A stretch of 64,000 nt of DNA from Aromatoleum bremense (lineage in GTDB: Bacteria > Pseudomonadota > Gammaproteobacteria > Burkholderiales > Rhodocyclaceae). The DNA lies in NCBI RefSeq assembly GCF_017894365.1, contig NZ_CP059467.1, positions 3,348,001 through 3,412,000 on the forward strand. The letters are read 5' to 3'. The notes below the pieces were generated by a model. That model ran no database searches. It had not been told where the DNA came from and saw only the letters and a program-made list of their open reading frames with translations. A program made the translations under genes and the position numbers. Of this stretch, positions 1 to 64,000 are shown piece by piece. Every line of letters begins with the position of its first letter. Position 1 is the stretch's first letter.

Positions 1-1
1 G

Positions 2-529
2 GATACGGTCTGGGGCGAACTCGCCGCCAACACCCGCCGCCTGCTGCTGGCGGGGGCGCCGAAAGGCTTCGCCCCCGACTGGCTGCAGTGGAAAACGGGG
101 CAGGGCTGGGCGGCCGATCCGGAGCATGGCGCCGCGGGAAGCTACGATGCCATCCGCGTCTACCTGTGGCTCGGCATGCTCGCCGACGATGCGCCGGAAC
201 GGGAGCGGTTGCAGGGGCATTTCGCGCCGATGGCGCAACTGATTGCGCGCCTCGGCCAGCCGCCGGAACATATCGATGCGCGCAGCGGCGACCATCGGGG
301 AGTCGGCCCGGCAGGTTTCTCTGCCGCACTGCTGCCCCTGCTCGCGGCGACCGGAGAGGGGGGGGCGCTGCAGGCGCAGCGTGGCCGCCTGCAGCGCACT
401 CCGCCGGCCCCGGATGCGTACTACGCCCAGGTCCTGTACCTGTTTGGCTGGGGCTGGGATGAAGGACGCTACCGCTTCGACAAGGACGGCCGGCTGCTGC
501 CGGCCTGGATCGACAGATGCAAAGATTGA
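2..529 (+). CDS. bcsZ: Cellulase BcsZ (GH8 endoglucanase), C-terminal part
   Basis: This frame is open from the left edge and is the C-terminal end (about 175 residues) of a glycosyl hydrolase family 8 endo-1,4-beta-glucanase. BcsZ acts in the periplasm on nascent cellulose strands. The segment SYDAIRVYLWLGM matches the conserved GH8 C-terminal region of BcsZ proteins, and the C-terminus has the aromatic-rich YYAQVLYLFGWGWDEGRYRF. The gene overlaps the start of bcsC by 13 bases, the usual bcsZ-bcsC order in cellulose operons. The start codon and catalytic Glu/Asp lie outside the window, so activity cannot be judged. Identity rests on these motifs and on the neighbour. Confidence 0.85.
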   Translation, partial: DTVWGELAANTRRLLLAGAPKGFAPDWLQWKTGQGWAADPEHGAAGSYDAIRVYLWLGMLADDAPERERLQGHFAPMAQLIARLGQPPEHIDARSGDHRGVGPAGFSAALLPLLAATGEGGALQAQRGRLQRTPPAPDAYYAQVLYLFGWGWDEGRYRFDKDGRLLPAWIDRCKD

Positions 530-3500
530 GCGGGTGGGTGCTGCTGCTCGGCAGCCTGTCGGGGCTGGCGCTGGCCGAACCGCTGGACCGGGTCGAACAG
601 CAGCGCTGGCTGCTGGAGCAGGTCAGGATCGGCGAAGCGCAGTACCGCGAGGAACTGGTGCGCGATTCGCTCGCGCGGCTCGAACGCATCGCCCCGGATG
701 ACCCGGAAACCCTGTTCGCGACCCTGCGGCTGTCGCTGCGAAAGCGGGATGCCGGCCAGGCCGGTCGCCTGCTCGAGCGCCTGCGCCGCCTGGCACCGGA
801 TTCGCCGCTGCTGCGGCACGGTGAAGTGCTGCTGCGCCTGCATGATGCCGCCAGCCAGCGCACGCTGCAGCAGGCCCGGTTGCTTGCCGCCGGCGGCCGG
901 CGCGTGCAGGCGCGCGCGCTCTACGAGCAGCTGTTCGGTACCGAGCCGCCGGACTTGGCGCTCGCGCTGGAATACTGGCGCCTGCGTGCCGCCATCGATG
1001 TCCAGCCGTGGCAAGCGATCGAACAGTTGCGCGCGCTGGACCGGCAATACCCGGGAAACGTCGCCCTGCGCCAAACCCTTGTCGACCTGCTGTTCGCCGC
1101 CCGACACAACGAAGAAGCGTTGCGGGTGCTCGGGCAACTCGCGGCCGATCCGGCCGCGCGCGATGCCGCCGCGCAAAGGGAATTCGACTACCTGGCCGAA
1201 TTGCCGGTCAGCCGCGACAGCGCCCGGGCCTGGCAGCGGTTCCTTGCGCGCTACCCGGATTCGTCCCGGCGCGGCGACGCGCAAACCCGTCTCCAGGCCC
1301 AGCAGCGGCTGCTTGCCAACCCGGCCTGGCAAGCCGGGCAGCGCGGCAAGCGGCTGCTGGGGCAGGGAGAGATTGCCGCCGCCGAGATGGAATTGCGCCG
1401 GGCGCTGCGCCGTTATCCGGAGGACGCCAGCCTGCACGGCGAACTCGGTTATGCCCTGCTGCGGCTGGGGCGCCACGACGCGGCGTATGCGGCCTTGCGC
1501 CAGGCCCTGGCCATGGAGCAGGACGACTCGGCGATCAGCCGGTGGCGCGACCTGATGATCACCAGCCGCTACTGGATGCTGGTGAAGCAGGCCGACCAGG
1601 CGCTCGACGCCGGTGATTCCGCCGCCGCGCATCGACTGTACCGCGAGGCCCGGGGGGTGAAGCCGGGCGATGCCTTCGCCCTCGTTGGCCTGGGCCGGGT
1701 GGCGCAGGCACAGGGCGACGATGCCGAAGCCGAACGCCTGCTGCTGGAGGCGCATCGGCTCGACCCGGCGAGCGGCGATGTCATTCGCGGCATGGTACGG
1801 CTGTACCGCGATCGGCAGCCCGAGCGCGCGGAGGCCTTGCTCGCCGGCCTGCCGATAACCCTGCGGGGCGAATTCGCCGACTCGTTGCGCGCCTTGCGTC
1901 GCGAGCGCTTCGAACGCGAGGCCGAAGCCGCCCGCGCCCGGGGGGATCGGGAGCGCGCCGTGGCGCTGCTCGAAGAGGCCGCGGTTGCGGCACCGGACGA
2001 TCCCTGGCTGGTTTACCGCCTCGCCAACGCGCAGCGCGAACTCGGGCGCGATGCCGCTGCAGAAGCCGGCTTCCAGCGCCTCCTGCAGCGCCAGGGTGAC
2101 GATCGCCAGGCACGCTACGCGCACGGGCTGTACCTGTCGAGCGCCGGGCGCGATGAAGAAGCGCTGGCATCGCTGGGACGGCTTTCCCCGGCCGCCTGGG
2201 ACGAGGACATGCGCATACTGGCGGCGAGGCTGCAGCGCCGGCAACTGCTGGCACGCGCCGCAGCGTTGCGCGCCGCCGGCCGCGAGGACGAAGCGGCGGC
2301 CTTGCTGCTGCGCGATCCGCTCGACGAGGATCTGTTGCGCGTCGCCGAGTGGGCCGCGGAGCGCAACGCGCCTGCGCAGGCCCAACGCTACTACCGGCAA
2401 CTGCTGCAGCGCGCGCCCGGACATGCCGAGGCGCGCCTGGGGCTGGTCGAAAGCCTGATCGCCGGCGGCCGCCCCGATGAGGCGCATGCGTTGCTGCGGC
2501 AGGGGCCGCTGCAACTGCCCTCCGGAGCGCTGAATGCACGCCGGCGCCTGGCCAACGCCTGGATCGCCCTGGGCGCAAAGGACGAGGCCGGCATCCTGTT
2601 CGATGAACTGGTGCAGGAGGGGCAGTGGGACCCGTTGCTGCTGCGCGACGCGGCGCGCCTGTTCGCGCCGCAGCAGCCCGGGCGCGCGATGGGACTGTAT
2701 GCCCAGGCGATGACGGCGGCCGGTTTGCTCACGCACGCGCAATCCGAGTCGCCCGACCCGCGCGCCTTGACCCGCGCCAGCCGCGCCCGCGAAGAGGATG
2801 GCTGGCTGGTCGGCAGCCTGCGTAGCGACGTCGACGCGCTCTACCAGCGACGCAATCCGACCGTGCATGTGCACCACGAGTATGCTTGGCGCAGCGACGA
2901 TGCGACGCCGGGCATCTCCGACCTGGCGGCGCAGACCAGCATCCTCCAGGTCGACCTGCCTTTCGCGGATGGCGACGGTTTTCTGCGCGCCGAACGAGTG
3001 GACCTCGATGTCGGCAGCTTCGACACCGACGACAGTGGCCGGCACCACGAAGAATTCGGTTCCTGCGCGCTGCAGTGGCGCCACCGGGAGAGCGGGGCTG
3101 CGTACCCGGCCGGCTGCCGGGACGGTGCCCAGCGCGCTCGCGGCACCGCCGTGGCGCTGGGCTGGAGTGGCCAACGCTGGAGTTTCGATGTCGGGCATTC
3201 GCCGCAGGGTTTCGAGGTCGGCAACTGGCTGGGCGGCGTCAGCCATGAGGGCGACTGGGGTGAGCTGGGCTGGACGCTGACGGCGTCGCGCCGGCCGCTG
3301 AGCAATTCCCTGCTTTCTTATGCCGGGGCGGTGGACCCGCAGACCGGCATCCGCTGGGGCGGCGTCACCGCGAACGGCTTCACCCTCGGCCTCAGCCACG
3401 ACCAGGGCGGCGCCGGCGGCGCCTGGGCCAGCCTCGGCCTGCACCGGCTGCGCGGCGAGAACGTTGCCGACAATCAGCGCGGTACGGCGATGGCGGGCTA

Positions 3501-4041
3501 CTACCACCGTTTCCTCGAACGGGTCGATGAGCGCCTGCGCGCTGGCGTATCGGTGATGTACCGGGGCTACCGGCACGACCTCGGCGAATACACGCTGGGG
3601 CAAGGCGGCTATTACAGCCCGCGCCACTACTACTCGATAGGCATCCCGCTCAGCTACGCGCGGCGCAACGCCGATTGGTCGGTGCAGTTCGAAGGGTCGT
3701 TCGGCTGGTCGCAGGCGCAGTCGAAGGATAGCGAACTCTATCCGCTGCGCAGGATGATGGCGAAGCTGTTCGACGGCAGGAATCCGGACGACTACGTGCT
3801 GGAGGAAGGGCGCCTGATCAACCCCGGCGACAGCGGCGGCGGCACCAGCCTGCGTCTGCAGGCCAGCATCGAGCGGCGGCTGTCGGATCATCTGGTGCTC
3901 GGCGGCCATCTTTCGTGGCAGCACAGCGAAGACTACGCGCCGAGCCGTGCCATGCTTTACCTGCGCTATACCCTCGAACCCTGGCAAGGCAGCCTGCCCC
4001 TGCCAGTAGGGCCGCTGACGCCTTACGCCGATTTCAGGTGA
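517..4041 (+). CDS. bcsC: Cellulose synthase operon protein C (TPR + outer-membrane barrel)
   Basis: Predicted 1174 aa, close to the usual BcsC length of about 1150-1300. Residues 1-20 form a Sec signal peptide ending GLALA before EPLDR. Residues of about 25-780 are helical TPR repeats rich in Arg, Ala and Leu. The last 350-400 residues are aromatic and glycine-rich with alternating strands, matching the BCSC C-terminal beta-barrel domain. By family knowledge the barrel is the outer-membrane exit for cellulose and the TPRs span the periplasm. The start ATG lies inside the end of bcsZ, indicating translational coupling. The stop overlaps the convergent diguanylate cyclase gene by 8 bases. bcsA and bcsB would lie to the left, outside the window. 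Confidence 0.92.
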   Translation: MQRLSGWVLLLGSLSGLALAEPLDRVEQQRWLLEQVRIGEAQYREELVRDSLARLERIAPDDPETLFATLRLSLRKRDAGQAGRLLERLRRLAPDSPLLRHGEVLLRLHDAASQRTLQQARLLAAGGRRVQARALYEQLFGTEPPDLALALEYWRLRAAIDVQPWQAIEQLRALDRQYPGNVALRQTLVDLLFAARHNEEALRVLGQLAADPAARDAAAQREFDYLAELPVSRDSARAWQRFLARYPDSSRRGDAQTRLQAQQRLLANPAWQAGQRGKRLLGQGEIAAAEMELRRALRRYPEDASLHGELGYALLRLGRHDAAYAALRQALAMEQDDSAISRWRDLMITSRYWMLVKQADQALDAGDSAAAHRLYREARGVKPGDAFALVGLGRVAQAQGDDAEAERLLLEAHRLDPASGDVIRGMVRLYRDRQPERAEALLAGLPITLRGEFADSLRALRRERFEREAEAARARGDRERAVALLEEAAVAAPDDPWLVYRLANAQRELGRDAAAEAGFQRLLQRQGDDRQARYAHGLYLSSAGRDEEALASLGRLSPAAWDEDMRILAARLQRRQLLARAAALRAAGREDEAAALLLRDPLDEDLLRVAEWAAERNAPAQAQRYYRQLLQRAPGHAEARLGLVESLIAGGRPDEAHALLRQGPLQLPSGALNARRRLANAWIALGAKDEAGILFDELVQEGQWDPLLLRDAARLFAPQQPGRAMGLYAQAMTAAGLLTHAQSESPDPRALTRASRAREEDGWLVGSLRSDVDALYQRRNPTVHVHHEYAWRSDDATPGISDLAAQTSILQVDLPFADGDGFLRAERVDLDVGSFDTDDSGRHHEEFGSCALQWRHRESGAAYPAGCRDGAQRARGTAVALGWSGQRWSFDVGHSPQGFEVGNWLGGVSHEGDWGELGWTLTASRRPLSNSLLSYAGAVDPQTGIRWGGVTANGFTLGLSHDQGGAGGAWASLGLHRLRGENVADNQRGTAMAGYYHRFLERVDERLRAGVSVMYRGYRHDLGEYTLGQGGYYSPRHYYSIGIPLSYARRNADWSVQFEGSFGWSQAQSKDSELYPLRRMMAKLFDGRNPDDYVLEEGRLINPGDSGGGTSLRLQASIERRLSDHLVLGGHLSWQHSEDYAPSRAMLYLRYTLEPWQGSLPLPVGPLTPYADFR

Positions 4042-5836
4042 AGCCGCCCATCCCGGCCGCCACCACCTTGTTCTTCCCCGTTTCCTTCGCCTCGTACATC
4101 GCGGCGTCGGCGCGCTTGAGCACTGCATCGAGCGTTTCACCCGGATTCCATGCGGTGATGCCGGCGCTGAAGGTGATCAGGATCTTCTTGTCGTCGGCAA
4201 GGAAGAACGCGCGGGTGAGTTCGCGCTGCAGGCGGACGAGCGCGGCGTGCGCCTGGTCGAGGTCGGTATCGGGGTAGAGCAGGATGAATTCCTCGCCGCC
4301 GTGGCGGGCGAGGGTGTCCTGCGGGCGGAGGTTGGCGCGGACGATACGGGCGAGGTGCACGAGCGCGTCGTCGCCGGCCTGGTGGCCGTGGGTGTCGTTG
4401 ATTTTCTTGAAGTTGTCGATGTCGAGCAGCGCGACGCTGAGCGTGTTGTGGTGGCGCCGCGCGCGGCCGGCTTCCTTGTCGAAGGTTTCTTCAAGGCCGC
4501 GGCGGTTGAGCAGGCCGGTGAGTTGATCGTGGCGCACCAGGTGGCTGCTCTCGTCGAGCGCGCGCTGCATTTCGGCCATCTGCGCTTCGGCTTCGCGGAC
4601 GCGTTCGCGGGTCGCGCGCAGTTCGTCGCGCGAGCGGCGGGCTTCGTCGCGAATCGCCAGCGTCTCGCGCATGACTTCGTCGAGCACGCCGCCAATCTCG
4701 CTGATGTCGCGCGCCGCCGAGATCCTGTCGGCGCACTCTTCGATGCGGTCGTGATAACTGCTGGTGGTGTCGGCGAAGCTCGCGAGGTGGTCGACGAAAC
4801 CGGCGAGCATCTTCTTCAGCGAACGCTGCGCTTCAGAATGGTTGTGCTTGAGCTGGCTCTGCTTGAAGATGATTTCCTTCAGGCGGCGTTCGGCGTCGTC
4901 GATCATGCGCAGGCTGGTCGGGTTGCCGACGATGTCGCGCAGCGTGTCCATCTGGCCGTGCAGCCACTGGTCGTCGATGACGATCTGGTCGATGTTCTCG
5001 AGCAGAAGGCGCAGGAGATTGAGCAGGCCGGTGTGCACTTCGGCGCGGTCACCGGCGAGCATTTCCAGCCGGTAGGCGAACTTGCGCAACTGCTTGGCGA
5101 TGGCCTGCAGCGCCCCGGCGTCCTGTGCGCGCCGGACCGAGGCGGAGAACTCGGCCGCGTCGCGGGTGAGCTCGGGCTGGTCGGCGAGGAACACCGGAGC
5201 GATCGATTCGAGCGTCAGGAGCAGGAGTTCGCGCAGCCCCGCGAGCAGTCCGCCCGTTTCGCTGGCTGCGACGAGGCGGACTTCGGGCGCCGCTGTTTCC
5301 GCTGGCTTGGCGGCAACAGCTTGCACCGGCATGTCGGGCGGCGACGTCGTTCCGGGCTCCGCCGGGGCCTGGCTCCAGGAACGGACGAGTGCCTGCAGGC
5401 GGGCGTGAAGCGTTTGCGGGTCGCTGGCCGCGAGCACGCGTTCGAGCGATTCGCGCTTGCGTGCGACGGTCCAGCCGGCCTGGCGGCTTTCCCACTGGCG
5501 CAGCAGTTCGGCGATCAGCTCGTTCCACGCCGGTGGCCGTTCGGCCTTGAGACTGTCGTAATACTCCGCCAGCGCCTGCCGGGCGACGTCCGCCTTGCCG
5601 ACGGCCAGCGCCTGGTCGAGCAGCCGGGCGAGCCGCGCGCGCTCGGAAGTGTCGCGCGGAAGCTGGCGGGCGAGGGTGCGGACGAATTTTTCGGGGAACG
5701 GTTCGTCGGGCGCGGGAATGCCGGAGACTTCGTGATACAGCGTGCGGAAGTTGTCCGGCGTGGGCGGCAGGCGGCGCGATGCGAAAAGTCGCAGGACTTC
5801 GCGGGCGATATCCGAAGGCTGGGTCGGTGCGGGCAT
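4034..5836 (-). CDS. Diguanylate cyclase (GGDEF domain)
   Basis: A 600-aa cytoplasmic protein with no membrane segment. Residues of about 430-595 are a GGDEF domain with an intact active site, GGEEF at about residue 512. An allosteric inhibitory I-site RPQD lies five residues before it (RPQD-TLARH-GGEEF). Residues of about 390-430 are a charged coiled coil (RDELRATRERVREAEAQMAE), a usual dimerisation linker. The N-terminal 380 residues are helical and unassigned; they probably carry the sensory input. The product would be c-di-GMP, the activator of cellulose synthase BcsA, which fits its position converging on bcsC. The regulatory link is inference from position. Confidence 0.92.
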   Translation of the reverse strand: MPAPTQPSDIAREVLRLFASRRLPPTPDNFRTLYHEVSGIPAPDEPFPEKFVRTLARQLPRDTSERARLARLLDQALAVGKADVARQALAEYYDSLKAERPPAWNELIAELLRQWESRQAGWTVARKRESLERVLAASDPQTLHARLQALVRSWSQAPAEPGTTSPPDMPVQAVAAKPAETAAPEVRLVAASETGGLLAGLRELLLLTLESIAPVFLADQPELTRDAAEFSASVRRAQDAGALQAIAKQLRKFAYRLEMLAGDRAEVHTGLLNLLRLLLENIDQIVIDDQWLHGQMDTLRDIVGNPTSLRMIDDAERRLKEIIFKQSQLKHNHSEAQRSLKKMLAGFVDHLASFADTTSSYHDRIEECADRISAARDISEIGGVLDEVMRETLAIRDEARRSRDELRATRERVREAEAQMAEMQRALDESSHLVRHDQLTGLLNRRGLEETFDKEAGRARRHHNTLSVALLDIDNFKKINDTHGHQAGDDALVHLARIVRANLRPQDTLARHGGEEFILLYPDTDLDQAHAALVRLQRELTRAFFLADDKKILITFSAGITAWNPGETLDAVLKRADAAMYEAKETGKNKVVAAGMGGFT

Positions 5837-5993
5837 CGTCAGCGTCTTTCATCCGGTTTGGGTCCGCGGATTATGCCTTGTCGTTGAGCACGGACCAAGG
5901 TGAGAAAGGCGCGCCGACGGCGCGCCAGGGGGGATCGCGGGCGCCGATCCGCTATCCTGTCGTCCTGATCGTGACCCGGACCCGATTTCGCGC

Positions 5994-7415
5994 ATGCCTG
6001 CCCCCGATTCCACGCGACTGACAGCCTTCGAATCGCGCTGGCTGGCGGAGGCGCTCCGGCTGCGCGAGGAGGCGGCCGGCCCGCTCGACGACCGCGATGC
6101 GGTAGCCGCGGTGCGCGCGATCGACGGCGGCGTCGAGGAGCGGATCGTGCGCCGCGCACTGCTGCTGGGCGAGCACGAGGGAATGGCCGGGATGATCGCG
6201 GCGTGGCGCGCGCGCTCCCGGCTGGTGTTGATGCTGGCGTCGGCCGTCGCGCTGGCGAGCGGGTTCGGCGCCGCGCTCGCAGTGCTGGGCGACGGCACGC
6301 GTGCGGTCAACGTCGTGTGGACGCTGGGCGGCCTGCTCGGCGTGCATCTGCTGAGCCTGCTGCTGTGGGCGCTCGGATTGTCGCTGGGCGGGCGGGATGC
6401 GGGCGGTGCACTCGGGCGCGTCTGGCTGTGGCTGTCGACGCGGCTGTCGCCGGCCGGTCCCGCAGCGGGGTACGTCGCGAAGGCGCTCGCGGGCCTGCTC
6501 GGGCGCGCGCGGCTGTTGCGCTGGTGGCTCGGGGCGGTGACGCACGGATTGTGGTTCGCTGCGCTGTGCGGCGCGCTGCTCGGCCTGCTGGCGACGCTGT
6601 CCGCGCGGCGCTACGGCTTCGCCTGGGAAACGACGATCCTGTCGGCGGACGTGTTCGTGCATCTCGTGCGCATCGTCGGCTGGCTGCCGGCGCAGGTCGG
6701 CTTCGCGGTGCCAGACGCGGAGCATGTGCGCGCGAGCGGCGTGGCCGCCGCCGTGGACGAGGCGGCGCGCATCGCGTGGTCGTCGTGGCTCCTGGGCTGC
6801 GTGACGATGTACGGCATCGTGCCGCGGGCGCTGTTGTGGGCGGTGTGTCTCGTCCTGTGGCGTGTCGGGCGTGCGCGCCTGCGGCTCGACCTGGCATTGC
6901 CCGGCTACGCGGTGCTGGTCGCGCGGCTCGCGCCGGCGAGCGAGCGGATCGGCGTCACGGACGCCGATCCAGGGCACTTCGCAGGGCCGCGGGCGGACGG
7001 CACGCACCCGCTCGGCAGCGGGGCGCCGCTGGCGGTCGGACTCGAACTGCCGGCGGGCGCGGGATGGCCGTCAGCGCTGCCGGCCGGCGTGCGCGATGCG
7101 GGGGTCATCGACAGCCGCGAGCAGCGCAAGCGCCTCGTCGCCGAGCTGCAGGCCGACCCGCCAGCGCGGCTGCTGGTCGCGTGCGACGCGCGCCAGACGC
7201 CGGATCGCGGCAGCCTCGAACTGATTGCCGAGCTGTCGCGCCACGCGGGCGACTGCCGGGTATGGCTGACAGGGGGCGATGGCGCTGGCGGGCATGCGCC
7301 ACACTGGCGGGAGTCGCTCGATGGCATCGGCATGGAGGCCGAGCGGGTCATCGGCACTCCGGCGGACGCGATGGACTGGCTGCGCGGCGCGGGGACGGGA
7401 GCCGAAAATGACTAG
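5994..7415 (+). CDS. DUF2868 family inner-membrane protein
   Basis: A 473-aa protein with a hydrophilic N-terminal region followed by at least four hydrophobic segments: LVLMLASAVALASGFGAALA, the VVWTLGGLLGVHLLSLLLWA stretch, one near residue 185, and one near residue 275. The C-terminal half is soluble. Its order directly before a DUF3482 GTPase with an 8-base overlap is the conserved DUF2868-DUF3482 arrangement of proteobacteria. The biochemical role of the family is not established. The ATG at 5994 is the first in frame after the divergent promoter region shared with the cyclase gene. Confidence 0.75.
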   Translation: MPAPDSTRLTAFESRWLAEALRLREEAAGPLDDRDAVAAVRAIDGGVEERIVRRALLLGEHEGMAGMIAAWRARSRLVLMLASAVALASGFGAALAVLGDGTRAVNVVWTLGGLLGVHLLSLLLWALGLSLGGRDAGGALGRVWLWLSTRLSPAGPAAGYVAKALAGLLGRARLLRWWLGAVTHGLWFAALCGALLGLLATLSARRYGFAWETTILSADVFVHLVRIVGWLPAQVGFAVPDAEHVRASGVAAAVDEAARIAWSSWLLGCVTMYGIVPRALLWAVCLVLWRVGRARLRLDLALPGYAVLVARLAPASERIGVTDADPGHFAGPRADGTHPLGSGAPLAVGLELPAGAGWPSALPAGVRDAGVIDSREQRKRLVAELQADPPARLLVACDARQTPDRGSLELIAELSRHAGDCRVWLTGGDGAGGHAPHWRESLDGIGMEAERVIGTPADAMDWLRGAGTGAEND

Positions 7416-8790
7416 ACCGCTGCGCATCGCCGTCGTCGGGCACACCAACACCGGCAAGACGTCGCTGATGCGCACGCTGACGCGCGACACCGGTTTCGGC
7501 GAGGTGTCGAGTCGGCCGAGCACGACTCGTCACGTGGAAGGCGCGCGGCTGCTGGCCGACGGCGAGGTGCTCGTGGAGTTGTACGACACGCCGGGGCTCG
7601 AAGACCCGATCGCGCTGCTCGAGCGGCTCGAGGCGATCGAGGCGCCCGGCGGCGAACGGCTCGACGATACGACACGGATCGAGCGCTTCCTCGCGACCCC
7701 GGTGGCCGGTCACCGCTTCGAGCAGGAAGCGAAGGTGCTGCGCCAGATGCTCGCGAGCGACGCGGCGTTCTATGTCGTCGACGTGCGCGATCCGGTCCTG
7801 GCGAAGCATCGCGACGAGCTCGCGATCCTCGGCGGCTGTGCGATCCCGCTGCTGCCGGTGCTGAACTTCGTGCGCGACCCGGCGGCCAATGAATCCTCGT
7901 GGCGCGAGGCGCTCGCGCGGCTCGGACTGCATGCGGTCGTGCGCTTCGACACGGTTGCACCGGAGCGCGACGGCGAGCGGCGCCTGTACGAGAAGCTCGC
8001 GACGCTGGTGGACACGCATCGACCCGGCCTCGATCGGCTCGTCGCATGCCGGGAACGCGAGGCGCAGGCGCGGCATGCGGCGGCGCTGAGGCTCGTCGCC
8101 GGGCTGCTCGTCGACGTCGCCGCGGCGCGCGTCGCCGTCGCGACTGAAGCGCAGGCGATCGAGCGCGCGGTCGCGGCGCTGCACGAGCGCGTGCGGCGGC
8201 GCGAGCAGGCTTGCGTCGACGCGTTGCTCGCGCTCTACCGGTTCCGCCCGGACGACGTCGATGCGGGCGATCTGCCGCTGCTCGACGGTCGCTGGGAGAG
8301 CGATCTCTTCAACCCGGAGACCTTCCGCGCGATGGGCGTGCGGCTCGGTACCGGCGCGGCGGCAGGAGCGGCCGCCGGGGTCGGCATCGACCTGATGCTC
8401 GGCGGGCTGACGCTCGGGGCCGCGGCCGCGCTCGGCGCGCTCGCCGGGGGCGGCTGGCAGGCGGTGCGCCAGTTCGGCAACCTTGTCGTCGAAAAGCTGC
8501 GCGGCCAGCGCGAGCTCAGCGTCGACGACGCGATCCTGCGCCTGTTGGCGTTGCGCCAGCTGCGCCTGCTCGACGCGCTCGAATCCCGCGGCCATGCCGC
8601 GATCGCCCCGATCCGGCTCGTCGATCCGCACGTGCGTCAATGGCGCGAGGGCGCGATTCCCGAGCTCGTGCTGCGGGCGCGAGTGCATCCGGAGTGGTCG
8701 AGGCTGTTCGCGGCGAGCGGCGACGACGAGGCGCGCGACGAGGCGGTTGGGGTGCTCGCTGCCTTGCTGTCCGAAACTGCCGGAACGTGA
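7408..8790 (+). CDS. DUF3482-containing P-loop GTPase
   Basis: Predicted 460 aa. The N-terminal domain is an Era/TrmE-like GTPase with P-loop GHTNTGKTS (residues 10-18), a G3 motif DTPGLED, and NFVRD in the place of NKxD. The C-terminal half matches DUF3482: a long amphipathic region, then a Gly/Ala-rich stretch near residues 315-355 that could insert in a membrane. The start chosen is ATG at 7408, just before MTRPLRIAVVGHT. A longer frame exists, but it would overlap the upstream gene by over 100 bases. Overlap with the DUF2868 gene suggests the two products work together, possibly at the inner membrane; this is inference. Confidence 0.85.
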   Translation: MTRPLRIAVVGHTNTGKTSLMRTLTRDTGFGEVSSRPSTTRHVEGARLLADGEVLVELYDTPGLEDPIALLERLEAIEAPGGERLDDTTRIERFLATPVAGHRFEQEAKVLRQMLASDAAFYVVDVRDPVLAKHRDELAILGGCAIPLLPVLNFVRDPAANESSWREALARLGLHAVVRFDTVAPERDGERRLYEKLATLVDTHRPGLDRLVACREREAQARHAAALRLVAGLLVDVAAARVAVATEAQAIERAVAALHERVRRREQACVDALLALYRFRPDDVDAGDLPLLDGRWESDLFNPETFRAMGVRLGTGAAAGAAAGVGIDLMLGGLTLGAAAALGALAGGGWQAVRQFGNLVVEKLRGQRELSVDDAILRLLALRQLRLLDALESRGHAAIAPIRLVDPHVRQWREGAIPELVLRARVHPEWSRLFAASGDDEARDEAVGVLAALLSETAGT

Positions 8791-8845
8791 ATGCGGGCGG
8801 GGCTCCGGGGTTGCGGGTACGGGCGGATGCGGGCCGCGCGAGTTC

Positions 8846-9940
8846 TCAACGCACGAGGCGAGCTGGGATCAGGCGTCGTATCTGCTGCCCCATGACCGCC
8901 CTGAAGCGCAGATCGTGCAGGCAAACCCCGCCCGCCAGCCCGACGAGGCAGCCGAGGACGGTATCGAAAAAGCGCGCCTCGATCAGTGCTGCCGGCGACC
9001 CGCTCCCCAGCGTCGCGGCTTCGGCCAGCAGGATCGTCAGCGGGGTGATGAAGATCGCCGCGAACCCGTAGTGCCTCACGACCGCCGTCTCGATCACGAA
9101 GGCCAGTACCATCATCGCCAGTGAGATACTCCATTTGTCCAGCGGCAGCAGCAACAGGCCCCACGACACGAGCAGGCCGATGCTGGTCCCCACCACGCGA
9201 TGCAGTTGCTTGTTCCACACTGCGCGTAGCGACGCGCCCTGGATCACGGCGAGGCAGCTCACCGGCACCCAGTAGGGGCGTTCGAGCTGCAACACCTGCG
9301 CCAGCGCGAGCGAGATGCCCACGAACACGCCGATCACCACCGAATCGAAAAGCACGAAATCGAAGGTCGGCAGCGGCAACGGGGCTGCCGGGTCGGGCGC
9401 CTGCACGTGTAGTGCGTACAGGCTGTAGAAAAACGCAATCAGGCAGGCGAGCAGCGCACCCATGAAGATCAGCCCCACCACCAGCGGCACCTGCAGCAGC
9501 GGTGTCGGCGAATACGCGCCGATGGCGGCGGCCATGATGAAGAACAGGCTGCCGGGTGGTCCCAGCGCATAAAAGCGGCACAGCATCGTCACCAGAATGG
9601 CGATGAAGACCAGCGCCAGCATCATCAGGGCCGGCACGAAATGGCTCAGCACCCCCAGCGCGTAGCAGGCGGTCATCGCGAAGGCACAGGCCATCAGCGA
9701 CACCATGCGGTGATACAGAGGGGTGTTCGGGGTATATAGGAACACCAACCCGCCCAGCGACGAAATCAGCCCGTAGTCCAGGTGATCGAACCACGCGCCG
9801 ACCAGCAGCGGCAGGCCCGTGGCCAACGCCGCCGCGAACGGCATCTGCCACAGCCGGTCGCTGCGATTGACCGTCGTCAGATGCTGCCACTCGGTCCGCA
9901 GCACGTTCTTCAGCCTGGACCCCGGGTTGTTCGGAGTCAT
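8846..9940 (-). CDS. FUSC-family inner-membrane protein (aromatic acid exporter-like)
   Basis: From ATG at 9940 the product is 364 aa with about ten strongly hydrophobic segments in two clusters, separated by a loop near residue 165 (HVQAPDPAAPLPLPT). This duplicated arrangement is typical of FUSC/YccS/AaeB-like proteins, some of which export aromatic carboxylic acids. The motif RPYWVPVSCLAVIQGASLRA in the second cluster fits the FUSC signature. The start MTPNNPGS is preferred because the longer frame begins with a polar, poorly supported extension. It is convergent with the DUF3482 gene and co-oriented with lpdA across a hairpin. The substrate cannot be told from sequence. Confidence 0.75.
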   Translation of the reverse strand: MTPNNPGSRLKNVLRTEWQHLTTVNRSDRLWQMPFAAALATGLPLLVGAWFDHLDYGLISSLGGLVFLYTPNTPLYHRMVSLMACAFAMTACYALGVLSHFVPALMMLALVFIAILVTMLCRFYALGPPGSLFFIMAAAIGAYSPTPLLQVPLVVGLIFMGALLACLIAFFYSLYALHVQAPDPAAPLPLPTFDFVLFDSVVIGVFVGISLALAQVLQLERPYWVPVSCLAVIQGASLRAVWNKQLHRVVGTSIGLLVSWGLLLLPLDKWSISLAMMVLAFVIETAVVRHYGFAAIFITPLTILLAEAATLGSGSPAALIEARFFDTVLGCLVGLAGGVCLHDLRFRAVMGQQIRRLIPARLVR

Positions 9941-10004
9941 GTTCCTTGCTCCAGTATCGGTTTTTCCCGCAGCGAGTTTAAATCCTCGCTGGTGCCGCAA
10001 CAAA

Positions 10005-10027
10005 CAGGGGCGCTGCGGCGCCCCCTG
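10005..10027 (-). terminator. GC-rich hairpin downstream of lpdA
   Basis: The stretch CAGGGGCGCTGCGGCGCCCC reads as an inverted repeat of about 9 bp with a short loop, 22 bases after the lpdA stop codon on the minus strand. The following T-run (TTTGTTG) is weak, so termination may be partial or factor-assisted. It lies between lpdA and the FUSC gene. Confidence 0.5.
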
Positions 10028-10048
10028 TGCTCGTTGCGGCGATGATGC

Positions 10049-11878
10049 TTACTTCCTGCGCATCGGCGGGATGTCAGTGCAGCTGCCGTGCGCCACTTCG
10101 GCCGCCAGGCCGATGGTCTCGCCCAAGGTCGGGTGCGGGTGGATCGTCTTGCCGATATCGACGGCATCCGCGCCCATCTCGATCGCGAGGCACACTTCGC
10201 CGATCATGTCGCCGGCCGACGGGCCGACGATCGCGCCGCCGATCACGCGATGCGTCTCGGCGTCGAAGATCAGCTTCGTGAAGCCGTAGTCGGCGCCGTT
10301 CGCGATCGCGCGACCCGAAGCGGCCCACGGGAACTTCGCGGTCTCGATCTTGCGGCCTTCTTTCTTCGCCTGCTCTTCGGTGTAGCCGACCCACGCGACT
10401 TCCGGGTGCGTGTAGGCGACGCTCGGGATCACCGTCGCGTCGAAAGCGGCTTTTTGCCCGGCCGCGACTTCGGCTGCGACGTGCCCCTCGTGCACCGCCT
10501 TGTGCGCGAGCATCGGGTTGCCGACGATGTCACCGATCGCGAAGATGTGCGGCACGTTCGTGCGCATCTGCCCATCGACCGGGATGAAGCCGCGATCCGT
10601 GACGACGACGCCGGCGTTCTCCGCGCCGATCTTGCCGCCGTTCGGGCTGCGCCCGGCCGCCTGCAGGATCATGTCGTAGCGCTGCGGGCCTTGCGGGGCG
10701 CTTTTGCCACCCTCGGCACCTTCGAATGTGACCCACAGCCCGTCGTCCTTCGCCTCGACGGCGACGGTCTTCGTCTTCAGCATGATGTTGTCGAAGCGCT
10801 GCGCGTTCTGCTTCTCCCACACCTTGACAGCGTCGCGGTCCGGGCCCTGCATCAGCGCATCGAGCATCTCGACGACATCGACGCGCGTGCCGAGCGTCGA
10901 ATAGACGGTCGCCATCTCGAGGCCGATGATGCCGCCGCCGATGACGAGCATCTTCGCGGGCGCCTTGCCGCCGGATGTGCGCAGTTCGAGCGCGCCGGTC
11001 GAATCGACGACGCGCGGATCCTTCGGGATGAACGGCAGATGCACCGCGGCTGAGCCGGCGGCGATGATGCACTGGCCGAAGCGCACGACCTTCTTCTCGC
11101 CGGTCTTGTCCTGACCGCTGCCGGAGGTCAGCTCGACTTCGACGTGGTTCGCGTCGAGGAACGTGCCGAGGCCGCGCACGACCTCGACCTTGCGGCCTTT
11201 GGCCATGCCGGCGAGGCCGGCGGTGAGCTTGCCGACGACCTTGTCCTTGTGCGCGCGCAGCGCGTCGAGGTCGACGGCGGGCTTCGCGAACGTGATGCCG
11301 GCCGCCGCCATGTGCCCGGCTTCGTCGATCACTTGCGCGACGTGCAGCAGCGCCTTCGACGGGATGCAGCCGACATTGAGGCACACGCCGCCGAGCGTCG
11401 CATAACGTTCGACGATGACGGTCTTCAGGCCCAGGTCGGCGGCGCGGAACGCGGCCGAGTAGCCGCCGGGGCCGGCGCCGAGCACGAGCATGTCGCACTC
11501 GAGGTCGGCCGAACCGGCGTAGGCGCCGGGCCTCGCGGCGGCGGTCGGCGCCGGCGTCGCAGCCGGGGCGGATGCGGGCGCCGTGGCGGCCGGGATGGCC
11601 TTCGCTTCGCCAGCGCCGGCCGGTGTGGCGCCCGCGCCTTCGGTCTCGACCTTCAGCAGCACCGCGCCTTCGCCGACGCGGTCGCCGACCTTGACGAGCA
11701 CTTCACGGATGACGCCCTCGGCCGACGACGGCACGTCCATCGTCGCCTTGTCCGATTCGAGCGTGCAGATCGACTCGTCGACCTTGATCGCATCACCGGC
11801 CTTGACGAACAGCTCGATGACGGGGACATCGGAGAAATCGCCGATGTCCGGGACTTTTACTTCAACAATCTGGCTCAT
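10049..11878 (-). CDS. lpdA: Dihydrolipoamide dehydrogenase (E3) with N-terminal lipoyl domain
   Basis: A 609-aa E3 of pyruvate dehydrogenase; it reoxidises dihydrolipoamide and makes NADH. Residues 1-80 are a lipoyl domain with the modifiable Lys in ESDKATMDVPS, followed by an Ala/Pro linker of about 45 residues. The FAD site is LGAGPGGYSAAF, the redox disulfide lies in GGVCLNVGCIPSKAL, the NAD site is VIGGGIIGLEMA, and the C-terminal catalytic His-Glu is in HPHPTLGETIG. E3 with its own lipoyl domain is known in beta-proteobacteria such as Neisseria. GGAGG lies 7 bases before the ATG. It is the last gene of aceE-aceF-lpdA, 12 bases after aceF. Confidence 0.97.
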   Translation of the reverse strand: MSQIVEVKVPDIGDFSDVPVIELFVKAGDAIKVDESICTLESDKATMDVPSSAEGVIREVLVKVGDRVGEGAVLLKVETEGAGATPAGAGEAKAIPAATAPASAPAATPAPTAAARPGAYAGSADLECDMLVLGAGPGGYSAAFRAADLGLKTVIVERYATLGGVCLNVGCIPSKALLHVAQVIDEAGHMAAAGITFAKPAVDLDALRAHKDKVVGKLTAGLAGMAKGRKVEVVRGLGTFLDANHVEVELTSGSGQDKTGEKKVVRFGQCIIAAGSAAVHLPFIPKDPRVVDSTGALELRTSGGKAPAKMLVIGGGIIGLEMATVYSTLGTRVDVVEMLDALMQGPDRDAVKVWEKQNAQRFDNIMLKTKTVAVEAKDDGLWVTFEGAEGGKSAPQGPQRYDMILQAAGRSPNGGKIGAENAGVVVTDRGFIPVDGQMRTNVPHIFAIGDIVGNPMLAHKAVHEGHVAAEVAAGQKAAFDATVIPSVAYTHPEVAWVGYTEEQAKKEGRKIETAKFPWAASGRAIANGADYGFTKLIFDAETHRVIGGAIVGPSAGDMIGEVCLAIEMGADAVDIGKTIHPHPTLGETIGLAAEVAHGSCTDIPPMRRK

Positions 11879-11890
11879 GTCGCGGCCTCC

Positions 11891-13615
11891 TTACAGCATG
11901 ACCCGACGGAAGTCGGACAAGAGTTGGGCGAGATAGACGTTGAAGCGCGTCGCGAGCGCGCCGTCGATGACCCGATGGTCGGCAGTCAGCGACATCGGCA
12001 AGGTGAGGCGCGGCACGAACTGCTTGCCGTCCCACACCGGCTTCATCACCGACTTGTTGACGCCGAGGATCGCGACTTCCGGCGCATTGACGATTGGCGC
12101 GAAGTACGTACCGCCGATGCCGCCGAGGCTCGAAATCGTGAAGCACGCGCCGGACATGTCGGCGGGGCCCAGCTTGCCGTCGCGCGCTTTCTTCGCGAGC
12201 TCGCCCGACTCCGCGGCGATCTCGAATACGCTCTTCTTGTCGGCGTTCTTGATGACCGGCACGACGAGCCCGTTCGGCGTGTCCGCCGCGAAGGCGATGT
12301 TGAAGTACTTCTTGTAGATGAGGTTGTCGCCGTCGAGCGAAGTGTTGAACTCGGGGAACTGCTGCAGCGCGCGCACCGATGCCTTGATGATGAACGCGAG
12401 CATCGTCAGCTTCTTGCCCGACTTCTCGTTCTCCTTGTTGATCGCGACGCGGAAGGCCTCGAGATCCGTGATGTCGGCGTCCTCGTGGTAGGTCACCGCC
12501 GGGATCATCACCCAGTTGCGCGCGAGGTTCTGGCCGGAGATCTTCTTGATGCGCGACAGCGGCTTCGCTTCGATCTCGCCGAACTTCGAGAAATCGATCT
12601 TCGGCCACGGCAGCAGATCGAGCCCGCCGCCGAGACTTACGCCGGCACCGGCCGCCGCTGCCTTGCCCGGTATGATGCCGCTTTGCATCGCGCCCTTGAC
12701 GAACGTGGTGACATCCTCGCGGACGATGCGGCCTTTCGGTCCGGTCGCGCGGACCTGCGCGAGATCGACGCCGAGTTCGCGGGCGTAGGCACGCACGGAT
12801 GGGCTCGCATGCACCCTGCCGCCAAGGGCCACCGCGGACGGGGCGCCGGCAGCCGCCTGCGCCAACGCAGGAGCGGACAGCTTCGACTGCTCGAACGCCT
12901 CGGGTGCATCGGCGGGCGTCGCGTCGGCGGCTGCGATGCGGGCGGCGGCGGGCGTTGCAGCGGGAGCGGGTGCGGCAGCCGCACCAGCCGCGCTGTCGAC
13001 GACGATCAGCACCGCGCCTTCGGAAACCCGGTCGCCGACCTTTACCTTCACTTCCCTGACGACGCCGGCGGCCGATGACGGCACGTCCATCGTCGCCTTG
13101 TCCGATTCGAGCGTCGCGATCGAGTCCTCGACCTTGATCGTGTCGCCGACCTTGACGAACAGCTCGATCACCGGGACGTCCGAGAAATCGCCGATGTCCG
13201 GAACTTTCACTTCGGTGCTGCGGCCGGCCGCTGCGGGGGCGGGTGCGGGGGCCGACGCAGCGGCGGCGGGCGGGGCGGACGCTTTCGACTGTTCCAGCGC
13301 GGCGCCGGAATTCGCAGGCGTCGCCTGCGCCGCCGCGCTGCCGGCGGCTGCCGGTGCCGCAGCGGTTCCGGCGCCGGCTGCCTCGACCTTGATCAGCACC
13401 TTGCCTTCGGCAACGCGGTCGCCGACCTGCACCAGCACTTCGCGCACGACGCCGGCGGCGGTCGAGGGCACGTCCATCGTCGCCTTGTCCGATTCGAGCG
13501 TCGCGATCGGGTCCTCGACCTTGATCGTGTCGCCGGGCTTGACGAACAGCTCGATCACCGGCACGTCGGCGTAATCGCCGATGTCCGGGACTTTCACTTC
13601 AATGAGTTCGCTCAT
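11891..13615 (-). CDS. aceF: Pyruvate dehydrogenase E2, dihydrolipoamide acetyltransferase
   Basis: A 574-aa core subunit that moves acetyl groups from E1 to CoA. Two lipoyl domains (about residues 1-80 and 117-195) each carry ESDKATMDVPS with the lipoylated Lys. They are joined by Ala/Pro-rich swinging linkers. A peripheral subunit-binding domain follows (HASPSVRAYARELGVDL, about residue 270). The C-terminal catalytic domain ends with the active-site motif TADHRVIDGALATRF. The E. coli enzyme has three lipoyl domains; here there are two, plus one on LpdA. An AGGGAGA ribosome-binding site precedes the ATG. It lies 21 bases after aceE and 12 bases before lpdA. Confidence 0.97.
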   Translation of the reverse strand: MSELIEVKVPDIGDYADVPVIELFVKPGDTIKVEDPIATLESDKATMDVPSTAAGVVREVLVQVGDRVAEGKVLIKVEAAGAGTAAAPAAAGSAAAQATPANSGAALEQSKASAPPAAAASAPAPAPAAAGRSTEVKVPDIGDFSDVPVIELFVKVGDTIKVEDSIATLESDKATMDVPSSAAGVVREVKVKVGDRVSEGAVLIVVDSAAGAAAAPAPAATPAAARIAAADATPADAPEAFEQSKLSAPALAQAAAGAPSAVALGGRVHASPSVRAYARELGVDLAQVRATGPKGRIVREDVTTFVKGAMQSGIIPGKAAAAGAGVSLGGGLDLLPWPKIDFSKFGEIEAKPLSRIKKISGQNLARNWVMIPAVTYHEDADITDLEAFRVAINKENEKSGKKLTMLAFIIKASVRALQQFPEFNTSLDGDNLIYKKYFNIAFAADTPNGLVVPVIKNADKKSVFEIAAESGELAKKARDGKLGPADMSGACFTISSLGGIGGTYFAPIVNAPEVAILGVNKSVMKPVWDGKQFVPRLTLPMSLTADHRVIDGALATRFNVYLAQLLSDFRRVML

Positions 13616-13636
13616 GTTGTTGTCTCCCTGGGGCGC

Positions 13637-16312
<2,676 letters not shown>

Positions 16313-16654
16313 TCTCTGTCTCCTCATCGATTGAGGTTTGCGGTTTTCGCTCTTGTGGAGCGGTCGGGGCGGAAGCGTGGATCGCCGACCCCTGCGTCTG
16401 ATCGGCAAGTTTCACATGATAAAATGTGTTTTCGTGATGTGCAATAAAGGCGCAGCAAATTTCATGGCGAGTGGTTCGCGGCGGGGATCTTGCAAACAGG
16501 ATTGCAGGCAATTCGTCGCGGGAAGCGGATGGACAGGTCGAACGTGTTTCGCGGCAGCGCGGGGCGAAGCTGCCAAGCGAAGGGGCCGGCGGAAGGGGGC
16601 GCTGCGGCGCGGAGTCGCGCAAAAGTGCGGGACGGCGGAGGGTGCGGAGCAGCG
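16313..16654. promoter_or_regulatory. Intergenic region upstream of aceE, with palindrome
   Basis: No convincing gene lies here; open frames in it are Arg/Gly-rich artefacts. At 16413-16428 there is a perfect 5-bp inverted repeat CACAT-N6-ATGTG in an AT-rich patch about 100 bases before aceE. It is a possible regulator-binding site or part of the promoter. No regulator is identified, so the operator reading is a weak inference. Confidence 0.3.
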
Positions 16655-16705
16655 GAAAAAAATCGGCCGGGGGAGAGGGAGGGAGGGAGAGGTCCCCCGG
16701 CCGAT
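16655..16705 (-). terminator. Rho-independent terminator of the substrate-binding protein gene
   Basis: A 13-bp perfect inverted repeat (arms 16662-16674 and 16693-16705, ATCGGCCGGGGGA and complement) encloses a purine-rich loop. On the minus strand it is followed by a run of seven T. It begins 28 bases after the stop of the periplasmic binding protein gene and would also insulate the aceE promoter. Confidence 0.85.
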
Positions 16706-16733
16706 GGGTAAAACGGGAGAGGAGGCGCCCGGC

Positions 16734-17912
16734 TCATTTGCCTGACGCTCTGCGCCGATCCTCGTCGTAGGCGAACACCACTTTGCCGTTTCGCACCTCG
16801 CCCATGAATATGTCATGAACGCTGGTGATGGTCTCGTGGTTGTCCTTCGAGAAGGGCTGGTGATAAGTCATGATGACTCCCTCGACCTTCTCGCGCAGTT
16901 CTTCTAGCGCCTCGCGTATCCGGTCGCCTTCCGTGCTGCCTGCCTGCCGGATTGCGGCGGCGAGCAATAGGAGGGAATCATACCCTTGCGCGGCGGCTGG
17001 CGGCACCGGGATGCGCTCGCTGCCGCTGGATTTTTTCCAGGCGCCGAGGAACGCGCGGCGCCGCGGCGTCGTCGGCTCGGCGATGAAGGTCTGCGGCATC
17101 CGCGCGCCCTCGGCGTTCGGCCCGGCGTTGTCGATGAAATTCGACATCGCCAGCGTCCAGCTGCCGATCAGCGGCACGCGCCAGTTCATCCGCGCCATGC
17201 CGTTGGCGATCTGCGCGAGTTCGGGGCCGATGCCGTACGTGAGGATCGCTTCGGCGCCGGCCTCGCGTGCGCGGCGCAGCTGCGTCGTCATGTCGGATTC
17301 GCGGATCTGGAAGCGTTCGACCGTGACCGGATGGACGCCGCGTGCGGCGAGCGCCCGCTCGAGGTCCTCGCGGCCGAGCTGGCCGTAATTGGTCGCGTCG
17401 TGGAAGATCGACACCCGCTTCAGGCCGCGCCGGTCGATCGCCTCCATGACGATCATCGCCGCCTGCAGGGTGTCATTCGCCGAGATGCGGAAGACGAAGT
17501 TGTCCGGATATTGCGGCGGCACGAACTGCTTCGTGATGACCGAGCCGGTCGCCACCGACGTGATCACCGGGATGCGTGCGTGCTGGTACGCGCGCTGGCT
17601 CGCGAGCGCGACGCCGGTGTTGACGATGCCGAGGCCGGCGACGACGTGCTCCTTCTCGATGAGCTCCTGGACGACCTGGGCGCCGCGTTCGTTGCGTGCC
17701 TCGTCGTCGCGTTCGACGAGTTCGATCGGCCGGCCGAGGACGCCACCGCCGGCGTTGATTTCAGCCGCGGCGATGCGGATCCCTTCGCGCATCGAGATGC
17801 CCATCGGGCTCGAGCCGCCCGTGAAGGGGCCGGACACGCCGATCCGCAGCGGTGGCGCGGCGTGGACCGACAGGGCGAGCAGGCACAATAGGGCAAGGAT
17901 CAGGCGTGGCAC
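16734..17912 (-). CDS. ABC transporter substrate-binding protein, Leu/Ile/Val-binding (Peripla_BP_6) type
   Basis: A 392-aa exported protein. Residues 1-18 are a signal peptide (MPRLILALLCLLALSVHA, cleavage before APPLRIG). The mature part has the two-lobed type-I periplasmic-binding fold of the LivJ family: IGVSGPFTGGSSPMGISMREG at the N-terminus, NAGGGVLGRPIELVERDDE, and RVSIFHDATNYGQLGREDLE. Such proteins bind amino acids, amides or aromatic acids for uptake. No permease or ATPase genes lie beside it, so it is an orphan in this window. A strong terminator follows it. It is divergent from the sensor kinase gene; whether it serves as a sensing partner is unknown. Confidence 0.85.
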   Translation of the reverse strand: MPRLILALLCLLALSVHAAPPLRIGVSGPFTGGSSPMGISMREGIRIAAAEINAGGGVLGRPIELVERDDEARNERGAQVVQELIEKEHVVAGLGIVNTGVALASQRAYQHARIPVITSVATGSVITKQFVPPQYPDNFVFRISANDTLQAAMIVMEAIDRRGLKRVSIFHDATNYGQLGREDLERALAARGVHPVTVERFQIRESDMTTQLRRAREAGAEAILTYGIGPELAQIANGMARMNWRVPLIGSWTLAMSNFIDNAGPNAEGARMPQTFIAEPTTPRRRAFLGAWKKSSGSERIPVPPAAAQGYDSLLLLAAAIRQAGSTEGDRIREALEELREKVEGVIMTYHQPFSKDNHETITSVHDIFMGEVRNGKVVFAYDEDRRRASGK

Positions 17913-18164
17913 GCGAAAGTCCGCCAGGGTTGTCGTCGAAGGCGCAATTTACGCGGCATGCGGCTGGGCAAGAATTGGCGAAAACCCGCAGCGCCGGATC
18001 GCGCCGTCCCGGGCGCGGGCCTCCTGAATCCGCTCGAACGGTAGGGGAAAGACCCGATGTCGCCGATGACGCGCCGCGGCAAGAATGCTCTCGAGCCAAC
18101 GGGCGACGCTTTCGCTGCCGTGCGCTTTATTCCGGAACTGCCGCCTGCCCTGGCCTTCGCCTTC

Positions 18165-20873
18165 ATGAACGACATCGATTCGCCCCGTTTCACGCGGGCC
18201 CGCTGGTACTGGACCGCGCCGTACGTGGCCGTGGGCGTGTTCGCGCTGACGATGCTCGCGCTGGTGTGGCTGCTGCAGACGCGCGAAGCCGAGAGCGAGC
18301 GCAACGCGGTGGCGCGCGACGTTCAGTGGGCGGAGCAGACGATGCGCCTGCACATGCAGGGCACCGAGGAGTTTCTCGGGCAGCTCGCGCGCGACCTGGC
18401 CGCCGACGCGCTCGGCATGGACGGCTTCCAGGTGCGCGCGAACCAGCACATCGCGAACAATGGCGAACTGGTGAACATCGTGTGGGTCGGCCCGGAGGAG
18501 GCAGTGCGCTGGTCGGCGCCGTTCGACACCACCGACTGGCTCGTCGGCGATGGGTTGTCCGGCCTGCAGACGCAGGCGTTCTACCGCGCGCGCGAACTTT
18601 CGCGACCGAGCTACGGCGCGCCCTACGCAAATCCGCGTGACAAGGTGGTGCTCGAAGTCTATGTCCCGGTGCGGCGCGGGCGCGAATTCCTCGGTGCGGT
18701 GGTCGGCGTGTATTCGATCGACCGCATGGTGCGCCACCTCGTGCCGAGCTGGTTCGCCGAGAAATACCGGCTCGCGCTGATCAGCGACAAGGGCGAGAGC
18801 CTCGCGGTCAATTCGGGCGTGCGCGATCTCGACGAGAGTGTGTCATACCAGATCCCGCTCGATCCGCCGGGCAACGGGCTGACGTTGCGGGCCACCGCAT
18901 TCCGCACCGGCAGCCGGCTGCCCCAGGCCTTGCCGACGGCGATGATCCTCGGCCTGTCGGTGATCGTGCTGTGGAGCCTGTGGCTGCTGCGCACCCACGT
19001 GCAGCGTCGCGTACAGGTCGAGAAGGAGCGCGACCGCCTCTTCAACCTGTCGCTCGACCTGCTGTGCATCGTCGGCCTCGATGGCGTGTTCCGCCGCGCG
19101 AACCCCGCGTTCGAGCGGATTCTGGGCTACGCGCCGGACGACCTGCCCGGCCACCCGCTGCTCGATCTGGTGCACCCCGACGACGTCTCGGATACCGTCG
19201 AGCAGATGCGCCGGCTCGCGGGCGGCGAGCCGGTGAGCCTGGAGAACCGTTGCCGCTGCATCGACGGCAGCTTCAAGTGGCTGGCGTGGAGCATCAACCC
19301 GGTGCGCGAGGAGAAGCTCGTCTATGCCGTCGCGCACGACATCACCGGCCGCAAGGCGGGCGAAGATGCGCTGCGCGCCGAGTCGTCGTTCCGCAAGGCG
19401 ATGGAGGAGTCGGTCGTCACCGGGATGCGGGCGATCGATCTCAACGGGCGCATCATCTATGTGAACCCCGCGTTTTGCCGCCTGGTCGGTTTCGAGCCCG
19501 ACGAGCTCATCGGCGCGTCGCGGCCGTTTCCGTACTGGCCGCCCGAAGACCTGCAGCTGTGCAGCGACAACCTCGACCTCACGCTGCTCGGGCAGGCGCC
19601 GCGGGCGGGCTTCGAGATGCGCATCCGGCGCAAGAACGGCGAACGCCTCGACGCGCGCTTCTACCTGTCGCCGCTGATCGACAACAGCGGCACGCAGACT
19701 GGCTGGATGGCCTCGGTGACCGACATCACCGAGCCGAAGCGCATCCGCGCGGCGCTCGAAGCCGCACACGAGCGCTTCGAGGCGGTGCTCGACGGGCTCG
19801 AAGCGGCGGTGTTCGTCGCCGACGCGGGCACCGACGAAATCCTGTTCGCGAACCGCGCATTCAAGAACATCCACGGTTTCGACGCCGTCGGGCGGACGGT
19901 GCGTGGCGTCGCGGTGCCGCAGCCCGAGCGCGGCGACTACCGGCTCGATCCACGCGCCCTCAAGCCGGCCGACGTGCCGCGCGAGCTGTTCGACGGCGAA
20001 CTGCAGCATCCGCTGTCGGGGCGCTGGTACCACGTGCGCGAGCGCGCGACCCGCTGGGTCGACGGCCGCGTGGTGCGCATGGGGATCGCCACCGACATCA
20101 CCGAGCGCAAGCAGACCGCCGAGATCTCGCGCCAGCAGGCCGAGCGCCTGCAGCGCACGTCGCGCCTGATCACGATGGGCGAGATGGCGTCGACACTCGC
20201 GCACGAACTCAACCAGCCGCTGGCGGCGATCGCGAACTATTGCATGGGCTGCGTGACGCGCATCCAGTCGGGGAATGTCCGCGGCGAAGACCTGCTGGCG
20301 GCGATGCAGAAGGCGAGCTTCCAGGCCGAGCGGGCCGGCAAGATCATCCGCCGCGTGCGCGAGTTCGTGAAGAAGAGCGAGCCGCGTCGCAGCGCGGTGC
20401 AGATTTCCGAAGTGCTCGATGACGCGGTCGGGTTCGCCGAGATCGACGCCAAACGGATGAGCTCGCGCATCGTCGCGGACGTCGCGGCCGGACTGCCGGC
20501 GGTGTTCGCCGACCGCATCATGATCGAGCAGGTGGTGCTGAACCTGGTCAAGAACGGCATCGATTCGATGGCCGAGCTGCCGCGCGACGAACGCGTGCTG
20601 GTCGTGCGCGCGCGCGCGCTCGGACCGAGCGCCGTCGAAGTGTCGGTCATCGACCGCGGCCACGGCATCGGCGAGGACGACCGTGCACGCCTCTTCACGC
20701 CGTTTTACACGACCAAGGCCGAAGGCATGGGGATGGGGCTGAACATCTGCCGTTCGATCATCGAGTTCCACGATGGACGCCTGGTGGTCGACTCGAACCC
20801 GGATGGCGGTACCATCTTCTCCTTTACGCTGCCTACGGAGGTTGCCAGTGAGCGAGTCGTCCGGCGTGCCTGA
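18165..20873 (+). CDS. Membrane sensor histidine kinase with CACHE-like and PAS domains
   Basis: From ATG at 18165 the product is 902 aa. A first membrane helix (VAVGVFALTMLALVWLLQT) is followed by a periplasmic region of about 240 residues resembling a CACHE/CHASE sensor, then a second helix (MILGLSVIVLWSLWLL). Three PAS units follow to about residue 660. The dimerisation box has the phospho-acceptor His680 in LAHELNQPLAAIANY. The ATPase domain shows NLVKNGIDSM (N box), DRGHGIGEDD (G1) and GMGMGLNICRSI (G2). This is the FixL/DctB-like kinase class. A longer frame to 18057 exists but its extra 36 residues look non-coding. Its last 26 bases overlap the response-regulator gene. Confidence 0.9.
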   Translation: MNDIDSPRFTRARWYWTAPYVAVGVFALTMLALVWLLQTREAESERNAVARDVQWAEQTMRLHMQGTEEFLGQLARDLAADALGMDGFQVRANQHIANNGELVNIVWVGPEEAVRWSAPFDTTDWLVGDGLSGLQTQAFYRARELSRPSYGAPYANPRDKVVLEVYVPVRRGREFLGAVVGVYSIDRMVRHLVPSWFAEKYRLALISDKGESLAVNSGVRDLDESVSYQIPLDPPGNGLTLRATAFRTGSRLPQALPTAMILGLSVIVLWSLWLLRTHVQRRVQVEKERDRLFNLSLDLLCIVGLDGVFRRANPAFERILGYAPDDLPGHPLLDLVHPDDVSDTVEQMRRLAGGEPVSLENRCRCIDGSFKWLAWSINPVREEKLVYAVAHDITGRKAGEDALRAESSFRKAMEESVVTGMRAIDLNGRIIYVNPAFCRLVGFEPDELIGASRPFPYWPPEDLQLCSDNLDLTLLGQAPRAGFEMRIRRKNGERLDARFYLSPLIDNSGTQTGWMASVTDITEPKRIRAALEAAHERFEAVLDGLEAAVFVADAGTDEILFANRAFKNIHGFDAVGRTVRGVAVPQPERGDYRLDPRALKPADVPRELFDGELQHPLSGRWYHVRERATRWVDGRVVRMGIATDITERKQTAEISRQQAERLQRTSRLITMGEMASTLAHELNQPLAAIANYCMGCVTRIQSGNVRGEDLLAAMQKASFQAERAGKIIRRVREFVKKSEPRRSAVQISEVLDDAVGFAEIDAKRMSSRIVADVAAGLPAVFADRIMIEQVVLNLVKNGIDSMAELPRDERVLVVRARALGPSAVEVSVIDRGHGIGEDDRARLFTPFYTTKAEGMGMGLNICRSIIEFHDGRLVVDSNPDGGTIFSFTLPTEVASERVVRRA

Positions 20874-21483
20874 CCAGAACATCTACATCGTCGATGACGA
20901 CGAGGCACTGCGCGATTCACTCGTGTGGCTGCTCGAATCGAGCGGTTACCACGCGATCGCATTCGAATCGGCGGAGCAATTTCTCGGCGCATACCAGCCG
21001 GCGATGACCGGCTGCCTGGTGCTCGACGTGCGCATGCCGGGCATGAGCGGTTTCGAACTGTTCGAGGAGCTGCGCCGACAGCGTTCGACGCTGCCGGTGA
21101 TCTTCATCACCGGGCACGGCGACGTGCCGATGGCGGTGTCGGCGGTCAAGAAAGGCGCGGTCGATTTCATCGAGAAGCCGTTCGGCGACCGCGACATGCT
21201 CGGGCTGATCGAACGGTGTCTCGCCGCCGAACAGGAAAGCCGCGGCAAGCGCCGGCTCGAAGCCGACACTGCGCGCCGGCTCGGCAGCCTGACCCAGCGC
21301 GAACGCGAAGTGCTCGACCTGATCATCGCCGGCAAGCTCAACAAGCAGATCGCCGACGTCCTCGGCATCAGCATCAAGACCGTCGAAGTGCATCGCGCAA
21401 GGGTGATGGAGAAGATGGGCGCCCACTCGCTCGCCAAACTGGTCCGGCACGTCATTTCCGCCGAGCCGGACGCGGCGCCCTGA
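20848..21483 (+). CDS. FixJ-family two-component response regulator
   Basis: Predicted 211 aa from GTG at 20848, with CGGAGG 6 bases upstream. The GTG lies 26 bases inside the end of the kinase gene, indicating translational coupling. The receiver domain has the acidic pocket IVDDDEA, phospho-acceptor Asp60 in [11 protein letters not shown], Thr in [12 protein letters not shown] and Lys in FIEKPF. The C-terminal LuxR/GerE helix-turn-helix ([20 protein letters not shown]) would bind DNA after phosphorylation. It is cognate to the preceding kinase. Target genes are unknown; the neighbouring substrate-binding protein and chemoreceptor are candidates by position only. Confidence 0.92.
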
Positions 21484-21534
21484 GCGGTTTCACTCCCGGG
21501 AAGCCGCCGGCAGGCCGGCGCGGGCGGCGCCGCC

Positions 21535-21561
21535 TAAAGTTTCGCTGCGCCAGTCCGATAA
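21535..21561 (+). promoter_or_regulatory. Sigma-28 (FliA) flagellar-class promoter for the chemoreceptor
   Basis: TAAAGTTT (21535-21542), an 11-base spacer, then TCCGATAA (21554-21561). The enterobacterial FliA consensus is TAAAGTTT-N11-GCCGATAA, so only one base differs and spacing is exact. It lies 45 bases before the start of a methyl-accepting chemotaxis gene, a typical FliA target. Confidence 0.85.
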
Positions 21562-21605
21562 GAACCCCATCGGTTTCCGCTTCAATATTTCCCCCGGGGT
21601 GTTTC

Positions 21606-23246
21606 GTGCCAAGTTTTTTTCGTCTGAAAGTGGGCACTCGCCTGCGTCTCATCGTCCTGATCGCGTTCGGGCTGTTCGCCGTGGTCATGTGGCAGTCGCT
21701 CAGCTCTCTTGGCCAGGTGATGCTCGACGAACGCAAGAGCAGCACCCGGCACGCGGTCGAGTCGGCGCACGGCGTGCTCGAGCATTTCCAGCGGCGCGAG
21801 CTTGCCGGCGAGATGACCCGCGACGAGGCACAGGCCGCGGCGATGGCCGTCGTGAAGAACATGCGTTACGGCGACGGGGAGTATTTCATCATCCTCGACA
21901 TGCATCCGCGCATGCTGATGCATCCGGTCAAGCCCGAGCTCGATGGCATGGACCAGCGGGAGTTTGCCGATCCGAACGGAAAGCGCATGTCCGTCGAGTT
22001 CGTCGAAGTCGTGAAAAAATCCGGCGCCGGTTACGTCGACTACGTATGGCAGAAGGCGGGCAGGAGCGATCCGCAGCCGAAGGTCACCTACGTGCAGGGG
22101 TTCGCGCCGTGGGGCTGGATGATTGGCAGCGGCGTGTATGTCAACGATGTCGATGAGACCTTCTGGCAGCACACGCGCTACACCTTCGCCCTTGGCGCCC
22201 TTGCGGCGCTGCTGGTGATCCTGCTGTCGTGGCGCATCGGGCGCGGAATCCTGCGCCAGCTCGGCGGCGAGCCGTCGGACCTGCAGCAGGTGGCCGGGCA
22301 GATCGCCGAGCGCGACCTGACTTCGCACGTCAAGGTCGCGGCGGGCGATACGCGCAGCATCACGTATGCGATGGAGCAGATGCAGTCGCGCCTTGCCGAG
22401 GTGATCCGGCGGGTGCGCGACAACGCCCGCGACGTGACGGCGGCGGTGCGCGAAGCGGCCGACACCGGGCGCTCGATCCACGAAGCGTCGATGCGCCAGT
22501 CGGAAGTCGCGGGCGGCACTGCGGCGGCGATCGAGCAGATGGCGGTGAGCATCGCGCATGTGTCGGAGAACGCCGAAGAGGTGTGCGGCAACTCGCAGCG
22601 CACGGTGGAAGTCGCGCTGCGCGGCGAAGGGCTTGCGCGCGACGCGTCGGATGGCATCGCCCAGATCTCCGCCACCGTCACCAGCGCTGCGGCGCAGATC
22701 CAGGTGCTGCGCGACCGCTCCGGTGAAATCGGCAAGATCGCCAACGTGATCCGCGAGATTTCCGACCAGACGAACCTGCTCGCCCTGAACGCCGCGATCG
22801 AGGCCGCGCGGGCCGGCGAACAGGGACGCGGCTTCGCGGTCGTCGCCGACGAGGTGCGCAAGCTCGCCGAGCGCACCGGCGCAGCGACGACGCAGATCTC
22901 GCAGGTCATCGTCTCGGTGCAGGCGGAAACCGAAAGTGCGGTTGCCAGCATCGAGCAGATCGTATCGAAGGTTGATTCGGGCGCGCGCCTGTCCAAACAG
23001 GCCGCTGACGCGCTGCACGAGATTCGCGAGGGTGCACGGGACACGCTGGTGCGCCTGGAGGAAGTGGTGTCATCGATGAAGGAGTTGTCGTCGGCGAGCA
23101 ACAGCGTCGCGACGAACATGCAGGAAGTCGCCGAGGTCGCCGAGCGCAGCAGCGCCGAGATCCGCGGCAGCAACGAGTCGACGGCGCGACTCAGGCACAG
23201 CGCCGAAGCGCTGGAGCAGCTGACGACCGGATTCCGCATCGGCTGA
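21606..23246 (+). CDS. Methyl-accepting chemotaxis protein with sCache_2 sensor domain
   Basis: Predicted 546 aa from GTG at 21606. The N-terminus is a membrane helix ([15 protein letters not shown]), followed by a periplasmic sCache_2-type sensor to about residue 185 with the family motif [21 protein letters not shown] second helix comes next ([16 protein letters not shown]). The cytoplasmic part has the conserved signalling tip [20 protein letters not shown] and [13 protein letters not shown], flanked by Gln/Glu-rich methylation helices. It lacks the C-terminal CheR-docking pentapeptide. The start is inferred because the frame upstream is the antisense-like extension of another gene. Ligands of sCache_2 receptors are often small carboxylates, but none can be named here. 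Confidence 0.93.
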
Positions 23247-23353
23247 GTTTTTCGTGTCCGGCCGCGGCAACGTTGCGCCGCTTGATCTGGATCAACGGAG
23301 TAAAGTCGACCGATCGGTAAGCTTTGCGCTCCACAATCCCCGGGGTCGATCCG

Positions 23354-25225
23354 ATGTCTGCGTCCCAGCCCGTGCCGGCAGCGGCCCGGCTTTTCCTGTC
23401 CGGTAACGAAGCGGTGGCGCGTGCAGTGTGGGAGGCCGGCACGCGTGTTGCGGCCGCCTATCCCGGCACCCCGTCGACCGAAATTCTCGAGGTGCTGGCG
23501 AAGTACCCCGACCTGTACACCGAATGGTCGGTCAATGAGAAGGTCGCGCTCGAAGTCGCGCTCGGTGCGTCGATGGTCGGCGCGCGCGCGTTCTGCGCGA
23601 TGAAGCACGTCGGCCTGAATGTGGCGTCCGACGCGCTGATGACGATGACCGTGACCGGCACCGAGGGCGGGCTCGTGATCGCCGTCGCCGACGACGTCGG
23701 CATGTCGTCGTCGCAGAACGAGCAGGACTCGCGCTACTGGGGACGCTTCGCGCATCTGCCGGTGCTCGAGCCGGCCGACTCGCAGGAGGCCTATGCGATG
23801 ACGCGTGCGGCGTTCGCGCTGTCCGAGCGCTTCCGCACGCCGGTGATCCTGCGCCTGACCACGCGCATCTGCCACGTCAAGGGTGTCGTCGTCGCCGGCG
23901 AGCGCGAGGCGGTCGAGCCCGGTGGCTTCACGAAGGACCCGCGCCGCTGGGTGATGGTGCCGGGCAACGCGAAGCCGCGTCTGCCGCTGATGTTCGAACG
24001 TGAAGCCGCGGTGCGCGCGGAGGCCGAGAATTCACCGTTGAACTTCCGCGTCGACGGCAGCGACCGGCGCATCGGCTTCGTCACGTCCGGCCCGGCGTTC
24101 ATGCACGTGCGCGAGGCTTTCCCCGACGCGCCGGTGTTCAAGCTGGGTCTCTCCTGTCCGCCGCCGATTGAAAGCCTGCGAGAATTCGCCGCCACCGTTG
24201 ATAGCCTGCTGGTCGTCGAGGAGACCGAGCCGCTGCTCGAAACCGAGCTCAAGGCCGCCGGCATCGCATGCCACGGCAAGGATGTGCTGCCGCGTACCGG
24301 CGAACTCGCGCCCGACGCGCTGCACCTCGGCGTCGCCCGGTTGCGCGGCGAAGTCGTCGCCGAGCCCGAGCACGTCGTGCCGCAGCAAGTGTTCCCGCGT
24401 CCGCCGACGATGTGCGTCGCGTGTCCGCATCTCGGCGTCTATTACACGCTGTCGCAGATGCGCAACGTGATGATCGCCGGCGACATCGGCTGCTACACGC
24501 TCGGCGCCGGCCATCCGTGGAACGCGCTCGATTCCTGCATCTCGATGGGTGCGTCGATGGGCACCGCGCTCGGCATGGACAAGGGCCGCGGCAAGGTCGA
24601 CGCGAACAAGAAGGTCGTCGCAGTGATCGGCGACTCGACCTTCATGCACATGGGCATGCAGGGCCTGCTCGACATCACGTGGAACCGCGGCAACGTCACG
24701 GTGCTGCTGCTCGACAACCGCGCCGTCGGCATGACCGGCGGGCAGGACAACCCCGGCAGCGGGCGCGACCTCCACGGCGAGGAAACCACGCGCGTCGATT
24801 TCGCCAAGCTGTGCGAGGCGCTCGGCGTGAAGAAGGAGCGCATCCGCGTCCTCGATCCCTACCAGCTGCCGGTGCTGTTCAAGGCGCTGCGCGAAGAGAC
24901 GAAGATCGAGGAGCCGTCGGTCATCATCACCGATCGCCCGTGCGTGCTGATCGACCATTACGTGCCGACGAAGCCGTACCTGGTGAAGGAGGATCGCTGC
25001 ACCGGCTGCGGCAATTGCGTCGATGTCGGCTGCCCGGCGATCCACGTGATCCGTCGCGACAAGGAGGTCAAGGCGTCCGGCAAGGAAGTCGACCTGTCGT
25101 TCGTGCGCATCGACACCTCGGCCTGCACCGGCTGCGGTCTATGCGTGCAGCCGTGCGCGCCCGAGGCGATCATCCACGCCGAGCCCGTGCAACCGCTGCA
25201 GCCGATGCAGTTCGTCAGGAAATGA
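23354..25225 (+). CDS. iorA: Indolepyruvate:ferredoxin oxidoreductase, alpha subunit
   Basis: Predicted 623 aa. It oxidatively decarboxylates aryl-pyruvates to aryl-acetyl-CoA with reduction of ferredoxin. The N-terminal pyrimidine-binding region shows [12 protein letters not shown]. The TPP-binding core follows with GDIGCYTLG and [15 protein letters not shown]. The C-terminus has two 4Fe-4S motifs, [12 protein letters not shown] and [11 protein letters not shown], so the ferredoxin module is fused. The start at 23354 ([20 protein letters not shown]) gives the normal family length. The stop overlaps iorB by four bases (ATGA). In anaerobic aromatic degraders this enzyme takes part in phenylalanine or tryptophan breakdown; that role here is inference. 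Confidence 0.93.
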
Positions 25226-25839
25226 GCGACATGTCGAAAGTCACCAACATTCTCGTGTGCGGCGTCGGCGGGCAGGGCGTCATGACGGCGACCGAAATCC
25301 TCGCCGAAGCGGCGATCTCGCTCGGTTTCGACGTCAAGAAAACCGAAGTCGCCGGCATGAGCCAGCGCGGCGGCGTCGTCACGTCGCACCTGCGCTTCGG
25401 CCCCGAAGTGCTGTCGCCGCAGATTCTTCCCGGCGAGGCCGACATGCTGATCGGCTTCGAGTCGGCCGAAGCGCTGCGCTGGGGTCACATGCTGCGCCCC
25501 GGCGGGGTGGCGCTCGTCAACAGCGGACGCATCGTGCCGCCGGTCGTCAATATCGGGCTGTTCGACTATCCCGAGCAACCGGTCGCGCAGATGTGCGAAC
25601 TCGGCCTGCGGGTGCACGACTTCGACGCGACGGCGCTCGCGGTGCAGCTCGGCAACATCCGGCTCGGCAATACCGTGATGCTCGGTGCGAGTTCGGACTG
25701 GCTGCCGTTCCCGGCGGAAGTGTTGCGCGACGCGGTGCTGGCGCGCTTCGGCAGCCGCAAACCGAAGCTCGTCGACGTCAATCGCGAGGCGTTCGAGGCC
25801 GGCCGGCGGGCGGTAGCGGGAGAAACGCTCGCCGCGTGA
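25222..25839 (+). CDS. iorB: Indolepyruvate:ferredoxin oxidoreductase, beta subunit
   Basis: Predicted 205 aa, the usual IorB size, and the gamma-domain partner of IorA. Typical motifs are the glycine-rich [19 protein letters not shown] near the N-terminus and [19 protein letters not shown], both characteristic of the 2-oxoacid:ferredoxin oxidoreductase gamma domain. The start ATG overlaps the iorA stop by four bases, so the subunits are translationally coupled. A longer frame to the left is only the shadow of iorA. Confidence 0.93.
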
Positions 25840-25901
25840 GCGTCGCACGCGCACAAGCCCCTGATCGTGCGATAAAATCGCCGGTTTTTGGGATAACGAC
25901 G

Positions 25902-26774
25902 ATGACCGCTCGCATTCTTGACGGCAACGCCCTTTCCGCACGCGTCCGCGGCGAACTCGCCGAGCGCGCCGCTGCGCTTGCCGCCCGGGGCGTGCAGCCG
26001 TGTCTCGCGGTGCTCCTGGTCGGCGCGAATCCCGCGTCGGCAGTGTATGTCCGCAACAAGGTTGCCGCGTGCGAGAAAGCGGGCATCCGTTCGCTGCGCT
26101 TCGATTTCGCCGCCGATGTCGATGCTGCCGAAGTCATGGCGAAGATCGCCGACCTCAACGCCGACCCGGCCGTGCATGGCATCCTCGTGCAGCTGCCGTT
26201 GCCGAAGCAGTTCAATGAAGCCGAAGTCCTCGAGGCGATCCGCGTCGAAAAGGACGTCGACGGTTTCCACGCCGAGAACGTCGGCCGCCTGTCGCAGGGC
26301 CAGGAAGCGTTCCTGCCCTGCACACCGCACGGCGTCATGAAGATGCTCGAAGCCGGGGACGTGCCGGTGCAGGGCGCCGAGGCAGTCGTCATCGGCCGCT
26401 CGAACATCGTCGGCAAGCCGATGGCGATGCTGCTGACCAACGCCGGCGCGACCGTCACCGTCACCCACTCGAAGACGCGCGACCTGGCGTTCCACACCCG
26501 CCGCGCCGACATCCTCGTCGCCGCGATCGGCAAGCCGCGCTTCGTCACCGGCGACATGATCAAGCCGGGCGCCGTCGTCATCGACGTCGGCATCAACCGG
26601 CTGACCGAAGGCCCGGATGCCGGCAAGCTGTGCGGCGACGTCGACTTCGAGTCGGCAAAGGAGGTCGCGTCGCTGATCACGCCGGTGCCGGGCGGCGTCG
26701 GCCCGATGACGATCACGATGCTGCTCGCGAACACCGTCGAGTCGGCCGAGCGCGTCGCGCGCAGCAAAGGTTGA
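25902..26774 (+). CDS. folD: Bifunctional methylene-THF dehydrogenase / methenyl-THF cyclohydrolase
   Basis: Predicted 290 aa, normal for FolD, which interconverts 5,10-methylene-, methenyl- and 10-formyl-tetrahydrofolate using NADP. The catalytic Tyr/Lys lie in [18 protein letters not shown], and [10 protein letters not shown] is present. The signature [13 protein letters not shown] and the nucleotide motif [17 protein letters not shown] follow, with the C-terminal [15 protein letters not shown]. The start ATG at 25902 follows a short intergenic gap with GATAAAAT about 30 bases before it, a plausible -10 region. purE starts 4 bases after the stop, linking one-carbon and purine synthesis genes. 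Confidence 0.96.
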
Positions 26775-26778
26775 GACG

Positions 26779-27273
26779 ATGAGCGACAAACCCCTCGTCG
26801 GGATCATCATGGGCTCGAGTTCCGACTGGCCGACGATGCAGGCGGCGGCGAAGATGCTCGCCGAATTCGACGTGCCGTACGAGGCCCGCGTGGTGTCCGC
26901 CCACCGCACGCCCGACCTGATGTTCGTCTATGCCGACAGCGCGCGCGAACGCGGCCTCAAGGCGATCATCGCCGGCGCAGGCGGCGCGGCACACCTGCCC
27001 GGCATGGTCGCGGCGAAGACGACGCTGCCCGTGCTCGGCGTGCCGGTGCAGTCGAAGGCGTTGTCTGGGCAGGATTCGCTGCTGTCGATCGTGCAGATGC
27101 CGAAGGGCATCCCGGTCGCGACTTTCGCGATCGGTGAAGCCGGTGCGGCAAATGCGGCGCTTTTCGCGGTCGCGCTGCTCGCCAACGAGGACGCCGCGCT
27201 CGCCGAAAAACTCGCTGCGTTCCGCGCCCGCCAGACGCAGGCGGTGCTCGACATGACCCTGGACCAGGTATGA
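26779..27273 (+). CDS. purE: 5-(carboxyamino)imidazole ribonucleotide mutase
   Basis: A 164-aa class I PurE, which converts N5-CAIR to CAIR in purine synthesis. The active-site loop is [13 protein letters not shown], followed by VVSAHRTPD with the catalytic His, and [12 protein letters not shown]. Length is typical. It directly follows folD and precedes purK, its pathway partner, across a 154-base gap with hairpins. Confidence 0.96.
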
Positions 27274-27309
27274 CAGCCCCCACGCTTGCGGCGATAGCAT
27301 TTGCGCGCA

Positions 27310-27333
27310 GGGCCGGCTTTGCACAGCCGGCCC
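27310..27333. other. Hairpin between purE and purK
   Basis: GGGCCGGC and GCCGGCCC form a perfect 8-bp inverted repeat around an 8-base loop, 36 bases after purE. A second GC-rich inverted repeat (GCGGAGCAGTGCTCCGC) follows. There is no T-run, so attenuation or transcript processing is possible but not shown. Confidence 0.35.
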
Positions 27334-27427
27334 GTTCCGCGGGAGCGGAGCAGTGCTCCGCGAATTCCCCGCTCCGCCCCCCCGGGGGGGCGAACGCCCT
27401 TCTTGGGACGGCCCGGCGGAGGGCGCG

Positions 27428-28588
27428 ATGATCCTCCCCCCCGCAACCCTCGGCATGCTCGGTGGCGGCCAACTCGGCCGCTTCTTCGTTTCTGCCGCCC
27501 ACGAAATGGGTTACCACGTGTGGGTGCTCGATCCGGACCCGCACAGCCCGGCCGGTCTGATCGCCGACCGCCACCTCGTCACGGCTTACGATGACTACGC
27601 CGCACTCGACGAACTCGCCGCGGCCTGTGCCGGGGTGACGACCGAGTTCGAAAACGTCCCGGCCGCGACGCTCGATTACCTCGCCAAATTTCTTCCGGTG
27701 CACCCTTCCGCGAGCGCCGTGGCGGTGTGCCAGAATCGCATTGCAGAGAAGACTTTTCTCGCCGACAACAGCCTGCCGCACGGCCCGTTCGCAGTCGTCC
27801 GCAGCGAGGCCGAGGTCCGCGATGCTGGTACCAGCCTGTTCCCCGCTGTCCTCAAGATCGCGCGCTTCGGCTACGACGGCAAGGGGCAAGCGCGTGTCGC
27901 GAACCGTGATGAAGCCTTGCACGCGTTCCACCAGTTCGGCGGCGAAGCCTGCGTGCTCGAGAAGATGCTGGACCTCGACTGCGAATTGTCGGTCGTCCTC
28001 GCGCGCGACGAGGCGGGCAATGTGCGCTCTTTCGACCCGTCCGAAAACCGCCACCGCCACGGCATTCTCGACATCACCATCGCGCCGGCCGGGGTCGCCC
28101 CGGCACTCATCGCGCAAGCCCGCGAGGTCGCCGGACAAATCGCCGGGAAGCTCGGCTATGTCGGCACGCTCGGCGTCGAGTTTTTCGTCTGCCGCGGCGC
28201 ACTTTACGTGAACGAGATGGCGCCGCGCCCGCACAACAGCGGCCATCACACGATCGATGCCTGCGTCACCAGCCAGTACGAACAGCAGGTGAGGGCGCTG
28301 TGCGGGCTGCCGCTCGGCGAGCCGCGCGCGCACAGCGCCGCGGTGATGGTGAATCTGCTCGGTGAGCTCTGGTACGACGGCGCGCATGCGGGCGGCACGT
28401 ACCGCGAGCCGGATTGGTCCGTGCTCCACGCGGTGCCCAATCTCCGACTGCACCTGTACGCGAAGCATCACGCGCGCGCAGGACGAAAAATGGGGCATTT
28501 CACCGTGATCGGCGACGGCGCCGAAAAAGCGCTGGCCGTGGCGCTGCAGGCGCGCACGGCGATCGGCATACGCGATGAGGAGCGCTGA
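27428..28588 (+). CDS. purK: N5-carboxyaminoimidazole ribonucleotide synthase
   Basis: Predicted 386 aa. It is an ATP-grasp enzyme that carboxylates AIR with bicarbonate to feed PurE. The N-terminus has ATLGMLGGGQLGRFF. The ATP-grasp region shows FPAVLKIARFGYDGKGQARV and EKMLDLDCELSVVLARD. The metal and ATP-binding end is VNEMAPRPHNSGHHTIDAC. The start at 27428 has GGAGG 8 bases before it, while the longer frame adds a Pro-rich, non-homologous extension. The last 14 bases overlap the next gene. Confidence 0.96.
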   Translation: MILPPATLGMLGGGQLGRFFVSAAHEMGYHVWVLDPDPHSPAGLIADRHLVTAYDDYAALDELAAACAGVTTEFENVPAATLDYLAKFLPVHPSASAVAVCQNRIAEKTFLADNSLPHGPFAVVRSEAEVRDAGTSLFPAVLKIARFGYDGKGQARVANRDEALHAFHQFGGEACVLEKMLDLDCELSVVLARDEAGNVRSFDPSENRHRHGILDITIAPAGVAPALIAQAREVAGQIAGKLGYVGTLGVEFFVCRGALYVNEMAPRPHNSGHHTIDACVTSQYEQQVRALCGLPLGEPRAHSAAVMVNLLGELWYDGAHAGGTYREPDWSVLHAVPNLRLHLYAKHHARAGRKMGHFTVIGDGAEKALAVALQARTAIGIRDEER

Positions 28589-29630
28589 CGTCGCTCCAGC
28601 GGTCCCGGACGACGAGATCCGCCGCGCCGCCGAGTTGCTGCGCGCGGGCGAACTCATCGGGATGCCGACCGAGACGGTCTACGGGCTCGCCGCCGATGCG
28701 CTCAATGTTGCCGCGGTCGGCAGGATCTTCGCCGCGAAAGGCCGCCCCGCCGACCACCCGCTGATCGTCCACCTGCCCGACGCCGGTCATCTGGCGCGCT
28801 GGGCGCGCGAGATTCCGGACGACGCCTTCGCGCTCGCCCGCGCATTCTGGCCCGGGCCGCTGACACTGATCCTGAAGCGTCAGCATGGCGTGCCCGATGC
28901 CGTCACCGGCGGCCAGGACACGGTCGGCCTGCGCGTGCCGGACCACCCGGTCGCGCTCGCACTGCTGCAGACTTTCGATTCCGGCATCGCCGCGCCGTCC
29001 GCCAACCGCTTCGGGCGCATCAGCCCGACGACCGCTGCGCACGTGCGCCAGGAGCTCGGCGACAAGGTCGCGCTGATCCTCGACGGCGGCCCGTGTGCAA
29101 TCGGCATCGAATCCACGATCCTCGACCTGTCGCGCGACGTACCGGAGATCCTGCGCCCCGGCGCGATCGCCGCCGAAGATATCGCCCGCGTCATCGGCCG
29201 CCATCCCCGGTCCCGCGCGACGGCGGCCGACGAGGCCAGCCCCACGACCGACAGCGATGGCGGCACTGACGGGGGCGAGCCCCGCGTGTCGGGCTCGCTC
29301 TCGGCGCATTACGCACCGCGCACGCCGCTGCAGGTCGCACCCGCCGCGAACCTCGTCGAACTCGCGGCAACGCTCGCCGCCGAAGGAAGCCGCGTCGCCG
29401 TTCTCGCGCGCCGCTGCGACGACCCGCAGGATGCGCGCCTGATCTGGCGCGCCGCGCCGATCGACGCTGCCAGCTATGCGCACGCGCTCTACGCGAACCT
29501 GCGCGACCTCGACGCCTGCGGCGCCGATTTCATCGTCGTCGAAACCCTGCCCCCAACCGATGACTGGCAAGCGGTCAACGACCGCCTCGGCCGCGCCGCG
29601 GCCGGCTCCGGCGACGCAGACGAAACCTGA
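28575..29630 (+). CDS. tsaC: L-threonylcarbamoyladenylate synthase (Sua5/TsaC type)
   Basis: A 351-aa Sua5-type protein, which makes threonylcarbamoyl-AMP for the t6A37 modification of tRNAs reading ANN codons. The N-terminal YrdC domain has GMPTETVYGLAADA, KGRPADHPLIVH, PGPLTLIL and SANRFGRISPTTA. The interdomain region IGIESTILDLS leads to a C-terminal Sua5 domain (GSLSAHYAPRTPLQV). Two-domain length separates it from short TsaC/YrdC proteins. Its start ATG lies inside the purK stop region, so it is cotranscribed with purK. Confidence 0.93.
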   Translation: MRSADVAPAVPDDEIRRAAELLRAGELIGMPTETVYGLAADALNVAAVGRIFAAKGRPADHPLIVHLPDAGHLARWAREIPDDAFALARAFWPGPLTLILKRQHGVPDAVTGGQDTVGLRVPDHPVALALLQTFDSGIAAPSANRFGRISPTTAAHVRQELGDKVALILDGGPCAIGIESTILDLSRDVPEILRPGAIAAEDIARVIGRHPRSRATAADEASPTTDSDGGTDGGEPRVSGSLSAHYAPRTPLQVAPAANLVELAATLAAEGSRVAVLARRCDDPQDARLIWRAAPIDAASYAHALYANLRDLDACGADFIVVETLPPTDDWQAVNDRLGRAAAGSGDADET

Positions 29631-29638
29631 AAAATCCC

Positions 29639-29667
29639 TTTCAAAATGAAAACAGCACCGCTATAAT
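29639..29667 (+). promoter_or_regulatory. Probable sigma-70 promoter of tRNA-Ala
   Basis: A perfect TATAAT -10 box (29662-29667) lies 13 bases before the mature tRNA. A weak TTTCAA is in the -35 place with 17-base spacing. It starts right after the tsaC stop codon. Confidence 0.55.
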
Positions 29668-29680
29668 CCGCCGCTCTTGA

Positions 29681-29756
29681 GGGCCGATAGCTCAGCTGGG
29701 AGAGCGCTGCGTTCGCAATGCAGAGGTCGAGGGTTCGATCCCCTTTCGGTCCACCA
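29681..29756 (+). tRNA. tRNA-Ala (anticodon CGC)
   Basis: A 76-base tRNA with all four arms. The acceptor stem GGGCCGA/TCGGTCC contains the G3:U70 pair that identifies alanine tRNAs. The D arm is GCTC/GAGC, the anticodon stem CTGCG/TGCAG encloses TTCGCAA with anticodon CGC, and the T arm is GAGGG-TTCGATC-CCCTT. The CCA end is encoded. It marks the last core-chromosome gene before the accessory region. Confidence 0.96.
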
Positions 29757-29765
29757 AAACATCAT

Positions 29766-29791
29766 AGCCCGGACATGCTCCGGGCTTTTTT
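29766..29791 (+). terminator. Terminator after tRNA-Ala
   Basis: An 8-bp perfect stem AGCCCGGA/TCCGGGCT with a 5-base loop is followed by five T. It lies 9 bases after the tRNA CCA end. The next 200 bases, to the stop of the first island gene, hold no gene I can support. Confidence 0.85.
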
Positions 29792-29993
29792 GTACCCGCC
29801 AAGGCCCAGTACTGGCGGGGTTTCATGGGTAATGCGAACTTCGTTGATCGCTGGAGGGCGACGATTTCGCCCCTCTCCCCGCCCGAATCTCTCTCTTTTC
29901 TCTGTTTATGCCTAGCCCGGTCTTGGGCCAAGACCCCGTAACCATGCGGGTTTCCGGGCGGTGGTTTTCACCACATTGCGCCTACCAAACGGA

Positions 29994-30461
29994 TTACAAA
30001 CGCTTTGCCAGCGCACCAATCACCTGCCGCTGCGCGCTCCAGTCATCCGGTAGTGAGTTCTCGACGAAGAATTGTAGCGACAGTCCGACTGGCTGCCGGC
30101 CACGGGCAATGTCCTCGACCAAGTCTGGCGCCAAACGCCCCAACTTGAGCATCTTCTGCATCCTGGCATGACCGACCTTCTCGGCCTTGGCCAGTTCAGT
30201 CATGTTCTTCACCCGACCGGAGTCGATGAGCGCCTGCCAGAAAAACGCCCGGGCCAAGGCACTCATCAGATTTTCATCGACCGAGAACGCCTGCCCGGGA
30301 TGCATTGGCGTCGCCATGCGTCCTGGCGTCGTTGGTTCGACCACCACCTTTCGTGCCTTGTGCCTGACGAAGCGCACCGGAATAAAGGTGGTCAGTTTGA
30401 TGCCATCCTCCAGTTTCAACGAGTTCGATTGCGCCAGTCCGGTCTGCTGTAGTCCTCTCAT
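29994..30461 (-). CDS. Recombinase-associated HTH protein (copy 1)
   Basis: A 155-aa protein. The C-terminal half has a ParB/KorB-like helix-turn-helix pattern (MTELAKAEKVGHARMQKMLKLGRLAPDLVEDIARGRQP). It is clearly related to the 142-aa product at 61836-62264: both share FxWQxLIDxG, a helix-turn-helix and a GRQPxxLSL motif near the end. Both are the last gene of a DUF2924-recombinase-HTH module. Its start overlaps the recombinase stop by four bases. A role in regulating or directing the recombinase is inference; the function is not known. Confidence 0.65.
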   Translation of the reverse strand: MRGLQQTGLAQSNSLKLEDGIKLTTFIPVRFVRHKARKVVVEPTTPGRMATPMHPGQAFSVDENLMSALARAFFWQALIDSGRVKNMTELAKAEKVGHARMQKMLKLGRLAPDLVEDIARGRQPVGLSLQFFVENSLPDDWSAQRQVIGALAKRL

Positions 30462-31831
30462 GCCATTGCCTCCATTTCTCTTTCACGCAGTTCGGCGCCG
30501 ATGCTGTTCGGTGCCAGTTCCTTCATCAGCGCCGACCAACCAGTCGGATGCCATTCGATGTCGATGCCATCGTCCCGTAACTGCACTTTGGTAATCAGCA
30601 GGCGCACCAGCCGGCAGCGCTCCTCTGGAAACAATTCATTCCAGACCGCCGACAGATTGCGCATGGCCAGCACGACGAACGGTTCCTGCGCGGTAGCATC
30701 CAGTTTCTGGACCTCGTCCCATACGGACTGAATCATCTCCGGCGACTGCAATGCGGATTTGACCTGCTCCAGCACCAAGGCCTCAATCTGCCCGGCCGGC
30801 ACGATGCCGAAGGGGTTGGTGCCGCGCCCGAGTTTCTTGTCCGAGTACGGCAGGTAGTAGCGGTAGCGCTTGCCAGTTTTCTTCTTGGTCGCGGTGGGCA
30901 GCATCCGGTCGCCGTTGGGCGCGAACAGCAGGCCACGCAATATCGATTCGTTGTCGTGGCGGGTCATCGTCTGTGAGGCACGCAAGCCGGCCTCGACGGC
31001 CAGGATGGCTTGCGCCTGATCCCAGAGCGCCTGATCGAGGATGGGCTCGTGCTGGCCAGGGAAGGTTTTACCCTTGTGGCTGATCATGCCGAGGTACAAA
31101 GGATTGCGCAGGGTCTTGTAAAGATTCTGCTTGGTGATCGGCCGGCCAGGTCTGAACGTGCCATCGACGGTGGTCCACGCTTTGGTCGTAATTCCTTTGC
31201 GGTTGAGTTCTCGCGCCAATTCCGTGGTCGACCGCAACTCCACGAAACGCTGCCAGATACCTCGCACGATCTCGGCCTCCGCCTCATTGATCACCAACTG
31301 CCGTTGGTTGACGTCATAGCCCAGTGGCGGTGTGCCGCCCATCCACATCCCCTTCGCCTTGCTGGCCGCAATCTTGTCCCGAATACGCTCCCCAGTGACC
31401 TCGCGTTCGAACTGGGCGAAGGACAGGAGGATGTTGAGCATCAGCCGCCCCATTGATGTTGCCGAATTGATCTGCTGGGTGACGGCACTGAAACTGACGC
31501 CGCGCTGATCGAACAAATCCACCATCTTCGAGAAGTCAGTCAGATTGCGGGTCAGTCGATCAATCTTGTATACGACGACGATGTCGACCTTTCCGGCATC
31601 AATATCGGCAAGCAAACGCTTCAGCGCAGGCCGGTCCATATTGCCGCCAGAGAAACCGCCATCATCATAATCATCGACGACGGGAATCCATCCTTCAGTC
31701 CGTTGGCTGGCGATGAAGGCCTGTCCTGCCTCGCGTTGTGCGTCGATGGAATTGAAGGATTGGTCGAGACGTTCGTCGGTCGAGACGCGGCAGTAAACGG
31801 CACAGCGCTTGCGGGTAACGGGAGCGTTCAT
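30458..31831 (-). CDS. Serine site-specific recombinase (copy 1)
   Basis: A 457-aa large-serine-recombinase-like protein. The N-terminal resolvase domain carries the catalytic Ser17 in AVYCRVSTDERLDQSFNS. It also has YKIDRLTRNLTDFSKM and the SFAQFEREVTGERIRDKIAA helix. The Recombinase domain follows (PLGYDVNQRQLVINEAEAEI), then a C-terminal region. The family cuts and rejoins DNA through a 5'-phosphoserine link and integrates elements. It overlaps the genes on both sides by four bases, so the three form one operon. The protein at 62261-63610 is a close paralogue with the same motifs. The attachment site cannot be read from the sequence. Confidence 0.88.
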   Translation of the reverse strand: MNAPVTRKRCAVYCRVSTDERLDQSFNSIDAQREAGQAFIASQRTEGWIPVVDDYDDGGFSGGNMDRPALKRLLADIDAGKVDIVVVYKIDRLTRNLTDFSKMVDLFDQRGVSFSAVTQQINSATSMGRLMLNILLSFAQFEREVTGERIRDKIAASKAKGMWMGGTPPLGYDVNQRQLVINEAEAEIVRGIWQRFVELRSTTELARELNRKGITTKAWTTVDGTFRPGRPITKQNLYKTLRNPLYLGMISHKGKTFPGQHEPILDQALWDQAQAILAVEAGLRASQTMTRHDNESILRGLLFAPNGDRMLPTATKKKTGKRYRYYLPYSDKKLGRGTNPFGIVPAGQIEALVLEQVKSALQSPEMIQSVWDEVQKLDATAQEPFVVLAMRNLSAVWNELFPEERCRLVRLLITKVQLRDDGIDIEWHPTGWSALMKELAPNSIGAELREREMEAMA

Positions 31832-32271
31832 TTCTTCCCCTCCTTCGGTTTGACGCCGAAGAACGCAGGCCCCGACCAGTTAACGCCGGTGATGTGCCGC
31901 GCCACCGCCGACAGACTCTTGAACACCTTGCCGTTCAGATCGTAGAGTCCCATCGGCGTGACCGTGACACGATATTCGTTGGATTCGTACTCGCGCAGAA
32001 GCACGGTACCCGGCATCAGATGCACTTCCGCGCGCCGCTTGCCGAACACCGACTGCGATTCACCGAGGCGCACTAGCCGCCGCCGGATATCGGGATCGAC
32101 GCCGCCGTGGGCGGCCTCCTGAATCTTGTAGGCGACACGGGACGTAACGTAATCGCGGTTCCAGGTGCCAGGACGTCGCGGAAAATGGACGTCCCACAGC
32201 GCCCACAAGTCCTTCATCGGCATCGTGGGCAGCGCCGCCAATTGGGCGGCAATGGTAGGAGGTTTTGTCAT
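31828..32271 (-). CDS. DUF2924 family protein (copy 1)
   Basis: From ATG at 32271 the product is 147 aa (MTKPPTIAAQLAALPTM...). It contains the family hallmarks LWALWDVHFPRRPGTWNRDYV and GKVFKSLSAVARHITGVNWSG. DUF2924 proteins are found next to serine recombinases in phages and integrative elements, and the same pairing occurs again at the right edge. The biochemical role is unknown; a small basic DNA-binding protein is plausible. The upstream extension of the frame is not needed. Confidence 0.8.
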   Translation of the reverse strand: MTKPPTIAAQLAALPTMPMKDLWALWDVHFPRRPGTWNRDYVTSRVAYKIQEAAHGGVDPDIRRRLVRLGESQSVFGKRRAEVHLMPGTVLLREYESNEYRVTVTPMGLYDLNGKVFKSLSAVARHITGVNWSGPAFFGVKPKEGKK

Positions 32272-32360
32272 CGGGAATCTCCGGTCGGTGAGGAAGTTGC
32301 ATGAACGCTTCTTCCTGGGCAGAAGCCAAGTCATAAAGCGCTCAATGCCGGGGCTGATGT

Positions 32361-32735
32361 TTAGTCTTGATCCGTCTGGTAGGTGACCCGGACGCCCGTC
32401 CAGCGGTCATTGATCGCCATGAAGGTGATGCTGTTTTCCCAGCGGCCACAGGCAATATCGGTGTCCTCGGCATCGCAGGGCATGAGCCAGCCCTTGATGC
32501 CACTCGGCAGGCTGAGCAGGCTTTCCGGCCGCGAGATCAACCAGCAGGCGCCGCCAAATGGGTCTGGCGTTAGAAACATCTCGGGCAGGGCGGCAGGAAA
32601 GTTTTCCGGGTCAAAGATCGGGCGCCAAAAAAGCGGCTGGCCACTATCGAACCAGGACCTGACGGTGCGTTCCATTTGCGTCAGGTCGCCAGCGATGGGT
32701 ATCCATTGGTAATCGGGGTGGTCAGTAGTTTTCAT
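32361..32735 (-). CDS. Hypothetical protein (124 aa)
   Basis: A 124-aa soluble protein with acidic and aromatic residues and no recognised domain. It reads as a real gene: normal codon use, ATG start and the same direction as the element genes. The IS66 element is inserted 27 bases before its start, so its original leader is displaced. Function unknown. Confidence 0.55.
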   Translation of the reverse strand: MKTTDHPDYQWIPIAGDLTQMERTVRSWFDSGQPLFWRPIFDPENFPAALPEMFLTPDPFGGACWLISRPESLLSLPSGIKGWLMPCDAEDTDIACGRWENSITFMAINDRWTGVRVTYQTDQD

Positions 32736-32855
32736 GAGAGATGACTTTTCAAATCAAGGGATGGACGTGGGTAAGCGGTAACTGACCGGCGTTATTCCAG
32801 GGCACGTGATCGACGTGGACAATTGCCTCCAGGTTCAACAATGGAGGGATCGTTC

Positions 32856-33161
32856 ATGGCAGGGGTGCTCAAGCGCAAATGGCGCCGGCGCAGCCGAGAG
32901 GAGTGGCAGGAGGTGTTCGCCCGCCACGGTTCGAGCGGGCTGAGCGTGGCGGCATTCTGCGCGCGCGAGTCGATCAGCGTCTCGAGCTTTCAGCGCTGGC
33001 GTGCGATCGTCGGGCCGGTGTGCGGCAAGGCCGTCGCGGTGGGGCCGGCTCGGCAAGAGGCGTTCGTCGATCTGGGAGTGCTGGGTTCGGGCGGCGCTTC
33101 GCGCTGGGAGTTGAAGCTTGACCTGGGTGACGGCGTGGTGCTGCACCTGGTGCGCGGCTGA
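32856..33161 (+). CDS. tnpA: IS66 accessory protein TnpA
   Basis: Predicted 101 aa. It has a helix-turn-helix typical of IS66 TnpA (REEWQEVFARHGSSGLSVAAFC, then SVSSFQRWR). The start ATG at 32856 follows GGAGG by 8 bases. Its TGA overlaps the tnpB ATG, as is usual. It is required with TnpB for transposition in this family. Confidence 0.88.
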   Translation: MAGVLKRKWRRRSREEWQEVFARHGSSGLSVAAFCARESISVSSFQRWRAIVGPVCGKAVAVGPARQEAFVDLGVLGSGGASRWELKLDLGDGVVLHLVRG

Positions 33162-33520
33162 TGTTCTTTCCCGAAGGCGCGGTGCGGGTGCATCTGTACG
33201 GGCGCCCGGTCGACATGCGCAAATCCTTCGACGGCTTGTATGCGCTGGCGCGCCACGGCGTGGGACAGGATCCGTTGTCGGGGCATCTGTTCGTGTTCAT
33301 CAACCGGCGCGCGACCCAGATGAAGGTGTTGTACTGGGACCGCAGCGGGTTTTGCATCTGGGCCAAGCGGCTCGAGTCGGGTCGCTTCGTGTCGGACTGG
33401 TCGCGGGCGACGAGCCGCGAGATGGACTGGACGGGGCTGAAGCTGTTGCTCGAAGGCATCGAGCCGGCACGCTTCAAAAAGCGCTTCGCGCTGCCCGCAA
33501 GTCACCGCAAACCCGCATGA
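33161..33520 (+). CDS. tnpB: IS66 accessory protein TnpB (IS66 Orf2-like)
   Basis: A 119-aa protein with the strongly conserved TnpB motif VDMRKSFDGLYALARHGVGQ and VFINRRATQMKVLYWDRSGFC. It is coupled to tnpA by overlapping stop and start codons and is followed by tnpC. Confidence 0.93.
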   Translation: MFFPEGAVRVHLYGRPVDMRKSFDGLYALARHGVGQDPLSGHLFVFINRRATQMKVLYWDRSGFCIWAKRLESGRFVSDWSRATSREMDWTGLKLLLEGIEPARFKKRFALPASHRKPA

Positions 33521-33548
33521 ATGCTGGCTTTTTTGGTAAAATGACGCC

Positions 33549-35165
33549 ATGCCTCCGACGCCTTTGACGCAGCTGCCGACCCGTGAAGAAGCCGCCCGGT
33601 GGACGGCCGATCAGGTCGTCGAACTGGCGGGCGCGCATCTGGCGCAGCAGCGCCAGTTCGAGGTCATCAAAGGCGAATGCGAGGCGATGCGCCACCAGCT
33701 CGACTGGTTCCGGCGCCAGCTCTTCGGGGCGAAGAGCGAGAAGCGCCTCGTGGACGCCAACCCGCATCAGATGAGCCTGGGCGAGTTGCCGGTGCCCGAA
33801 TCCTCGCCGCCGCCCCCCGGTCAGGACATTGCCGCCCACACCCGCCGGGCCCGCACCAGCGACTGCGCCAAGGGCGACGCATCGGCGCTGTTCTTCGACG
33901 AGGCCCGCGTGCCGGTCGAGACCATCGAGGTGCCCAACCCCGAGGCCGAGGGGCTCGCCCCCGACCAGTTCGAGGTGATCGGCGAAAAGGTCAGTCACCG
34001 CCTGGCGCAGCGCCCGGGCAGCTACGTGATCCTCAAGTACGTGCGCCCGGTGATCAAGCGCCTCGACACCCAGGCGATTTCCTGCCCGGCGGCACCCGGG
34101 GGGGTGATTCGCGGCAGCCGCGCCGATGTGAGCTTCGTCGCCGGGCTCATCACGGACAAGTTCTGCTACCACCAGCCGCTCTACCGCCAGCACCAGCGGC
34201 TCGGCGACAATGGCATCAGGGTGTCGCGCCCGTGGCTCACGCAGCTCACCCACGGGGCGCTCGCGCTGCTCGAACCGATCTTTACGGCCCAACTCGACTC
34301 GATCCGCGCGAGCCGCATCAAGGCGATGGACGAGACCCCGATCAAGGCCGGCCGTGCGGGCCCCGGCAAGATGAAGGGCGGCTACTTCTGGCCGGTCTAT
34401 GGCGAACGTGACGAGATCTGTTTCGTCTATCGCGAGAGCCGCAAGGCGCAGCACATCGAGCAGATCCTGGGCACCGACCCGCCGCCCGAGGGGGCGGTGC
34501 TGCTCACCGATGGCTATGGCGCCTACGAACGCTATGCCGAGAAGTGCGGGCTCACGCACGCGCAATGCTGGGCGCACTCGAGGAGGAAGTTCTTCGACGC
34601 CCAGTCGGTCGAGCCCGAGCGCGCGGGCCGGGCGCTGGAGATGATCGGCAAGCTCTATGCGGTCGAAAAACGCATCCGCGAGGCCACGCTCGTCGGCGAG
34701 GCGTGCCGGGCGTACCGGATCGAGCATGCACAGCCCGTGGTCCACGAGTTCTTCGCCTGGGTCGATGCCCAGTTCGACACCCACGGCTTGCTGCCCAGCT
34801 CGCCGCTCACCACCGCCATGGCTTATGTGCGGGAGCGCCGGGCCGCCCTCGAGGTGTACCTGCGCGATCCTGAAGTGGCGATCGACACAAACCATCTCGA
34901 GCGGGCGTTGCGCGTGGTGCCGATGGGTCGTCGCAACTGGCTCTTTTGCTGGACCGAGGTCGGTGCCAAATACGTCGGTATCGCGCAGAGCCTGATCGCC
35001 ACCTGCCGGCTGCACGACATCGATCCGTACGACTATCTGGTCGATGTGCTGCAGCGTGTCGGCCAACACCCCGCTGCCGACGTCGCGCAACTCACCCCCC
35101 GTCTGTGGAAGCAGCACTTCGCGGCCCACCCGCTGCGATCCGATCTCTTCGAAATCTCGAAGTAG
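33549..35165 (+). CDS. tnpC: IS66 transposase TnpC
   Basis: A 538-aa DDE transposase. The N-terminus is a coiled coil (leucine-zipper-like) followed by the IS66 helix-turn-helix region. Catalytic residues lie in KAMDETPIKAG, LLTDGYGAYERY and TNHLERALRVVPMGRRNWLF. The C-terminal ISLre-like domain ends near the right inverted repeat. The length and three-gene layout match complete IS66 elements, so it is probably functional. Confidence 0.95.
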   Translation: MPPTPLTQLPTREEAARWTADQVVELAGAHLAQQRQFEVIKGECEAMRHQLDWFRRQLFGAKSEKRLVDANPHQMSLGELPVPESSPPPPGQDIAAHTRRARTSDCAKGDASALFFDEARVPVETIEVPNPEAEGLAPDQFEVIGEKVSHRLAQRPGSYVILKYVRPVIKRLDTQAISCPAAPGGVIRGSRADVSFVAGLITDKFCYHQPLYRQHQRLGDNGIRVSRPWLTQLTHGALALLEPIFTAQLDSIRASRIKAMDETPIKAGRAGPGKMKGGYFWPVYGERDEICFVYRESRKAQHIEQILGTDPPPEGAVLLTDGYGAYERYAEKCGLTHAQCWAHSRRKFFDAQSVEPERAGRALEMIGKLYAVEKRIREATLVGEACRAYRIEHAQPVVHEFFAWVDAQFDTHGLLPSSPLTTAMAYVRERRAALEVYLRDPEVAIDTNHLERALRVVPMGRRNWLFCWTEVGAKYVGIAQSLIATCRLHDIDPYDYLVDVLQRVGQHPAADVAQLTPRLWKQHFAAHPLRSDLFEISK

Positions 35166-35202
35166 GCAAGGACGCTCGTCAGTTACCGCTTACGGACGTG
35201 GT

Positions 35203-35242
35203 ACCCGGGGGGTGGTAACCGGTAACCCGGGTGGTAACCTCA
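35203..35242. repeat. Cluster of GGTAACC palindromes
   Basis: Three copies of the self-complementary heptamer GGTAACC lie within about 30 bases, interleaved with CCCGGG, directly at the right flank of the IS66 element. Their role is unknown; a protein-binding cluster or part of a leader region is possible. Confidence 0.45.
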
Positions 35243-35265
35243 TTTCGCGTTCTGTCGGTAGCGGA

Positions 35266-35706
35266 TCAGCGGGCTGGCGCCCCCCGCATGGCTTTGCGGC
35301 GAGGAAGGACCCGTCGAATAATTCGGCGCTGCAACTTGTTGAACTGCTTCATTTGCAGCCTGGCCGACTTACGCATGATTCGCGTCAGCCGGATGCCGGC
35401 GACGATCAGCCGCCATTGCCAAGGAATGTGGCGGGCAATGCGATGGGGCCGGAAGATGGCGGTCGGCTGCGGCTGCTGCATGGGAGGCCCGCCATCCCAT
35501 TCCGCGACTTGGACTGTCACCATCGTCACGGCCGGCTCAATCAGTGGCGAAGACCGAGGTATTGGAATGGGCGGCAGCATCTCGGCCAGCAGTTGCTCCC
35601 GTTGTGCCGGCGGCATCTGGCGAAGGACGGTCTCAACCTGATTGAACCGCTGCTGCAACGACGCGAACGGATTGGTCATATCGAATTGGCTGGGTTTGAT
35701 TTCCAT
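35266..35706 (-). CDS. Hypothetical element protein (146 aa)
   Basis: From ATG at 35706 (MEIKPSQFDMTNPFASLQQ) with GGAGAG 6 bases upstream, the product is 146 aa. The N-terminal half is amphipathic; the C-terminal third is Arg/Lys-rich with a short hydrophobic patch (WQWRLIVAGIRL). No known domain is recognised. The last codons (VLPRRKAMRGAPAR) lie in a repeat that recurs inverted at about 43.3 kb. It is in the same direction as the other element genes. Function unknown. Confidence 0.55.
   Translation of the reverse strand: MEIKPSQFDMTNPFASLQQRFNQVETVLRQMPPAQREQLLAEMLPPIPIPRSSPLIEPAVTMVTVQVAEWDGGPPMQQPQPTAIFRPHRIARHIPWQWRLIVAGIRLTRIMRKSARLQMKQFNKLQRRIIRRVLPRRKAMRGAPAR
35273..35312. repeat. 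40-bp repeat, copy A
   Basis: Nineteen identical bases (GCTGGCGCCCCCCGCATGG) followed by a mostly matching stretch ending AGGAAGGACCC. The second copy is in opposite orientation at 43311-43350. Here it overlaps the 3' end of the 146-aa gene. Confidence 0.75.
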
Positions 35707-35833
35707 TGTTCTCTCCTGAGATGGAAGTGCTGGTGGGTAGGACGGGACACCGGGAATGACAGAAACACCCTGCTTGTCAGGTGCCTCTGCCATTGGCGGC
35801 GATGCCTCAACTCGCCGCCGTCCCCTTGCACGG

Positions 35834-36592
35834 TCAGGCGCGGAGCATTTCGTCCTCCAGATCGCTGCGGGCCGATTCCACCAAGTCACGCGGAATCTCA
35901 ATCTCGAACCGGGTTTCCTTATGGTCGTAGTGGCTCTGGCGGCGGGTGGCCGATGCCCGCGCCAATTGCTTCATCACCGGCATCAATTGCTCGTAGAGCT
36001 CGATCTCAGCGATGACCGCCCGGCAATTAATGAACCGCTGCTCTGCCTCGCGAATCGCTTTGGGCAGGTCCGCCAGCTTGGCGGTCAGCCCATCGCGTTT
36101 CCCTTGCAGGTCTGCCAGCGATGTTTTGCCCAAGCGCAGTTCGGCCTCAGCCTTGGCCAGTGCTTCCGGCACGGTGAATTCCTCCTCGGCATCCAGCATC
36201 GTCTGCGTGGCCAATTGGGTTTCTGTCGCAATGCGGGCTTCGGCGGCCACGATGCGTTTGCTGACCTTGGCGATCAGGCTGTCGAGGCGCTCGATTTCTC
36301 CGGTGGCCGTGCGCTTTCTGGCCAGCAACTCATCGAGGGTTTGCGTGGCCTGAGCAAACTGCTCGGGGGCCTTGGCAATCCGCTGGGGTGAGGTAATTCG
36401 GCTTTGCAACTGGCCGATATTTCCTTTGATGTGACTGACCAGGTTGCGGGCCGCACTGACCGCATACGAAGCTTTGCTCTCCTCAGTGGTGGAGGAGAAT
36501 TTGGAGCCGCGTTGAAACAGTTCGTGATGCCAGCGCTCCTTCTGCTCACAATCGGCTTCCGCCTCCCGGAGTTCATTCTGGGCGGCCGTCAA
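35834..36592 (-). pseudogene. Coiled-coil protein, 3' part (split by IS21)
   Basis: This is the C-terminal 251 residues of a protein whose first 28 codons lie at 39354-39438, beyond the IS21 element. Removing the IS and one copy of the 7-bp target duplication joins the parts in frame (...YDKLHAEL + TAAQNELREAE...), giving 279 aa. The product is mostly long charged helices with heptad character, ending with EIEIPRDLVESARSDLEDEML. No catalytic motif is seen. Alone, this piece has only a TTG near its 5' end and no ribosome-binding site, so the gene is most likely inactive. The original function is unknown; a structural or DNA-bridging role would fit a coiled coil. Confidence 0.8.
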
Positions 36593-36802
36593 TTCTGCGC
36601 ATTCCGACGAACGTGACCGCCTGCACCGACGAACGTGACCGGTGGGGTCTGCGCGCGAAGCGTGGTGTTCAGATTCTAACCGCGTCGGTCACGATGACGC
36701 TCGATTCGAGGCACGGCGCAGGCTTATCCACAGGCGGCCGCCAGCGCGCCTCATACGCTGGCGGGCGGGCGCCTGTGGGTAAGGCGTCTCGCGCGCACGG
36801 CC

Positions 36803-37537
36803 TCATGCCTTTTCCTTTCTTCTCATCGACTCGCCCTTGAGGGCGAGCTTGTGCGCGGCGTGCACGACGCGATCGAGGATCGCATCGGCGAAGGTCGGGT
36901 CGCCCAGGTAGGTGTGCCAGTGCTCGATCGGCAGCTGGCTGGTGATCACGGTCGAACGCGTGCCGACGCGGTCGTCGAGCAGCTCCAGCAGGTCGCTTCG
37001 CTCCTGCGCCGACGGCGCGGCCAGGCCCCAATCGTCGATGACGATGAGATCCATGCGCGCGAGCTGCATCAGGCGTCGGCTGAAGCTGCCATCGGCATGC
37101 GCGATGCGCAGCTCTTCGAAGAGCCGCGGCAGACGCACGTAGTAGGCCGCGAGGCCCTGCCGGCACGCCGCGTTGGCGAGCGCGCAGGCGAGCCACGTCT
37201 TGCCGCTGCCGGTGGGGCCCGTGATGAGGCAGTTCTGGTGGTGGCGAATCCACTGGCCGGTTCCGAGCGCGGCGATCTGACTGCGCTCGAGGCCCCGGCC
37301 GGCGCGGTAGTCGACGTCCTCCAGGCAGGCGGCAGCGGCTTTGATGCGGGCGGCCTTGAGCAGCCGATCGATGCGTTTGCCGTCGCGCAGCAGGATCTCG
37401 CGATCGATGAGCTGGGCGAAACGCTCCTCGAAGCTGAGCGCGGTGATGGCGGGCTGGGTGAGCTGCTCCTCGAAGGCGCGGGCCATGCCTTCCAGGCGCA
37501 GGGTGCGCAGTTGTTGCAGGCTGTGTTGCATCAGCAT
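36803..37537 (-). CDS. istB: IS21 helper ATPase IstB
   Basis: Predicted 244 aa from ATG at 37537, with GGAGA upstream. AAA+ ATPase motifs are [17 protein letters not shown] (Walker A), LIVIDDWG (Walker B) and [14 protein letters not shown] (sensor region). IstB works with IstA to choose targets and promote insertion. It follows istA by 22 bases. Confidence 0.95.
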
Positions 37538-37559
37538 CGATGTTCTCCGGTGGGTGGAA

Positions 37560-39098
37560 TCAGTGGTAGTAGCGCGCCCCGCGCAGGTTCTCGTGAGCGG
37601 CCGGTAGCGCGAGCTCGCTTTGCTGCGCAGTGGATGCGGGGAGCGGCGCGCGGTCGAGCCCGCTCTTGAGGATCGAGGCGACACTGCGGTAACGCATCGC
37701 CCCGAGGGTGACGGCGCGGGTCGCCGCGGCTTCGAGGCGTTCGTTGCCGTATTGACGACCGAGGCGCATCAGCCCGAGGCACGCCCGGTAGCCCTGCTCG
37801 GGGTGCGGCATGCGTTCGAGTTGGTGGCTGACCACCTGCTCGGTGTGAGGCCCGACCGTGGCGCCCCAGGCGATGAGTTTGCCCGGGGACCACTGACGGT
37901 GCGCCTGATGCGATGCGGGCATGTGCTCGGTGAGCGTGGTGAAAGCCCCGTGCCGGTGGCTTCTCGCATGCACCGCAACGCGACGGCCTGCGGCAAAGCA
38001 TTCGATGCTGCTCGCGGTGATGCGTAACTCCACCGGTTGGCCGGCGAGCGCATACGGCACGCTGTAGTAATGCCCGTCGAACTCGACGTGGTAGTCGATG
38101 TTGGGCTTGGCCCGTTTCCATTGGGCGAACTGGAACGCGGTGGCGGGCAACGGGCGCAGCGCCGGCCGATCGAGCGTCTCGAACGCTTCGTGGCGCGAGC
38201 CTGGCAGGCGCCGGAAGGCACGCGTGTTCAGCGGCTCGAGTAACGCGGCGATCGCCTCGTTCAACTCCCCCAGCGAGAAGAAACGCTGATGCCGCAACCG
38301 CGCCAGAATCCAGCGCTGCACGATCTGTACGCCGACTTCGACCTTGGACTTGTCCTGCGGCTTGTAGGGGCGCGCGGGCAGGATCGCCACGCCGTAGTGC
38401 GCGGCGAACTCGGCGGTGGTGCGCTGCAGTTGCGGCTCGTAGCGGTCGGCTTGGCCAACGAGCGAGCGCGTATTGTCGGGCACGACGAGCTCGGGCACGC
38501 CACCGATGAAGGTCAGCGCCCGGGCAAGCGACCCCAGCCAGTCGGCCTGCGACTGCGTCGCCGTGGCGCAGGCGAACGTATAGCTCGAGGCGCCGAGCAC
38601 CGCGACGAAGATCTGCGCGCGCGAAATCTCGCCCGTGTCGGCGTCGACGATCGGCACCGTGTCGCCCGCGTAATCGATGAAGAGTTTCTCGCCGGCGCGG
38701 TGCACCTGGCGCATCGAGCGCTTGAGCGTGCGGGCGAACGCGCGGTACAGGTCGCAAAAGCGCGAGTACTGATAGCTCGGCCCGTCGGCCGTCTGCACGT
38801 ACTCTTCCCACAGCAGCGCCAGCGTGACGTTCTTTCGCTTGAGCCCCTGATGCACCGCCGCCAGATCCGGCGGCACATTCGCGACGCTCGCGCCACGTCC
38901 ACGCCGGGCGACCCCCAGCACCCGGCGCAACTCGGCCTCGTCGGCCGCCGACAACTCGGCCCACGGCCGGCCGCACTCCTCGGCCGCCTTCACATACTTG
39001 GCGACCACTCCTTTGGAAATCGACAGCGCGCGGGCAATGCGCTCATGCGACAGCGCGCAGTCGTATTTGAGCCGTAACAGCTCCCTGATCTTGTGCAT
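37560..39098 (-). CDS. istA: IS21 transposase IstA
   Basis: Predicted 512 aa from ATG at 39098 ([19 protein letters not shown]), with GGAG upstream. The longer open frame runs through the terminal repeats and is rejected. An N-terminal helix-turn-helix ([20 protein letters not shown]) is followed by a DDE core: [25 protein letters not shown] and [14 protein letters not shown]. The C-terminal beta-barrel region follows. Length is normal for the family. Confidence 0.95.
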
Positions 39099-39353
39099 GG
39101 CAATCCGCTCCGCCGGCATTCCCGTCTCCGCGCAAAGCGCGCGAGGGTAGCCGGCCTGACAAACGACGTTGCCACGCTTGGCCTCACAAACCCGTTCCGA
39201 TTTGATCGTGACCGACGATTCCGACATCGTGACCGCCCATTCCGACAACTCGCCGAAATCGGTCACGATCAAATCGGAATCCGCGGTCACGACCCGCGGA
39301 TTCACCGGTCACACTATTTCGGAATCAGCGGTCACGTTGGGTCGGAATCCGCA

Positions 39354-39438
39354 TCAATTCGGCGTGGAGCTTGTCGTAGTCGGCCTTGACCTTGTCGTAG
39401 TAAGCGGTGGATTTCTTGCTGAATGGATTAATTTTCAT
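39354..39438 (-). pseudogene. Coiled-coil protein, 5' fragment (split by IS21)
   Basis: Twenty-eight codons starting at ATG 39438 (MKINPFSKKSTAYYDKVKAD...) with GGAGG 8 bases before it. The frame then enters the IS21 element. It joins exactly in frame with the 3' part at 35834-36588 once the IS is removed. This is the genuine start of the interrupted gene and carries its only good ribosome-binding site. Confidence 0.85.
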
Positions 39439-39462
39439 GAGTGAACCTCCGTGGTTGATAAA

Positions 39463-39843
39463 TCAGGGATGTTGTTTGGCAGCAGTGGCCGGCACCGTCA
39501 GGAACTCCACCGGGTAGCGGGCATCGCCCGGCATCACCGTGGTGCTGATGTAGCTCTGGGGGCCGGTCTGCTTTTTGACGGTGACGGGCTCGCCCGGGGC
39601 CGGCCGATAGCGGCAGGTTGGGTACCAGCCATCGTTGTCGTGGATGATTTGCGGACGGGCAGGTGCTGCCTGAGCGAGATTCACTCGGGCAGCGCTGATC
39701 CCCACCGTGGCGGCGGTGGGTTGGGTGGCCGCCGGCTTGGCTGCGACCGTGAGGGTGGCAGGGAGCGAAACCTTCGGCGCGCTGCCGAAGTGCTTGGCCC
39801 AGAGGGGATGCAGATTGGGATCGTTATTCACGATGATCTCCAT
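39463..39843 (-). CDS. Hypothetical element protein (126 aa)
   Basis: From ATG at 39843 (MEIIVNNDPNLHPLWAKHFGS) the product is 126 aa. It has an Ala/Thr/Pro-rich middle and a C-terminal half with DGWYPTCRYRPAPGEPVTV. It overlaps the upstream gene by 20 bases and precedes the start of the IS21-split gene, so it belongs to the same operon. No known domain; function unknown. Confidence 0.55.
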   Translation of the reverse strand: MEIIVNNDPNLHPLWAKHFGSAPKVSLPATLTVAAKPAATQPTAATVGISAARVNLAQAAPARPQIIHDNDGWYPTCRYRPAPGEPVTVKKQTGPQSYISTTVMPGDARYPVEFLTVPATAAKQHP

Positions 39844-40219
39844 GAGGCGTACCACCCTCTGCGCCGGGTGGCGTGGCGTTGGAATGAAAGCGGAGGAGTT
39901 CTGGCCAGCGCTCGAAGCCGCGCCGTTGATCGGGCTGATCGCCATAGGGGGTGAAGCCCTCGCAGCGGCGTGGCAGATCCCGGGTCGGCTGGTAGCCGCG
40001 ATTGGCGACCACCGGTTTGTTCTTCGGGCCGGCAGCCCGGCAGACGCCGCTCATCGCCAGTTGGCTGCAATCGGTGCAGCAGATGCGGTCATCAAAGGGG
40101 GCGAGCGGATTCGCAGAATTCGCATTGCTTCGCACAAGTGCAAACTCAGTCGTGGTGCGGTCTTTCGCGGGATTCGCAAGATTCGCAGCGAGGGGGCGTG
40201 AGAACTGGAAAGCCATCAC
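39824..40219 (-). CDS. Cys-rich element protein, possible zinc binding (131 aa)
   Basis: A 131-aa protein. The N-terminal third contains repeated Ala-Asn-Pro motifs (AANLANPAKDRT, NANSANPLAP) encoded by GCGAATC-type repeats. The middle has a Cys cluster RICCTDCSQLAMSGVCRAAG, and the C-terminus is DLPRRCEGFTPYGDQPDQRRGFERWPEL. This pattern recurs in proteins of integrative elements. A small zinc knuckle is likely, but no function is known. It overlaps the DUF3987 gene by four bases. Confidence 0.6.
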   Translation of the reverse strand: MMAFQFSRPLAANLANPAKDRTTTEFALVRSNANSANPLAPFDDRICCTDCSQLAMSGVCRAAGPKNKPVVANRGYQPTRDLPRRCEGFTPYGDQPDQRRGFERWPELLRFHSNATPPGAEGGTPHGDHRE

Positions 40220-41688
40220 AGCGCCACCAGTTCGTAGGCTTCGCGAGCCGTCGGATGCGCGGCGATGGCGACCCAGCCGTGATGCGCCAGCAACTGCATG
40301 ACTTTTCTGGCGGCACCGGCGCTGCGGATGGCCGACGGGCCGTTGCGGTAGATGTCAGCCAGCGGGATCGCCCGCCCCGGTCCCATCTTGTCGCGCAACC
40401 AGTTCAACACCTCCTGGGCGAGATTCAGTTCCGCCGATACTTGGCCGGCACCCCACAGGCGGGTGGCTTCGGCCAGGTAGTGCTGCATCAGTAACGCGGC
40501 ACGGTCGATGTGTTCTTCACGGATGCCGGTATCACCCTCGAACACTGCGAAGGTGCCGGCCATCCGGGTAATGTGCTCCGGTGCCTTCGAGGCCAGCGAA
40601 CGGATTGGGACAAGATCGCCATCCCCACCCAAGGCTTTCTCGATGTCGTTGTAGAGGGCCACCCATGCCTTTTTGGCCGATGGCGTCAGGACGATGCTGG
40701 GCGGATCGAGCTCATGGTTGTCGGTGATCGGCCATTCCTGCTCCAGCAATGCATCCATTCGCGCCGTATAGGCGTGGTACTCCGGTGTGCGCCCAAGATC
40801 GGTCTCGACGTACTTGCGCTGACCGGCAGTGGACTGTGGGAAGCTGACCAGGCAACGTGCCAGGAATCCCTGCTCGCGGGCCAGCGGATCAGCCAGCAGC
40901 AGTGAGGCCACGGCGGGTTGCACCATCAGGTGCAGATTGAGGCGCCGCCCGTAGTAGCTGCCAGAACCATCGCCGACGCGAACCCGGTCAAATTCCCCAC
41001 GATCCCATAGGCGAGACAGTGTGGTCAGGGTGCCCAGTCGCTTCTCGGCACTCATGGCGTAGCCGCCGAGAAACTGCCCGCCCTCATCATTGACCAGCCC
41101 GATGGCCGGCATGCCGACGATCAGTTGTCGATGGATGGCCTCGGTGCTCGGCTCCGAGACGATGAACAGCGGCATGACCGGTGCCTTGGGCTTGTTGATC
41201 TCGCCGAGCTTGGCCTGTTTGGCCTCACCGCTCAGTTTCTTGTCAGCAAGGATGCGTTTGGCGGCGGCTTCGTAGATTTCGGCAGATTTCTCGTAGGCCT
41301 CCCGATTGACCGCGAATTGCTGCATCAAGACGCGTTGACGGGCACGCACACCGGCCAATGCCCAGCCATCCGCCGCGGATTTACGTTCGCCGGATTCGCC
41401 CAAGGTGAGGAAGAACTCCGATAACGGGGACACCCGGCCATCGACGATCACGTTGGCATGGGGTTGTGCCACTTGATTCATCGCGGCCAGGATGGATTGG
41501 CCGATCAGCGCGACCGGTGCCTGAATGATTTCGTGCATTTTCTGCACGACGCCGGTACCGATGGGGCCGAGGGCTTCTACCGGGTATGGAGTCGGCGGGT
41601 CGAATTCCCTTGATAGCGGCAGCGGATCAGGGCGTTCTTCCTCGGCCCAGGGCGGGCGGGAAGCTTGTGAAGGGCTGGCCACCGTCAT
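40216..41688 (-). CDS. DUF3987 (YfjI-like) primase/helicase-type protein
   Basis: A 490-aa protein of the DUF3987 group, common in plasmids and integrative elements and thought to act in element DNA replication. The N-terminal part has a degenerate P-loop-like FFLTLGESGERKS. The core shows SEPSTEAIHRQLIVGMPAIGL, NDEGGQFLGGYAMSAEKRLGT and LWDRGEFDRVRVGD, typical of the family. The C-terminal 80 residues resemble a winged helix. Start and stop overlap both neighbouring genes by four bases. A replication role is inferred from the family only. Confidence 0.75.
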   Translation of the reverse strand: MTVASPSQASRPPWAEEERPDPLPLSREFDPPTPYPVEALGPIGTGVVQKMHEIIQAPVALIGQSILAAMNQVAQPHANVIVDGRVSPLSEFFLTLGESGERKSAADGWALAGVRARQRVLMQQFAVNREAYEKSAEIYEAAAKRILADKKLSGEAKQAKLGEINKPKAPVMPLFIVSEPSTEAIHRQLIVGMPAIGLVNDEGGQFLGGYAMSAEKRLGTLTTLSRLWDRGEFDRVRVGDGSGSYYGRRLNLHLMVQPAVASLLLADPLAREQGFLARCLVSFPQSTAGQRKYVETDLGRTPEYHAYTARMDALLEQEWPITDNHELDPPSIVLTPSAKKAWVALYNDIEKALGGDGDLVPIRSLASKAPEHITRMAGTFAVFEGDTGIREEHIDRAALLMQHYLAEATRLWGAGQVSAELNLAQEVLNWLRDKMGPGRAIPLADIYRNGPSAIRSAGAARKVMQLLAHHGWVAIAAHPTAREAYELVAL

Positions 41689-41915
41689 ACCTGCCCGGTG
41701 CGGTCTGCCAGGTGCCCATCGATGAACGCGGCAATATCCTGGCGGCGATAGCGAATGCAGCGGCCGACACGAACAAAGGGAAGATGCGGCCGACCCTTGA
41801 CGCGCCAGGTAGCGAGTGTGGCCGGTTGAATATTGAGAAGAGATGCCGCCTCGTCCTCGGTAAGGAGGATGGTGACTTCTGCCGTAAGACTACGGCGACC
41901 GTGATCGATGCCCAT
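41685..41915 (-). CDS. AlpA/excisionase-like helix-turn-helix protein
   Basis: A 76-aa protein with the MerR-like HTH_17 pattern: LLTEDEAASLLNIQPATLATWRVKGRPHLPFVRVGRCIRYRRQDIAAFID. Such small proteins act as excisionases or regulators in integrative elements. It is the first gene of the tight minus-strand operon leading to DUF3987 and overlaps that gene by four bases. Confidence 0.8.
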   Translation of the reverse strand: MGIDHGRRSLTAEVTILLTEDEAASLLNIQPATLATWRVKGRPHLPFVRVGRCIRYRRQDIAAFIDGHLADRTGQV

Positions 41916-42005
41916 CTGCCTGCACTGCCTTTCATCGAGAGACGCATATCAGCGTCGATGAAGGTCAGGCTACAGAGGGGGGTCGGATGAATAGCGCTAA
42001 GCGTC

Positions 42006-42965
42006 CTAAAGCTTGGCCAGCTTGCGTTTCAGGCTGTCCATGGCGATGGACTGTTCCCGATTGGCGACAACATCGAGGTACCAGAGACGGCCATCCATAA
42101 CCTCCTGGATACGGACGCCCTCAATATCCTCCCCTGCCACCGCTTCAAGGTGACGGAGAACATCTGCAAGCTCGGTACTTCCAGCCTCTCTGGCAATTAC
42201 GGCAAGGGCGCGGGTGAGTCTGCCGACGGCGCCCTTCAGGCGGCCTTGCCTGAACTGCCCGACCTCTGCCTTGGCTGTACGTGCCTTGCGCTGCAAAGTA
42301 GCCAACTGCGATTCGGCCTTTTTTAGCGCAGCAGGATCGGGAACGTTGGCGGCAAAATTCGCCATGAGCATAAATTTCTCGGCGGTGCCCGTCCGGTCAG
42401 CAGCATCGCGCCAGAGTTCACGTTCCCACCCTGCGATATCGGAACGTAGCCAATGAATGTCCTCAGCGTCGTTGTAGCCGATGCCTGATTGCTGCATCTC
42501 ATCCTCAATGCCGGCAGCGATTTCGCAGTAGGTTTCCGCTGTCAGCCGAGCTTCGTTGATGGCCATCAACGCAAATATCTGGGCGTCAGACAGGGTGGGC
42601 GGGTCACGTGGGATACGCGCTGTCCAGAGACTGCGGGCTGCTGCGATGTAACTGCCGTGGTGTTCGGCGTGCTGGTGGATGGCAAGGTTGGATCGGACGA
42701 TGCCGATGGCCGCCTGCTGTGCCCAGTCGGTGCAGCCTGCCGTGGTCAGTGGTTCGAGGAAGGCCCGGGCGTTAAAAACGACAGCGTCGAGGCGGTCGAA
42801 CTCGGCGGTGATTTGCGGCCACAGCCAGCAATGACCGTGAGTGATGCGCAAATCGTTGAGGTCGCCCGTCAGCGGATTGAATGGCATGCCCTCCTCGATA
42901 GCACTATCGCCCTCGTCGCCGGAGGCGCTGGCGGATTGCTCATCGGGTGTGGGAGGGGTTGCCAT
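42006..42965 (-). CDS. Hypothetical element protein (319 aa)
   Basis: A 319-aa soluble protein, acidic at the N-terminus, mostly helical, with a Lys/Arg-rich coiled stretch (KKAESQLATLQRKARTAKAE). No domain is recognised. It shares direction and style with the other element genes and lies 90 bases before the AlpA-like gene. Function unknown. Confidence 0.6.
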   Translation of the reverse strand: MATPPTPDEQSASASGDEGDSAIEEGMPFNPLTGDLNDLRITHGHCWLWPQITAEFDRLDAVVFNARAFLEPLTTAGCTDWAQQAAIGIVRSNLAIHQHAEHHGSYIAAARSLWTARIPRDPPTLSDAQIFALMAINEARLTAETYCEIAAGIEDEMQQSGIGYNDAEDIHWLRSDIAGWERELWRDAADRTGTAEKFMLMANFAANVPDPAALKKAESQLATLQRKARTAKAEVGQFRQGRLKGAVGRLTRALAVIAREAGSTELADVLRHLEAVAGEDIEGVRIQEVMDGRLWYLDVVANREQSIAMDSLKRKLAKL

Positions 42966-43548
42966 TTACGTTTTCAGTTCTCGTGTCTACGAATCGTGCG
43001 AATTCCGCGAAAATCCTTGTGCCATATGGCTCCGCGCCAATGCGAAGCCGTGCGAATCGTGCGACAGGCCGGGCAAGGGTTCGCAGCTTTCGCATTCGAT
43101 GTGCAAGCCGCCCTCCCTGTCGCCAAGCCAACTTTCGCAACTTTCGCAGGATTCGCATGGGTCATTTTACGTAGGTGTCTTGAGCAGGTCACCTGCTGAT
43201 GCATTGACCATCACGACGATCACCTCCGTCATGCGTGCATCGTCGGTGATGACGGTGGTGATCACTCTTGTTGCTATGCTCGCCAGGAGGAGGTATGCCC
43301 AGGCGAAAGGGGTCCTTCCTGGCGATAAACCCATGCGGGGGGCGCCAGCGCAGCATTGCGCTACCGTCAGAGTGCAAACCAAGGTTTGCAGGGTTTGCGG
43401 TTTGCGCCCGCCCAAGGGGTGTGCGTTGAATCCCCCCCCCTTTGAAGCGAAAACGGCTATCCATTTCCAAGCCAGTGCTGACGCGGCTTTCAGCCGATTT
43501 CAGGGCCGAAAATCGGCAAAACGGCTACCGAGAAAATTGGTCGTAGAA
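42966..43548. other. Gene-poor region with iteron-like repeats and a long inverted repeat
   Basis: No gene is supported over 583 bases. At 43079-43165 TTCGCA recurs five times (for example ACTTTCGCAACTTTCGCAGG). At 43380-43405 a TTTGC motif recurs three times. A 15-bp inverted repeat with one mismatch (arms 43218-43232 and 43249-43263) encloses 16 bases. The right half is richer in A than its surroundings. This resembles an origin, transfer origin or control region of an integrative element, but which one cannot be decided. Confidence 0.4.
43311..43350. repeat. 40-bp repeat, copy B (inverted)
   Basis: Inverted counterpart of the repeat at 35273-35312, sharing 19 consecutive bases and the GGGTCCTTCC end. 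It lies in the gene-poor region. The two copies are 8 kb apart and enclose the IS66, IS21 and DUF3987 stretch. Confidence 0.75.
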
Positions 43549-43576
43549 AAGGGTGTCCGTTCAATAGACACCCTTT
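43549..43576 (-). terminator. Terminator of the DUF3489 gene
   Basis: A 9-bp perfect inverted repeat (AAGGGTGTC/GACACCCTT) with a 9-base loop. On the minus strand it is followed by TTTTC. It starts 13 bases after the DUF3489 stop codon. Confidence 0.75.
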
Positions 43577-43588
43577 GGTGGTTTGCTG

Positions 43589-44113
43589 TCAGGCGATGCG
43601 ATACACCCGTTCGCCGGTGGTGCACTTCTCCGACACGATTTTCAGGCCGAGCTTTTTCTTGAGCGCTCCGGCGAACGTGCCGCGTACAGTGTGTGCTTGC
43701 CAGCCGGTGGTTTCCATGACCTGCCGAATCGTCGTTCCATCGGGACGTTGCAGCATTTGTACAACTGCGGCCTGCTTGCTGTTCTTGCGGGTGCGCGGTT
43801 TGGTGTCGGTGCGATCTTGCGCCCAGTTGGCCTCGGCGGCCGTCACGGCGGCCTCAATCTCGGCATCCGGGGTAACAGGCGCAGGCAAGTTGCGTTTGCG
43901 CCCAACGACAGCGTAGGCCGCGTCGGTCAGGTGGTACGCGACGTGGTCGGTGTGTTGAAACTTGGTGATTAGGTCACGGGCGAGCAGACCATCGATGACG
44001 GCGGTTTTAGCGCCGCCGCGCAGGTTGGTAGGCAGCGGTTCAATGTTGCCATCCAGGCGGGCGGCAGCGGATTGGATAACGGTGGTTTGGGTGGCTGTCA
44101 GTTTGACGTTCAT
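43589..44113 (-). CDS. DUF3489 domain protein
   Basis: From ATG at 44113 (MNVKLTATQTTVIQSAAARL) with GGAG 8 bases upstream, the product is 174 aa. The C-terminal domain matches DUF3489: SKQAAVVQMLQRPDGTTIRQVMETTGWQAHTVRGTFAGALKKKLGL, a winged-helix-like DNA-binding fold. The family is common in phages and integrative elements. The longer frame overlaps the next gene and is rejected. A terminator follows. Confidence 0.8.
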   Translation of the reverse strand: MNVKLTATQTTVIQSAAARLDGNIEPLPTNLRGGAKTAVIDGLLARDLITKFQHTDHVAYHLTDAAYAVVGRKRNLPAPVTPDAEIEAAVTAAEANWAQDRTDTKPRTRKNSKQAAVVQMLQRPDGTTIRQVMETTGWQAHTVRGTFAGALKKKLGLKIVSEKCTTGERVYRIA

Positions 44114-44141
44114 GATCATCTCCGATGGTTGGTGGGCGGCG

Positions 44142-44378
44142 TCACTCACCATCGCCGTCGAAGATCGCCAGCAACTCGTCCAGTCCGGACTCCACCCGCC
44201 CGAGATCGCCGACGTGGCCCCAGTTGATGGCATCGGGGTCGCGACCGAAGTGGTCGTCGGCGAGTTGCTGCAGCCGTTCCAACTTGGCGTGGATGGCGGC
44301 AGTGCGGGCGAGGTAGGCGTCGGGGGCGGTTTGCTTGGTGTTTATCGTTGGCTCCGTGATGTGATTGACGCCCCCCAT
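44142..44378 (-). CDS. Small hypothetical protein (78 aa)
   Basis: A 78-aa helical, acidic protein (HAKLERLQQLADDHFGRDPDAINWGHVGDLGRVESGLDELLAIFDGDGE). It lies 28 bases before the DUF3489 gene in the same direction. No ribosome-binding site is clear at the ATG. It is the outermost gene of the minus-strand element block; the defence operon starts divergently 108 bases away. Function unknown. Confidence 0.55.
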   Translation of the reverse strand: MGGVNHITEPTINTKQTAPDAYLARTAAIHAKLERLQQLADDHFGRDPDAINWGHVGDLGRVESGLDELLAIFDGDGE

Positions 44379-44486
44379 GAACGCGCTGTTCGATCAGAAA
44401 GCCAAGCTCGCTCAACAATAGCTGGCTGCAGTTGTGCCACATTGATAAAATGAACCACTTATGCCATGCCGATCAGGAAATCCGAA

Positions 44487-44807
44487 ATGAAGCGCTGCGT
44501 CGTTGGTATTCGCCGCCCCGGTGACCCGGAGCCGCCGTCGGGCAAGAGCATGCCAACCGTCTGGTTCCCATCGATGGCCACGATGGCGGCGGTGCTGTCC
44601 GAGGACAACCAGACTTTGCTGCGCCTTATCCGCGACAAGCGACCCAAATCGCTGACTGAGCTCGCTGAGCTCACTGGGCGACAGGTGCCAAACCTGTCAC
44701 GCACGCTGCGGATGATGGAGGGTTACGGCTTGGTGGAATTAAAAAAAACCGTGCGCGAAATCGAACCCATCGTGCTGGCGACCAGTTTCAAGATTCTGAT
44801 CGGTTGA
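44487..44807 (+). CDS. Winged-helix DNA-binding protein, probable regulator of the DISARM-like operon
   Basis: From ATG at 44487 (AGGA 8 bases upstream) the product is 106 aa; ATG 44466 is an alternative. The C-terminal 60 residues form a MarR/ArsR-like winged helix: QTLLRLIRDKRPKSLTELAE, LTGRQVPNLSRTLRMMEGYG, then LVELKK. It resembles the HVO_A0114 type of putative DNA-binding proteins. It is the first gene of the plus-strand operon, and its stop lies 12 bases before the DrmA start. Autoregulation of the operon is a reasonable inference but is not shown. Confidence 0.75.
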   Translation: MKRCVVGIRRPGDPEPPSGKSMPTVWFPSMATMAAVLSEDNQTLLRLIRDKRPKSLTELAELTGRQVPNLSRTLRMMEGYGLVELKKTVREIEPIVLATSFKILIG

Positions 44808-44818
44808 GGCAGTTTGTA

Positions 44819-47800
44819 ATGACGACCCAAAGTGTCTCGCAGGAAAACATCTTCGTCGAGCCCCGAAAGCGCCTGATTGATTGGGTGCGCAAGCAACTGA
44901 TCGGGCCACCCGATCCGGTGGAAGATGGTCCGGATATTGTTGGCGTGTTGCCTACAGAACGTTTCCCCGGTGGGGCACTGTATCCCATTTCTCCCGCCGG
45001 CGAAGGCATCGATCCCGGTACAGACGATGGTGGCGAGGATGATTCCCTACCCAACGGAACAGGTGAAACAAAGGAAGAGCCAGCGGTTGTGCGGCGATAC
45101 ATACCTCCATCATCTCTTGGCTTTTCGTTTTTCATCAAGGGAGAAAATGTTCGCTTTCAAGTTTTGTGTAGTGCTGTCCAGTACATAAGTACCGTGCGAG
45201 CTCCGGATGGGCGGTTTAAGAATGAATGGACACGCAAAATATTGGGTTCAAGTGTTCATGAAAACGAAGAGTTTGAGAACGTTGCGTGCCCACTGAAAAA
45301 TTTACGCCAGCGCTTTGAAAAGCTTGACGGCAGCGCGCGAGTGGACGTCGAGTGGCGTCGCTTCGCCGACGGCTGGATTGCCACGATTTCCCTTTGCAAT
45401 TCCAATGAAATTGGAGACGAAATAAAGAACGGGAAAGAGTTTGTCGAGGAACGTGCTGAAAAGACGTTATTCGAAGCGTCTCTTCGCTGCGTAATCGACG
45501 CTGGTGAAGTTGGCGCCTATCCTCGCGTGGATCGAAGTCTGCTCGACGAGGAAGAGCAAGAGATCGAACTGCAATACTCCCGGCGGCATGTCTATGCCAT
45601 CGGTCACGGCTGTGCTGCAGAATGGAAAGTCGAAAGCGGCAAAGTGATCGAGATTTACTCGGATACCATGCCTGCGGTAGAAGTGCCGCAGATGACTGCT
45701 GACACGGGCGCGCGCGGCGATTCGGTTTTATCGCTTGCAAGGCTGTCTGCTATAGGCGACATGAATGCAGGCATTCAGCCTGAACTCACTGCTTTCGTGG
45801 ATGGATACGCCAATTGGGTTTCCGAACAAAAGTGCAGCATCTCTGAACAATCAGCGGACGATCACGCTGCGGCAAATCGCATAGTGGATCGCATGCTCGT
45901 CGCAGTATTGCGCATGCGCACTGGGCTGGATCTGCTGAGCAAGGATGCGCGGGTTCGACTGGCCTTCTCGCTGGCAAATCGTGCCATGCTGGATCAGATG
46001 CGTCAGAACGACAGGCTGCAAGGCAAGCCCCGCGGTGACGATGCCTACCGCTGGCGTCCATTCCAGTTGGCGTTTTTGCTGACCACGCTGGAATCCGCCG
46101 CAAATCCAGAAAGTGACTTCCGCGACACGCTTGACCTTATCTGGTTTCCGACCGGCGGCGGCAAGACGGAGGCATATCTCGGCTTAATCGCATTCCAGAT
46201 CGCACTGAGGCGCCTGCGTTACCCTGATACAGGGGGCGGGACGACGGTCTTGATGCGTTACACCTTGCGCCTCTTGACGCGTGATCAATTTATCCGCGCC
46301 ACGCGCCTGATTTGCGCGCTGGAATTGATTCGTCGCGAGCGCGATGACCTCGGCACGGAACCGATCTCTGTCGGCATGTGGGTTGGCGATGCCACCAGTC
46401 CGAATACCTTCCAGAAGGCCACGGAACTTGTGGCAAGGGCCTGCACTACTGGCGACAAACCCGCACTGGTGCTCGACCACTGCCCTTGGTGTGGCGATGA
46501 TTTTAAGGCGAAACACAATTACGACAGCACGGAACAGCGTTTTCATTTCCTATGCAAAAATTCAGATTGCAGCTTCGGCGCTTCTGTCACGGGCAGGCTG
46601 CCGTGCAACGTCGTCGACGAGGCCTTGTATGCCGAACCGCCGACCATGTTGGTCGCCACCGTGGACAAGTTCGCCCGGCTGGCCTGGGAAGAGCGTGCCA
46701 ATGCCTTCTTCGGCAGTACGCGGCATTTGCCGCCAGAGCTCATCATCCAGGATGAACTGCACCTGATTGCGGGAGCACTCGGTTCAGTCGCGGGGCTTTA
46801 TGAAGCGGCCGTAGATACCGTCGTGCAATCGCGTGGCTTGTATCCGAAATACATTGCATCAACCGCCACCATCCGCATGGCGAGCCAACAGGTCAAACGT
46901 CTATATGGCCGTGACGTGGCCGTATTCCCGCCACCAGGCATGAGCTGCGATGACTCCTTCTTTGCCAGAACCGTGCCTTTAACGCAGCGCCCAGGCCGAA
47001 TTTACGTCGGCTATCTGGCGCCCATGCTGAACCGCCAAGCGTGTATGGCGCCGCTCGCCGCCGCCCTCCTTCTAGCCCCGAACGCCTTGTTTGGAAGCGA
47101 ACAGGATCAGCGTGAGCTACTGGACGCGTGGTGGACGCAAATGGTGTATCACGGCAGCTTGAAGGGCGTGGGCAACAGTCATACAGCGTTTGCCAGTGCC
47201 GTTCGGGACTTCGTGCGGTTATTGAGTCCGCATTCGGAAAAAGACCAACAGGCACAACCCGACATCGAGCAACCCAATTGCTCGCAAACTGGCGAGCAGA
47301 AAGGAAGTAGCAAACGGACGACACCCAGCATTGCCCAGCTAACCAGTCTGCAAACTGCCGAGCAAAATGCAGACATTTTCGCCAGGCTGAACAGGGAATG
47401 CGATGAAGATGGCTGCCTGGATGCGGTGCTGGCCACCAATATGATTTCAGTCGGGTTGGATGTGGGGCGACTCGGCTTGATGATCATCAACGGACAGCCT
47501 CTGACCACTGCGGAATACATCCAGGCCAGCAGCCGCGTTGGGCGCAGCAAAGTTCCCGGAGTGGTATTCGCCAATTATTATCGCGACCAGGCACGCAGCC
47601 TGTCGCACTACGAGAGCTTCCGTCCGTATCACGACGCGTTCTATCGCTTCGTTGAACCGACCAGTGTCACGCCCTTTACCTATCAAGCGCGGATGCGCGC
47701 CCTGCATGCGGCATTGGTCATCGTCATTCGCCATTCTGGGAGAGGGATGCTGTGTAACGACAATGCGGGAGATTTCAATCCGAGTGATGCATTGATTGCC

Positions 47801-48073
47801 AAGGTCATTGATCGCCTGAAGCGACGTTGCAGGCAATCCGTTTCAGAGAACCCTGGTGAAGTGGATGCGCATATCGACGCCCTCGTCGCGGATTGGCAGA
47901 ACGAAGTCGAGCGTTGTCGCGATTCTCGCAGGAAATTGGAATATCAGGTTCCGGATAGAGATACCGGGCGTGATCGTTTGCTCTACAACCACGATGACCG
48001 GATTCGTGGTCTGTGGCCGACATTGCAATCGTTGCGCAATGTCGAAAACAGTGCCCTGCTCAAGGCTCTCTAA
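44819..48073 (+). CDS. drmA: DISARM-like helicase DrmA
   Basis: From ATG at 44819 the product is 1084 aa. It is a superfamily 2 helicase: Walker A in WFPTGGGKTEAYLGL (about residue 443), a DExH box in the characteristic form IIQDELHLIAGALGSVAGLYE (about 642), motif III ASTATI, and motif VI YIQASSRVGRSK (about 900). A Cys4 zinc site lies between (CPWCGDD, then CKNSDC). The QDELHLI box, the zinc insertion and the following DUF1998 gene are hallmarks of DrmA, the DISARM helicase. The N-terminal 350 residues are not assigned. Its stop is 3 bases before drmB. Base composition is lower in GC than the core genes, pointing to transfer. Confidence 0.88.
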   Translation: MTTQSVSQENIFVEPRKRLIDWVRKQLIGPPDPVEDGPDIVGVLPTERFPGGALYPISPAGEGIDPGTDDGGEDDSLPNGTGETKEEPAVVRRYIPPSSLGFSFFIKGENVRFQVLCSAVQYISTVRAPDGRFKNEWTRKILGSSVHENEEFENVACPLKNLRQRFEKLDGSARVDVEWRRFADGWIATISLCNSNEIGDEIKNGKEFVEERAEKTLFEASLRCVIDAGEVGAYPRVDRSLLDEEEQEIELQYSRRHVYAIGHGCAAEWKVESGKVIEIYSDTMPAVEVPQMTADTGARGDSVLSLARLSAIGDMNAGIQPELTAFVDGYANWVSEQKCSISEQSADDHAAANRIVDRMLVAVLRMRTGLDLLSKDARVRLAFSLANRAMLDQMRQNDRLQGKPRGDDAYRWRPFQLAFLLTTLESAANPESDFRDTLDLIWFPTGGGKTEAYLGLIAFQIALRRLRYPDTGGGTTVLMRYTLRLLTRDQFIRATRLICALELIRRERDDLGTEPISVGMWVGDATSPNTFQKATELVARACTTGDKPALVLDHCPWCGDDFKAKHNYDSTEQRFHFLCKNSDCSFGASVTGRLPCNVVDEALYAEPPTMLVATVDKFARLAWEERANAFFGSTRHLPPELIIQDELHLIAGALGSVAGLYEAAVDTVVQSRGLYPKYIASTATIRMASQQVKRLYGRDVAVFPPPGMSCDDSFFARTVPLTQRPGRIYVGYLAPMLNRQACMAPLAAALLLAPNALFGSEQDQRELLDAWWTQMVYHGSLKGVGNSHTAFASAVRDFVRLLSPHSEKDQQAQPDIEQPNCSQTGEQKGSSKRTTPSIAQLTSLQTAEQNADIFARLNRECDEDGCLDAVLATNMISVGLDVGRLGLMIINGQPLTTAEYIQASSRVGRSKVPGVVFANYYRDQARSLSHYESFRPYHDAFYRFVEPTSVTPFTYQARMRALHAALVIVIRHSGRGMLCNDNAGDFNPSDALIAKVIDRLKRRCRQSVSENPGEVDAHIDALVADWQNEVERCRDSRRKLEYQVPDRDTGRDRLLYNHDDRIRGLWPTLQSLRNVENSALLKAL

Positions 48074-48076
48074 TCC

Positions 48077-49921
48077 ATGTCCAAAGAATTTATTCAAGTA
48101 CGATTGTCGCATGTGTTGGGCCAGAGCGGCGTCGGCGCGATTGTGCGCGGAGCGAATGGCCTCGTAGTGGTTCAGGACACCCGCGAGTGGACCGATCGCC
48201 ACGGCGAACCTGCCGGCAAACTGATTCCATACGTTGAGCGCGTCCGTGCTGCGTTGGATTTGCAGGCGCTGCGCGAGCCGCCTGTTGCTAAGGAATTGGC
48301 CAATGGTCAAATCGATGGCACCTGTGTGCCGGCAACGCGGTTCCCGTCCTGGATGCGTTGCCCTAGTTGCGGTGTGCTCTATCTGCGCCCGTGGAAAGAG
48401 GCCCCTGCGGACAACGCACTTCATTGCCATTGGGAGAAGTGCAAGAGCAAGCCGAGGCTGGAGCAGGTCACCTGGGTCTTGGCCCATCCAGCGGGGTACC
48501 TGGCCGATGTGCGATGGAAATTTCTTGCCCATCGGCATGCAAGCACTCCAGCCCAGAAAAACTGTCAGCTACGCGACAAGCTTAAATTGATTGATCGTGG
48601 CTACGATCAGCGTGTCTTGCGCTGTGATCGTGAAATGGGCGGGTGTGGCGCTGAGACCCTGTTTCGCGGCGATGAACGACTACCATTCGGCCAGCAACGC
48701 ATGCAGCCATGGACAAGGGAAGATATCGCGCCGCCAGATGTCGCTCCCCCCGGTGACTCCGATGAGGGCAGGCAAAACCTAGCCCAGGTGCTTGCCATTA
48801 ATGACACGCGCGCCTATGCTCCCAAAGTGGTGTCCGTGCTGATCATTCCACCGGAATCCCGCGTTCGCAAGGGCACAGTTGTCGATCTCCTTTATCGGAA
48901 TTCGGCCGAGCGTAAAAAACTTGATAGCGCCAGAACACCATCAGATAAAAAGCGTGCCATCAAAAAGCTGGCAACCGAGTACCGATGCCAACCACAGGAT
49001 ATTGAAGCAGCATTATCCGATCTTGATCGCGGCTATCCCTTGTATGGCGAAAACCTCACGCCAGGACAATTACGGGAAAGCGAGTTCGAGGCCTTTCTGG
49101 AAGTCCTGCCAGATCAGCGCGATGACGAAGACCTGGTCACGCGAAACAAAAGTAACGAATGGCACGCATTGGAAGCGGCCAATGACCTGAGCGCAGAATC
49201 AAAAGCCATTGTCCGCTGCGTTCAGCATCTTGTTCGCGTGGATCGACTCAAGGCAGTAAAGGTGTTCCGCGGATTTAGTCGTCTTGGCGGCGAAGTCACG
49301 GTCCTGCCGGACATCGTTGGGCAGCCCGACTGGCTACCAGCCATTGAATTGTATGGAGAGGGTATCTTCATTGCACTGGATGAAGGCAGGCTGGGATGTT
49401 GGGAGCAACAACCGGCTGTGCTTGCGCGACTGGAGAATCTGCAACGTCGATTTGCCCAATCCGGACGCGACGAACCCAACCCGTTGACTCCCCGCTTCAT
49501 GTTGCTGCATACGCTGTCTCACCTGCTGATGCGGCAGATCGAATCCGAAGGTGGCTATCCGGCGGCATCACTTATCGAGCGCATTTATTGCACCCACGCG
49601 CCGGAGCGCATGGCCGGCATTCTCATCCATGTCGCCGTCCCTGACATCGCTGGCTCGTTGGGTGGCTTGGCGGAACTGGCCGAACCAAAGCGGTTTCTGG
49701 GCATCCTCTCCCGCGCTCTGGAACATGCCGGTTGGTGCTCGCTCGATCCGGTCTGCAGTGAACACGATGGGCAAGGGCCAGGTCTACTGAACCGGGCCGC
49801 CTGCCATGCGTGCACGTTGGTGCCAGAACCCGCTTGCGAATACGGTAATACGTTGCTGGATCGCTGTTTCATCAAAGGCGATGACAGTCACGGACTGCCT
49901 GCATTCTTCGGAGCGCCGTGA
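48077..49921 (+). CDS. drmB: DISARM-like DUF1998 protein DrmB
   Basis: A 614-aa protein. The N-terminus has VRLSHVLGQSGVGAIVRGAN, typical of DrmB, then a zinc site CPSCGVLYLRPW with later Cys pairs (HCHWEKC). The DUF1998 domain covers about residues 470-600, with FMLLHTLSHLLMRQIESEGG, YPAASLIERIY and the Cys cluster NRAACHACTLVPEPACEYGN. In DISARM, DrmA and DrmB form the DNA-sensing and translocating complex. Drm proteins usually lie beside drmC and a methyltransferase; neither is visible here. It overlaps the next gene's possible GTG start by four bases. Confidence 0.88.
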   Translation: MSKEFIQVRLSHVLGQSGVGAIVRGANGLVVVQDTREWTDRHGEPAGKLIPYVERVRAALDLQALREPPVAKELANGQIDGTCVPATRFPSWMRCPSCGVLYLRPWKEAPADNALHCHWEKCKSKPRLEQVTWVLAHPAGYLADVRWKFLAHRHASTPAQKNCQLRDKLKLIDRGYDQRVLRCDREMGGCGAETLFRGDERLPFGQQRMQPWTREDIAPPDVAPPGDSDEGRQNLAQVLAINDTRAYAPKVVSVLIIPPESRVRKGTVVDLLYRNSAERKKLDSARTPSDKKRAIKKLATEYRCQPQDIEAALSDLDRGYPLYGENLTPGQLRESEFEAFLEVLPDQRDDEDLVTRNKSNEWHALEAANDLSAESKAIVRCVQHLVRVDRLKAVKVFRGFSRLGGEVTVLPDIVGQPDWLPAIELYGEGIFIALDEGRLGCWEQQPAVLARLENLQRRFAQSGRDEPNPLTPRFMLLHTLSHLLMRQIESEGGYPAASLIERIYCTHAPERMAGILIHVAVPDIAGSLGGLAELAEPKRFLGILSRALEHAGWCSLDPVCSEHDGQGPGLLNRAACHACTLVPEPACEYGNTLLDRCFIKGDDSHGLPAFFGAP

Positions 49922-49923
49922 CC

Positions 49924-51120
49924 ATGGCTGTAGACCGCACTCGCCGCTTTATCCTGCCCGGCATTCAGGACCTCAATAAAGATCAGGACGAGGCGCTGGC
50001 TCTCCCCTTGGAGGGGCAGCATCTCATCATTGGTGGGCCAGGAACCGGCAAGTCGGTGGTGGCATTGCTTCGGGCACGAAGACTTGCTGTAGACCAAAAA
50101 AAATATCGAATCCTTGTCTACAATCATCTGCTGAATGGTTCGAACAGACACCTGTTCGGTTCCACCCAACCATTGGTCTCAAATACGTGGGAAAAGTGGT
50201 TCAGGGAAATGTACAAGTACATCTTCAATCAAACAGTCCCTACAATTCCCCAAGAAAATCCGGGTGCCTATAAACCGATTGACTGGAAAGCTGTCGAGAA
50301 AACATCTGACATCCAAGACGGGGCTGAATTACCTCTGAACGGAAGCCTCTTCCTGCTTATTGATGAAGGGCAAGACATGCCCCCCCAATTCTATGAAACG
50401 CTTTGGGATTGGGGGCTTAGGAACTTCTATGTCGTGGCGGATCAGAATCAGCAAATGCACCCTGATAAATGCAGTTCACGCCAAGATATCGAGGATGCTC
50501 TGGGAATTTGGGTAAAAGACACTCTGGAACTTAAGTCCAACTATCGAAATACCCGTCCGATCGCGCAGTTGGCGCAGCACTTTTATCCAGACGATCCTGC
50601 CAGTCCAAGGCCAGACCTGCCCGATCCAAAACCCACTGCCACATCGCCGGAACTCTGGACGTACGGCGCCATTGACCAGCCATCATTGAATGAAATCGTT
50701 GAGCGAATCCTTCAGTTGAGTGATCGTTTCCAAAGCAAACTAATCGGAATAATCACCCCTGACAACGGAGTTCGTGAAAAGTTTTATGATGCCCTCGCCA
50801 AGGCCAATCCAAGGCTGGACAATGGTAAGCCACCTATACAAACCTTTGCTTCGGGACAGCAAGAACCGCTGGATTTTGGGCAAGGTGGAATCATGATTAT
50901 CAACGCGCAATCCTGCAAAGGGCTTGAGTTCGATATCGCCATTCTTGCCAATATCGACCAGCACAAACCAAAACAGGATATCCATACGCTGAAATCGCGC
51001 TTCTATGTGATGGTGGCGCGCGGCCGGGAGCAGGTCATCCTGCTGCGTACCGGAAATACTTGCCCAGTCGTGGAAAGTCTGCTTCCCACTGACTCGACCA
51101 TCCTCGCCAGGAAAGAGTAA
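49924..51120 (+). CDS. SF1 (UvrD-like) helicase/ATPase of the defence operon
   Basis: From ATG at 49924 the product is 398 aa; a GTG at 49918 is possible. SF1 motifs in order: Walker A LIIGGPGTGKSVVAL, Walker B LLIDEGQDMPPQF, motif IV-like LKSNYRNTRPIAQL, motif V INAQSCKGLEFDIAILANID, and motif VI RFYVMVARGREQVILLR. It is much shorter than UvrD (about 720 aa) and lacks the 1B/2B inserts. It may therefore be a DUF2075-like ATPase rather than a processive helicase. It is coupled to drmB upstream and shares one base with the next gene. A role in DNA processing during defence is inference. Confidence 0.8.
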   Translation: MAVDRTRRFILPGIQDLNKDQDEALALPLEGQHLIIGGPGTGKSVVALLRARRLAVDQKKYRILVYNHLLNGSNRHLFGSTQPLVSNTWEKWFREMYKYIFNQTVPTIPQENPGAYKPIDWKAVEKTSDIQDGAELPLNGSLFLLIDEGQDMPPQFYETLWDWGLRNFYVVADQNQQMHPDKCSSRQDIEDALGIWVKDTLELKSNYRNTRPIAQLAQHFYPDDPASPRPDLPDPKPTATSPELWTYGAIDQPSLNEIVERILQLSDRFQSKLIGIITPDNGVREKFYDALAKANPRLDNGKPPIQTFASGQQEPLDFGQGGIMIINAQSCKGLEFDIAILANIDQHKPKQDIHTLKSRFYVMVARGREQVILLRTGNTCPVVESLLPTDSTILARKE

Positions 51121-51716
51121 TGAACACTACAAACTCTAAGGAAATTAGCACACGGAAAACCGCGCAGACATGGTATCTGGTTAGCAACCATCTGAACTTG
51201 CTGTATATGCTGGCTGCCGGTCTGGTGATGGAGCCTTCCGGATTCCGTGGAAAGCACTATGTCGATTCGTTGGGCGCAATTCCCGGTTGGATCCCCTTGT
51301 TCCGCAATGAGATTCCGGCCGAGGCGCTTGAACAAGCCGTCAGCGAGCGCAAGCACCTGCGTCCCTGCATTGTATCGTTTGATCTGTCAGGCGTTTCCGG
51401 TCCTGTGCAGGTGTTGTCCCGAGAAGGAAAAATTCGAAATACCGACTTCCCTAAAGTACGGTTTGGGAAAGAGGATATCGCCATTCTCATACGAGCGCCT
51501 TTGCCGCTGACTTTGTTTTCCCGCATCTGTTTTCTTACGGATGAAGACAGGCAGGTATTCGAGACTGCAGCCAAGGATGTTTCCAATGTGGACTTGAGGC
51601 CATATCGTATCGAAATCGAAAACTCGATGCTTCGCAACACAAATGACGCTGCCTGGCCACCAGGGCTTCCGCACTCGGAAAGCATTTTCCCTGATGGCAT
51701 AGCACTTTCAAAATAG
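51120..51716 (+). pseudogene. Unknown defence-operon protein, 5' part (split by ISAs1)
   Basis: Native codons run from 51120 to 51660 (180 codons, ending ...NDAAWP). The next 18 codons to the stop at 51716 belong to the insertion sequence. The 3' part begins at 52971. Without the IS (1301 bp) and one 10-bp duplication the two parts make a single 551-aa protein. The N-terminal region reads TWYLVSNHLNLLYMLAAGL, then VMEPSGFRGKHYVDSLG. No catalytic motif is recognised. Its start overlaps the SF1 gene stop by one base, so it was a true operon member. A truncated 198-aa product can still be made. Confidence 0.85.
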
Positions 51717-52961
51717 TCGTTAACCTTCAACATCTTATGCATTCATCTTGTGAGCCCTGCAAAAATCACGTCTACTCTCGTCTTTTGGACGAAGAGCGTG
51801 AGTGCGACGCAAAGGGTATCCCTGATGAGCTGTCTGACCGAAATCGATGATCCGCGCAAACCGAGCAACGGCACCCTGCATGACTTCCGGGAGATCCTGG
51901 TGATCATGATCGCGGCCGTGCTCTCGGACTCCGACACCGTCGAGGACATCGCCTTCTGGGCGCGCAAGAAGGAAGCGTGGCTGCGCCGCTTCCTCGTGCT
52001 CAAGAACGGCATCCCGTCCGAGGAAACCTTCCTGCGCATCCTGCGGGCGCTCGACCCGAAGCAGTTCGAAGCGGCCTTCCGGCGCTGGGTCGGCGGCGTC
52101 GTGGGTGCGCTCAACGACGATGCGGCGCTGAGCGGCACGATCGCCATCGACGGCAAGACCGTGCGCGGGTCGGGCAGTGGCGGCGAAAGTGCGATCCATA
52201 TGGTCAGCGCCTTCGCCACCGATCTGGGGCTCGTGCTCGGTCAGGAGAAGGTGGCGGCCAAGAGCAACGAACTCACCGCGATCCCCGAACTGCTCGATGC
52301 GCTGTCGATCAAGGGGCTGCTCGTCAGCATTGACGCCATGGGTTGCCAGAAAAGCATTGCCAAACAGATCGTTGCGAAAAAGGGCGACTACCTGCTGATG
52401 GTCAAGGGCAACCAGCCCAAGCTGCTTGAGGCGATCGAGACCGCCTTCATCGATCAACACGCGGTCGAGTCGGTCGACCATGAGTATCTGGTCGAGCGCT
52501 CTCATGGCCGCACCGTCGGGCAGATCGCCTCGGTGCTGCCGGCCAAGGGCATCGTCGATCCGGCCGAGTGGCCCAAATGCACGACGATCGGGCATATCGA
52601 CTCCATCCGAGTCATCGGTGACAAGGAGTCCGGGCTCGAGCGTCGCTACTACATCAGCTCTCGCGCGCTCAGCGCCGAGGAGCTGGCTGCAGCGGTGCGT
52701 GCGCACTGGGGCGTGGAAAACCGGCTTCACTGGGTCCTCGACGTCAGCTTTGGCGAGGACGCCAGCACGTTGTGCAAGGACAATGCGCCGCAGAATCTCT
52801 CGCTGCTCAGGAAGATCGCGCTCAACATCATCCGCGCCGACAAGACCGACACGAGCAAGGCCAGCCTTCGCCTCAAGCGCAAAGGGGCAGCGTGGGATGA
52901 CGATGTGAGGGAAAACATGCTGGGGCTTCGATCAATATGCTAGGCGAGTGCGGAGGCCCTG
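51661..52961. mobile_element. ISAs1-family insertion sequence, complete (1301 bp)
   Basis: Terminal inverted repeats CAGGGC(T/C)TCCGCACTCG at 51661-51677 and 52945-52961, with one mismatch. The 10-bp target duplication GCCTGGCCAC is at 51651-51660 and 52962-52971. Length and duplication size fit the ISAs1 family. The single transposase gene is intact, so the insertion may be recent. Confidence 0.95.
51825..52943 (+). CDS. ISAs1-family transposase
   Basis: Predicted 372 aa from ATG at 51825 (MSCLTEIDDPRKPSNGTLHDF). It has the DDE core of the family: TIAIDGKTVRGS, LLVSIDAMGCQKSIAKQI, and the acidic C-terminal motif AHWGVENRLHWVLDVSFGED. The N-terminal DDE_Tnp_ISAs1 associated domain is present (DPRKPSNGTLHDFREILVIM). 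Its stop codon lies 18 bases before the right end of the IS. No frameshift. Confidence 0.93.
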   Translation: MSCLTEIDDPRKPSNGTLHDFREILVIMIAAVLSDSDTVEDIAFWARKKEAWLRRFLVLKNGIPSEETFLRILRALDPKQFEAAFRRWVGGVVGALNDDAALSGTIAIDGKTVRGSGSGGESAIHMVSAFATDLGLVLGQEKVAAKSNELTAIPELLDALSIKGLLVSIDAMGCQKSIAKQIVAKKGDYLLMVKGNQPKLLEAIETAFIDQHAVESVDHEYLVERSHGRTVGQIASVLPAKGIVDPAEWPKCTTIGHIDSIRVIGDKESGLERRYYISSRALSAEELAAAVRAHWGVENRLHWVLDVSFGEDASTLCKDNAPQNLSLLRKIALNIIRADKTDTSKASLRLKRKGAAWDDDVRENMLGLRSIC

Positions 52962-54086
52962 GCCTGGCCACCGATACAAACAGGTAAGCCCCGGCGTCGG
53001 AATACCCGTCAAAAGGAATCCAACAGCCAGCAAGGTAATTTGCTTGAGGGGGCGGCGGATACACCGCAAGTTTCGGAGCCCCCAATTAATCGCCACATCT
53101 CTGCGCAGGCTTTGGGTGGATTACTTGCCATGCTATATCACGGCGCTAACCGTAGCGAGTTGGGGGTGGAGGTTTTTCAACTAATAACAGAATCAGCGCC
53201 CAATGCAGATTGCACCTCCATTCAAGATCCGATATTGGCCGAGTTGCCGAATTGGCTGAACGGAGGTGGAGTTTCGGAGCACTCAAACACTCCAGCCAGA
53301 CTGTATTGGGGGGCAATGGACGCTCTTGTTGCGGCACAGGAAGAAAAACATTCATCACAACCTGTGGACGCGGTACTGGAATACCTCGATGCTCAACTCT
53401 CGCAGTTGACGGATGAGAAATACAGGTCCCGTCTGGAGCGATTGATCGCAGACATGCGTGGCTTCCTCGGCCTTGGTGGTGGAACAATTACTGAACTTTT
53501 CGAGCGCAACAAAGGCTCCCTGTCACGGCCCTTGCTATTGTTCTGCTTGCGCGAACATTGCGTAAATCTGCTTGAATTCTCGCACCCTCTTTTGAGCGAC
53601 GCCGAGTATTTGCTTGCAGGCATTCTGTTCGGTGTGAGAGATGGTTGGCTGAGGCTGCCTTGCTTGATACGCAACCAGGCTCTGTCTGCCTATGTCATGT
53701 ACCACATGTCAAATGTCGCACATCTAAAACAAGGGGACGTTTTATCACTCCCGGAAACGCCAAGCCCGCAACCTCTGCGCTCTCTCTTTCCCTACGAGAC
53801 AGATGAATGGCACAAGAACCAAACGAACGCTGCCCTTGAAATCGCCAAAGGCAGCAAGTGGCGGGATTGCATCGAAATGATCGTTGCCTCGGCTGACGGT
53901 TCTCCTCTGGATGAGCCGAAGCAGGAAAACGGAAAATTCATTTTTCCCGGTGAAACGACTTCAACGATAGAAATCAGGCATCAAGCCTTTTTAAATCGTA
54001 TTGGAGAATGGCCACCAATTGACGCGGAGTTGGAGTCCAAGATAAGGGTTAGTTTGAATTCCAAGATAATAGAGGCGCTGAACTAA
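52962..54086 (+). pseudogene. Unknown defence-operon protein, 3' part (split by ISAs1)
   Basis: The frame continues from the target duplication at 52971 without stops to 54086 (371 codons) and is in phase with the 5' part at 51120-51660. It reads PIQTGKPRRRNTRQK..., then INRHISAQALGGLLAMLYHG. The body is mostly helical, with LLLFCLREHCVNLLEFSHPLL and a C-terminal FIFPGETTSTIEIRHQAFL. No known domain is recognised. A TTG at 53040 could start a 348-aa product, but there is no ribosome-binding site. The stop is 2 bases before the NERD helicase ATG, so polarity on the next gene is possible. Confidence 0.85.
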
Positions 54087-54088
54087 GT

Positions 54089-55657
54089 ATGAGGATGATT
54101 CCCCGCGAGCCGCTGCACACCGAAAGTAATGCGGAAAAGCAGGTGTTTGACCAACTGCGAGCAGCATTTTCCGGGCCAGGCCAAACGGGCTGGTTTGCCA
54201 TGCACTCGCTCAATCTCCCCCGGCACGAATACAAACGATTCGGCGAGATCGATTTTATCGTATGCGGCCCCGACGGTCTATTTGTGCTGGAGGTCAAGGG
54301 CGGCGGTGTATCGTGCCGTGATGGCGTCTGGGAAACAAGAAACAAACATGGGGCCACGCGACTAAAGGAATCTCCCTTCAAACAGGCCGAAGGTGCTCTG
54401 CATGGCTTGAGAAAAAAACTCCCTCCTCAATTCGAACATGCATTTGTTTTAGGTTACGGCGTTGTGATGCCGGGTGTAGAAAACCTGCCTGAAAGCGCTG
54501 AGTGGGACCGCACAGTATTAGCGGACGCCAAAGACTTCAAACAGTTCGAGAAGTGGTTGAGTCGACTCATCAAACATTGGCATGCGAAAGATGCCCGTAA
54601 ACCAAGAGCAACTTCCGATCAACTGAAGCATCTGCAGCAACTTCTGCGCCCCGATTTCGAAGCCGTAGTTCCGTTGCACGTCACCGCCGGTGCGGTCGAA
54701 TCCCGGATCGCCCGACTGACGGAAGAGCAACTACGGCTGATCGATGCCGTTGAAGCCAACGATCGCGTTATCTGTTCAGGCGGTGCGGGAACAGGGAAAA
54801 CGATGCTCGGCCTTGAGTTGGCGAAACGCTGGACTGCTGCCGGAATGAACGTTGCCATGACCTGCCATTCGCCTTGGCTGAAGAGCTTTTTGGACCGCAA
54901 CCCTCTGGCTGGTCTAACGGTTTGCTTATCCGATTCCATCCATCTTGCAGCAAGAAGATATGGCATCGAGAAGTTTGACGCCGTGGTCGTCGATGAAGGG
55001 CAAGACATCTTGAACATGGAGAGCCTGTCGAAGGTGGATGCGTACCTGAAAGGCGGACTTGATAAGGGGCGCTGGTGTTTCTTTCACGACATAAATAATC
55101 AATCTGGATTATGTGGTGCATATGTGCCAGATGCCTATGAATACTTGAGCATTTTTGCGCCGACAAAAATACCGCTAAGAACGAATTGTCGAAATTCGCT
55201 GCCAATCTTAAATCGGATTCAAGATGCACTTCAGGCTGACATGGGTAATCCGGGTGTGGGAGATGGCCCATCTGTTCGTGAATCTTTTGCAAGCGATCAG
55301 CAAAAAGCAATTCAATTTGTTGAGAATGAACTAAAAACTCTCACAGAGGAAGATGGGTTTATGTATGGCGACATAGTCATTCTGTCGCATTTGCCATTCG
55401 AAGAGTCTTTGGCTTCATTCTTGTCTCCCCGTTGGCACAAATCGATTTCCATTCTCGATGGTGCATCACCGCTCAGTTCAGACCGGCAGTCCATCGGATT
55501 TGCCCAGATCCCTGACTTCAAAGGGCTGGAGAGTGAGGTCATCGTCCTTATCGATCTACCCGCACCTGGCTCCCGCGCAGATCTGCGCTCGCTCCACTAT
55601 GTGGGGATGAGCAGAGCGCGTGCGATGTTAAGCATGATTACTGTTGCTAACAGATAA
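54089..55657 (+). CDS. NERD-domain SF1 helicase
   Basis: A 522-aa protein. Residues of about 12-110 are a NERD nuclease-related domain with the PD-(D/E)xK-like core HEYKRFGEIDFIVCGPDG...LFVLEVKGG. An SF1 helicase follows: Walker A CSGGAGTGKTMLGLELA (about residue 231), Walker B VVVDEGQDILNME, RTNCRNSLPILNRI, motif V IPDFKGLESEVIVLID, and motif VI LHYVGMSRARAMLSM. NERD-helicase fusions occur in several predicted and proven anti-phage systems. The putative catalytic E, D, E and K are all present. It directly follows the split gene and precedes ssb by 46 bases. Confidence 0.85.
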   Translation: MRMIPREPLHTESNAEKQVFDQLRAAFSGPGQTGWFAMHSLNLPRHEYKRFGEIDFIVCGPDGLFVLEVKGGGVSCRDGVWETRNKHGATRLKESPFKQAEGALHGLRKKLPPQFEHAFVLGYGVVMPGVENLPESAEWDRTVLADAKDFKQFEKWLSRLIKHWHAKDARKPRATSDQLKHLQQLLRPDFEAVVPLHVTAGAVESRIARLTEEQLRLIDAVEANDRVICSGGAGTGKTMLGLELAKRWTAAGMNVAMTCHSPWLKSFLDRNPLAGLTVCLSDSIHLAARRYGIEKFDAVVVDEGQDILNMESLSKVDAYLKGGLDKGRWCFFHDINNQSGLCGAYVPDAYEYLSIFAPTKIPLRTNCRNSLPILNRIQDALQADMGNPGVGDGPSVRESFASDQQKAIQFVENELKTLTEEDGFMYGDIVILSHLPFEESLASFLSPRWHKSISILDGASPLSSDRQSIGFAQIPDFKGLESEVIVLIDLPAPGSRADLRSLHYVGMSRARAMLSMITVANR

Positions 55658-55703
55658 CGAATCTTATCTCGAACGTATTTATTTATATTGATGGAGAAAT
55701 GCA

Positions 55704-56156
55704 TTGGCTTCCGTTAACAAAGTCATCCTGATCGGCAATCTCGGCGCAGATCCCGAGCTCCGGAGTTTTCCGAACGGCGACAGGGTATGCAACCTCCGCC
55801 TGGCCACGACGGATTCGTGGAAGGACAAATCTTCGGGGGAGAAACGCGAAACGACCGAGTGGCACCGCGTAGTGCTGTACCGAAAGCTCGCCGAGATCGC
55901 AGGTCAATATCTCCGCAAGGGATCACAGGTATACGTCGAAGGCCGTATCCGTACGCGCAAGTGGAAAGACAAAGACGGTCAGGACCGCTACAGCACAGAA
56001 ATCGAGGCCGACGAAATGACTATGCTGGGCGGTAAGGGTCAAGGGACTGCTCCCTCCACCAGTTCCGGCACGAGCGCAGAAGCTTGGCCCGATGAGTTCG
56101 GCGGAACAAAAGGAAGAACGAAACCTCCAGAATGGATCGACGACCTACCGTTCTGA
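55704..56156 (+). CDS. ssb: Single-stranded DNA-binding protein
   Basis: Predicted 150 aa, starting at TTG 55704 with GGAG 8 bases upstream. The OB fold is complete: [59 protein letters not shown]. The acidic tail ends WIDDLPF, matching the SSB C-terminal tip that recruits partner proteins. It is probably an accessory copy carried by the island, since its context is the defence operon and not uvrA as in many core ssb loci. It could bind strands made by the two SF1 proteins; that is inference. Confidence 0.93.
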
Positions 56157-56710
56157 AGGCAATCACTTGCGATGAAAAAGGAAACTGAAGTGACGAATAT
56201 TCCTCGGAGACAAAACGACCAGCAGGCCATGCTACCGGGTGTGATGGGATACAGAATCGCGAAACGAGTTCAGCGAACGGCAGGCACCCGCAGCGTTACT
56301 CATTGGTTCCAATAGCAAGTCGTTCGGTAGTAAACTGCACGCCACCAACACATGAGGCCAGCGTTCGCGCTGGCCTCAGTCATTTCTGCCGCAAACGCCA
56401 GTGTTGGCGCGGGTTTCAGCCCGTTGCGGTGGCACGCCCGGGCAAACCGGACGTCATTTTTCGCCCGCTGGCGCGGCGAATCCTCTCTTTTCTCCGTTTC
56501 AGCTGTGGCTGGTCGCGGCAGTCACCCGTTAAAAATCAATGGGTTGCAGGGTGGCGTTTGCGTCAACGATGCGAGCCGGTCGGATGCGAAGGGCGAACTT
56601 GCGCTGATCGGACGCTGATCGGCCAGTCGCCACCCGATCCAGATAGCGGCCATCCGGATGAAGCTGTATGCTCTCTGCCTATGTGCCAGATTGGGCGCAT
56701 CAGATTACTA
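56157..56710. other. Intergenic region between ssb and IS630, with hairpin
   Basis: No gene supported in 554 bases. At 56353-56378 an 11-bp perfect inverted repeat (TGAGGCCAGCG/CGCTGGCCTCA) with a 4-base loop may act as a terminator for the operon, but there is no T-run. No trace of an integrase gene, expected on this side of the attI-like site, was found by eye. Confidence 0.45.
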
Positions 56711-57810
56711 CTCATGAGGCGGAAATATAGGCGACACTGGGATGCTTGAAGAAAGAGCGCACCAAGGCGGGATGCTTGCCGATATCGGCCAACTGGTCAT
56801 GCACACGTTCTTGCAGGGTCTCGCCTTTTTGCAGGGGCCGGCGGGCGTTGCCGGTACGCTTGGCGTGGCTCCACACCAGTTCATCCGGATTCAGGTCGGG
56901 GGCATAGCCCGGCAGGAAATGCAGCGTCAGCTTGCCTTGCGTGCTGGCGACATACGTCTTGACCCCCGCCTTCTTGTGGGCGGGCAGTCCGTCGAGCACC
57001 AGGTGCAATGGCTTCCTGCGGCGGTGCATCAGCTTCCTGAGCAAGTCCACAAACAGTTCGCCGTTCAATGCCCCAGGGTAGATGGCGAACCAGAAGCCGC
57101 CCTTCATGCTGACGGCCGAGGCCGCACTGATACTTTGCCGCTGCCCGGGCACCGCGACCACCGGTGTGCGACCCTTGGCGCCCCAAGTCCTGCCCTGCAC
57201 GGCGTCGGCGCGAAAGCCGGATTCGTCCCAAAAGAGAATCTCGGCTTTCTCTTCCCTGGCGCGCCGCATCAGCGCCGGATAGGTCTCGTGCTGCCAGCGC
57301 TCAATCGCCGCCGGATCACGCTGGTAAGCGCGCTGCAGCGGCTTTTGCACCGTCAGGCCCAGTCGCGCCAGCAGCGCACCAATCGAGGACAGGCTCAGGG
57401 TGATGCCAAATTTGCTCTGCACCAAGTCCCGTACCAAGCCCCGTGTCCACAGCCCGGTGTCGAAGCCATGTTCCATCGGCGAGTGCCCGTCGATCCAGCG
57501 CAATACCTGCCGCGCCTGCTGCGCGGTGAGTTTCGGGGGCCGTCCAGTGATCGGATGCGACGCCAGCGCCCGCAGCCCATGGCCGCGGCCCGCCGCCGCT
57601 TTCAGCCAGCGATAGATCACGCTGCGATGAAATCCGTAGCTGGCGATCACCTGGCTCGGCGCTTCGCCTTCCCGCACCCGCTCAATGGCCATCCTACGAA
57701 TCGTTTCCAGCGTCCCGTGATCCAGTTTTCGTCCGTCTCGTTTCATCCTCATCGGATCGCCAGGACGGCGAAAGTTCCCCACCATGTCGCCTTACTTCCC
57801 GCCTTCTGAG
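56711..57810. mobile_element. IS630-family insertion sequence, complete (1100 bp)
   Basis: Terminal inverted repeats of 26 bp with 20 matches (CTCATGAGGCGG and CTCAGAAGGCGG at the tips) are flanked on both sides by TA (56709-56710 and 57811-57812). TA is the target duplication of IS630/Tc1-type elements. The element lies about 100 bases left of the attI-like site, where an integron integrase gene would be expected. Confidence 0.9.
56712..57746 (-). CDS. IS630-family transposase
   Basis: From ATG at 57746 the product is 344 aa. The N-terminal paired-type helix-turn-helix (TLETIRRMAIERVREGEAPS, VIASYGFHRSVIYRWLKAA) is followed by HTH_32/winged-helix region LRDLVQSKFGITLSLSSIGAL-like sequence, and the DDE core: EILFWDESGFRADAV, HLVLDGLPAHKKAGV and GYAPDLNPDELVW. 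The stop codon lies within the left inverted repeat. It is intact. Confidence 0.92.
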   Translation of the reverse strand: MKRDGRKLDHGTLETIRRMAIERVREGEAPSQVIASYGFHRSVIYRWLKAAAGRGHGLRALASHPITGRPPKLTAQQARQVLRWIDGHSPMEHGFDTGLWTRGLVRDLVQSKFGITLSLSSIGALLARLGLTVQKPLQRAYQRDPAAIERWQHETYPALMRRAREEKAEILFWDESGFRADAVQGRTWGAKGRTPVVAVPGQRQSISAASAVSMKGGFWFAIYPGALNGELFVDLLRKLMHRRRKPLHLVLDGLPAHKKAGVKTYVASTQGKLTLHFLPGYAPDLNPDELVWSHAKRTGNARRPLQKGETLQERVHDQLADIGKHPALVRSFFKHPSVAYISAS

Positions 57811-57889
57811 TAAGCTGTCGGCTGCTGCTATTCCTGTCTTGTTATATTGCCTTGCGCGTGGTCCCTGCATCTAAACAGTAACTTGCAGG

Positions 57890-57950
57890 ACATGTTATCC
57901 GGCATTCCGATGTTATGCAGCAGAACTGTCGCCAGAAAACAAAGTTAGAA
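57890..57950 (+). other. attI1-like integron attachment site
   Basis: The sequence from 57909 (GATGTTATGCAGCAGAACTG) through TCGCCAGAAAACAAAGTTAG matches the attI1 site of class 1 integrons at all but about six positions, by recall. The recombination triplet is in GTTAGAA (crossover between 57944 and 57945). A cassette follows at the correct distance and orientation. No intI gene is visible. Confidence 0.8.
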
Positions 57951-57969
57951 ATCGGTTTATGGAGAACAT

Positions 57970-58242
57970 ATGAGCGAAAGTCAAAATGCGGAAGATCCTT
58001 GCGACTGCTATGAGCCAGATTGCCCAGAGTGCAGTCAACGAGCAGCCGATCAAGAGGAAGAGAGGGAAATGTCCGAGCACTATCGTGCGATAGAAGAACA
58101 AGAGGAGCGTGATTTCCAGCGCTCACTCGAAGGTGGCGATGATGATGATTGGGATGAAGAAGATTTGCATGGATCTCACCCAATTGACGAACCTGACGAA
58201 GCTGACGAAGCTGACGAAGCTGACGAAGAAAACGAAGATTAA
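57970..58242 (+). CDS. Acidic Cys-containing cassette protein (90 aa)
   Basis: The gene of the first cassette, starting 25 bases after the attI crossover and ending 3 bases before attC. Ninety residues, with an N-terminal Cys cluster DPCDCYEPDCPEC and a highly acidic remainder ending in EPDEADEADEADEENED. The tail is encoded by a 9-base tandem repeat. No family recognised. Extreme negative charge suggests DNA mimicry or protein binding, but that is only a possibility. Confidence 0.7.
   Translation: MSESQNAEDPCDCYEPDCPECSQRAADQEEEREMSEHYRAIEEQEERDFQRSLEGGDDDDWDEEDLHGSHPIDEPDEADEADEADEENED
58195..58230 (+). repeat. Tandem repeat of GACGAAGCT (Asp-Glu-Ala)
   Basis: Three exact copies of the 9-base unit GACGAAGCT followed by a fourth partial copy, in frame at the 3' end of the acidic cassette gene. 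Copy number could vary by slippage. Confidence 0.85.
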
Positions 58243-58245
58243 GTG

Positions 58246-58303
58246 CTCTAACTATTCGTCGCAGCCGACCGCCTACGGCGGCGGCTGAACTTAGGCGTTG
58301 AGC
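58246..58303 (+). other. attC site (59-base element) of cassette 1
   Basis: A 58-base imperfect palindrome with R'' CTCTAAC, spacer TATTC, L'' GTCGCAGCC, the complementary core GCCGACCGCCTACGGCGGC, L' GGCTGAA, and R' GTTGAGC (GTTRRRY). This is the standard attC layout, very like that of the aadA cassette. The crossover is in GTTGAGC at 58297-58298. Confidence 0.9.
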
Positions 58304-58337
58304 GCCTCAAATTACGTTCGTTCATCAAAGACACGCC

Positions 58338-58583
58338 ATGAAGTCATCATTTGACCTAGATCCTTCAACCAATCTGCGCACGGCATCCATCGTTTTTGAA
58401 ATGGATAGCGGTGACCGTTTCTTAGTAGATGCGGGCCCCGGAGAAAATGCGTGGGAAGCACTTCAACGCTATATCTGTAATCGCACCCAGCAGACTTGCC
58501 AAGTTCATATCGTCGAACCCGGCAAGACTTATACCGTCACTTTTCCTGACGGCACAACAAAAACTGTTACTGCGATTATCTAG
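58338..58583 (+). CDS. Small cassette protein (81 aa), first gene of cassette 2
   Basis: An 81-aa soluble protein with a beta-rich pattern (TASIVFEMDSGDRFLVDAGPG, then TYTVTFPDGTTKTVTAII). It starts 40 bases after the attC1 crossover. The next gene starts 18 bases after its stop, so the two are cotranscribed within one cassette. It could be a partner or antidote of the HNH-membrane protein, but nothing in the sequence proves this. No family recognised. Confidence 0.65.
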   Translation: MKSSFDLDPSTNLRTASIVFEMDSGDRFLVDAGPGENAWEALQRYICNRTQQTCQVHIVEPGKTYTVTFPDGTTKTVTAII

Positions 58584-58601
58584 GGTGGAGGGTTGGCAAT
58601 A

Positions 58602-59477
58602 ATGGGGCTGTTCGACAAGAAATTATCGTTCGGCGCTGTGAAGGACGCGGTGAAGAGCGCTTCGATTAAGGTCTCGGAAACTGTCCAGCACGTTGATGTT
58701 AAAGGCACGATTACCCACGTAACGGAAACCGCAGCCTCCATCACGGAGCGCACTACCGACGCCACCAAGATGGCTTATGCCGCCACTAAAGAAAAAGCCG
58801 TCAACGCGTACGAGTCAGTATCTGAAGAGGTACGTAGCTTCGACTACACCAAACTGCGCAATGCAGAGTATTACCAAGAGCGTTACGGTCACTACACAGA
58901 CTTAGGCTCAAAGAAAGTCTCGGAATACTTTCGCGCCACCTTTGAGGTCGACAAGTCCACCATGGAAATGGTCAATGATGTGCGCAGCCGTCTGCCGGTA
59001 CCGGCAAGAACGGTCGATGACATCTTCGAGCAGTGCAAGCGCGAAGCCGTGCGCCGGGCCATTGCTGCCTTCGCACTCAGTGGCGTCGTCCAGAATATTG
59101 ATGACCGTAGCGAGGCCAAGTACGCCAACCTGTCTGAGTCGTACAACGAATTCAGGGAGCGCTCGGGATTCTCAATGACCGATGATCCAAACTTCGCTGC
59201 CATGAAAGACATTCGTTATGAAGCAAAGCGAAATATACCGAGCCAACTTGAGGATGGCTACAACAAGGCCCAGCACCTTGATCCCTACAACGCTGATATC
59301 GAGCACGTCGTTGCAAAAAAGGAGTTCTATGACGATACGCTTCTTCGCGTAGGGACAACCGATGACGAGTTCTACTCGCTCATCAACTCGCCGGAAAACC
59401 TCGTTTTTGCCGAGAGCTCGTTTAACCCATTCCATTACACACATTTCATTCATCATGCTGATCACGCGCGTACTTGA
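58602..59477 (+). pseudogene. HNH-like/membrane cassette protein, 5' part (split by IS4-family element)
   Basis: The native frame runs from ATG 58602 (GGAGG 10 bases upstream) to 59427; the last 16 codons to 59477 are IS sequence. Residues of about 10-75 are amphipathic Ala/Lys/Glu-rich helices (VKDAVKSASIKVSETVQ) resembling LEA-type repeats. Near the break are ADIEHVVAKKEFYDD and NSPENLVFAESSFN, the shape of an HNH nuclease motif (H...N...N). The protein continues in frame at 60850 beyond the IS. The intact gene would encode 558 aa. The assignment to HNH is by motif shape only. Confidence 0.8.
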
Positions 59478-60840
59478 GCCCCGCCGCGAAATCCATGACG
59501 CGCTGAAGACCGATCCAGATCGTCTTCACGCCGGGCTCGCCGTCGCCCTTGCGCCCGAGAAAGCCGCCGAGCATGGCCACCAGGCGCACCGTCTCGTTGA
59601 GCGCAGGCGGTTTCTCAGGAGGACGCTGCTTGTTCAGGATGAAGGCCGCCTGCCATTCATCACGCTCGAAGAGCAATTCGGCTTCGAGCTCGGGGCAGGT
59701 TCGGCCCAGTCGCATCAGCCGGGCAATGCGCCAGGCCACCACCATGAACAGCGCCAGCGCGCGCTCCAGGCGCGGCACCGTCGCCAGTTGCAGCGCCTCG
59801 ACCTTGCAGCCGTTCTTGAGCACGTGGAAGAAGAGTTCGATCTCCCAGCGCGCCCGGTACCAGTCGATGAGTTCGCTTGCCGCCTCGAAGCTGGCCGCCT
59901 CGCGGTTGGTGAGCAGCCGCCATTCGACCGGCTTCACGCCGGCCGGTGCACCGATCTCACGGGCGATCACGCACGTCGCCTCGAGGTGATCGCGGGGCCC
60001 GGCCTTGAGCTTGACGCGCGAGGACCAGACTTGCTGACGCACCTGCCGCGCCTTTTGCCCCTTGCGCGAAGGGATCGTGAAGCTGATCTCCCCCAACGGT
60101 TCTGCGCCCAGCACGCGGGGCCAGAGCTTGTCGCCGCCGGGCAGCGCGCGGTTGTGCTGCGAGCGCAGCAGCCAGTCGGCCGGGCAACCCAGCTCGCGCG
60201 CCCGCGCCATCAGCGCGACAATATCGGCTTCCCGATCCGCGACATACACCAGGCGGGTGGCGGGCAACGCTGCCGCGCGTTCGGCGATCCGCTCGTAGCC
60301 TTCGATCCAGCGCACGCTCTCGGTGAGGCCGCTGCGCGTGCCATCGTCGGCCTTCGGTTCGCGCGCCCACATCCACGCATCGAGCACGCCCAGGGGCTCG
60401 CGCGCCGGCGACACGGCGTAGGTCGGATGCAGGTACATCCCGCGCTGCGCTTCAAACGACAGCGGTCCCAACCCCTCGATCGCCTGGCCGTTGAAGTCGA
60501 GTTCGGTCGTGTCCTGGATGCACAGCACCACCGCATGGGCCGCCATGCGTTCATCGGTGCGCGCCAAGTGCGGTGCCAGGATGTCGGCCCAGCCGATGTC
60601 GTCGTCCGACAGCAGCCGGTACGCGGCCTGCGTCTCCGCCCAGCCGCCACAGGCGGCCGGGATGCTCGCCGTCGGCTGCGCCGCCAGCCGCTCGGCCACC
60701 AGCACCGTGCGCCGGTTCAGGCGCTGGTCGCCCAGGTCGATGGTTTCAAATTCGTCGGCAGCCCAGCTCATGGATGGTGTCGTCAGATCGGAAAGGTCAG
60801 GAGCTTACGCAATGACGTTCGCGTTGTGTGTAATGGAATG
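59428..60840. mobile_element. IS4-family (IS50-like) insertion sequence, complete (1413 bp)
   Basis: Terminal inverted repeats of 16 bp (CATTCCATTACACACA at 59428-59443 and its complement at 60825-60840). The 9-bp target duplication CGTTTAACC is at 59419-59427 and 60841-60849. Nine bases is the duplication length of the Tn5/IS50 branch. It contains one intact transposase gene on the minus strand. Confidence 0.95.
59446..60771 (-). CDS. IS4-family transposase
   Basis: A 441-aa Tn5-type DDE transposase. N-terminal DNA-binding region: DLGDQRLNRRTVLVAERLAA, then GGWAETQAAYRLLSDDD. Catalytic Asp residues lie in VLCIQDTTELDF and YVADREADIVAL. The Y-(2)R-(3)E-(6)K signature is WYRARWEIELFFHVLKNGCK. 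Length is close to the 476 aa of Tn5 Tnp. No frameshift. Confidence 0.93.
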   Translation of the reverse strand: MSWAADEFETIDLGDQRLNRRTVLVAERLAAQPTASIPAACGGWAETQAAYRLLSDDDIGWADILAPHLARTDERMAAHAVVLCIQDTTELDFNGQAIEGLGPLSFEAQRGMYLHPTYAVSPAREPLGVLDAWMWAREPKADDGTRSGLTESVRWIEGYERIAERAAALPATRLVYVADREADIVALMARARELGCPADWLLRSQHNRALPGGDKLWPRVLGAEPLGEISFTIPSRKGQKARQVRQQVWSSRVKLKAGPRDHLEATCVIAREIGAPAGVKPVEWRLLTNREAASFEAASELIDWYRARWEIELFFHVLKNGCKVEALQLATVPRLERALALFMVVAWRIARLMRLGRTCPELEAELLFERDEWQAAFILNKQRPPEKPPALNETVRLVAMLGGFLGRKGDGEPGVKTIWIGLQRVMDFAAGLKYARDQHDE

Positions 60841-60849
60841 CGTTTAACC

Positions 60850-61700
60850 GAGCCATGCAGGAAGCGAACATTCACGACTTCCTGTCCAAGCGGGGCCGAC
60901 CAGACCCGACCGATCCCAACTTGGTACACGTCGACATTACTCAGCAGGACGGCACCATCAAGACAGTGACCGTCAACCGGCAGGACATTGAGGATGCCTA
61001 CGACCGCGCAGATGCGAAACGCAGCGAACACCGTCTTGCCGCGGCCAAGGAAGTCGGGATGACAGTCGTGAAGACTGGAGCGACGATGGCAGCTCAGCAG
61101 GTAGTCGGCCTGATAGTGCTGGAGACCATTGACATTTTTGTTGACGAGATACGCAGCTTTGCCGTCAACGGCAGAATTATCAACGAAGACGGATGGTTAC
61201 AAAACACAAAGGATGCCACGGCACGTGTGCAACAGCGCCTGTCGGATCGCTTTGAAGAACGGCAGATATGGGTCCGCGCGAAGTCGCTTGGGATCGAAGC
61301 TGGAGTGGCCGGCGCCTTGAGCGTAATTCCGCAGATACTTATCTCGCTAATTCTGAAGATGCCATCCTTTGTATTGGCCCTCATCCGCGAATGCACGCTG
61401 AGTATCGTTCGCTGTGTGCGCATCTTAGCCAGTGATGATGTCGACAAGATCGAAAGTATCAAGATCATCCTGGCAGGAACAGCGGCAGCCATCGTGGGCG
61501 TGTACGTTAGTCGCGTCATTAGCAACGGTATTGCCGGCGTGCCGTTACTAAACCGCTTCAACGCTCCGATCACAGACGTGCTCACCGGCCTATTGGTAAC
61601 GGCAGTACCGCTGACAGCCATCTACACCTTCGAGCAGAACAAGCACAAACTTAGTTTTATTACGTCCCGGTTCGGCGGCACGTCGGAGCAGACTGCGTAA
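60850..61700 (+). pseudogene. HNH-like/membrane cassette protein, 3' part (split by IS4-family element)
   Basis: It continues in frame from the 5' part: after removal of the IS and one duplication the junction reads SSFN-RAMQEANIHDFLSKRG. The N-terminal residues complete the HNH-like motif. About four hydrophobic segments follow (for example AGVAGALSVIPQILISLIL and IKIILAGTAAAIVGVYVS), so the C-terminal half is a membrane domain. From ATG at 60855 a 281-aa product could be made. The combination of nuclease-like and membrane domains in one cassette gene is unusual. Function unknown. Confidence 0.8.
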
Positions 61701-61727
61701 CTAAGGCAAAGCCCACACGTAGAAAAG

Positions 61728-61797
61728 GCCCAACCCGGCAGTCCACACGGACGCTGCGCGATAAAGCCGCGCAGCGCCGGTGACTTCTACGTTGAGC
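61728..61797 (+). other. attC site of cassette 2
   Basis: A 70-base imperfect palindrome: R'' GCCCAAC, 5-base spacer, L'' AGTCCAC, an inner stem GCTGCGCG/CGCGCAGC, L' GGTGACT, 5-base spacer, and R' GTTGAGC (GTTRRRY). This is the attC architecture. It starts 28 bases after the stop of the HNH-like gene and ends the cassette. The recombinase module begins about 40 bases later. Confidence 0.85.
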
Positions 61798-61835
61798 GAC
61801 TGCTTTCCTCAAAACTCTACGGCAACTCCGGGCCG

Positions 61836-62264
61836 TCACACGTCATACCCCTCGAACAACGCCTCCTGCGCCGCCCAGTCCTGCGGCACCGCATGATTCT
61901 TCAGCCACAGCAGACTCAGCGTCTTCGGCTGCCGGCCGTCGAGAATCGCCCGCACCATCCGCGGCGAGAGCAGCGTGAGCCGCAGCAGCTCGTTGACGGT
62001 GGTGTGGTGCAGCCCCTCGCGCCGCGCGATGTCGGTGCCGCTCTCGACCACCCCTTCGTCGATCAGCCGCTGCCAGTGAAACGCCCGCGACAGCGCGGTG
62101 AGGATCGGCGCGTCGTGCTGGGCCTCGGCGGCGGGCGAGTGCGCGGCCGGAATCACATGCTTGCGCCCGCCGCGCCGCTTGATGCGGATCGGCAGTACCG
62201 TGCGGATGCGAACCCCCTCGGCACTTTCCTGCAGCGCCTGGCCCGTCTGCTGGATCTTGGTCAT
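61836..62264 (-). CDS. Recombinase-associated HTH protein (copy 2)
   Basis: A 142-aa paralogue of the protein at 29994-30461. It has a helix-turn-helix (GTDIARREGLHHTTVNELLR, LTLLSPRMVRAIL) and the GRQPKTLSLLWLK motif. Start overlaps the recombinase stop by four bases, as in copy 1. Codon use is more GC-rich than in copy 1, so the modules have diverged and were acquired separately. Function unknown. Confidence 0.7.
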   Translation of the reverse strand: MTKIQQTGQALQESAEGVRIRTVLPIRIKRRGGRKHVIPAAHSPAAEAQHDAPILTALSRAFHWQRLIDEGVVESGTDIARREGLHHTTVNELLRLTLLSPRMVRAILDGRQPKTLSLLWLKNHAVPQDWAAQEALFEGYDV

Positions 62265-63610
62265 GCCGTTGCCTCCTGTTGTTCTTCGACCTGCAGCAGT
62301 TCGCAGCCGATCGTGTTTGCGTGCAGCTCACCGACCAGTTCCCGCCAGCCCGGTTCGCGCCAGACGATCTCCAGCGTGTCCTCGGTGACGACCACCCGTT
62401 CGATGAGCAACTGCACGATGCGCTGCTGCTCGGCGGCGAAGAGTTGCCGCCAGACACCCGCGAGGTTGCGCAGCGGCAGCACGATGTCCGGTTCCGTGAG
62501 CTGCGGGTGGTCGTGGCGCGCCGCATCGCACACCGCCTGCGTCACTTCCGGCGCGAGCAGGGCGGCGTGGACTTGCGCCAAGACCATGTCCTCGATGGGA
62601 GCGGCTGGCAGCATCCCAATCGGGTGCTTGCCGGCACCATAGCGCAGGGTTCGGCGCGGCACGTAGTAACGGTAGCGACGCCCGTTGGCCTTGGTCGTGA
62701 AGGAGGGCTGCAGGCGCTCGCCGTCGGCGGTGAAGAGTAGCCCCCGCAGCAGCGCCTCATCGACCCGGCGCGCCCAAGTGTCGGTGCGGCGCACATTGAT
62801 GTTCTCGGCGAAGATCGTCTGCACCGTGTTCCACAGCGCCTCGTCGACGAGCGCGGCGTGCTGACCCGGGTAGCTCTCGCCCTTGTGACTGATTTCGCCG
62901 AGGTACAGGCGGTTGCTGAGGATCTTGTGCAGCCCCTGCTTCGAGAAGGGCGTGCCACGGCGCGAGGTGATCTTCTCGGCGGCCAGTGCGCGCACGAGAT
63001 CGGTGGTCGAGCGGCAGGCGACGAACTGCGCAAAGACGCGCCGCACGAGCTTCGCCTCGCCGGGCTCGATCACGAGTTGCCGTGCCTCGACGCGGTAGCC
63101 CAGCGGCACGACGCCCCCCATCCACATGCCCTTGCGCTTGCTGGCGGCGATCTTGTCGCGGATGCGCTCGCCGGTCACCTCCCGCTCGAACTGTGCAAAC
63201 GAGAGCAGGACGTTCAACATCAAGCGGCCCATCGACGTTGTCGTGTTGAACTGCTGCGTCACCGACACGAAGGACACCTTGTGGCGCTCGAAGACTTCGA
63301 TCATCCGGGAGAAGTCGGTGAGGCTGCGCGTGAGGCGGTCGATTTTGTAGACGATCACGATGTCGATGCCACCGGCCTCGATGTCGGCCATCAGCCGCCG
63401 CAGGCCCGGCCGCTCCATGTTGCCCCCCGAAAAGCCGGGGTCGAGATAGTCATCGGCCACCAGCGACCAGCCTTCCGAGCGCTGGCTTGCGACATACGCC
63501 TTGCCGGCCTCGCGCTGGGCGTCGATCGAGTTGAACGACTGATCGAGCCGCTCATCGGTGGATACCCGGCAGTACACCGCACAGCGCTTCTTTGTGACGA
63601 CCGCACTCAT
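62261..63610 (-). CDS. Serine site-specific recombinase (copy 2)
   Basis: From ATG at 63610 (GGAGGTGGG upstream) the product is 449 aa. It carries catalytic Ser17 in AVYCRVSTDERLDQSFNS, identical to copy 1 over this stretch, plus YKIDRLTRSLTDFSRM, SFAQFEREVTGERIRDKIAA and GTPFSKQGLHKILSNRLYLG. The longer open frame to 63988 covers the DUF2924 gene in another frame and is rejected. Overlap of four bases with both neighbours repeats the module layout at 30-32 kb. Confidence 0.9.
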   Translation of the reverse strand: MSAVVTKKRCAVYCRVSTDERLDQSFNSIDAQREAGKAYVASQRSEGWSLVADDYLDPGFSGGNMERPGLRRLMADIEAGGIDIVIVYKIDRLTRSLTDFSRMIEVFERHKVSFVSVTQQFNTTTSMGRLMLNVLLSFAQFEREVTGERIRDKIAASKRKGMWMGGVVPLGYRVEARQLVIEPGEAKLVRRVFAQFVACRSTTDLVRALAAEKITSRRGTPFSKQGLHKILSNRLYLGEISHKGESYPGQHAALVDEALWNTVQTIFAENINVRRTDTWARRVDEALLRGLLFTADGERLQPSFTTKANGRRYRYYVPRRTLRYGAGKHPIGMLPAAPIEDMVLAQVHAALLAPEVTQAVCDAARHDHPQLTEPDIVLPLRNLAGVWRQLFAAEQQRIVQLLIERVVVTEDTLEIVWREPGWRELVGELHANTIGCELLQVEEQQEATA

Positions 63611-64000
63611 CGCCCACCTCCGGTCTTCTTGAGCCCAAAGAACGCCGGCCCGGACCAATGCGTGCCGGTGATCGCACGGGCCACCGCCGAGAGGCTGCGG
63701 TAGGATTTGCCGTCGAGCGCGTACTGGCCATCCGCGGTGACGACCACCCGGTACTCGCGCTGCTCCCACTCGCGCACCAGCACCGCACCGGGCATCAAGC
63801 GCACCTGCGGGCCGCGTCCGGTCTTGATCTTCGAGTGCCGCTCGCCGCAGTCGGCCAGATGCGCCTTGACCTCGGCGGGCAGCCCGCCGTAGGCGAGCTC
63901 CTGCAGGCGGTACGCCAGGCGCGCTTCGAGGTAGCCGCGATTGACCCGATTGGGCCGGCGGGGGAAGTGCTGATCCCACAAGGTCCACAGCGCGGGCATC
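63607..64000 (-). CDS. DUF2924 family protein (copy 2), 5' end outside window
   Basis: At least 130 residues; the frame is open to the right edge. It matches copy 1 (31828-32271) at LWTLWDQHFPRRPNRVNRGYL and GKSYRSLSAVARAITGTHWSG. Copy 1 has 18 more residues at the N-terminus, so the true start probably lies beyond position 64000. Function unknown; linked to the serine recombinase. Confidence 0.8.
   Translation of the reverse strand, partial: MPALWTLWDQHFPRRPNRVNRGYLEARLAYRLQELAYGGLPAEVKAHLADCGERHSKIKTGRGPQVRLMPGAVLVREWEQREYRVVVTADGQYALDGKSYRSLSAVARAITGTHWSGPAFFGLKKTGGGR

Follow-up and report, generated by a model that had tools for sequence, protein, structure and literature searches.

A conserved DrmAB gene cassette without an adjoining methylase, linked to an SF1 ATPase and a protein of predicted ADP-ribosyltransferase and ADP-ribosylhydrolase folds

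DISARM systems of class 1 and class 2 combine DrmA, DrmB and DrmC with an adenine or cytosine methyltransferase, and are usually described as sparing the host through DNA methylation. For the Serratia system, excerpts of PMC9142583 describe a DrmAB with affinity for 5' overhangs that tells DNA apart by its structure, an ATPase activity that falls with 5-methylcytosine, and two residues, R1294 and V1296, that matter for DNA contact and are proposed methylation sensors. The cassette described here resembles DISARM in its DrmA and DrmB homologues, which keep the DISARM order and retain the DNA-contact and proposed methyl-sensing residues, but it has no adjoining DrmC or methyltransferase, its DrmA falls in a separate clade, and it adds an SF1 ATPase, a protein that we call the ART/ARH-fold protein after its predicted folds, and usually a NERD-helicase. 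Since the DISARM-like clade of the YprA family holds many uncharacterised classes (Figure 1 legend of PMC12458937), that preprint may already list the cassette unnamed; the excerpted main text contains no description of an operon with DrmAB, SF1, ART/ARH and NERD genes, and our literature search, covering titles, abstracts and full text, returned no earlier description of the operon or of a DrmAB-linked ADP-ribosyltransferase/hydrolase-fold protein.

More distant likenesses are found in other systems. TALON likewise has both a YprA-family helicase and a NERD-type nuclease, but its ARMADA-like fused helicase, TPR-CSD and TBP genes (PMC12458937, in excerpt) are unmatched among the window operon proteins in PADLOC, Pfam and NCBIfam. 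DarTG shares a DarT-like fold, and in the cassette protein ADP-ribosyltransferase and hydrolase folds are predicted to be joined in one chain, although its hydrolase part would be ARH/DraG-like rather than a macrodomain and the catalytic residues are only partly kept. Hachiman (HamAB), an example of helicase-nuclease systems that can work without methylation (PMC12278908, in excerpt), is an analogy of mechanism only, in which a helicase sensor and a PD-(D/E)xK-type nuclease act on damaged DNA independently of methylation, whereas its genes differ from those of the cassette.

By the window we mean the whole 64,000-nucleotide stretch of Aromatoleum bremense DNA that was analysed, and positions below are counted from its first letter. 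The gene series is as follows.

44466-44807, plus strand: winged-HTH regulator (Pfam HVO_A0114, 4.2e-19), overlapping drmA
44804-48073, plus strand: DrmA-like SF2 (YprA-family) helicase, 1089 aa, start codon uncertain (PADLOC DrmA, 4.3e-204)
48077-49921, plus strand: DrmB-like protein with MZB/DUF1998 domain, 614 aa (NCBIfam DrmB_fam, 321 bits, cut-off 240)
49918-51120, plus strand: SF1 (UvrD/HelD/GajB-like) ATPase, 400 aa from a GTG start (weak Pfam and NCBIfam helicase matches)
51120-51716, plus strand: 5' fragment of the ART/ARH-fold gene, 198 aa, predicted DarT-like ADP-ribosyltransferase-fold domain
51660-52962, plus strand: insertion element, 1303 bp, with a DDE transposase ORF at 51750-52943
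53040-54086, plus strand: 3' fragment of the ART/ARH-fold gene, 348 aa, predicted ADP-ribosylhydrolase (ARH/DraG)-fold domain and C-terminal part
54089-55657, plus strand: NERD nuclease fused to an SF1 helicase, 522 aa (Pfam NERD, 7.1e-13; PADLOC RTasNERD-Hel, 6.6e-42)
55704-56156, plus strand: SSB, single-stranded DNA-binding protein (Pfam SSB, 2.2e-41)

A sequence-only reading of this DNA had proposed a DISARM-like operon running from an HTH regulator to ssb without methyltransferase or DrmC. Its plus-strand series of HTH, DrmA, DrmB, SF1, NERD-SF1 and ssb stands, and the coordinates bear out the tight spacing; the intact 551-aa frame that it placed before the NERD gene does not stand, being two ORFs around a transposase. 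The QDELH box of DrmA was located at residue 649, and the four-cysteine site (560/563/584/589) is Cys in 60/60 aligned DrmA. When the operon proteins were checked with PADLOC, as that reading had suggested, DrmA gave the match listed above and methyltransferase and DrmC were unmatched; across PADLOC, Pfam and NCBIfam, 0/8 window proteins matched either. Against NCBIfam DrmAS the window DrmA scores 822.7 bits, below the cut-off of 950, and the solved structure nearest to DrmA and DrmB is Serratia DrmAB (PDB 7s9v; 1.9e-128 for DrmA against chain 7s9v_A, the Serratia DrmA, and 8.1e-49 for DrmB against 7s9v_B). The DrmA alignment begins at chain residue 355, and the Serratia trigger loop comprises residues 176-232. 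The SF1 ATPase matched no nuclease domain in Pfam or NCBIfam, and an RNA component was set aside, as 43500-57000 gave no match in Rfam.

The transposase ORF separates the two ORFs of the ART/ARH-fold gene. The insertion element has imperfect 18-bp inverted ends and is flanked by 8-bp direct repeats (51652-51659 and 52963-52970), and the reading frame of the 5' fragment runs into it at 51660. From its family traits we take the element to be ISAs1-like. A second copy in the same genome, at 154186, is identical across the 1211 bases queried, so the insertion looks recent. The break falls after ~180 codons, close to the stretch of the model (residues 173-221) that links the two predicted domains, and the window's own copy of the cassette is broken and probably inactive.

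Linkage was examined by scanning genome contigs with the SF1 alignment, which found 114 relatives, and keeping the best 80 as loci; locus profiles were then run over all six frames and the presence of each component was counted. In these best 80 of 114 loci, where SF1 is present in 80/80 by selection, the ART/ARH-fold protein was found in 79, DrmB in 77 and DrmA in 74, and all four were present in 73. For loci found with SF1 alone, this co-occurrence exceeds chance. Contig ends account for each core absence, L049 excepted; that locus is the same contig as G330:C155, and in genome G330 DrmB lies on another contig (L116) beside unrelated genes. At L057, DrmA is on the opposite strand, some kilobases off, and genes are fragmented in some loci, e.g., L047, L078 and L092. 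The NERD-helicase was detected in 55/80 loci, downstream in 53 and upstream of DrmA in 2; another 17 have no NERD-helicase despite room of at least 700 bases (only 866 in L077), and 8 run out of contig. Because NERD is missing from 17 of the 72 loci able to show it, we take the core to be four genes, and NERD cannot be the sole effector. The cross-genome co-occurrence that the sequence-only reading had asked to see was found for DrmA, DrmB, SF1 and the ART/ARH-fold protein, with NERD a frequent but not obligatory companion. Gap medians between neighbouring genes are 3, 2, 1 and 5 bp over 56, 69, 68 and 46 pairs, with pairs more than 400 bp apart omitted (L083, L070, L061, L080, L092) and start codons picked by rule. 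Over 38 loci, the correlations between the pairwise identities of one protein and those of another among the five lie at r 0.79-0.98, which points to co-inheritance, although these values carry no host-tree control.

Titles of the best 80 of the 114 loci name Pseudomonadota, Desulfobacterota-type bacteria, Acidobacteria, Verrucomicrobia, Planctomycetota, Gemmatimonadota and others; most of the 80 are contigs from MAGs, which leaves room for binning errors. In sampled genomes the cassette is rare and patchy: the 3' fragment matches 4/369 class genomes, its own included, and the profiles match the source genome only in the phylum sample (1/398) and in the order (1/100). SF1 matches 4 of 72,556 plasmid records, and the 3' fragment matches none. 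Viral contigs scanned with alignments A3 and A5 held no relatives and DrmA matched no phage records, and a phage or viral origin was set aside.

For comparison, DrmB_fam was searched in the 369 class genomes, where it matched 13, 9 of them above cut-off, and genes in these neighbourhoods were called by a simple script. Four of the 9 carry the cassette (G000, G047, G343 and, in scattered form, G330). Two carry the PLD nuclease DrmC (L110, 1.3e-106; L111, 8.9e-126) and served as positive controls, and two (L113, L114) carry DrmA, DrmB, NERD-helicase and Vsr, the last identified by PADLOC in L113 and by eye in L114. The remaining one, L112, holds a C5-methylase, NERD-helicase, DrmA, DrmB and SF1. 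In addition it encodes a distant relative of the ART/ARH-fold protein (34.6 bits), and one further protein is matched by a model for a type II nicking endonuclease. Among plasmids, that of Deinococcus gobiensis encodes NERD-helicase, DrmA, DrmB, SF1 and an ART/ARH-fold protein relative (38.1 bits); two from Photobacterium encode DrmA, DrmB and SF1 and, where the ART/ARH gene would stand, a protein without a match, with a dcm gene and a restriction gene 5-7 kb away; and that of Streptomyces fungicidicus encodes DrmA, DrmB and SF1 only. In a DrmA tree of 38 rows, a 100/100 branch groups 25/25 cassette rows together. Other SF1-bearing loci adjoin this clade (92/81) and the DrmC-bearing L110 and L111 fall elsewhere; the placement of the long-branch rows L119, L009, L117 and L112 is unsafe. 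Taken with the four-gene linkage, this single clade agrees with the earlier proposal of a distinct DrmAB-based system. The tree row nearest to the window DrmA is L039 (85% identity), and because near rows come from different phyla, horizontal transfer is suggested.

When 549 flanking ORFs were compared all against all, none of the clusters spanning at least 3 loci, judged by eye, resembled a methyltransferase. The flanks, taken to 3.5 kb, hold 256 genes coding for 180 aa or more; 238 of these were scanned with PADLOC, the 18 that exceed 800 aa being set aside. Among the matches listed (the 25 most frequent families out of 106 in one set and out of 243 in the other), type II methyltransferase models matched one of the 238 proteins and DrmC did not appear; any DrmC or methylase family outside those listed was matched by at most 2 proteins in the first set and at most 1 in the second. 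The absence of both genes described earlier therefore extends from the window proteins to the flanks, where, among the matches listed, neither recurs, which argues that they were not merely lost in this genome. A DISARM locus that had simply lost its methylase and drmC here, the circumstance that the sequence-only reading named as speaking against itself, was rejected because, among the matches listed, neither gene recurs beside the homologous cassettes. Other defence families near the cassette are AbiE, DpdF, CARF, RT, BrxD, PD-T4-4 and DEDDh. The HTH regulator and ssb, previously counted as parts of the operon, were also rejected as system components, since each recurs in only 1/80 related loci (phmmer E <= 1e-5): a relative of the window HTH lies directly upstream of DrmA in L039, and an SSB-like gene is labelled in L046, on the opposite strand. 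The regulator is probably local rather than a conserved component, and we judge SSB to be a neighbour.

Residue conservation was counted after leaving out rows with stops or less than 90% coverage. DrmA K454 is kept in 59/60 and D650/E651 in 60/60; the SF1 Walker residues K45 and D149/E150, and R210, are invariant (81/81), as are the NERD active-site residues E53, D55, E68, K70 and Q99 (52/52).

The two fragments of the ART/ARH-fold gene gave no match in Pfam, PADLOC or NCBIfam, and a 51-row profile of the protein found none by sequence in the PDB; Pfam 2CompART touches 3/51 homologues (best 1.3e-4), with L063 at 19.6 bits, below the cut-off of 27. An AlphaFold model of the intact L039 homologue (pLDDT 89.6, with residues 197-214 under 50) predicts a DarT-like ADP-ribosyltransferase fold followed by an ARH fold in one chain, an assignment made from this one homologue model and one re-alignment of Foldseek's list. 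The ARH match is structural only, the C-domain having no sequence likeness to ARH. In the DarT comparison set the rows L126/L133 duplicate each other and one row is a fragment; the ARH set includes two fragments.

Our best explanation, to which we give a probability of roughly 0.55, is that the cassette is a distinct DISARM-like anti-phage or anti-plasmid class with a core of DrmA, DrmB, SF1 and ART/ARH-fold protein, a NERD-helicase in most copies, and a structure-based, methylase-free way of working. Its linkage, clade, conserved residues and fold are computed; the defence role, a complex, the self/non-self rule and the roles of the subunits we infer. In the proposed working, DrmAB would load on exposed 5' single-stranded DNA, as Serratia DISARM does, so that self would be spared by DNA structure and not by methylation. 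The SF1 ATPase would work on the opened strand, and DrmAB and SF1, by analogy, probably open or track foreign DNA. The ART/ARH-fold protein, the fastest-evolving subunit and the likeliest sensor or gate, would sense a phage feature or a nucleotide (NAD+, ADP-ribose) and then license attack, and the NERD-helicase, where present, would degrade DNA. A conserved, apparently horizontally spread DrmAB cassette that has no methylase linked to it offers a natural way of testing the structure-based self-recognition put forward for Serratia, and brings DrmAB together with a protein of predicted ADP-ribosyltransferase/hydrolase fold. Intact operons in cultured bacteria, e.g., Rhodanobacter thiooxydans LCS2 (L037) and Desulfobacter latus (L079), put such tests within reach.

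A methylation-based DISARM that uses an unlinked methylase of the host would fit the sister locus L112, where a C5-methylase accompanies SF1 and a distant ART/ARH-fold protein relative. DrmA R1078 and V1080, which align with Serratia R1294 and V1296, are invariant (60/60), 5-methylcytosine lowers the ATPase of Serratia DrmAB (excerpts of PMC9142583), and the two Photobacterium plasmids carry dcm and a restriction gene nearby. We nevertheless consider this unlikely, since a type II methyltransferase model was matched by one flanking protein among the matches listed and the cassette occurs in several phyla without a common modifying gene adjoining. The 5-methylcytosine inhibition of Serratia DrmAB, with the proposed sensing residue kept here, would suit a methylation-based rule too. 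Also awkward for our best explanation are the C5-methylase adjoining the operon in the sister group at L112, the 17/72 informative loci that lack NERD, and the scattered genes of G330/L049, with DrmB elsewhere. A DNA-repair or replication-restart module like MrfAB, not serving in defence, could be imagined from three helicase-type ATPases and a nuclease, and repair is the role of YprA relatives that lie outside the defence branch (excerpts of PMC12458937); however, the rare and patchy occurrence given above, close DrmA relatives across phyla, plasmid copies and defence genes in the flanks make this very improbable.

Within the distinct-class explanation, a more specific form is offered tentatively: the methylase-and-PLD arm may have been replaced by an ADP-ribose-based switch, in which the DarT-fold/ARH-fold fusion would read or write NAD+-derived signals, or bind phage single-stranded DNA, and license DrmAB, SF1 and NERD to destroy DNA without an epigenetic self mark. 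One further reading seems to us rather doubtful: a one-chain, DarTG-like writer/eraser licensed by DrmAB, in which the ART part would actively ADP-ribosylate DNA or protein and the ARH part would be its built-in eraser. Both domains match ADP-ribose enzymes in their predicted folds, and the ARH part has an acidic-x-acidic pair (position 390 in 46/51, 392 in 49/51) at the ARH GGDxDT site, mapped by eye, but no conserved acid was seen between 221 and 327, nor the N-terminal ARH metal motif or other metal ligands, in the 51 rows. In the ART part the positions of DarT R51 and Y71 are presumed placements of our own: F61 stands for Y71 (F in 50/51), and the stretch expected to hold R51 is missing from the 51-row alignment. 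The H13 position is hydrophobic (L in 45/51), and the column aligned with E160 has no conserved acid in the 51 rows, the nearest being column 119 (D/E in 37/51). The equivalents of T15 and N19, which contact NAD+ in DarT (PMC9967889, in excerpt, the source of the DarT numbering), are kept as T22 (T in 48/51, S in 3/51) and N26 (51/51). With its catalytic residues kept only in part, the ART/ARH-fold protein could serve as a reader or a degenerate scaffold, or be an enzyme of an unusual type. Many of its homologues also carry an N-terminal [DE]LF motif, noted by eye.

Large serine recombinases at each edge of the low-GC stretch, DUF2924, which adjoins one of the two, and a tRNA-Ala gene indicate that the DISARM-like operon likely sits inside a composite mobile island. 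The window positions are:

29681-29756, tRNA-Ala
30458-32334, large serine recombinase (Resolvase + Recombinase), one edge of the low-GC stretch
61836-63988, large serine recombinase (Resolvase + Recombinase), other edge

Across the related loci, the gene immediately 5' of DrmA was not constant, being an AlbA/Schlafen-like protein (assigned by eye) in L020, L022 and L032, and a DEDDh exonuclease in L041, L042 and L045. In L078 (8988-10541), the gene for the predicted ART-ARH protein was found as two frames broken at the domain boundary, and since the NERD gene was likewise split there, a sequencing error is likely.

The NERD-helicase was also found in further DrmAB families (L112, L113, L114, L115, L117, L118), and seems to be a common partner of DISARM-like helicases. 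Vsr and an apparent C5-methylase were detected in several of these loci.

The window's genome carries a second, distant YprA-type pair, DrmA-like plus DrmB-like (G000:C1:90418-96129; locus L009, 8419-14129), preceded by a STAND-like ATPase and followed by a PLD protein (PLDc_2, 1.1e-10). A true DarT-family match (6.8e-38) lies elsewhere in this genome, at G000:C1:4183653-4184138 (L129).
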